Shown here piece after piece: positions 1 through 25,160 of a stretch of DNA of 25,160 nt. The notes under the pieces were generated by a model. It was not told the DNA's origin. It did not search any database and saw only the letters and a list, made by a program, of their open reading frames with translations. The position numbers were made by a program, and so were the translations under genes. The stretch lies in the IMG/VR virus record IMGVR_UViG_3300037502_001348, positions 1 to 25,160 of that record; one strand, 5' to 3'. The stretch comes from a virus. Each line of letters opens with the position of its first letter. The first letter of the stretch is position 1.

Positions 1-52
1 GCACATTTCTGCCGCCCGCGAGTTTTCGTCCAGACCTTTGGAGTACCCAAAT

Positions 53-544
53 ATGCGCGGACCGCAACGCAAACCAACAGAACATCTTGTAGCGTCAAAC
101 TCCGACCGCGGCATAGCCCGCGCAAAGACGCAGCCTAAACTTGGCTTTGCAATCCCATCGCCGCCACACTACCTATCCGAAATGGCGTTGAGCTATTGGC
201 CATACGTCGTATCCGTCATTGAACCGCTACACTGCACCACCGAAACCGACGCCATCCAGATGGGGTTAATGGCCGATGCACTAGGGACCATCGCGGAATG
301 TGACGCCCTGATAGCCCAACATGGCCGCGTGATGCCGACAAAGACCGGGTTCCTAGCGCAGAATCCAGCCATATCCCAACGGCAAGTGGCGGTAAAGCAG
401 CTCCAATCCGCGCTCGATAGGTGTGGACTTAACCCTGCCGCCCGCTCCAAAGTGGCGGAACTAGCCCCGAAGCTAGGCGAAATCATGCCGATTAATGCCG
501 AAAAGAAGAGCCGCTTTGCGGATGATGACGACGATGAAGACTGA
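53..544 (+). CDS. terS: terminase small subunit, P27 family
   Basis: This should be the DNA-recognition subunit of the packaging motor, which binds the phage genome and delivers it to the large subunit. The basic RKPTEHL stretch near the N-terminus and the C-terminal LNPAARSKV, the counterpart of the GLTPSSRSRL-type motif, are typical of P27-like small terminases. At 163 residues the length fits the family. I chose the ATG at 53 because GGAG at 40-43 lies 9 bases upstream. A TTG at 38 in the same frame would overlap that ribosome site. The protein ends in an acidic run (DDDDDED). The gene overlaps the large terminase, as usual for terS-terL pairs. Confidence 0.85.
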   Translation: MRGPQRKPTEHLVASNSDRGIARAKTQPKLGFAIPSPPHYLSEMALSYWPYVVSVIEPLHCTTETDAIQMGLMADALGTIAECDALIAQHGRVMPTKTGFLAQNPAISQRQVAVKQLQSALDRCGLNPAARSKVAELAPKLGEIMPINAEKKSRFADDDDDED

Positions 545-2243
545 TTCCGAGGTAAGTAAGCTATACAATATACCTCGAAAACTGGTTAAGCTGCTCCGGT
601 GCTTACCCAACTTTGACCCGTTTGCCCTGGCGCAGCCCGGTTACTACTTCGATTCCGAATACGCGGAGCAGGTGGTTGACCTATTTGAAACACACGTCAA
701 GCACCCTGAAGGCCCGCTTGTAGGTCAGCCGTGCCTACTATCCCCGTGGCAGATGAGCACCATACTCAACTTCTACGGATGGCGGAAGGCGGACGGCTCC
801 CGCCGCTTCCGTGAGTGTCTTATTTATGTAGGAAAGAAGCAGGGCAAAACCACGTTCGCCGCTGGGTGGATGATGATAGAACTAGCTTTCCTAGCCAAAG
901 CCGGCGCGCAATTCTACTCCGCCGCATCCAATCGCGAGCAGGCTGGACTAGCCTTCCAGTGCATCTGCAAGATGCGCCGTCACAGCGACGACCTAAAGAT
1001 CCTACTAAAAGTCTATGGTGAGAACGCGCCCGCAAGCCCTAAGTCTGTACTCCGCCCTGACATCATGGTGAGCTACAAGCCACTATCCAAGGACGCCGAT
1101 TCCGGTGATGGTGTATCTCCTGACTTCCTGCTGATTGACGAACTCCACCGCCACGCATCGCCAGAACTGGCGGAAGTGCTCATCAAGTCCACCGCCGCCA
1201 AGCCGGACGCAATTATAGTTAAGACTACCACCGCAGACTACGACCGTCCCAGCCTTTGCAATCGCGAGCTTGCCTACGCCCGCCAAGTCTGCGCCAACGA
1301 TGGCGACCCCAACAAACCAGGATTCGACCCCGCGTATCTTCCGGTGGTGTATGAGATAACCAACGCGGAATATAAGGCGGACCCTGAGTGCTGGAAGAAA
1401 CCCGACTACTGGCACAAAGCTAATCCCAATATCGGCATATCCGTGCCAGAAGAATTCTATGCCCGCGAGGCGCAGAAGTGTGGCGACGATATGACGCAGT
1501 TGAATAACTTTCTGCGGCTACACTTGAACATTGTCACTGAGCAATCCGAAGCATGGATTGACATGATGAAATACGACGATTGCGAAGCCGGTAGACCCGA
1601 CGATGAACTGCAAAGCCAAGAAGGCTACGGCGGATTCGACCTATCCAGCAACAACGACCTAACCTCATTCTGTATCGCATGGGCACACCCCGATGGCGGA
1701 TATGATTTGCGATGGTGGTTCTGGATACCCGACCATAAGATTGTGGAGAAGGAAAAGAAAGACAACGTTCCTTATCGCCAATGGGAACGCGAAGGACTGA
1801 TAGAACTTATCCCCGGCGAAGTGATTGATATAGAATACGTTAACGACCGCATCTTCAAGATTTGCGAAGAGTACAACGTTCGCCGCGTGGCTGCTGACCC
1901 GTGGAACAATTCATCGAGTATGCAATACCTCATGAATCGCGGCATGGAAGTAGAACGATTTGCGCAAGGCCCGGCAACTATCACCGAACCAGGTAAAGAA
2001 CTGGAACGCCGTGTGATTGAAGGAACCTTTCGCCACAACTACAACCATATAGCGCGATGGAATTTTAGCAACGCGATGATTAAGCACGCGCCAAATGAAA
2101 CATTCAAGCTAGACAAGAACGCGGCAGAGCGGCGCATTGACGGCGTTGCCGCTGCAATCATGGCGGTAGGTATGTGCATGAGATACTCGCAAGCGAACAT
2201 CTCAGCCTACGAATCAAACGAAGTTCTTTGCGGAGGATTCTAA
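495..2243 (+). CDS. terL: terminase large subunit (ATPase-nuclease)
   Basis: This is the packaging motor: an ATPase that pumps DNA into the prohead, plus a nuclease that cuts concatemers. From the ATG at 495, a Walker A-like GKKQGKT lies near residues 113-119 and a Walker B FLLIDE near 211-216, with KTTTA near 243-247 as the coupling motif. The RNase H-like nuclease half shows acidic residues in GFDLSS (D382), AADPW (D468) and RIDGVAA (D549). The 582-aa length is normal for HK97-type enzymes. The start is uncertain: ATGs at 522, 525 and 534 are in frame, and 534 would cut the overlap with terS from 50 to 11 bases. No start has a clear Shine-Dalgarno site. Confidence 0.95.
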   Translation: MPKRRAALRMMTTMKTDSEVSKLYNIPRKLVKLLRCLPNFDPFALAQPGYYFDSEYAEQVVDLFETHVKHPEGPLVGQPCLLSPWQMSTILNFYGWRKADGSRRFRECLIYVGKKQGKTTFAAGWMMIELAFLAKAGAQFYSAASNREQAGLAFQCICKMRRHSDDLKILLKVYGENAPASPKSVLRPDIMVSYKPLSKDADSGDGVSPDFLLIDELHRHASPELAEVLIKSTAAKPDAIIVKTTTADYDRPSLCNRELAYARQVCANDGDPNKPGFDPAYLPVVYEITNAEYKADPECWKKPDYWHKANPNIGISVPEEFYAREAQKCGDDMTQLNNFLRLHLNIVTEQSEAWIDMMKYDDCEAGRPDDELQSQEGYGGFDLSSNNDLTSFCIAWAHPDGGYDLRWWFWIPDHKIVEKEKKDNVPYRQWEREGLIELIPGEVIDIEYVNDRIFKICEEYNVRRVAADPWNNSSSMQYLMNRGMEVERFAQGPATITEPGKELERRVIEGTFRHNYNHIARWNFSNAMIKHAPNETFKLDKNAAERRIDGVAAAIMAVGMCMRYSQANISAYESNEVLCGGF

Positions 2244-2244
2244 A

Positions 2245-2427
2245 ATGAAGAAACACGCTAGCAGTATACTATTGATACTTATACACCTTCTATGCTATGT
2301 TAGCTTGGCCGTAGGGTGTGGAATGATATATCTGCCGCTGGCGCTGGTGGTGCCCGCGCTTCTACTTTGGCTTGACTTAGCTTTGGAGGCACACTATGCC
2401 CGGAATATTCAGCGCACTATTCAGTAG
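2245..2427 (+). CDS. small two-helix membrane protein between terL and portal
   Basis: This 60-residue protein of unknown function has two hydrophobic stretches (about residues 7-26 and 27-45) and then a charged tail. It could be an inner-membrane hairpin or a single long helix. GGAGG at 2232-2236, just inside the end of terL, lies 8 bases before the ATG. Its end overlaps the portal gene by 32 bases. Small hydrophobic genes are often found between terL and portal in HK97-like phages. The good ribosome site and tight packing support translation, but no role can be assigned. Confidence 0.7.
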   Translation: MKKHASSILLILIHLLCYVSLAVGCGMIYLPLALVVPALLLWLDLALEAHYARNIQRTIQ

Positions 2428-4078
2428 CAATCCAATCTATGACGAACGCTACTGGACCACCGGCGGCACAACCATAAGCAATACCACGGCGGGCGAGCTA
2501 GTCACAGACGATACCGTGCTAACATCATCCGCATGGTACGCCGCCCTGCGCAATATCTCCGAGGATATAGCCAAACTCCCCGCGTACGCCGTCCAGTATC
2601 AGGACGACATCAACAAGGTACGCAACGACGAGCATATCGTTACGTACCTATTCTACTACGCGCCAAACAGCTATCAGAATCCCATGACCTTCCGCGCGCA
2701 GATGCAGCATTGGAAGCACGGATGGGGTAACGCTTACGCCGAAATCGAACGCGATGCCAACATGAATCCAATCGCGCTACACCCCCGGCACCCCGGCACG
2801 ATTCAGCCCGAATGGGATAACGCCACCGGTAGGCTCAAATACAAGTGGTTGAAAAGCTACCGGTTCCAAGGTGGCAAGATGGTGGACAAGCACGAAGACT
2901 ACATCGACGCCGATAACATGTTCCACCTGCGCGGGCTGGGTAGCGACCCATTGCAGGGGTACAGTGTGATTCGCTATGCCGCGAATTCCCTATCCCTTAC
3001 CTTGGCGGCTGAGGCATTCGGCGCGTCCTCATTCAAGAATCGCGGCGCGGTGACTTCCATTTTGCGGCATCCCGCGAAACTCAACGACGCAGCCCGTAGC
3101 AAGTTCAAGGATTCATTCGACGCCGCATACCGTGGTGCGCGCAAGTCTGGCGGGTGGTTGCTTCTTGAGGACGGCATGGAATACCAACAGCTTTCCATCT
3201 CGCCCGACGATATGCAATTCCTTCAGACCCGGCAGTTGCAAATCGAGGAAGTGTGCCGATGGATACGTATCCCGCCGTCCAAGATTCAGCACTTGATGCG
3301 CGCCAACTACAACACTCTTGAGAACGAAAACCGCAACTACGTAACTGACTGTTTGCAGGGTGAAATCAAGGGATGGGAAGAAGAGGCACAGCGCAAGCTA
3401 TTCCGGCGCGACGAGCGCGACATGCGGCTGTACCACAACATGAATGCCCTACTTCGTGGCGACATCGCGGCACAGACGGACCACGTCGCCAAGATGATAG
3501 ACAAGGGTGTGTACTCCATCAACGAGGCTTTGCAATACATTGGCGGGAATACCATTGGCCCCATTGGGGACCAACGATTCGTTAACGCCAACCTTATGAG
3601 GCTCAAAGAGAATATGCTATTCCCCGCCGAAATCAAAGCCGCGACCCCGAGCCAATCCGCACCCATGACTACACCCGAGCCGCCCGACGTGGAAGACGAC
3701 GATATGGAAGAAACCACCACACAACTAGCAACGCCACACACTAACGACACCCCGACCACCCCGCGCATCACCCGCGAGCAGGCATGGTCTATCGTGTGGC
3801 CCGTGGTGGAGCGCGCAGAGCGCAAGGCGGAGAAGGCGGTGCCGCGCATAGAGAAGAAGCACGGCGAAGACGTGGAATCCTCATCCACCGCTATTGCCGA
3901 ATTCCATACCGAACTTCGCGCCGAAATCATTGTGAACCTTTGCGATACCTTCACCGCATTCGGTGGCGACGAAGAAACCCTAAAGCAAACCATCGCGCTC
4001 GATGCGCTCGATAACCCCACTGCCATAGACTATCAGGGCATCACGACCGCCCTAGTATCCCACTTAGTAGGAGACTAA
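2396..4078 (+). CDS. portal protein, HK97 family, with long C-terminal extension
   Basis: The portal is the dodecameric ring at the capsid vertex through which DNA enters and leaves. The N-terminal 420 residues follow the HK97 portal pattern: an early VLTSSAWYAALRNIS-like helix, the HLRG segment, and RWIRIPPSKI followed by NYNTLENENRNY near residues 284-312. At 560 residues it is longer than the usual 400-450. Residues from about 424 form an extra tail: a Pro/Thr/acidic linker with EDDDMEE, then a Lys/Glu-rich helical region. GGAGG at 2385-2389 supports the ATG at 2396. The S49 protease follows directly, as expected for head genes. Confidence 0.92.
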   Translation: MPGIFSALFSSNPIYDERYWTTGGTTISNTTAGELVTDDTVLTSSAWYAALRNISEDIAKLPAYAVQYQDDINKVRNDEHIVTYLFYYAPNSYQNPMTFRAQMQHWKHGWGNAYAEIERDANMNPIALHPRHPGTIQPEWDNATGRLKYKWLKSYRFQGGKMVDKHEDYIDADNMFHLRGLGSDPLQGYSVIRYAANSLSLTLAAEAFGASSFKNRGAVTSILRHPAKLNDAARSKFKDSFDAAYRGARKSGGWLLLEDGMEYQQLSISPDDMQFLQTRQLQIEEVCRWIRIPPSKIQHLMRANYNTLENENRNYVTDCLQGEIKGWEEEAQRKLFRRDERDMRLYHNMNALLRGDIAAQTDHVAKMIDKGVYSINEALQYIGGNTIGPIGDQRFVNANLMRLKENMLFPAEIKAATPSQSAPMTTPEPPDVEDDDMEETTTQLATPHTNDTPTTPRITREQAWSIVWPVVERAERKAEKAVPRIEKKHGEDVESSSTAIAEFHTELRAEIIVNLCDTFTAFGGDEETLKQTIALDALDNPTAIDYQGITTALVSHLVGD

Positions 4079-4081
4079 TAC

Positions 4082-4981
4082 ATGAACCACACCCCCCAAT
4101 GCTTCATGCACCATATGGGCGTTTACATGCTGGAGACGCGATTCGCGCAAAGCGTTAAGGCGAAGCTGGAAGCTAACCCTAATATTTTCCTGAGCGAGTT
4201 TGACCCAAAAGCCGCCTATCAGGAAATGCTCAACATGGAGCCGATTAGCGACCGGCGCGACCTGTACGGCATCACCGCGCAAGGCGTGGCGATTATCCCC
4301 GTGATTGGCGTCATGACGAAGGGCAGCAATAAGTTTGGAACCTCGACCAATCAAGCCCGGCGCGCACTTAGCCAAGCCACCAACGACCCTAGCGTCAAGG
4401 CTATCATGCTCCACTTTGATACCCCCGGCGGCAGCTTTGCCGGTAGCGACGAATTCGCCAATGATGTATACAAGGCCGCAAGCATCAAACCATTGGCCGC
4501 TCACGCCGATGACCTAGTAGCGAGTGCCGGTATGTACGTGGCGAGCCAAGCCCCGCGCCTTACCCTTAACCCGGCAGGCGAAGCGGGCAGTATTGGAACG
4601 TACACCGTGGTCTATGATTCCAGTGGCGCGGCGGAGATGCAGGGCGTCAAGGTTCACCTAATCACCACCGGCGCAAACAAGGGTGTAGGTGCGGATGGCG
4701 TGGCGATTAACGAGCCGCAGCTTGCCCGTATCCAATCCCTTGTAAATCAGGCTCAGACATTCTTCTCCACCGCGATTCAATTGGGCCGCAAGTTGTCTAA
4801 GTCTCAAGTAGATAGCCTTGTCTCCGACGGTGGTACCTGGTTCGCCAAGGATGCCAAGCAACTTGGACTAATCGACGCCGTGGAAAGCTATGACGTGGCA
4901 CTTGAAAAACTCACCGCGCGCATCCGCCCGAATAGCAAGTCAGGGCGCGCGCGACAGATTCAATTGCTCGAGTTAGAATAG
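4082..4981 (+). CDS. S49 (SppA-like) prohead maturation protease
   Basis: This serine protease probably matures the prohead by removing the capsid protein's N-terminal delta domain. It has the SppA fold signature: FDTPGG (112-117), then DDLVASAGMY with the likely nucleophile Ser148, and ITTGANKG with the likely general base Lys200. The 52-residue Ser-Lys spacing equals that of Bacillus SppA (Ser147/Lys199). Lambda gpC belongs to the same superfamily. Only about 40 residues follow the core, so no Nu3-like internal scaffold is evident, in line with the capsid protein having its own delta domain. AGGAG at 4069-4073 fixes the start. The start also lies 3 bases after the portal stop. Confidence 0.9.
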   Translation: MNHTPQCFMHHMGVYMLETRFAQSVKAKLEANPNIFLSEFDPKAAYQEMLNMEPISDRRDLYGITAQGVAIIPVIGVMTKGSNKFGTSTNQARRALSQATNDPSVKAIMLHFDTPGGSFAGSDEFANDVYKAASIKPLAAHADDLVASAGMYVASQAPRLTLNPAGEAGSIGTYTVVYDSSGAAEMQGVKVHLITTGANKGVGADGVAINEPQLARIQSLVNQAQTFFSTAIQLGRKLSKSQVDSLVSDGGTWFAKDAKQLGLIDAVESYDVALEKLTARIRPNSKSGRARQIQLLELE

Positions 4982-4983
4982 AC

Positions 4984-5012
4984 TTGACATTGTATTAGCG
5001 ATGGTATATACT
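4984..5012 (+). promoter_or_regulatory. consensus sigma70-type promoter before the capsid gene
   Basis: TTGACA at 4984-4989 and TATACT at 5007-5012 are separated by 17 bases, a near-perfect vegetative promoter. The start point would fall at about 5018-5020. The region is non-coding, right after the protease stop. Transcripts from it meet a strong terminator (5107-5159) before the capsid gene. Confidence 0.8.
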
Positions 5013-5018
5013 TGCCAA

Positions 5019-5159
5019 AGATAAGCGAACGGCGCGACTGCCGGGGCAAGTCTAAAGCAAACGACGATACAACTAAATCACGGAACTAAGCCGTTAAGCG
5101 AACTTGGCGTGCGAGGTTTGAGTGGGAAAATTCCCACTTGAGCTTTGCGCGCTTTTTTT
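5019..5159 (+). ncRNA. candidate about 140-nt leader RNA or small RNA
   Basis: This is the stretch from the predicted start point to the end of the terminator U-tract. It holds no credible ORF. It contains a small hairpin (CGGC 5030-5033 with GCCG 5040-5043) and two copies of TAAGCGAAC (5022-5030 and 5095-5103), and it ends in the 21-pair terminator stem. It may be a free small RNA or the attenuated leader of the capsid mRNA. The ends are inferred only from the promoter and terminator. Confidence 0.45.
5107..5159 (+). terminator. strong intrinsic terminator/attenuator upstream of the capsid gene
   Basis: Bases 5107-5127 pair without a break with 5132-5152 around a 4-base loop, giving a 21-pair stem that includes several G-U pairs. 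The stem is followed directly by seven T (5153-5159). The G-U pairs hold only in + strand RNA, so it acts on rightward transcription. The capsid ATG is only 29 bases beyond the U-tract and no promoter lies between, so capsid transcripts must cross this element. Confidence 0.85.
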
Positions 5160-5188
5160 GTTTTCCCGGCGAACTTGGAGAAACAACA

Positions 5189-6505
5189 ATGGACTATTTG
5201 ACGATGAGCTTGCAGGACCTTGGCAAGCACAAGGAAGAACTCGTTGCGAAGGCTAAGGCTCTCGACGCCAAGGCGGAACTGACCGAATCCGAAGATGCCG
5301 AATGTGAAAGCATCCTGAAGCAGGTTGAAAACATCAATGGCGTTATCGCCGCCCGCACGAAGCGCGACAACCGCTCTGCCAAGCTGGCGACCCTCGACAC
5401 CTCGACGGCTAACAACACCTTTGCGCCCGCGCCGGTGCAGGTGACCGACGTACGCGACCGCGTGCAGGACGACCCGAAGAAGGGTTTCAAGAACGAAACC
5501 GACTTCCTCAAGGCCGTCATGGTTGCGGGTATGACCGGCAAGCGCGCCGAGGGACTGAACTATCTGTCTGCCGCTGGTAGCGACGAACAGACCGGCAGCA
5601 ACGACCAGTATGGCGGGTTCACCGTCCCCGAGGGATTCCAGTCCGGTCTGCTTATGGTTGACCCCGAGCTGGACCCGATTACCGCGCTTTGCACCAACGT
5701 GCCGATGAGCACCCCGACCGTACATGTTAACGCCCGCGTGGACAAGAACCACTCGACGAGCGTTACCGGAGGGCTGCGCGTGTATCGCCGGTCCGAGACG
5801 GAAGATGTTGTATCCTCCCGCTTCTCGACCGAGCGCGTCACGCTCCAGGCTGATTCCATCATGGGCGTTGCGTACGCCACCGAGGAACTGCTTGCCGATT
5901 CTCCCATCACCTTTGCCAGCCTCTTCCGCCAGTTCTTCGGGCAGGAAATCGTTAGCACGCTCATCGACGAAACCATCAACGGTACCGGCGTTGGTAAGTT
6001 CGAGGGTATCCTTACGACCCCGAGCCTTATCACCGTGACCAAGGAAACCGGGCAGGCTGCGGATACTGTGCAGTTCGAGAACATCATCAAGATGTATGCT
6101 CGCCAGTGGTCCAAGGGCAACGCGATTTGGCTTGCCAATCACAACGTGCTCCCGGCCCTCATGAAGATGAATCAGTCTGTGGGCACCGCTGGCGTTCCGG
6201 CGTGGCAGCCGTCCGCCCGTGAAGGCGCGCCGAACCTGTTGCTTGGCCGCCCCATCTACTTCCACGAGGCCCTGCCCACCGTTGGCGACGCTGGCGACAT
6301 TATCTTCGCCGACTTCAGCCAGTACCTGCGTGGCAACCTTGGCGGTGAGACGTTCGCTGAATCCATTCACGTTCGCTTCCTCAACAACGAACGCGCCTTC
6401 CGCGTGGTTGCCCGCAACGCTGGCCGTTGCTGGTGGCGTTCGGCCCTTACGCCGAAGAATGGCGACACCCTCAGCCCGTTCGTTGCCCTTGGCGCGCGCG
6501 CGTAA
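5189..6505 (+). CDS. major capsid protein, HK97 fold, with N-terminal delta domain
   Basis: This protein builds the icosahedral shell. Residues 1 to about 70 are a charged, heptad-like helix (LGKHKEELVAKAKAL onward) typical of the HK97 delta domain, which acts as a fused scaffold and is cleaved by the prohead protease. The mature part starts near residue 95-105. It carries family features such as GGFTVPEGF, the YATEELLADSP helix, and C-terminal lines like LLGRPIYFHEALP and IIFADFSQY. The length is 438 aa. GGAG at 5177-5180 lies 8 bases before the ATG at 5189. A TTG at 5138 in the same frame lies inside the terminator hairpin and is not credible. Confidence 0.95.
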   Translation: MDYLTMSLQDLGKHKEELVAKAKALDAKAELTESEDAECESILKQVENINGVIAARTKRDNRSAKLATLDTSTANNTFAPAPVQVTDVRDRVQDDPKKGFKNETDFLKAVMVAGMTGKRAEGLNYLSAAGSDEQTGSNDQYGGFTVPEGFQSGLLMVDPELDPITALCTNVPMSTPTVHVNARVDKNHSTSVTGGLRVYRRSETEDVVSSRFSTERVTLQADSIMGVAYATEELLADSPITFASLFRQFFGQEIVSTLIDETINGTGVGKFEGILTTPSLITVTKETGQAADTVQFENIIKMYARQWSKGNAIWLANHNVLPALMKMNQSVGTAGVPAWQPSAREGAPNLLLGRPIYFHEALPTVGDAGDIIFADFSQYLRGNLGGETFAESIHVRFLNNERAFRVVARNAGRCWWRSALTPKNGDTLSPFVALGARA

Positions 6506-6535
6506 TCTGAAACACACAACTAGGAGATAACCACA

Positions 6536-7015
6536 ATGGCTGGTAGCACCCTCGATACCGAAGTAATCAAGAGCAAGTTCAAGATTAAGAACTACGACCA
6601 CGACCCCGGCGGCACGTCCGCTACCGTGTTGTCGCCCGATGGCGGCACCACCAAGTACGTGCAGGACATGCGCGACTTCTCCAACATCCTGTACCAGTCC
6701 ACGACCAGCGTGTCCGCCTCTTCTAGTGGCGTGACGAAGCTCGAAATCGTGGCCTACGAGGATTCCGCCGGCGCCGGCACCGCTTACGTGGTCAAGGACT
6801 CCGGCACCGTTGCGGCGGACGCTGTTGGCGACGAAGTCACCATCGAATGCAGCGCGTCCGAAATCGCGCAGATTGGCGCGGACAACGGCGTTGAGTTGCG
6901 TTACGTGACGGCGCGCCTGACCTGCTCCAACTCTGGCGACGAAGCCCGTGTGTGCATGGTAGCCAAGGCGAACCGCGCCTATGGCGACCTGACGCCCGAC
7001 ACCGTAATTGCCTAA
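6536..7015 (+). CDS. probable head accessory protein (unassigned)
   Basis: I do not recognise this 159-residue protein. It is rich in Ser, Thr, Ala, Gly and acidic residues, appears all-beta (alternating hydrophobic strands such as LEIVAYE, AYVVKD, VTIEC, LRYVTARLTC), and has no signal or membrane segment. AGGAG at 6522-6526 supports the start. Its place directly after the major capsid gene, and its high GC and codon use matching the capsid gene, suggest a virion protein made in quantity, for example a decoration protein. That role is inferred from position only. Confidence 0.75.
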   Translation: MAGSTLDTEVIKSKFKIKNYDHDPGGTSATVLSPDGGTTKYVQDMRDFSNILYQSTTSVSASSSGVTKLEIVAYEDSAGAGTAYVVKDSGTVAADAVGDEVTIECSASEIAQIGADNGVELRYVTARLTCSNSGDEARVCMVAKANRAYGDLTPDTVIA

Positions 7016-7032
7016 CCACTAACCAACGATTA

Positions 7033-7056
7033 GCCGGGCGGGGCAACTCGCCCGGC
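7033..7056 (+). other. intercistronic GC-rich hairpin
   Basis: GCCGGGCG (7033-7040) pairs perfectly with CGCCCGGC (7049-7056) around an 8-base loop. No T-run follows, and the Shine-Dalgarno site of the next gene starts 5 bases later. It is more likely an mRNA-stabilising or processing element than a full terminator. The same stem recurs at 21964-21990. Confidence 0.6.
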
Positions 7057-7073
7057 AATCTGGAGAATAACCA

Positions 7074-7838
7074 ATGAGCGAATACAACGCTTTCAAAGTG
7101 GAAGGGTTCACCTCCGCTAATGGCGTGGTGGGCACCCGCGAAACGACCTATGGCCTTGCCAATTCCGTTTGGCGTCACTTCCCCGTCAAGGAACTACTGC
7201 AAGACCCTGGTATCGGCAGTGTGTTGCGCGATGACTTCTTTGCCACCGACAACACCAATAACTACACCCTTGTCACCGATTCCGGCGGCACGGCGGTTAT
7301 TGCAGATGCCGAAGATGGCATTCTGAGAATCACCAACAACGGCACTGACAACGACGAATCCTATCTGTCTTCCAAGGCAGAAAGCTGGATTTTCAACGAC
7401 CGCCCGATTGCGTTTGAAGCTCAGGTGACTGCCACCGGCGACCACAACTTCATTCTCGGTCTGAGCGATACCGTAGGCGCAAACTTCCTTCAAGACTCCG
7501 AAGCTGGACCCGCTGCAAGCTACGATGGCGCGGTATTCTTTGTGGACGGCGGCGCGTACTGGAAGTTTGAGACGAGCAACGCTGGAACTCAAGTAACCAA
7601 TGCCACGTTCACCGGGTACACCTCCGCCGCGTCGATTCGTTTGGGATTCATCTATGACCCCAACGACGGCACTACCGGCAAGATTACGCCCTTCGTTAAT
7701 GGCGTTGCAGGCACGACCCATGACATTACCATTTCCGGCCTTGAGGAAATGCACGTTGTCTTTGGTGCAAAGAACAAGACCGCCGCAGCCGCGGTGCTCG
7801 ATGTGGACTACTTCCAGATTGCCAAGGTGCGCGCATAA
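7074..7838 (+). CDS. probable virion protein with jelly-roll (ConA-like) pattern
   Basis: This 254-residue protein shows the strand pattern of concanavalin A-like beta-sandwich domains: DDFFATDNTNNYT, ILRITNNG, PIAFEAQVTATGDHNFILGLSD, WKFETSNAG, IRLGFIYDPNDGTTGKITPFVNGV, and a final LDVDYFQIAKVRA. Such domains bind carbohydrate or serve as capsid decoration or tail appendages. The fold call is by eye and the ligand is unknown. TGGAG at 7061-7065 precedes the ATG, and the stop overlaps the next start (TAATG). Its position between capsid and connector genes favours a head-surface role. Confidence 0.75.
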   Translation: MSEYNAFKVEGFTSANGVVGTRETTYGLANSVWRHFPVKELLQDPGIGSVLRDDFFATDNTNNYTLVTDSGGTAVIADAEDGILRITNNGTDNDESYLSSKAESWIFNDRPIAFEAQVTATGDHNFILGLSDTVGANFLQDSEAGPAASYDGAVFFVDGGAYWKFETSNAGTQVTNATFTGYTSAASIRLGFIYDPNDGTTGKITPFVNGVAGTTHDITISGLEEMHVVFGAKNKTAAAAVLDVDYFQIAKVRA

Positions 7839-8281
7839 TGAGTGCCATACTTCAGACCACGCCCCGCCCGGTATTCTTGGCTACTGAACTGGTAGCGAGT
7901 GCCGCGCGTACGGCCACGGGCGTTAGTGATGCCGTGAGGCTCCCCGATGCGCCTAACGGGTATGGCTTTGTGTTCGATGTGTCCGCCGCCGCTACGGCTG
8001 CGGGCGATACGCTGGACATGAAGATTCAGACCAAGATTGACGGCACCAATTGGCTTGACGTGGTGGTCTTTACCCAAGTCCTGGGCAACGGTGGAGCCAA
8101 GCGATACATCGCTAAGGTATCCAGCAACGGTGCACAGACCATGTTTGAAAACGGTAGCGCACTAGCCGCTGGAAGCATCCGCAACCTGGTAGGCGACGAA
8201 TGGCGTTGTGCATGGTCTATCACTGACGCAACCACCGATGACGCGAGCTTTACGTTCAGCGTCACCGCGATGCCGATGTAA
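7838..8281 (+). CDS. small structural protein, beta-rich (unassigned)
   Basis: This 147-residue protein starts in a TAATG overlap with the preceding jelly-roll gene and ends in another with the connector gene, so the three are probably co-translated. The sequence alternates strands and turns (YGFVFDVSAAATAAGDTLDMKIQTKIDGTNWLD, then EWRCAWSITDATTDDASFTFSV). Similar small beta proteins occur in phage head modules, but I cannot name a family. A head decoration or stabilising role is possible and inferred from context only. Confidence 0.7.
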   Translation: MSAILQTTPRPVFLATELVASAARTATGVSDAVRLPDAPNGYGFVFDVSAAATAAGDTLDMKIQTKIDGTNWLDVVVFTQVLGNGGAKRYIAKVSSNGAQTMFENGSALAAGSIRNLVGDEWRCAWSITDATTDDASFTFSVTAMPM

Positions 8282-8868
8282 TGATTAAGGTAGAAGTCAC
8301 TAGCGCACCATCCGTTGATCCGCTGACCGTGGCCGAGGCCAAGGCGCATTTGCGCGTTGACCACACGACCGATGATAGCTACATCGAAAGTTTAATCAAG
8401 GCGGCACGAGTCACTTGCGAAAACTTCCAGAATCGCGCGTATATCACCCAAACGCGCAAGCTATACCTTGATGACTTCCCTGGCGTTAACTGCCCGATAG
8501 AGTTGCCATTCGCCCCACTGCAAAGCGTATCCAGCCTCACCTACGTTGACACAGACGGCACGACGCAGACATGGGCGACTAGCAACTATCAGGTAGACAC
8601 CAAAGCGCAACCCGGTACGGTGGAGCCTGTGGACGGTGTGACCTATCCATTGGTCTACCCTAACAAGCGCAACGCCGTAATCATTACCTACATTTGCGGA
8701 TATGGCGCAACGAGCGCAAGCGTACCAGAATCCGCGCGACACGCCATGCGGTTACTTATTAGCGATTGGTACAACCAGCGCGAAGACACCGTGATTGGCA
8801 ACATTGTGAACAGTCTACCAATGGGCGTAGAAGCCCTACTGTGGCAAGACAGAATATACACATTCTAG
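8281..8868 (+). CDS. head-tail connector, HK97 gp6 / phiE125 gp8-like
   Basis: This is a connector ring protein that docks under the portal. The N-terminal LTVAEAKAHLRVDHTTDDSY followed by IESLIKAARVTCENF is the hallmark of the gp6-like adaptor family. The middle carries the PFAPLQSVSSLTYVD block, and the C-terminal helix ESARHAMRLLISDWYNQRE is also typical. The 195-aa length fits. The start overlaps the upstream stop (TAATG). Next come an unknown small gene and the head-tail adaptor, the usual neck-gene order. One of the five GATC sites in the window is here (8317-8320). Confidence 0.88.
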   Translation: MIKVEVTSAPSVDPLTVAEAKAHLRVDHTTDDSYIESLIKAARVTCENFQNRAYITQTRKLYLDDFPGVNCPIELPFAPLQSVSSLTYVDTDGTTQTWATSNYQVDTKAQPGTVEPVDGVTYPLVYPNKRNAVIITYICGYGATSASVPESARHAMRLLISDWYNQREDTVIGNIVNSLPMGVEALLWQDRIYTF

Positions 8869-8877
8869 GAGAGAGAG

Positions 8878-9177
8878 ATGAGCAAGAAGAAGGTTAAGGT
8901 ACTAAAGGCGGTAACCCCCCCCGGCTTTCAGTACACCGCCTTGGAAACCATCAACGGAATCCCAGTGAAGGTAATCAAATACAACATCTGCAAGCCCGGC
9001 GATGTAATCGAGATTGACGCCACGCTTGCCGATGGCTACGAGAAATCCGGCATTGCGGTGCCAGCTTCCTCATTGGATAAAGTAACCAAAGTCGCCGAAA
9101 ACGGAGAATTCAGAAATGCCGAGAGCCGGACTGAAAAACAGAATTCTGTATCTCCAGAAGCCAACGACAAGCATTAG
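8878..9177 (+). CDS. small neck-region protein (unknown)
   Basis: This 99-residue protein has a lysine-rich start (MSKKKVKVLK) and a compact beta-like core with KPGDVIEID. AGGAGAG just before the ATG is a strong ribosome site. Codons 13-15 sit in a run of eight C (8915-8922), a possible slippage or sequencing-error site. The last 62 bases overlap the next gene, so the polar C-terminus is encoded out of frame with the adaptor's start. Its position among neck genes suggests a virion or assembly role. I recognise no family. Confidence 0.65.
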   Translation: MSKKKVKVLKAVTPPGFQYTALETINGIPVKVIKYNICKPGDVIEIDATLADGYEKSGIAVPASSLDKVTKVAENGEFRNAESRTEKQNSVSPEANDKH

Positions 9178-9661
9178 CACCGCGAGCGGTGACCCAACGA
9201 TTACATGGACGAACGTAGGCTTTGTATATGCCGAAGTGATTCCAATATCGGGTAGTGAGACAGTTGAAGACGGACAGAATAGTGCGATGATGAAATATAA
9301 GGTTCGCGTCAACTACCGGCCCGACATTACCACCGAGCGGCGATTCCTGATAGACGGATTCCCCGGCCAACTCAACGGTGCAGTCACAACCGGAACGACA
9401 ATCACCGTAGACGATTCCTCCTTTGCGCTATTCCCGCAGACACGGCGCGTGCGGGCACTACGAATCGACGACGAGCTTATGACCATATCATCCATTAGCG
9501 GCAACACGATTACCGTAGCGCGCGCGCAGTTTGGAACCGCACAAGCTAATCACGCGGACGATTCAAAAGTGATTCTGTGCAGACAGTTGAATATATCCAG
9601 TGTGTACGACCCTACCGGGCGCAAGCAAGATTTAGTTTGCGAATGCGTTGAGGTGGCGTAA
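9116..9661 (+). CDS. head-tail adaptor (SPP1 gp16 / head-tail joining family) with insertion
   Basis: This is a neck protein joining the connector to the tail. The start (GLKNRILYLQKP), TNVGFVYAEVIPISGSETVE, RVNYRPDI and the end (RQLNISSVYDPTGRKQDLVCECVEVA) match the small family that is usually about 110 residues long. Here residues of about 80-155 form an insertion with strands TTITVDDSSF, LRIDDELMTISSISGNTITV and the motif ARAQFGTAQANHA. CGGAGA at 9103-9108, inside the previous gene, supports the ATG at 9116. The gene ends in a TAATG overlap with the next one. Confidence 0.82.
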   Translation: MPRAGLKNRILYLQKPTTSISTASGDPTITWTNVGFVYAEVIPISGSETVEDGQNSAMMKYKVRVNYRPDITTERRFLIDGFPGQLNGAVTTGTTITVDDSSFALFPQTRRVRALRIDDELMTISSISGNTITVARAQFGTAQANHADDSKVILCRQLNISSVYDPTGRKQDLVCECVEVA

Positions 9662-10242
9662 TGGCGATAATCGAGAAGTTCAAACTAGACGGTGCGCTGG
9701 AATTGTATAACGCACTAAAGGAAATGGAAAAAGAAACACAAGTTTCTATTCTTCGACGTTCCGCTAGACGTGCCATGATTCCAATGCGTGATGCAATTGC
9801 AATAAATATTGCCATGAAGCTAGACAATATGAATGCACGATCAAGAGCAATCTATTCTCGACAGATTCAGCTGCGCACAAAGTTTGACAAGAAAAAAGGT
9901 AGCATAAACGTATTTGTAATGCCTAACGTTAAGAGCATGCAAAACGAAGAAAAGAAGCGTGCATGGAACGAAGCTATTTCGGGCATTGGAAACGAGTATA
10001 AGCCTCACACGTTTACTAACTTTGCATACTTGGCGCACTTCTTTGAAACAGGTGTAAAACCGCACGTTATAAAGATTAAGCGGAAGCGTGCGAATGTTAG
10101 GCTTAGGCACCCAGGATTTAAGGGTATGCCGATATTCCAAGATACATTCAAAGCTAAAGCAAACGATGCCGCCACACGGTTTATAACGGAAGTTGGCAAG
10201 ACACTAGCAAGAGAATTTAAGAAGAGAAACAAAGGCAAGTAA
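9661..10242 (+). CDS. HK97 gp10-like tail completion protein, AT-rich
   Basis: This should be a neck or tail-completion protein needed to finish or attach the tail. The helical, basic N-terminus (LELYNALKEMEKETQVSILRRSARRAM), the YLAHFFETG segment and the C-terminal RHPGFKGMPIFQDTF (counterpart of the hPG..a.PFl motif) fit the HK97 gp10 family. It has 193 residues. Base composition differs from its neighbours: a sample at 9781-9840 has 23 G+C of 60. It also holds a GATC site (9839-9842). Both are compatible with a separate origin. It starts and ends in TAATG overlaps. Confidence 0.8.
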   Translation: MAIIEKFKLDGALELYNALKEMEKETQVSILRRSARRAMIPMRDAIAINIAMKLDNMNARSRAIYSRQIQLRTKFDKKKGSINVFVMPNVKSMQNEEKKRAWNEAISGIGNEYKPHTFTNFAYLAHFFETGVKPHVIKIKRKRANVRLRHPGFKGMPIFQDTFKAKANDAATRFITEVGKTLAREFKKRNKGK

Positions 10243-10685
10243 TGGCATTTCTTCACCCAGAATTTGCAATCCGCAAACTGCTACGCGATGCCGCTGCGGT
10301 GGTTGCTGCGAACAACGCCGATAACACGGTGTGTTCCATCGACGCCGTTCCGCGCAATGTGGTGATGCCCTTTGTAACGTATCAGCGCATACAGGCCACC
10401 ACGAATCACCACATGGGCGGCGTGGTGTCCAGCAATTTAATGATGGGAACGACGGAAGTATCGGCCTTTGCCGAAAGCTATGAGGCAGCAATGACATTGG
10501 CGGACGCAATCCGCGCAACACTCGACGGCGCGGAAATAGTAACGGTGACGGTGGCGGGCAATTCAGCAACCTTTGAGCGGCTCCACCTGAACCGCGAAGA
10601 TGTAGACATAACGGAACCATCAGACGCGAGCGACAGCCGCGTTGTAACAGTAACACAAGAATACGAGTGGTCTGCTAGACCATAA
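10242..10685 (+). CDS. tail terminator/completion protein, DUF3168-like
   Basis: This protein probably forms the ring that stops tail-tube growth and mates with the head. Matching family features are the N-terminal helix PEFAIRKLLRD, the MPFVTYQRI strand, the TEVSAFAESYEAAMTLADAIRATLDG helix (the typical V..fs.....a..la..vr..L pattern), and the C-terminal SRVVTVTQEYEW strand. It has 147 residues. Gene order (connector, adaptor, gp10-like, this, tube) is as in many siphoviruses. The start overlaps the preceding stop, with AAAGG upstream. Confidence 0.8.
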   Translation: MAFLHPEFAIRKLLRDAAAVVAANNADNTVCSIDAVPRNVVMPFVTYQRIQATTNHHMGGVVSSNLMMGTTEVSAFAESYEAAMTLADAIRATLDGAEIVTVTVAGNSATFERLHLNREDVDITEPSDASDSRVVTVTQEYEWSARP

Positions 10686-10702
10686 CAGAAAGGTAGGTCA
10701 CT

Positions 10703-11098
10703 ATGGCCGGAACAGCAGTAGACGGAACCGGAGCAACCGTGACGTTTGGCACGTCCACGTTTGCCGGACAGCTTATTGACATTGATTGGGGTGGCCGCAC
10801 CCGCGATGCACTGAAAAGCACGCACATGGGAACGACCGGCAGCCATACGTACATTCCTGCGGACCTTGTTGACGGTGGCGAACTGAGCTTGACCGCTTAT
10901 TTCAACTGCACAGATGCGACGGCTACCCTGCTTGGCGCGGCGGCTGAAACCGTCACCGTGGCATGGAACACCGGCGTCTCGTGGGCAGCGTCCATGTTCT
11001 GCACCGAGATTGGCGCATCCGCCAAGATTGGCGAGACGATGCAGCAGACCCTTAAGTTCAAAGTCACCGGCGCAATTACAGAGGACACCACCCCCTAA
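10703..11098 (+). CDS. major tail tube protein
   Basis: This protein would polymerise into the tail tube. The 131-residue sequence is beta-rich and small for a tube subunit. It has GTSTFAGQLIDIDWGGRTRDALKSTHMGTTGSHTYIPADLVDGGELSLTAYF-type segments (an early specification strand, then the Ala-Leu-Lys-Ser helix) that resemble the phage tail tube fold. Its position just before the frameshifted chaperone pair and tape measure is the standard place for the tube gene. AAAGGTAGG at 10689-10697 supports the start. A TAATG overlap couples it to the chaperone gene. Confidence 0.8.
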   Translation: MAGTAVDGTGATVTFGTSTFAGQLIDIDWGGRTRDALKSTHMGTTGSHTYIPADLVDGGELSLTAYFNCTDATATLLGAAAETVTVAWNTGVSWAASMFCTEIGASAKIGETMQQTLKFKVTGAITEDTTP

Positions 11099-11472
11099 TG
11101 GACATCCGAGCCAAGATTCTATCGATGGACGACCGCAAGACTGAAGTGGTCCACGTGCCGGAATGGGGAGTAGACGTTTACGTCTGCACCCTGACGGCGC
11201 GCGATAAGACTGCACTCCAAAAGCATATCCTCAAGTACGAGGAACTGCCCGACGATTACTTCGCGCGAATCGTGTACATGTGCGCCTGCGACGAATCCGG
11301 CGTCCGCATCTTCACCGAAAAGGATATTGCGGAATTGCAAGATAAGTCTGCTACGGCAGTATCACGAATTGCGGAAGTGGCGATGAGTCTATCCAAGATG
11401 AACGAATCTCCCGAGGCACTAGCGGAAAAAAACTCCGAGACGAACCAGGATGGCTCGCCAAGCACCGACTAG
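11098..11472 (+). CDS. tail assembly chaperone, short form (gpG-like)
   Basis: This is the first frame of the tail assembly chaperone, which coats the tape measure during tail building and is absent from virions. It has 124 residues, is mostly helical (LTARDKTALQKHILKYEELPDDYFARIVYMC; DIAELQDKSATAVSRIAEVAMSLS) and has a polar C-terminus. A slippery A AAA AAC at 11427-11433 near its end moves a fraction of ribosomes to the -1 frame. Position between the tube and tape measure genes is diagnostic. Family resemblance in sequence is weak, so the call rests on context plus the frameshift. Confidence 0.85.
   Translation: MDIRAKILSMDDRKTEVVHVPEWGVDVYVCTLTARDKTALQKHILKYEELPDDYFARIVYMCACDESGVRIFTEKDIAELQDKSATAVSRIAEVAMSLSKMNESPEALAEKNSETNQDGSPSTD
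11427..11433 (+). promoter_or_regulatory. -1 programmed frameshift site A AAA AAC
   Basis: The heptamer fits X XXY YYZ exactly in the chaperone frame (codons AAA and AAC at 11428-11433). GAGG at 11413-11416 lies 10 bases upstream, the distance at which Shine-Dalgarno-like stimulators act in dnaX. A weak downstream hairpin (CGAG with CTCG) is possible. The -1 frame is open across the site and encodes the conserved T-domain. Confidence 0.85.
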
Positions 11473-11777
11473 CCCTCGCGCTTGGAAAGCCCCTATCAGA
11501 AATCGAATCCATGCCTGCCGATGAGTTTGCTGATTGGCAGGCATATTTTCAGGTAGAGCCGTGGGGCACCCATGCTATGGAGACTATCATGGCGCAAGTT
11601 TGCCAAGCCGTGATAGCGACTAGCGGCAACCGCCCGCCCGACATGGCAGAGCTAATGCCGTTTTCGTCGTATCGAAATAAGATACTAGGCCCGCGCAAGT
11701 TGACCGGCGAAGAACTGTATCAGAAAGCAATGGCGGGCATAGGCGGCAATATAAGGATTACGAGCAATGGCGGATAA
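11433..11777 (+). CDS. tail assembly chaperone, -1 frameshift extension (gpGT-like C-terminus)
   Basis: This is the second part of a fusion read as residues 1-112 of the preceding gene plus 114 residues from here, 226 aa in total. After the slip the frame reads LRDEPGWLAKHRLALALGKP and continues without a stop to 11777. It matches the T-domain pattern in which WLAKHRLALALG-type and MPADEFADWQAYF segments precede EPWG. The internal ATG at 11511 has no Shine-Dalgarno site, and starting there would lose the conserved 26 residues, so it is probably not used alone. The end overlaps the tape measure start by 11 bases. Confidence 0.85.
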   Translation, partial: LRDEPGWLAKHRLALALGKPLSEIESMPADEFADWQAYFQVEPWGTHAMETIMAQVCQAVIATSGNRPPDMAELMPFSSYRNKILGPRKLTGEELYQKAMAGIGGNIRITSNGG

Positions 11778-13473
11778 GAGAACACTAACAGTATCCATGC
11801 GCGCGGAAGTGGCGCATCTCCGCAAGGGTATCAACGAGTCTGTTGGACTCATGAAGAGTTTGCAGAAGTCCAGCATGACCACCGCCAACGTGCTCAAGAG
11901 CGCCTTTGCCGCCGGGGCTACCATGTTTGCGTTTCACCAAATTCAAAACGGCATACGAAACACCGTTACCGCATTTGGCGAAACCGCAACTATGATTGAA
12001 AACACGAAGCACCTTAGCGAAGTGTTGGGTAGTACCACCGAAGAGATACAGGTGTTACAGCGCGCCGCGTCATTTGCGGAAGTTGACGTTGATATGCTGA
12101 ACCGTAACATCAAGATTATGACGAAGAATCTAGGCGCGGCGTCTATGGGATTGGGTACCGCCGGAGATGGACTGTCCGCTTTGGGTATCGACGTTCAGAC
12201 CCTTATCCGCCTTCCTTTGTTGCAGCAAATCGAGATGATTAGTGGCGGGATGAATAAGCTAGGCACGTCTGCCCAGAAAGCCGCCATTGCACAACAGATA
12301 TTCGGACGTGGCGGAATGGAGATGATTCCATTCCTTGCTGCGGGTGGCGAAGCGTTGACCGAGCTACAATCCGAAATGGAGATAACCGGCGAACTTTTTT
12401 CAAACTTTGAAGCCGCCGCCGTTGATGAAATGGGAGACTCAATGGGAAAACTTCGCGGCATATTCCAAGCGTTCAAAAATCAATTAGTGATACAACTTGC
12501 ACCCGCCGTTCAGTACATTACAGAGCTAATGCAAAACTTTGCCAAGTCATTCGGTGGCGCGCGCCCGCTAATGACCCGCGCAATTGAGTACGCTGTAAAT
12601 GGAATGGCAAAGCTAGTTGATGGCGCACAGATGCTTTACGGCATGTGGTTCAAGATAAAGGGTGTTGTGCTCTCCGTTGCCGCTGGCGTATCAAAAACGT
12701 TTGGCGTATTGGGTAGTATAATTGGTGGTATTATCACTGGAGACCTTACACAACTTAAAAACGTGTTTGGTATGATAGCTAGTGGTTTCAAGTTGGGGCT
12801 GCTTGAAGCAATCAATGCACTAGCTAAAGGTTTAGACTTTGTACTTAGTAAGTTGGGAATGGATACTGGTGTATCAAAATTCACCGAAGGAATGATAAAC
12901 GAAACTAAGTTTCAAATGTCTTTGCTTGGCTCAATGATTGGACAAGGTGCATTCGGCCAAGAGTTTACAAATTCTCTTTCTAAGTCTGCTGGTGATGCTT
13001 TTAGTAAAGCGGCCGAACTATCCGGCGGTACTGGATGGGGTGAAACGTTCAAGTCCAAATGGGCGGAGATGATGGGCGGCGGTGTTGGTGGTGGCGTGGA
13101 TATTGAAAAGGCAATCATCGAAGAAACGATGGACATACTTCCGCCACTTGAAAAGGAAAAGGCACTCCGCGAACAAATAGCCGACACGATGAAAGATACC
13201 GCAGACTTCGCCAAGGAAATCAAAGACTTTGGCGAGGGTACGTCCTACCGCACCGGCGAATACTCCCCCCGCGTAGGTGGCGTATCTGGTGGCGTTACCG
13301 GAATGATGGGCACAGATGCCGCTGGCGTGTCTGCGGCGGCTGTGGCTGCGACTTCGCAGTCCAACACCCGTACCGGTGCAGACCAAAATACAACGCTATT
13401 ACAGGGCATCCTAGAAGCAACCCGAATGACGGCCAGCAACACCATGCGCGCGCCGGTAGCAGTGATGGGATAA
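11767..13473 (+). CDS. tape measure protein
   Basis: This protein sets tail length and leaves the tail ahead of the DNA. It has 568 residues. The N-terminal MRAEVAHLRKGINESVGLMKSL, the block LSEVLGSTTEEIQVLQRAASFAEVD, and the LGTSAQKAAIAQQIFGRGGMEMIPFLAAGGEAL segment are typical of tape measures. A Gly/Ile/Val-rich hydrophobic region at about 298-325 may enter the membrane during injection. The C-terminus is Gly/Ala-rich and low in complexity. At about 1.5 angstrom per residue the tail would be near 85 nm. The middle part (about 12690-13010) is clearly more AT-rich than the ends. Confidence 0.92.
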   Translation: MADKRTLTVSMRAEVAHLRKGINESVGLMKSLQKSSMTTANVLKSAFAAGATMFAFHQIQNGIRNTVTAFGETATMIENTKHLSEVLGSTTEEIQVLQRAASFAEVDVDMLNRNIKIMTKNLGAASMGLGTAGDGLSALGIDVQTLIRLPLLQQIEMISGGMNKLGTSAQKAAIAQQIFGRGGMEMIPFLAAGGEALTELQSEMEITGELFSNFEAAAVDEMGDSMGKLRGIFQAFKNQLVIQLAPAVQYITELMQNFAKSFGGARPLMTRAIEYAVNGMAKLVDGAQMLYGMWFKIKGVVLSVAAGVSKTFGVLGSIIGGIITGDLTQLKNVFGMIASGFKLGLLEAINALAKGLDFVLSKLGMDTGVSKFTEGMINETKFQMSLLGSMIGQGAFGQEFTNSLSKSAGDAFSKAAELSGGTGWGETFKSKWAEMMGGGVGGGVDIEKAIIEETMDILPPLEKEKALREQIADTMKDTADFAKEIKDFGEGTSYRTGEYSPRVGGVSGGVTGMMGTDAAGVSAAAVAATSQSNTRTGADQNTTLLQGILEATRMTASNTMRAPVAVMG

Positions 13474-13476
13474 AAC

Positions 13477-14295
13477 ATGGCAGCAAGCGTAATCATTGAC
13501 TGGAAAGACGGCGGCGCAAGGTTTGTCGAGCAAGACGGCGCGGCGATGGAATTCATCCGCACCTGCTTTGTCACCGGGCTAAGCGCGGGCAGTGGCAGCG
13601 GCACCCTAACATCGCGCATCCTTGAGGCTAAGACCGCGCTAGACTCCGCCGGATTTGCCATTGGTGACACTACTACCATGGACGCCAATCTCCGAGTATC
13701 GTCGCGTGATATTGCGATGCACCCCGAAGATAATTCCAAGGTTATCGCGACCATCAACTACAAGGCGTTCAAGGACACGATACCGCCATTGGGAAGTTGG
13801 CTACCAAAGTTGAGCGGAAGCCTGAATCAGATACAGACAGCCAAAGACCTAAACGGATTCCCGATTACGGTATCACACACATTCCCCGATGAAGACCCTA
13901 ACTGGCACGGGCAGACTGTCGAGCAAGGCGCGAAGGTGAACCAGTTCAGGCCGCTTGCCGAAATTACCTACGTTGGGTTGCTCAAGGTTTCGTCTATCTT
14001 TAACACAAAGATAAAGTACCTGGGCAAGACCAATTCAGCGACTTGGAACTATGGCGGGCCGGGCCGGTGGCTGTGTACCAACTTCACGGCGGAACTGTTT
14101 GACAAGGGAACCACGCCCGATACCTGGTTATGCGAAGTCACCTTTCAGGCGGACGGGTTCCTGTGGACGCAAACGGCGGTATTCGTTGACCCCGCGACCG
14201 GCAAAGAGCCGGAAGGACTGGTTAGCGGCGTGGGCATCAAGAACATTGTTACCCAATTTGGCGTAGACTTTAACGAACTGATACCATCTAGTTAA
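13477..14295 (+). CDS. tail protein after the tape measure (distal tail candidate)
   Basis: I do not recognise this 272-residue protein. It is soluble, mixed alpha/beta, with motifs such as HTFPDEDPNWHG, FNTKIKYLGKTNSATWNYGGPGRW and LCEVTFQADGFLWTQ. The spot directly after the tape measure is where distal-tail or minor tail proteins usually lie, so a role at the tail tip is plausible, but this is inferred from position. It starts 3 bases after the tape measure stop with only GGGA upstream. Composition matches the surrounding structural genes. Confidence 0.75.
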   Translation: MAASVIIDWKDGGARFVEQDGAAMEFIRTCFVTGLSAGSGSGTLTSRILEAKTALDSAGFAIGDTTTMDANLRVSSRDIAMHPEDNSKVIATINYKAFKDTIPPLGSWLPKLSGSLNQIQTAKDLNGFPITVSHTFPDEDPNWHGQTVEQGAKVNQFRPLAEITYVGLLKVSSIFNTKIKYLGKTNSATWNYGGPGRWLCTNFTAELFDKGTTPDTWLCEVTFQADGFLWTQTAVFVDPATGKEPEGLVSGVGIKNIVTQFGVDFNELIPSS

Positions 14296-14304
14296 GAGGT
14301 AGAT

Positions 14305-14865
14305 ATGGGCGTAGGTAAGACATACAGTCCAGCAAGGCCGGGCCAGCCGCTACGCGCGCGCGATGTTAACAACAATATCGTGCGCGCCCCCATGCGCGGG
14401 CAGACCGTGAGCGGCGGCGGCAACAGCAAGCGGCTATTCCCCGATGGCGTTGCTGTGGACCTTCCCGATAGCGGGAGTGTTGCAGGCGCGTCCAACTACA
14501 TTAAATGGGCGGAGGTGCAAAGCGTTGGTGAAGATACGTTGACCGTCAAGGTTTACAATCCAGTCACCAATACAGTTACCGGTGAATCGTTCGACGTGGC
14601 AAAGCCGTATCTCTTGCAGCAGTCAACATTCGATGGTGTTACGGTGGCTTATATAGATGGTGAATCTATCACCTACACCAAAGACGCGACAGACCCTGAA
14701 TACAAACGCAACCACGATAACGGCGTTTCATCTGAGGACTTTATCGTAACTCCAAACTGGTTTGTGGGTGAGCAGATAATAATCATGAAGATGCCGGTCT
14801 ACATAAACAACAAACTTTATAACTGGATAGAGTTGGCTATGGGCCGTTATTGGGCGACATCATAA
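14305..14865 (+). CDS. tail-region structural protein (unknown)
   Basis: This 186-residue protein has a basic, Pro/Gly-rich N-terminus (SPARPGQPLRARDVN) and then a likely beta domain (AEVQSVGEDTLTVKVYNPVTNTV; VTVAYIDGESITYT). The N-terminus resembles attachment segments of phage fibre proteins, but I cannot name a family. AGAGGTAG right after the previous stop serves as ribosome site. The stop overlaps the next ATG (TAATG). AT content rises over its last third, leading into the AT-rich gene that follows. Confidence 0.7.
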   Translation: MGVGKTYSPARPGQPLRARDVNNNIVRAPMRGQTVSGGGNSKRLFPDGVAVDLPDSGSVAGASNYIKWAEVQSVGEDTLTVKVYNPVTNTVTGESFDVAKPYLLQQSTFDGVTVAYIDGESITYTKDATDPEYKRNHDNGVSSEDFIVTPNWFVGEQIIIMKMPVYINNKLYNWIELAMGRYWATS

Positions 14866-15899
14866 TGCCAAACGGAGGCTTAACAGGAAGAAGGCTGCAA
14901 GGCTTTGCGAGGTCATTGCAGGGTTTTGGTGATTCTGGGTGCTTCACCTATTTGAAAACCTACCCATATGATTGTGAAGATGAATTGTTGTTTTACAACA
15001 ATTCACAGCGAAACAAAGTTTGCGTTTACGACGATATTATCTATTACGTAAAAAACGTTGCAGGGTCTAATTTTTCCGGCACTCCTGCTGGCGATTTGAT
15101 TGTTAGGTTTAGAGATGTTGATGATATTGTTTCGGCAGATTCATTGTTTATTAATATTGGAGACCCAGATGCTTTATTACCAACAGCAACCTACCCAACG
15201 TTAATTGGAACACATGAAGCATATTCAGTTGCTAGAAATATTGCGCTTGATGAAAATGGGATTTACGTTTGTAGCTTGCAAGTAACTAGTGGACCACCAA
15301 CTGGAAGCCACTACTATGTTCAGTTCAGTACATATGATTTTGATGGTGTTATTGTTGGGAATTCTGGGCAAACAAATTATGATGCTTATTTAAGCGATTC
15401 AGAAAGAATACCTTGGAGCATGGCAGCTTATGGCGGGTCTTTATATACAGTAAGCAAATTAGGCACTGTTTATGTTTATGACTTTACAACTCTAAACGAA
15501 GAAGATAATTGGACCGTTACTAGCGGGTCTACTTCCGACCAACATCATGTTAGTGTTTGGGATGATAGAGTTTACGTAGCGCAAACAAAAAGTACCGGAT
15601 CATCTAGTGGTAGATACTCAAAAATATACGTATACGAATTAGATGGAACTTACGTAGAAACACTAACGATACTTCGCCACTACACTTCTGGCATAACTAC
15701 CTATGGGTCAATTCAAAGTTTGGTTGTGGCTGATAATGTCATCTACGATAATCATGGCGGTAAACAGCAACAACACGCCATTGATGGAACGTTTATATGC
15801 CAATCGGATGCAACTACCGTAAATGGTTTGGCAGGGACTTCTAGCTTTAAGTACGGTGGCAACATTTATTTAGGAAACGGGAATGTGATATCACCATGA
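14865..15899 (+). CDS. propeller-like tail protein, AT-rich, possible receptor binder
   Basis: This 344-residue protein has repeated strand groups suggesting a beta-propeller: VCVYDDIIYYVKN, VARNIALDENGIYVC, AAYGGSLYTVSKLGTVYVYDF, VSVWDDRVYVAQTK, KIYVYELDGTYVETL, SLVVADNVIYDN, KYGGNIYLGNG. The spacing of about 40-50 residues fits 6-7 blades, though blade count is not certain. Base composition is sharply AT-rich: 15121-15180 has 19 G+C of 60, against 35 of 60 at 16141-16200. It also carries a GATC (15598-15601). A laterally acquired host-recognition module is a reasonable inference. The ATG at 14865 overlaps the previous stop. A TTG at 14850 is less likely. Confidence 0.8.
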   Translation: MPNGGLTGRRLQGFARSLQGFGDSGCFTYLKTYPYDCEDELLFYNNSQRNKVCVYDDIIYYVKNVAGSNFSGTPAGDLIVRFRDVDDIVSADSLFINIGDPDALLPTATYPTLIGTHEAYSVARNIALDENGIYVCSLQVTSGPPTGSHYYVQFSTYDFDGVIVGNSGQTNYDAYLSDSERIPWSMAAYGGSLYTVSKLGTVYVYDFTTLNEEDNWTVTSGSTSDQHHVSVWDDRVYVAQTKSTGSSSGRYSKIYVYELDGTYVETLTILRHYTSGITTYGSIQSLVVADNVIYDNHGGKQQQHAIDGTFICQSDATTVNGLAGTSSFKYGGNIYLGNGNVISP

Positions 15900-16432
15900 C
15901 CACCCTATCCCCCCCCACAAAAGTAACCTATGGCGTGTGGAAATATTCATGGACCGGCACCGCGCCGTTCTCCGTGTTCGATTACCGAAGCTATGAATTC
16001 GTCATCGAGAATTCAGACGATACCGAATACTACGCCACGTCTGATGACAACACGGAACCGCAAGCTATCGAGGTGTTCGACTCTACCGAATCGACCGCCG
16101 ATGCTGTTGGCCTCGACTACCCCGCCCGCGTCATTCTCCAATGGCGGGGATACGCGTATGCGGACTACTACGAAATCCAGCAAGAGACGGCACCGTCCAC
16201 GTATACGACCGTGCAGACCTACCTTGAAGACGGCTCGGGCTACTACAAGTTTGTCTCGCCGGTAACCACGGACGATGTGGAGACGGCAAGCTATCGTGTG
16301 GTAATGTATGACAGAGCAGGAGCATTCTCCAATACTGACACGGAACAGGTAATCATCCGGCATCCATCGCCGCCGGAACTCACCTACACCTACAACGCGG
16401 GCACGGGCCTGCTAACCATCGCGGCGGCATAA
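15896..16432 (+). CDS. fibronectin III-like tail protein
   Basis: This 178-residue protein begins in an ATGA overlap with the propeller-like gene, so it is probably translated by re-initiation. The second half reads like a fibronectin type III domain (ARVILQWRGYAYADYYEIQQETAPSTYTTVQTY, then TASYRVVMYDRAGAFSN). Such domains often sit on tail tips and fibres. Codons 5-7 contain eight consecutive C (15909-15916), where slippage would shut the frame. Composition returns abruptly to GC-rich here, marking the edge of the AT-rich insert. Host contact or structural spacing is inferred. Confidence 0.75.
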   Translation: MTTLSPPTKVTYGVWKYSWTGTAPFSVFDYRSYEFVIENSDDTEYYATSDDNTEPQAIEVFDSTESTADAVGLDYPARVILQWRGYAYADYYEIQQETAPSTYTTVQTYLEDGSGYYKFVSPVTTDDVETASYRVVMYDRAGAFSNTDTEQVIIRHPSPPELTYTYNAGTGLLTIAAA

Positions 16433-16435
16433 CAC

Positions 16436-18574
16436 ATGGCACAAGCGTACACACGGGCGGACTCGCTAGGCATTTATGAAACACTTGCGGATGATTTAGG
16501 CTCTTCCCTTGGCGGTGGCAAATGGTCCGCCGGTTCAAGTGGTATGCGATTCCTTGTGGATACCCCCATTCCGCAAATCGTTATAACTGGCGTAGGGGCA
16601 GGCAACGGCACAGGCACCGGGCTACTTTCCGCCACGGCGACGAATGCGCTCACATGGCGTGCCCCAGGAGACACCGCCGCAGGCACCGCCGTAACCATCG
16701 CCGCCAACGAGCACAAGCTACTGGAAGGCTCCACCGCTAACAAGTGGATTCGCGTATTTTGGGATGGCGACTACTCTACCGAGGCGTTAGGCGGCTTTGA
16801 CGCTGTCGAGCTTCTGGAGTCAATCGCGGATGCTCCCAACCTGACACCCGGTGATACGAAGTACACCGCAATCATGTTGACCAACCAGAACGCCCTAGCT
16901 GCCGATATAACGAGCATCAAGCTATGGGTGGGCACGCTGGGCACGCAACGTGTGACGGGTTCTGCGCAACTCTCCGGCTCCGGGGCGGGCACGATTACCA
17001 CGGCGACCGCCAGTGGCTTCTCAGATTGGCCGGAGTGCGGCTGGGCGCACATCAAGAATGGCGCAACGACCCGCGAAATTGTTTACTACACTTCCCGCAC
17101 ATCAACGAGTCTGACCGTACCCTCCGGCGGGCGAGGGCTGCTAGGCACGTCTGCGGCGGCGGGTGCGAACACGGATACCGTTGACGCTGTTCCTCCTATC
17201 CGAATCGCGAAGGAAACGGTAGACTCTGACAACAAGATTCAGGTAATTGCGGATGATGAAACCGCACCTACCGGCGTTACATGGTCTACTGCGATAACGA
17301 GCGCGACGGGCATCACGCACACAACCCTAATGAGCAATGACAACCTTGGACTGTGGATAGAGTTTGATATTGCATCGGTGGCGATTGCCAAACCGGACTA
17401 TCGGTTACCGATTAATATAGAGTTTGTGACGGGCGGAAGTACGTACACTAGTGGAATACGCTATAACATATCTATTGCAGACACCGCACTAGATAGGTAT
17501 GAAGTGTATGCTGGTGTAGACACTGACCCGACATTCACCACGCCGTCCGCCACGAGTGCCACTCTGCCGTTTACCTACGCGCTATCCGCCCCGCCGTCCG
17601 CCACGCGCGACCACCGCATCACGGTGCGGAAGCGCAACGCGTACAACCTTCGCTCACTCAACACGTATCACCGGTCTTTCATCCTGAACTCTTCCGGCGC
17701 ATTGGTGGGCAGTGAAATCAGCGCGCCGCAGGATACTGCATTGGCGCAGATAGGCAACGGTCAGTTGCTACTGACCGCGTCCTATGGCCCCGGCCTTGAT
17801 TCATCGCCCGCCGATAAGTGGCTACTGTACAAAACCACCGATGGTAGCGACCCGCTACTAGCGACCCCGGCGGAGATTGGCGACATAGGCGATGCGGACA
17901 CCATCACGGGCAAGTCTTACCTTCGCTACGAAATCCCCGTCATGGACTGGAATACCACATGCAAGGTAGTACTTCGCACGAAGCGCGCCTTAGATAGCGA
18001 ACTGTCCGATAATACAGACGTCATTACCGCCGTTGTTGATTCCGGCGCGCCCGCTGTTCGTATCATCGACCTTTCAGTTGGCGAGCGGTACGGCACAGAC
18101 CGCGATGGATTTGTATCGCTGGAGCAAATCAGCGTCACGCCCGATGTTAAGATTATCTCAGGCATGGGTACATCAATCCTCGACATGGACGGCTCGATAG
18201 TTTGGCGCGCGATGGCGAACACCCGCGACATTGGCCGCATATTCATTGACAACGCGCTATCCCTTGTCAACGCCACCATATCCGGCGCGGGCACGGGTGA
18301 CGTGGAAGTGATTGACGCGGACACCGTGTATCTCAACGTTGGCGGAACCAGGCGCGCCAAGATTGATTTGGCGGCTGGCACCATCAGCGCAGATACCTTC
18401 GTCTACAACGGCACGATTGATGATTGCCCCGATACCGGCCCGATTGTCGCGACAAACGGCAAGCTATACCTTTCCATCTACAACACATCGCGCGGGCTGT
18501 GGCAGCCGTACTTGCAGCTTACCAGCGCGGGAGTGCTCACCTTTGGCTTTGAAGTCACCCAAAAGGACACCTAA
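16436..18574 (+). CDS. large tail tip/fibre protein
   Basis: At 712 residues this is the largest tail-tip gene in the window. It has beta-rich modules. An early part has a Gly/Thr-rich segment. A middle module ends in GGRGLLGTSAAAGANTDTV, a motif also seen in the head-tail adaptor insertion. Next is a GC-poorer region (about 17330-17520). Then come fibronectin-like segments (DRYEVYAGVDTDPTFTTPSATSATLPFTY; DHRITVRKRNAYNLRS). The C-terminal 120 residues (ADTVYLNVGGTRRAKIDLAAG, then fibre-like strands) look like a trimeric fibre region. I found no lysozyme or peptidase motif. Receptor binding or the tail hub are both possible. The start has no clear Shine-Dalgarno site and is probably coupled. 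Confidence 0.75.
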   Translation: MAQAYTRADSLGIYETLADDLGSSLGGGKWSAGSSGMRFLVDTPIPQIVITGVGAGNGTGTGLLSATATNALTWRAPGDTAAGTAVTIAANEHKLLEGSTANKWIRVFWDGDYSTEALGGFDAVELLESIADAPNLTPGDTKYTAIMLTNQNALAADITSIKLWVGTLGTQRVTGSAQLSGSGAGTITTATASGFSDWPECGWAHIKNGATTREIVYYTSRTSTSLTVPSGGRGLLGTSAAAGANTDTVDAVPPIRIAKETVDSDNKIQVIADDETAPTGVTWSTAITSATGITHTTLMSNDNLGLWIEFDIASVAIAKPDYRLPINIEFVTGGSTYTSGIRYNISIADTALDRYEVYAGVDTDPTFTTPSATSATLPFTYALSAPPSATRDHRITVRKRNAYNLRSLNTYHRSFILNSSGALVGSEISAPQDTALAQIGNGQLLLTASYGPGLDSSPADKWLLYKTTDGSDPLLATPAEIGDIGDADTITGKSYLRYEIPVMDWNTTCKVVLRTKRALDSELSDNTDVITAVVDSGAPAVRIIDLSVGERYGTDRDGFVSLEQISVTPDVKIISGMGTSILDMDGSIVWRAMANTRDIGRIFIDNALSLVNATISGAGTGDVEVIDADTVYLNVGGTRRAKIDLAAGTISADTFVYNGTIDDCPDTGPIVATNGKLYLSIYNTSRGLWQPYLQLTSAGVLTFGFEVTQKDT

Positions 18575-18576
18575 TC

Positions 18577-19110
18577 ATGGCGAACGAATTTAACGAATTG
18601 ACCGTGCTCGATAACCAGACATTGAACTTTGGCACGTCTAAGGATTTTAAGGTTGCCTACGACACCGCAGACAATAGGCTTGAGGTGCGCGACACTTCCG
18701 ATACCGTCATTGCCCACCTATCCACGGCGGGCGCGTTGACGCTATCCGGCGCGTTGACCGGTAGCGATGATGTGACCGTGTCCAAGTTCCTGAAGCTAAC
18801 CATATCAGATGCCACCATCGCCACGGGTGCAATTACCGCCACTACTTCGCGCGTGCGCCTTGACACCGAAGCGGCTGCGGCATCTGATGACCTAGACACA
18901 ATCAATGGCGGAGAGGATGGCGCGATACTGATTCTGTCTACCAACAATTCCGCGCGTGACGTGGTGGTTCGCCACCTTGGCGGCGGCACGGGTAACATCC
19001 GTCTCGATGGCGCGGCGGACTACACCATCGCGAATACGTCAAGCCGATTAACCTTAATGTATAATTCTGCGCAGTCTATCTGGGCAGAAATCGCGCGCTC
19101 GACTAACTAA
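18577..19110 (+). CDS. phage fibre / virion protein with beta-repeat C-terminus
   Basis: This 177-residue protein has two parts. The N-terminus (NFGTSKDFKVAYDTADNRLEVRD followed by LTLSGALTGSDDVTVSKF) is like short fibre shaft repeats. The C-terminus (LDTINGGEDGAILILSTNNSARDVVVRH, NIRLDGAADYTI, and a final WAEIARSTN) is a pattern common at the ends of phage fibre proteins. It lies 2 bases after the large tail gene and is the last structural gene before the lysis promoter. A fibre or tip-decoration role is likely. Confidence 0.8.
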   Translation: MANEFNELTVLDNQTLNFGTSKDFKVAYDTADNRLEVRDTSDTVIAHLSTAGALTLSGALTGSDDVTVSKFLKLTISDATIATGAITATTSRVRLDTEAAAASDDLDTINGGEDGAILILSTNNSARDVVVRHLGGGTGNIRLDGAADYTIANTSSRLTLMYNSAQSIWAEIARSTN

Positions 19111-19113
19111 GAC

Positions 19114-19142
19114 TTTACACAGACCGTTAACTGTGCTACTAT
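19114..19142 (+). promoter_or_regulatory. lysis-cassette promoter with overlapping dyad
   Basis: TTTACA (19114-19119) and TACTAT (19137-19142) are 17 bases apart, with TG one base before the -10 (extended -10). CACAG (19118-19122) and CTGTG (19131-19135) form an inverted repeat across the spacer that could be an operator or chance. The start point would be at about 19149. Confidence 0.65.
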
Positions 19143-19148
19143 CGCCAT

Positions 19149-19274
19149 ATGAACGAGAGAATGCCAGACTTCCTAAATGGTCCCGGCTGGATACAGCACG
19201 GGGCAAGCTGGCGTTTCTCGTGGGCCGCATTCATCTTCCATAAATTGAAAGGGTTACTCAATGACCGCTACTGA
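19149..19274 (+). CDS. possible 41-aa leaderless small protein
   Basis: This short frame starts with MNERMPDFLNGP, has an aromatic stretch (WRFSWAAFIFHKLKGLL) that could touch a membrane, and ends overlapping the next small gene by 14 bases. The ATG falls at the predicted transcription start, so it would have to be translated leaderless. No Shine-Dalgarno site is possible. It may be only the 5' untranslated region of the cassette. Confidence 0.3.
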   Translation: MNERMPDFLNGPGWIQHGASWRFSWAAFIFHKLKGLLNDRY

Positions 19275-19368
19275 AATCCTTGGCTACGTTCTTTCCGGTG
19301 ATTACATCGGCTTGTTGTTGGCGGTGCTGACTGAACTCTTCCGGCTGCTTGCTTCTGCGGGTTTCTAA
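19261..19368 (+). CDS. 35-aa hydrophobic protein at head of lysis cassette
   Basis: This tiny frame encodes one hydrophobic helix (about residues 6-31, containing GDYIGLLLAVLTELFRLLA). GAAAGGG at 19247-19253 lies 7 bases before the ATG, a good ribosome site. It ends 2 bases before the next gene. A small membrane protein helping lysis, such as a holin partner, is possible but inferred only from place and hydrophobicity. Confidence 0.5.
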   Translation: MTATEILGYVLSGDYIGLLLAVLTELFRLLASAGF

Positions 19369-19370
19369 TC

Positions 19371-19625
19371 ATGGAACCATCGCAAATCAGCATCATACTT
19401 GGCGTGCTTGCGTTCACCCTCACATCGGCCATTCAGCTATTCATGGCGGCGCGGTGGAGTGGTAGAATAGGCGCAAACATCGAAGAGCTAATAGGCGCGA
19501 TAGGTAAACTGGAGCGCAGTATCGAAAAGCTATTCGACCGCACAACGGAACACGGAAACCGTATTGCGGTGCTGGAGACAAGACACCAACGGGAGCAACG
19601 GGAGAGGGTAGAACGTCATGGCTAA
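19371..19625 (+). CDS. membrane-anchored coiled-coil protein (lysis accessory, spanin-like topology)
   Basis: This 84-residue protein has one N-terminal transmembrane helix (about residues 6-27) followed by a charged amphipathic coiled coil to the end (IEELIGAIGKLERSIEKLFDRTTEHGNRIAVLETRHQ). The layout fits an inner-membrane spanin subunit or a hemolysin-type accessory protein, but I cannot assign either, and no outer-membrane lipoprotein partner is visible. The stop overlaps the next start by 8 bases. It probably acts with the holin and endolysin. Confidence 0.7.
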   Translation: MEPSQISIILGVLAFTLTSAIQLFMAARWSGRIGANIEELIGAIGKLERSIEKLFDRTTEHGNRIAVLETRHQREQRERVERHG

Positions 19626-20043
19626 CGACCTTACCGAATTCCTTACTAGCGAAGCCGTACTGACCGCGCTAGGCTTGTTTGTGGCGGCGGTGTGGACGGG
19701 GTTCAAGACCACCGATATGTACCAAAAGCGCACACACTTTGTGATGCGGCTATTCCTGCAAATCGTGGAAGGCGCGGTAGCTAGCACCTATACCAATTAC
19801 GTGCGCGGGCTGAAGGCGAAGAATCCAGACGGCAAGCTCACGCCAGAGCAGAAGAAAATCGCGGTAGAAATCGCCAAGCACAAGATACAGGAAGTCTGTG
19901 AACTGGAGCGCATAGACAACACCGTCTACGCGGCAACGCCGGAAATCGTGGAAGCGCAGATTGAGAAAGCTGTATCGCGTCTCAAGCGCGCGGGCAATCG
20001 CGAAGGGATGAATCGCCCAAAGGGCGGCGCGGCCTCACAATGA
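19618..20043 (+). CDS. holin, LL-H superfamily-like
   Basis: Holins form the inner-membrane lesion that triggers lysis. This 141-residue protein has one N-terminal hydrophobic helix (about residues 12-29) and a long helical cytoplasmic part. PEQKKIAVEIAKHKIQEVCELERID and the final PEIVEAQIEKAVSRLKR match the layout of LL-H type holins, in which a V..ie.AV..l helix closes the domain. GGAGAGG just upstream gives a strong ribosome site. The stop overlaps the zincin-like gene (ATGA). It could also be a membrane-bound helper, so the name is tentative. Confidence 0.65.
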   Translation: MANDLTEFLTSEAVLTALGLFVAAVWTGFKTTDMYQKRTHFVMRLFLQIVEGAVASTYTNYVRGLKAKNPDGKLTPEQKKIAVEIAKHKIQEVCELERIDNTVYAATPEIVEAQIEKAVSRLKRAGNREGMNRPKGGAASQ

Positions 20044-20312
20044 AGTCCGTGAAGATAGGCCCGATGCTGTACTCAGTCACCGAGGCACCTATTAGCGAGT
20101 ACGGGCTAATTGACTACGGCAAGCAAATCATCGTCATCAATAGCGGGCTGGCACCGCAGGCCAAGCAAGTAACGTTATGGCATGAAATCGTGCACGGCAT
20201 CCTGTACAACCTTGGCCACATCAATCACGATGAGGTTATGGTCGATAGCCTGGCGCATGGCATAGTGTCGGTACTTGCAGACAACCCCCAACTAAAAGGG
20301 ACAAAAGCATGA
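20040..20312 (+). CDS. small zincin-like metalloprotease (ImmA/IrrE-type core)
   Basis: This 90-residue protein has a zinc-protease motif HEIVH at residues 48-52 in TLWHEIVHGIL. An acidic HDEVMVDSLAHG follows, in which E65, D69 or H73 could be the third ligand, as in small ImmA/IrrE-like phage proteins. No targeting signal is seen. It starts in an ATGA overlap with the holin-like gene, lacks a strong Shine-Dalgarno site, and ends in an ATGA overlap with the phosphoesterase. It is thus tightly coupled to both. The substrate is unknown. Cleaving a regulator is a guess from the family. Confidence 0.75.
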   Translation: MKSVKIGPMLYSVTEAPISEYGLIDYGKQIIVINSGLAPQAKQVTLWHEIVHGILYNLGHINHDEVMVDSLAHGIVSVLADNPQLKGTKA

Positions 20313-21316
20313 GCGGCTACCACAAAGGGGTAACGGCGGCTGAAGTTCAGGCTGCGTACAATGAAACAGGGGCGGTAAGGGCAGCGGCGCGAATGTTGGG
20401 GATTGACCCTAAGACGGTCCGCCACCACTTGGCGAGAATCCCGGCTGAATTTGAGGTGCCGGAACTACCATCACCAGACATGACACCCGAGGATTTGTGG
20501 GAGTCACGCAAGCAACATTTCGACCGCGTGGACAAAGCGTATTCCGCCCGCAAGCTGATACCAGTTACCGTCAAACTGAAAGGCCCGATTGGAGTACTCC
20601 ACTTTGGCGACCCGCATACCGATGGCGATACGGACCTATCCGAGCTTGAATTACACGCCAAGATAGTACGTAACACCGAAGGACTGTTTGCCGGCAACAT
20701 TGGCGACCAGCAGAACAATTGGGTGGGGCGGCTCCAGCGGCTCTACGGCGAGCAATCTACTTCCGCGCGCGAGTCATGGATACTGACCGAGCACTTCCTT
20801 AACATGGTGCGCGATTGGCTGTACATCATTGGCGGCAATCATGACGCATGGAGCGGCGCAGGCGACCCGCTGAAATGGATTCTACGCGGCAACGCTGGAC
20901 CGTTTGAGTATCATGGGTGCAGGTTGAACCTCACCTTCCCCAATGGGCGCCAAGTGCGCGTGAATGCTCGACATGACTTCCGTGGTCACTCACAGTGGAA
21001 TGTGGTGCATGGCGTTGCCAAGGCGGCGCAGATGGGCTGGAAGGACCATATCCTCGTATGCGGGCACAAGCACACGACGGGCTACACCCTAGTTAAAGAC
21101 CCCGCAAGCGAACTAATCTCGCACTGTATCCGCGTGGGCACCTACAAGAAGCACGACGAGCACGCGCGCGCGGAAGGCTTTCCAGACCACAACATATCGC
21201 CATGTTGTGTTACAGTAATTGACCCTGATGCCACCGTAGAGCGCAACCTTGTGCAAGTATTCTTCGACCCTGAACACGGCGCGGACTACCTGACATGGCG
21301 CAGAAAGAAAGGCTAA
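20309..21316 (+). CDS. HTH-metallophosphoesterase fusion
   Basis: This 335-residue protein has an N-terminal helix-turn-helix of Fis-like type (residues about 8-43, AAARMLGIDPKTVRHHLAR). It is followed by a calcineurin-like phosphoesterase with all main metal motifs: GDPH (D101, H103), GDQQNN (D133), GGNHD (N177, H178, D179), a His in ARHD (H222), and GHKH (252-255). It should be an active two-metal phosphodiesterase or nuclease that may bind DNA. AAGGG at 20296-20300 supports the ATG. It sits between a zincin and the endolysin, an odd place for such an enzyme. Substrate and role are unknown. Confidence 0.9.
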   Translation: MSGYHKGVTAAEVQAAYNETGAVRAAARMLGIDPKTVRHHLARIPAEFEVPELPSPDMTPEDLWESRKQHFDRVDKAYSARKLIPVTVKLKGPIGVLHFGDPHTDGDTDLSELELHAKIVRNTEGLFAGNIGDQQNNWVGRLQRLYGEQSTSARESWILTEHFLNMVRDWLYIIGGNHDAWSGAGDPLKWILRGNAGPFEYHGCRLNLTFPNGRQVRVNARHDFRGHSQWNVVHGVAKAAQMGWKDHILVCGHKHTTGYTLVKDPASELISHCIRVGTYKKHDEHARAEGFPDHNISPCCVTVIDPDATVERNLVQVFFDPEHGADYLTWRRKKG

Positions 21317-21319
21317 CCA

Positions 21320-21880
21320 ATGAGCACGCACGATGACCTTGACCATTTCTATCGCGCCATAGAACGCACGATGGCGTTTGAGGGTGGCTGGAGTGATGAC
21401 CCCGATGACAGGGGCGGGCGCACGAAGTACGGTATCACCGAAGGCACATGGCAGACCTTCCGCAATCGCGGGCTATGGAAGGGTTCAATCCTTCCTACCG
21501 ACGTTGCAAACATCACCCGCGAACACGCTATCCATGTGTACATGCACTTGTATTGGGATGCGATACACCTTGGCGAATTGCAAAGCGGAATCGTGTCTGC
21601 CCGCGTGTTTGATTGCGCCGTGAACTCCGGCACCGGGCGCGCGGTAAAGTTGCTCCAGCAGGCGCACAACGCGATTGTGCCCGATGGATGGGGTGAGTTA
21701 AAGACCGACGGTATCATGGGTGCGATAACCATTCGCGCTATCAATCGGCTTAGCGAGAAATACGAGCAAGCCCTACTTGGCGCGTTCAACGCCATGCGGT
21801 TTAACTACTATTCAACCATCATTCAAAACAACCAGAGCCAGCGCAAGTTTGTGCGCGGATGGTCAGCACGATGCACCTGA
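21320..21880 (+). CDS. endolysin, GH108 muramidase with peptidoglycan-binding end
   Basis: This enzyme cleaves the glycan of peptidoglycan to release virions. FEGGWSDDPDDRGGRTKYGIT (residues about 20-40) is the GH108 signature, with Glu21 the likely catalytic residue. The C-terminal half (VFDCAVNSGTGRAVKLLQQ; DGIMGAITIRAIN) resembles the helical peptidoglycan-binding domain normally attached in this family. It has 186 residues, which is full length. There is no signal peptide, so export depends on the holin. It starts 3 bases after the phosphoesterase, with AAAGG upstream. GH108 enzymes are mostly from phages of Gram-negative bacteria. Confidence 0.92.
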   Translation: MSTHDDLDHFYRAIERTMAFEGGWSDDPDDRGGRTKYGITEGTWQTFRNRGLWKGSILPTDVANITREHAIHVYMHLYWDAIHLGELQSGIVSARVFDCAVNSGTGRAVKLLQQAHNAIVPDGWGELKTDGIMGAITIRAINRLSEKYEQALLGAFNAMRFNYYSTIIQNNQSQRKFVRGWSARCT

Positions 21881-21996
21881 TACTATTCGTCATGTTGACT
21901 TACCTAGTGGCGCAGCATACAATAGGCGCAGCCTCTCTGCCGCGCAACGCGGCTTACTCCCTAGCCGGGCGGACTCCCCTCCCGCCCGGCCCATAA
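21871..21996 (+). CDS. possible 41-aa secreted or membrane peptide
   Basis: This frame overlaps the endolysin end by 10 bases. It starts with a signal-like hydrophobic segment (LILFVMLTYLVA) and ends in a proline-rich tail. It contains no cysteine, so it is not an outer-membrane spanin lipoprotein. It has no clear Shine-Dalgarno site and its 3' half is taken up by two hairpins. It may not be translated. Confidence 0.3.
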   Translation: MHLILFVMLTYLVAQHTIGAASLPRNAAYSLAGRTPLPPGP

Positions 21997-22000
21997 TTTT
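21939..22000 (+). terminator. tandem GC-rich hairpins after the endolysin
   Basis: GCCGC (21939-21943) pairs with GCGGC (21949-21953). Then GCCGGGCGG (21964-21972) pairs perfectly with CCGCCCGGC (21982-21990) over a 9-base loop, followed by CCATAATTTT. The T-run is short, so it is probably a partial terminator or processing site. The second stem repeats that at 7033-7056. Confidence 0.55.
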
Positions 22001-22035
22001 CAACCAGGCGAAAGCCTAACAGGAGACAACACAGT

Positions 22036-22236
22036 ATGAAGCGATTTGTTTTGCAGGTGACACCAGAAGGCGGCCCCGAAGGAACGCGCATTGTTGAGGC
22101 TGACGAATTCAGCATTACGGGCACGGGCGGTATCACGTTCTTCATTGACGGAACCGCGATGGCGTCATTCGATGAATATTGCGTAGTGTGCGCCGAAGAT
22201 TTTGTGGACAACATCACGGAACCCGAAGAAGAGTAG
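22036..22236 (+). CDS. small acidic protein (unknown)
   Basis: This 66-residue protein is acidic (ending EPEEE) and appears to form one small beta domain (RFVLQVTPEG, RIVEADEFSIT, GITFFIDGTAMASFDEYCVVC). AGGAG at 22021-22025 precedes the ATG by 10 bases. A short GAAA-loop hairpin (22006-22017) lies just before the ribosome site. The gene sits alone between the hairpins after the endolysin and the terminator at 22257. No family is recognised. Confidence 0.65.
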   Translation: MKRFVLQVTPEGGPEGTRIVEADEFSITGTGGITFFIDGTAMASFDEYCVVCAEDFVDNITEPEEE

Positions 22237-22256
22237 CCCGCAAGTCATTCATTTCC

Positions 22257-22293
22257 AAGCGTTTACCCTCACCCGGTAAACGCTTATTTTTTT
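22257..22293 (+). terminator. intrinsic terminator closing the late region
   Basis: AAGCGTTTACC (22257-22267) pairs perfectly with GGTAAACGCTT (22275-22285) over a 7-base loop, followed by ATTTTTTT. It is a textbook rightward terminator and separates the lysis region from the next promoter, which starts two bases later. Confidence 0.92.
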
Positions 22294-22294
22294 G

Positions 22295-22349
22295 TTGACA
22301 CGCTATACGCCATGTAGTATATTTAAGCCGTGGCCAGCAAGGGGCTGGC
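22295..22349 (+). promoter_or_regulatory. consensus promoter with stem-loop leader, copy 1
   Basis: TTGACA (22295-22300) and TATATT (22318-22323) are 17 bases apart, a near-consensus sigma70-type promoter. The leader begins with a hairpin, GCCAGC (22333-22338) with GCTGGC (22344-22349) and loop AAGGG. The 13-mer CAGCAAGGGGCTG within it recurs after the promoter at 24739. Confidence 0.85.
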
Positions 22350-22370
22350 AACAAACGAAGGGAACACGAG

Positions 22371-22595
22371 ATGATACACTACACCACAGAAGAAGCGAAA
22401 GAGTTCGGACGACAGCACGCACGCAACGGCTTAAAGCTCACGCCGTTCGATTGCCGCTACTTCGACGATGCGGTTTTGTCCGCAACTCGTGGGCTTGATA
22501 GGTTATTTCGCGCTCGCAACTATGCCGAAATTCGTGGCGCGTTCAACGATGGATGGAACGAGGAATATTTCAAAATGGTTTCTTTGGTAGCCTAA
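22371..22595 (+). CDS. small protein, first gene of the post-lysis module (unknown)
   Basis: This 74-residue mostly helical protein is rich in charged and aromatic residues (EEAKEFGRQHARNGLKL; FNDGWNEEYFKMV). GAAGGG starts 14 bases before the ATG, the same spacing as in the second promoter cassette. As the first gene behind a consensus promoter it is probably well expressed, perhaps early. There is no family match by eye. Confidence 0.7.
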   Translation: MIHYTTEEAKEFGRQHARNGLKLTPFDCRYFDDAVLSATRGLDRLFRARNYAEIRGAFNDGWNEEYFKMVSLVA

Positions 22596-22639
22596 CCCCC
22601 ACGGGGGCCGCGCATCCTACACGCGGGGAGGGTAGACAC

Positions 22640-22831
22640 ATGACGCTAAAGGAAGCCGTGGTCGAGATGGGCAAAGCAATGGATACCTACGAGGCCAACG
22701 CATGGGCGGAACTCAACAAGCACGAACGCCAGCACTACGCCAAGCCCGTAGCGGATGGCGAATGCACGATTAACGACGCCATTCGTGAGTTCATGATTTG
22801 CGAGATGGCGACAACCAGTGATGACAACTGA
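22640..22831 (+). CDS. small helical protein (unknown)
   Basis: This 63-residue acidic, helical protein (MTLKEAVVEMGKAMDTYEANAWAEL) has a strong ribosome site, GGGGAGGG (22625-22632), 7 bases before the ATG. This decides for the start at 22640 over an upstream in-frame ATG at 22553 that would overlap the previous gene. Two small hairpins (22596-22607 and 22608-22626) lie in the gap before it. Function is unknown. Confidence 0.65.
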   Translation: MTLKEAVVEMGKAMDTYEANAWAELNKHERQHYAKPVADGECTINDAIREFMICEMATTSDDN

Positions 22832-22843
22832 AAGGGTGAACGC

Positions 22844-23143
22844 ATGAAGGTGGAAAACGCTCAAGTCGATAGCTTGCACATCGGCACTGAGGGACACGGC
22901 ATACCTAGCTTTATGGTTATGTTGAGGTTCCAGAACTATCACCAAGGTTACGGTGGATATGACCTTCGTTATCAGGACTACGCGCTGCGACTTATTACTG
23001 GATTGTGCCGCGTGTTCCAGACTGATAATATCACTAATATTGTGGGTAAGTACTGCCGTGCGGAAATTGATGGAGGCAAGATTATACGCATCGGCAACAT
23101 ATTTGAGGATGTATGGTTCGATATTACGGAGGGTGAGAAATGA
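22844..23143 (+). CDS. conserved phage protein of unknown function
   Basis: This 99-residue protein has a pattern I recognise from many phage accessory regions: an opening like HIGTEGHGIPSFMVMLRF, then GGYDL, a middle helix (LITGLCRVFQTDNITNIVGKYCRAEI), and the ending IIRIGNIFEDVWFDI. The family has no known function to my knowledge. AAAGGG at 22831-22836 supports the start. The second half is somewhat AT-rich. The stop overlaps the next start (ATGA). Confidence 0.75.
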   Translation: MKVENAQVDSLHIGTEGHGIPSFMVMLRFQNYHQGYGGYDLRYQDYALRLITGLCRVFQTDNITNIVGKYCRAEIDGGKIIRIGNIFEDVWFDITEGEK

Positions 23144-23445
23144 ACGAGTACATGAGCAACAAACTTGACGCACACTTGACTAACATCAAGGAACTGGAAC
23201 AGACCATCATCGCGTTCAAGCAGTCATTTGACCACGCGATGGACGAACGCGACATGATGCGCGCCGAAATCGCAAGGCTGCAAAGCGAGGTTCAGCGGCT
23301 GCAACTGGCGAATGCCGACGCAGTCCATGCTTTGACGCGCGTGTCCAAACTGAATCCGAATTGCGCGCAGATTGGCGCGGGGATGCTCGCCACCATTATC
23401 AGCGAATCCACGACGGCACTTATCAATATGGGAGTGAACCAATGA
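23140..23445 (+). CDS. small coiled-coil protein (unknown)
   Basis: This 101-residue protein is dominated by a coiled coil (about residues 10-65, with MRAEIARLQSEVQRLQLANAD) and has a Gly/Ala/Thr-rich C-terminal helix. GGAGGG upstream and ATGA overlaps at both ends indicate coupled translation with its neighbours. It may be an oligomeric scaffold or regulator. There is no direct evidence. Confidence 0.65.
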   Translation: MNEYMSNKLDAHLTNIKELEQTIIAFKQSFDHAMDERDMMRAEIARLQSEVQRLQLANADAVHALTRVSKLNPNCAQIGAGMLATIISESTTALINMGVNQ

Positions 23446-23624
23446 GCAAGAAAGCAATCTCCGGCGCGCTGTGGGGCAAGAAGGGCAAGCCCGCCACTGA
23501 AAAGCCCGCAGAGCCGGAAGTCAAACGCGAAATGACCGAGCACGAATTGGCGGCGGACCTGATGTATCGCGCACTAGCGCGGGCAGCGCGGAACCGCCAC
23601 AACGCGGAAGGGTTTGGGGAATGA
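23442..23624 (+). CDS. small basic protein (unknown)
   Basis: This 60-residue protein has a lysine-rich N-terminus (MSKKAISGALWGKKGKP), a Pro/Glu linker, and a C-terminal helix (HELAADLMYRALARAARNRH). GGGAG at 23430-23434 lies 7 bases upstream, and the start overlaps the previous stop. In-frame sequence upstream to 23361 lacks a ribosome site. The charge suggests nucleic-acid binding, but that is only a guess. Confidence 0.6.
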   Translation: MSKKAISGALWGKKGKPATEKPAEPEVKREMTEHELAADLMYRALARAARNRHNAEGFGE

Positions 23625-23806
23625 TTGGTCGATGGGTAGCCTACGAGATTGGCGCACTAAAAGAAATCGGCATGAGTAGCCAAGAGGCATCAGACCACAT
23701 CCGCAATCGAATCAATGATGGGTACAATTATTTTCCCGGTGGTGTGGACCGTGGCATAGAAGTGATTGACTACTTGCAGAAATACTATCCACAAGGAGTG
23801 GCGTAA
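23621..23806 (+). CDS. small protein (unknown)
   Basis: This 61-residue helical protein (VAYEIGALKEIGMSSQEASDHIRNRI, then GGVDRGIEVIDYLQKYY) overlaps both neighbours, by ATGA at the start and TAATG at the end. GGAAGGG lies upstream. There is no membrane segment and no recognised family. Confidence 0.6.
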   Translation: MIGRWVAYEIGALKEIGMSSQEASDHIRNRINDGYNYFPGGVDRGIEVIDYLQKYYPQGVA

Positions 23807-24027
23807 TGATGTACCTACTCTGTGGGCTACTTGGCGCGCTAATCGGCGCGGCACTGGTGAGGCAACATCCGGCGGAACAGGAACCTGTGGATGCCGCGAT
23901 GGAAGCGTACCGCGATGCGGCGGTGTTCTACTGCGAATGCCTGCTTGCAGGCTTTGGCTCCACCACCTCATGGGACAAGTGGCGCAAGGCGCGCGAAGTG
24001 TACCTGACTGAATCAAGGGAGGATTGA
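23806..24027 (+). CDS. small membrane-anchored or secreted protein (unknown)
   Basis: This 73-residue protein starts with a hydrophobic segment (MMYLLCGLLGALIGAALV), a signal anchor or signal peptide, followed by a charged soluble part with three further aromatic/Cys clusters (AVFYCECLLAGF, TSWDKWRKAREVY). AAGGAG at 23793-23798 supports the start. Superinfection exclusion is one role for such proteins, but nothing here shows it. Confidence 0.6.
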   Translation: MMYLLCGLLGALIGAALVRQHPAEQEPVDAAMEAYRDAAVFYCECLLAGFGSTTSWDKWRKAREVYLTESRED

Positions 24028-24029
24028 CC

Positions 24030-24473
24030 ATGCAACTGACATTCGCGATGGACCGCGTTGATAACGTCACGATTGGCCGCTATGGCGATGGCATCGCCGC
24101 GCTAGACATGATGGGCCGCTTCCGTGAATTGGCGCATACGGTGCCGCTTACCCCGCGAAGGATTGAACCGGCATCATGCAAGGCACCCATGCGCGGGGAT
24201 AGGATGCTGGATACCATCGGCGTGATTGACAAGTCTTTGGAAGTGGCACCTTTGCCGGAAGAGGACAAGAACATCCCATCCGTCGCGCCGTTGTGGTGGG
24301 AGAAGTCGATGGGCGATTATCCGCACCGCGCCACATTGCGGGCAGTGAAATGGTTCTTTGGCTTTCCTACCAGCGACCGCCGCGCTGTGTGGGATACGTT
24401 GCGGAAGAGCACGTACAACTCCTATGACTTGTTTGAGGTTCGGGAAGTCCTGGTCAAGAAAGGAATCATCTGA
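24030..24473 (+). CDS. 147-aa protein (unknown)
   Basis: This is the largest gene of the post-lysis module. AAGGGAGG at 24015-24022 lies 7 bases before the ATG at 24030, so this start is preferred over a TTG 6 bases earlier. The C-terminal half has aromatic-rich segments (APLWWEKSMGDYPHRATLRAVKWFFGFPTSDRRAVWDTLRK) and ends in a short helix. No known motif is seen. The stop overlaps the next start (TGATG). Confidence 0.65.
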   Translation: MQLTFAMDRVDNVTIGRYGDGIAALDMMGRFRELAHTVPLTPRRIEPASCKAPMRGDRMLDTIGVIDKSLEVAPLPEEDKNIPSVAPLWWEKSMGDYPHRATLRAVKWFFGFPTSDRRAVWDTLRKSTYNSYDLFEVREVLVKKGII

Positions 24474-24742
24474 TGGAAGAGCAAGACGTATTCGGATACC
24501 TTGATGGCGGTGCAATCACGATTGAAGACCGCTGCCGATTCAGTAGCACTAACGCATGGGCGGTGTACATTGCAGATAGCACAGATATAGAAATCGAGTG
24601 CTACGGCGCAACCCGCGATGACGCATGGAGCAAGGCGTGTACGGAGCTGATGGAAATCATACACGACCGCGAGCGCATAGCGATGGAAGAGCATCCAAGC
24701 ATGACGGCTGGCGAGCGGAATCCTAGTATGGGTGGCTATTGA
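24473..24742 (+). CDS. 89-aa acidic protein (unknown)
   Basis: This acidic protein starts in a TGATG overlap with the previous gene and is the last of the run behind the 22295 promoter. It has an alternating strand region (AWAVYIADSTDIEIECYGA) followed by a helix (DDAWSKACTELMEIIHDRERIAM). Its final codons contain the -35 of the next promoter. There is no recognised family. Confidence 0.6.
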   Translation: MEEQDVFGYLDGGAITIEDRCRFSSTNAWAVYIADSTDIEIECYGATRDDAWSKACTELMEIIHDRERIAMEEHPSMTAGERNPSMGGY

Positions 24743-24788
24743 CAATCGCGCCGCTATACTCTACACTACGTAACACAGCAAGGGGCTG
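24739..24788 (+). promoter_or_regulatory. consensus promoter with stem-loop leader, copy 2
   Basis: TTGACA (24739-24744) and TACACT (24762-24767) are 17 bases apart. CAGCAAGGGGCTG (24776-24788) follows, identical over 13 bases to the leader hairpin at 22335-22347 and able to form CAGC/GCTG with the same AAGGG loop. GAAGG then lies 14 bases before the ATG, as in copy 1. Confidence 0.8.
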
Positions 24789-24810
24789 CAACCAAAGAAG
24801 GATGGATGAT

Positions 24811-25160
24811 ATGGAAAAGCATGTAGGACTAAACCCCGCGTGGTTCGATCCGGGGCTGGATGGCGTGAGTCCGTTTGAGCGAATATCCGCAACTGTGGGC
24901 TTTGGTTCGGCTGGCACTGCCGCCGCGTTCCGCGCGCTGCTGGCTGCGGAGGTGCCCGCGCTTCAAGTGGGGGATGTGGACAAGGACGCGGAAATCGCGC
25001 GGCTGAAATTCTTGCTTGACACGCAAGCATCCGACTACAAAGCGAGATGCGCTACTGCCCAACTTATCGAATCAGACCGCGACCACATCCGAGCTTTATA
25101 CACCAAATTGCAAGATAGCCATGACGCGCTGACGGTGGAGCGGCTCACCGCCGAGCGCGA
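24811..25160 (+). CDS. partial gene behind second promoter cassette (unknown, runs off the window)
   Basis: The frame is open to the window end. GAAGGA at 24797-24802 supports the ATG at 24811. An ATG at 24802 would overlap that site. The N-terminus reads MEKHVGLNPAWFDPGLDGVSPFERI, and the later part is a charged coiled coil (DAEIARLKFLLDTQASDYKA; LYTKLQDSHDALTVERL). One GATC occurs at 24847-24850. The 3' end is missing, so length and function are unknown. Confidence 0.65.
   Translation, partial: MEKHVGLNPAWFDPGLDGVSPFERISATVGFGSAGTAAAFRALLAAEVPALQVGDVDKDAEIARLKFLLDTQASDYKARCATAQLIESDRDHIRALYTKLQDSHDALTVERLTAER

Follow-up and report, generated by a model that had tools for sequence, protein, structure and literature searches.

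Why should the gene for the most abundant protein of a virion be transcribed through a strong terminator? The question is raised by a locus in the 25,160-nt stretch of viral DNA analyzed here (the window), in which an earlier note, made from the letters alone, had pointed to a promoter TTGACA-17-TATACT firing into a long hairpin just ahead of the major capsid gene.

Promoter, leader and terminator ahead of the capsid gene

Both the promoter and the hairpin with its T7 run were found as described (Table 1). Among the 17 promoter matches in positions 1-20000, where shuffled sequences lead one to expect 16.3, the site at 4984-5012 ranked first, and its RNA would be expected to start at about 5018-5020. 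A scan of the same 20 kb for hairpins of more than 8 pairs returned only the one at 5107-5152. Together with the U run directly after it, this stable hairpin has the composition of an intrinsic terminator (5107-5159). Its stem had been called perfect over 21 pairs; the length stands, with 22 pairs, but about six of these are G-U and the arms are 73% Watson-Crick complementary, so the stem is perfect only if G-U pairs are allowed. The spacing of 29 nt between the T run, which ends at 5159, and the capsid ATG at 5189 proved correct, and the promoter scan showed no promoter between the terminator and this ATG, as had been claimed. The 141-nt RNA from 5019 to 5159 folded with -52 kcal/mol (z = -3.7), a stability matched by none of the shuffles.

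Table 1. Positions of the leader elements and associated features in the window.
Feature	Position	Strand	Details
sigma70-type promoter TTGACA-17-TATACT	4984..5012	+	-35 at 4984-4989, -10 at 5007-5012; 11/12 consensus matches
5' interrupted hairpin	5019..5053	+	P1 (AGAU/GUCU), short inner stem, H1 (CGGC-GCGACU-GCCG); from folding
A-rich linker	5054..5078	+	apparently unpaired (folding); beyond A-richness without conservation
H2 hairpin (ACGG-AACUAAG-CCGU) then UAAGCGAACUU	5080..5105	+	most conserved box; 3' end flush with terminator stem
Giant intrinsic terminator	5106..5159	+	22 to 23 pairs, 4-nt loop, T7; stem to 5152, T7 at 5153-5159
Major capsid protein, HK97 fold	5189..6505	+	first gene past the gate; Phage_capsid PF05065, E 4e-34
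Strong terminator AAGCGTTTACC..GGTAAACGCTT, and 10 nt on promoter TTGACA-17-TATATT (22295)	22257..22323	+	terminator with 11 pairs and T7; from scan

A GCGAAC(UUGG) sequence occurs three times in the window leader: at its 5' end (at 5025, within 5022-5030), at the terminator foot (at 5098, within 5095-5103) and overlapping the capsid Shine-Dalgarno sequence (5169-5180). The extra copies are not conserved among the relatives and were seen in the window only. In a sister set of leaders, described below, bulged-A hairpins stand at the corresponding three places.

Genes for the terminase, the portal and an S49 head protease lie upstream of the leader, and head-tail and tail genes lie downstream of it. 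Between 5.2 and 21.9 kb the scan of the window returned neither a further strong terminator nor a promoter that exceeds background. A promoter-like site is found at 21895, ahead of the terminator at 22257, and the region 22257-22323 apparently marks the end of the gated structural operon and the start of another unit. Since neither kind of signal was seen again before about 21.9-22.3 kb, transcripts of the structural genes must cross the 5107-5159 hairpin, whether they start at this promoter or further upstream, and the terminator would act as a gate for all of the structural operon and not for the capsid gene alone.

Conservation of the leader among relatives

Close relatives of the window capsid protein were found in metagenomic viruses only. 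The nearest by capsid identity, L002 (73%), L187 (59%), L112 and L188 (57%) and L004 (53%), all carry the element at the same place. The promoter, the 5' hairpin, H2 with an AAGnGAACUU box, and the terminator are common to five divergent capsid leaders from IMG/VR (those of the window, L002, L004, L188/L112 and L187). A promoter like that of the window stands at the same position in L002, L004 and L187, and L188 has a weaker version (TTGCAT/TATATT). Thus promoter and stem, whose lack in relatives had been named beforehand as counting against the proposal, are both conserved. H2 and the AAGnGAACUU box are nearly invariant among the five leaders and lie flush against the terminator. Mean pairwise identity among the five distinct leaders was 0.88 in the GCCGTTAAGCGAACTT box versus 0.39 in the spacer between -35 and -10, so the conserved letters are in the transcribed RNA, outside the promoter spacer.

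On folding, the 5' end of each of the five leaders formed an interrupted hairpin starting at about the transcript start. P1 keeps its pairing despite base changes in four leaders and the pairs of H1 vary in part, while at the terminator foot 10 base pairs are kept in 5/5 leaders with the sequence varying at 9 of the 10. H2 has the same stem in all five leaders and so gains no support from covariation; its pairing is argued only from its position and the variation in loop length. A GGTTTrGG-like run is kept in the middle of the 5' arm of the terminator stem in the window, L002, L004 and L188, and the remainder drifts; given this run, the terminator sequence may carry information beyond pairing.

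A covariance model trained on the leaders of the window, L002 and L004 recovered, at E 8e-12, that of L112, which had not been used in training; no other match in the 576 kb searched was convincing. The box ACGGA-N4..9-CCGTTAAGnGAACTT gave five matches in all IMG/VR. Four of them lie ahead of a capsid match. The fifth, in L026, belongs to a leader near-identical to that of L004, on a contig that breaks off shortly after the same capsid gene has begun. The 14-mer pattern CGTTAAGCGAACTT gave 71 matches, and those outside known capsid leaders were treated as chance and not inspected singly. The window-group pattern had no match in genome_contigs. Cultured phages showed no DNA match to the 2.5-kb region used as query, and their nearest capsid relatives (Caulobacter TMCBR2, Bradyrhizobium ppBdUSDA122-1 and Streptomyces Dagobah) have no room for such a leader because their protease-capsid gap is about 3-100 nt.

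The distribution of conserved letters bears on a processive antitermination of the lambda Q, AlpA or GafZ type, in which a factor would bind the promoter DNA and ride the polymerase, the leader RNA being incidental. The layout is indeed like that of lambdoid pR'-tR' (PMC6606751) and the logic like the GafZ control of a capsid cluster (PMC11150451). However, the -35/-10 spacer, where Q and GafZ elements have their site, is unconserved while the RNA is conserved, and no conserved Q-type site was found in it. Moreover, the Q protein families PF06530 and PF03589 were found in 0/11 contigs, mostly fragments, and such a factor would leave the repeated RNA hairpins of the sister set unexplained. We therefore regard loading at the promoter as unlikely.

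In a wider clade we looked for the layout itself, defined as a promoter and, 60-280 nt downstream of it, a hairpin of <= -20 kcal/mol with a T run. It was found in 22 of the 80 non-redundant capsid leaders of this clade, with a median distance of 162 nt from -35 to T run (range 128-218), and in none of the antisense strands, the two neighbouring upstream stretches, the intragenic capsid and post-capsid sequences or 400 shuffles. About half of the capsid leaders of the clade are without a recognizable terminator. Since the terminator sequences are largely unrelated between groups, it is the layout that is conserved rather than the letters. Some other capsid leaders have repeated motifs of their own: L225 has GGCCAAGGCGyC twice, L212 has three copies of GGATCGGGT and a variant of it, and L178, a Planctomycetota MAG contig, has several copies of GGCCGTGCCC, of which L177 has a variant. 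Their sequences suggest further leader types. The capsid relatives L174-L178 from genome_contigs lie in MAGs labelled Chloroflexi, Chitinivibrionales, BRC1 and Planctomycetota, a hint to hosts of the wider clade and not to the host of the window.

A sister set of leaders with bulged-A hairpins

The repeated motif CACGCyrCGGCGG occurred, in 1.24 Mb of fetched DNA, only ahead of capsid genes. This motif of the sister set is a hairpin: a lower stem is followed by a single A that bulges out of the 5' strand, by three pairs and by a loop of 3-4 nt of free sequence. A scan for this shape without fixed letters gave 35 hairpins versus 2.3 in shuffles, and bulges of C, G or U were at background. For the A-CGC-loop-GCG cores the summed length of the lower stem was 172, and re-dealing the flanks among loci 2000 times dropped it to a mean of 92 with a maximum of 123, so the lower stem covaries.

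The copies are placed near the 5' end of the transcript, across the terminator foot and at the stem that holds the Shine-Dalgarno sequence. At the terminator foot, the terminator stem begins with the 3' strand of the hairpin, and because this strand is common to both, hairpin and terminator are mutually exclusive. Used as a pattern on IMG/VR, this terminator-overlapping copy preceded a capsid gene in 9/9 contigs, the capsid N-terminus of L270 reaching the contig end. The Shine-Dalgarno-side motif gave 8 matches, of which 3 were chance ones outside capsid leaders. Pairing of the Shine-Dalgarno sequence was stronger and commoner in the sister set than in other leaders (P 0.0015, uncorrected for base composition or relatedness). 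Four leaders of the set (L105, L134, L204 and L215) are devoid of the terminator and retain the 5' hairpin and the Shine-Dalgarno stem. In L105:2160-2325 and L134:2830-2995, both terminator-less, the Shine-Dalgarno sequence GGAGGG is wholly inside a CCCTCCACG..CATGGAGGG stem. The N-terminus of the capsid protein was considered as an RNA binder: lysine and arginine residues among its first 20 numbered 5.1 in the sister set, against 2.4 in the window group and 3.8 for other leaders. Relatedness is uncontrolled in these figures, and we draw no claim from them. The shape scan found no bulged-A hairpins in the window's own group; what the window group and the sister set have in common is therefore layout and place, and not a demonstrated homology.

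The terminator-less leaders weigh on another explanation, the free small RNA of the earlier note, by which the locus would be a stand-alone gene for a trans-acting RNA of about 140 nt that merely lies ahead of the capsid gene. Its own promoter, its own terminator, its tight length and its conserved fold would suit such a gene, but the element is always directly 5' of the capsid gene, and the capsid operon would need another promoter where the scan shows none. Furthermore, since the members without a terminator keep their hairpins, one of them tied to the Shine-Dalgarno sequence, cis control of the capsid gene is favoured over a free small RNA, to which we now give little credence.

A putative attenuator and its likeness to known systems

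We lean towards the view that the leader acts in cis as an attenuator, a gate to the structural operon that is opened by a putative RNA-reading factor. Transcription from the strong host-type promoter would produce a leader of 140 nt and stop by default at the unusually long intrinsic terminator. The conserved RNA element in between, made of the 5' interrupted hairpin, the linker, and H2 with the AAGnGAACUU box at the terminator foot, would be read in trans by a factor, for which a late phage protein or a recruited host protein is the likeliest candidate, and the polymerase would then pass. Read-through would turn on the capsid gene and roughly 17 kb of downstream genes. In the sister set the reading site could be the bulged-A hairpin whose 3' strand doubles as the 5' foot of the terminator, and in the window a factor on the box would occupy the mouth of the RNA exit channel as the terminator nucleates.

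In our best reading the antiterminator logic follows from the overlap in the sister set, and in the window it would hold by analogy. The conserved box of the window group abuts the terminator rather than overlapping it (about 2 nt at most), so support for a mutually exclusive antiterminator is confined to the sister set. Of the three readings first offered for this locus, attenuated or antiterminated late transcription has the best support: the conserved parts are transcribed, they are flush with the base of the terminator or overlap it, and they are repeated at the Shine-Dalgarno stem of the sister set. From the parts, their conservation, covariation and position we infer that termination is regulated, that a factor of the kind named above exists and that it acts by activation. 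More tentatively, an RNA-binding protein of phage or host origin, conceivably the capsid protein itself or an assembly partner, might recognize the repeated bulged-A hairpins in the sister set or, in the window group, the H1/H2 box, and so couple late antitermination and, in part of the family, the access of ribosomes to the state of capsid production; these capsid leaders would then hold a so far undescribed class of phage RNA regulators.

Intrinsic termination is rarely complete, and leaky termination would suffice if the stem served as an insulator against upstream read-through or, cut by RNase III, as a protector of the 5' end of the capsid mRNA, the third of the readings first offered. 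Stems of 20-30 pairs, which far exceed what an intrinsic terminator needs, would fit such a role; yet the promoter sits before the terminator and not after it, and the H2 box and the bulged-A hairpins over the terminator base would go unexplained, which makes this role very improbable. We consider it hardly probable, too, that a nascent 5' hairpin modifies the polymerase in cis without any protein, as HK022 put does, for although the RNA is structured from its very 5' end like putL (PMC9378689) and no protein candidate was found, constitutive read-through would leave a terminator of 20-30 pairs without a reason to be kept, and put, with about 70 nt and two stem-loops, has no Rfam-detectable likeness to the window leader.

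If the attenuator reading is true, the switch from early to structural genes in many uncultured HK97-type phages would be gated by an undescribed RNA element at the gene of their most abundant virion protein. The conserved hairpins would then mark the binding site of the factor, and both factor and mechanism could be searched for and tested in a cell-free system.

Several known systems resemble parts of this arrangement. In ANTAR/EutV leaders two hairpins precede the terminator and the second one overlaps it (PMC3369936). Like the leaders of EutV, NasR and AmiR, those of the sister set have two small hairpins before an intrinsic terminator, and the 3' strand of the second is also part of the terminator foot. 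It differs in its mark, a bulged A with a variable loop of 3-4 nt, in a third copy at the Shine-Dalgarno sequence and in its place in a phage capsid operon. The ANTAR dual motif (hexaloops with A1 and G4) was found in 0/31 leaders, and a search for ANTAR proteins gave no match in 11 contigs, mostly fragments, a search in which the control also gave no match. An antiterminator hairpin that excludes the terminator, as in the sister set, is also the principle of the RAT sites of BglG, SacY and LicT, but RAT consists of one hairpin that contains two asymmetric internal loops, and CAT_RBD proteins were found in 0/11 contigs (mostly fragments) with positive controls that worked. The operator hairpins of the MS2 and PP7 coat proteins have a bulged A on the 5' side, a short upper stem and a small loop. 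The sister-set hairpin, which lies in a capsid-tied leader, has the same form, a likeness of shape only; the capsid here has the HK97 fold and the window group is without such a hairpin.

The gene transfer agent cluster of Caulobacter controlled by GafYZ also has a termination gate in a capsid-encoding cluster that is opened by an antiterminator, but there the terminator is made up of three 150-bp repeats that follow the first gene, and promoter DNA is the putative site (PMC11150451). HK022 put, too, is a structured nascent RNA, made directly downstream of a phage promoter; it differs in needing no terminator of its own, in serving early operons and in having two adjacent stem-loops (PMC9378689). 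Lambda-type pR'-tR' with Q has the same succession of strong promoter, short leader RNA, terminator and late genes behind it, whereas the gate in the window precedes the capsid gene and not the head of the late region (PMC6606751). The earlier statement that no element of this form had been described holds for Rfam, with no match in the window at the gathering threshold, none to E 5 in 4900-5250 and none in 20 relatives, and for the literature searched, in which no description of such a capsid leader was found; it does not extend to the layout, which is that of lambda-type pR'-tR'. We judge the leader to represent a conserved and undescribed family of leader RNAs with a mechanism of a known kind.
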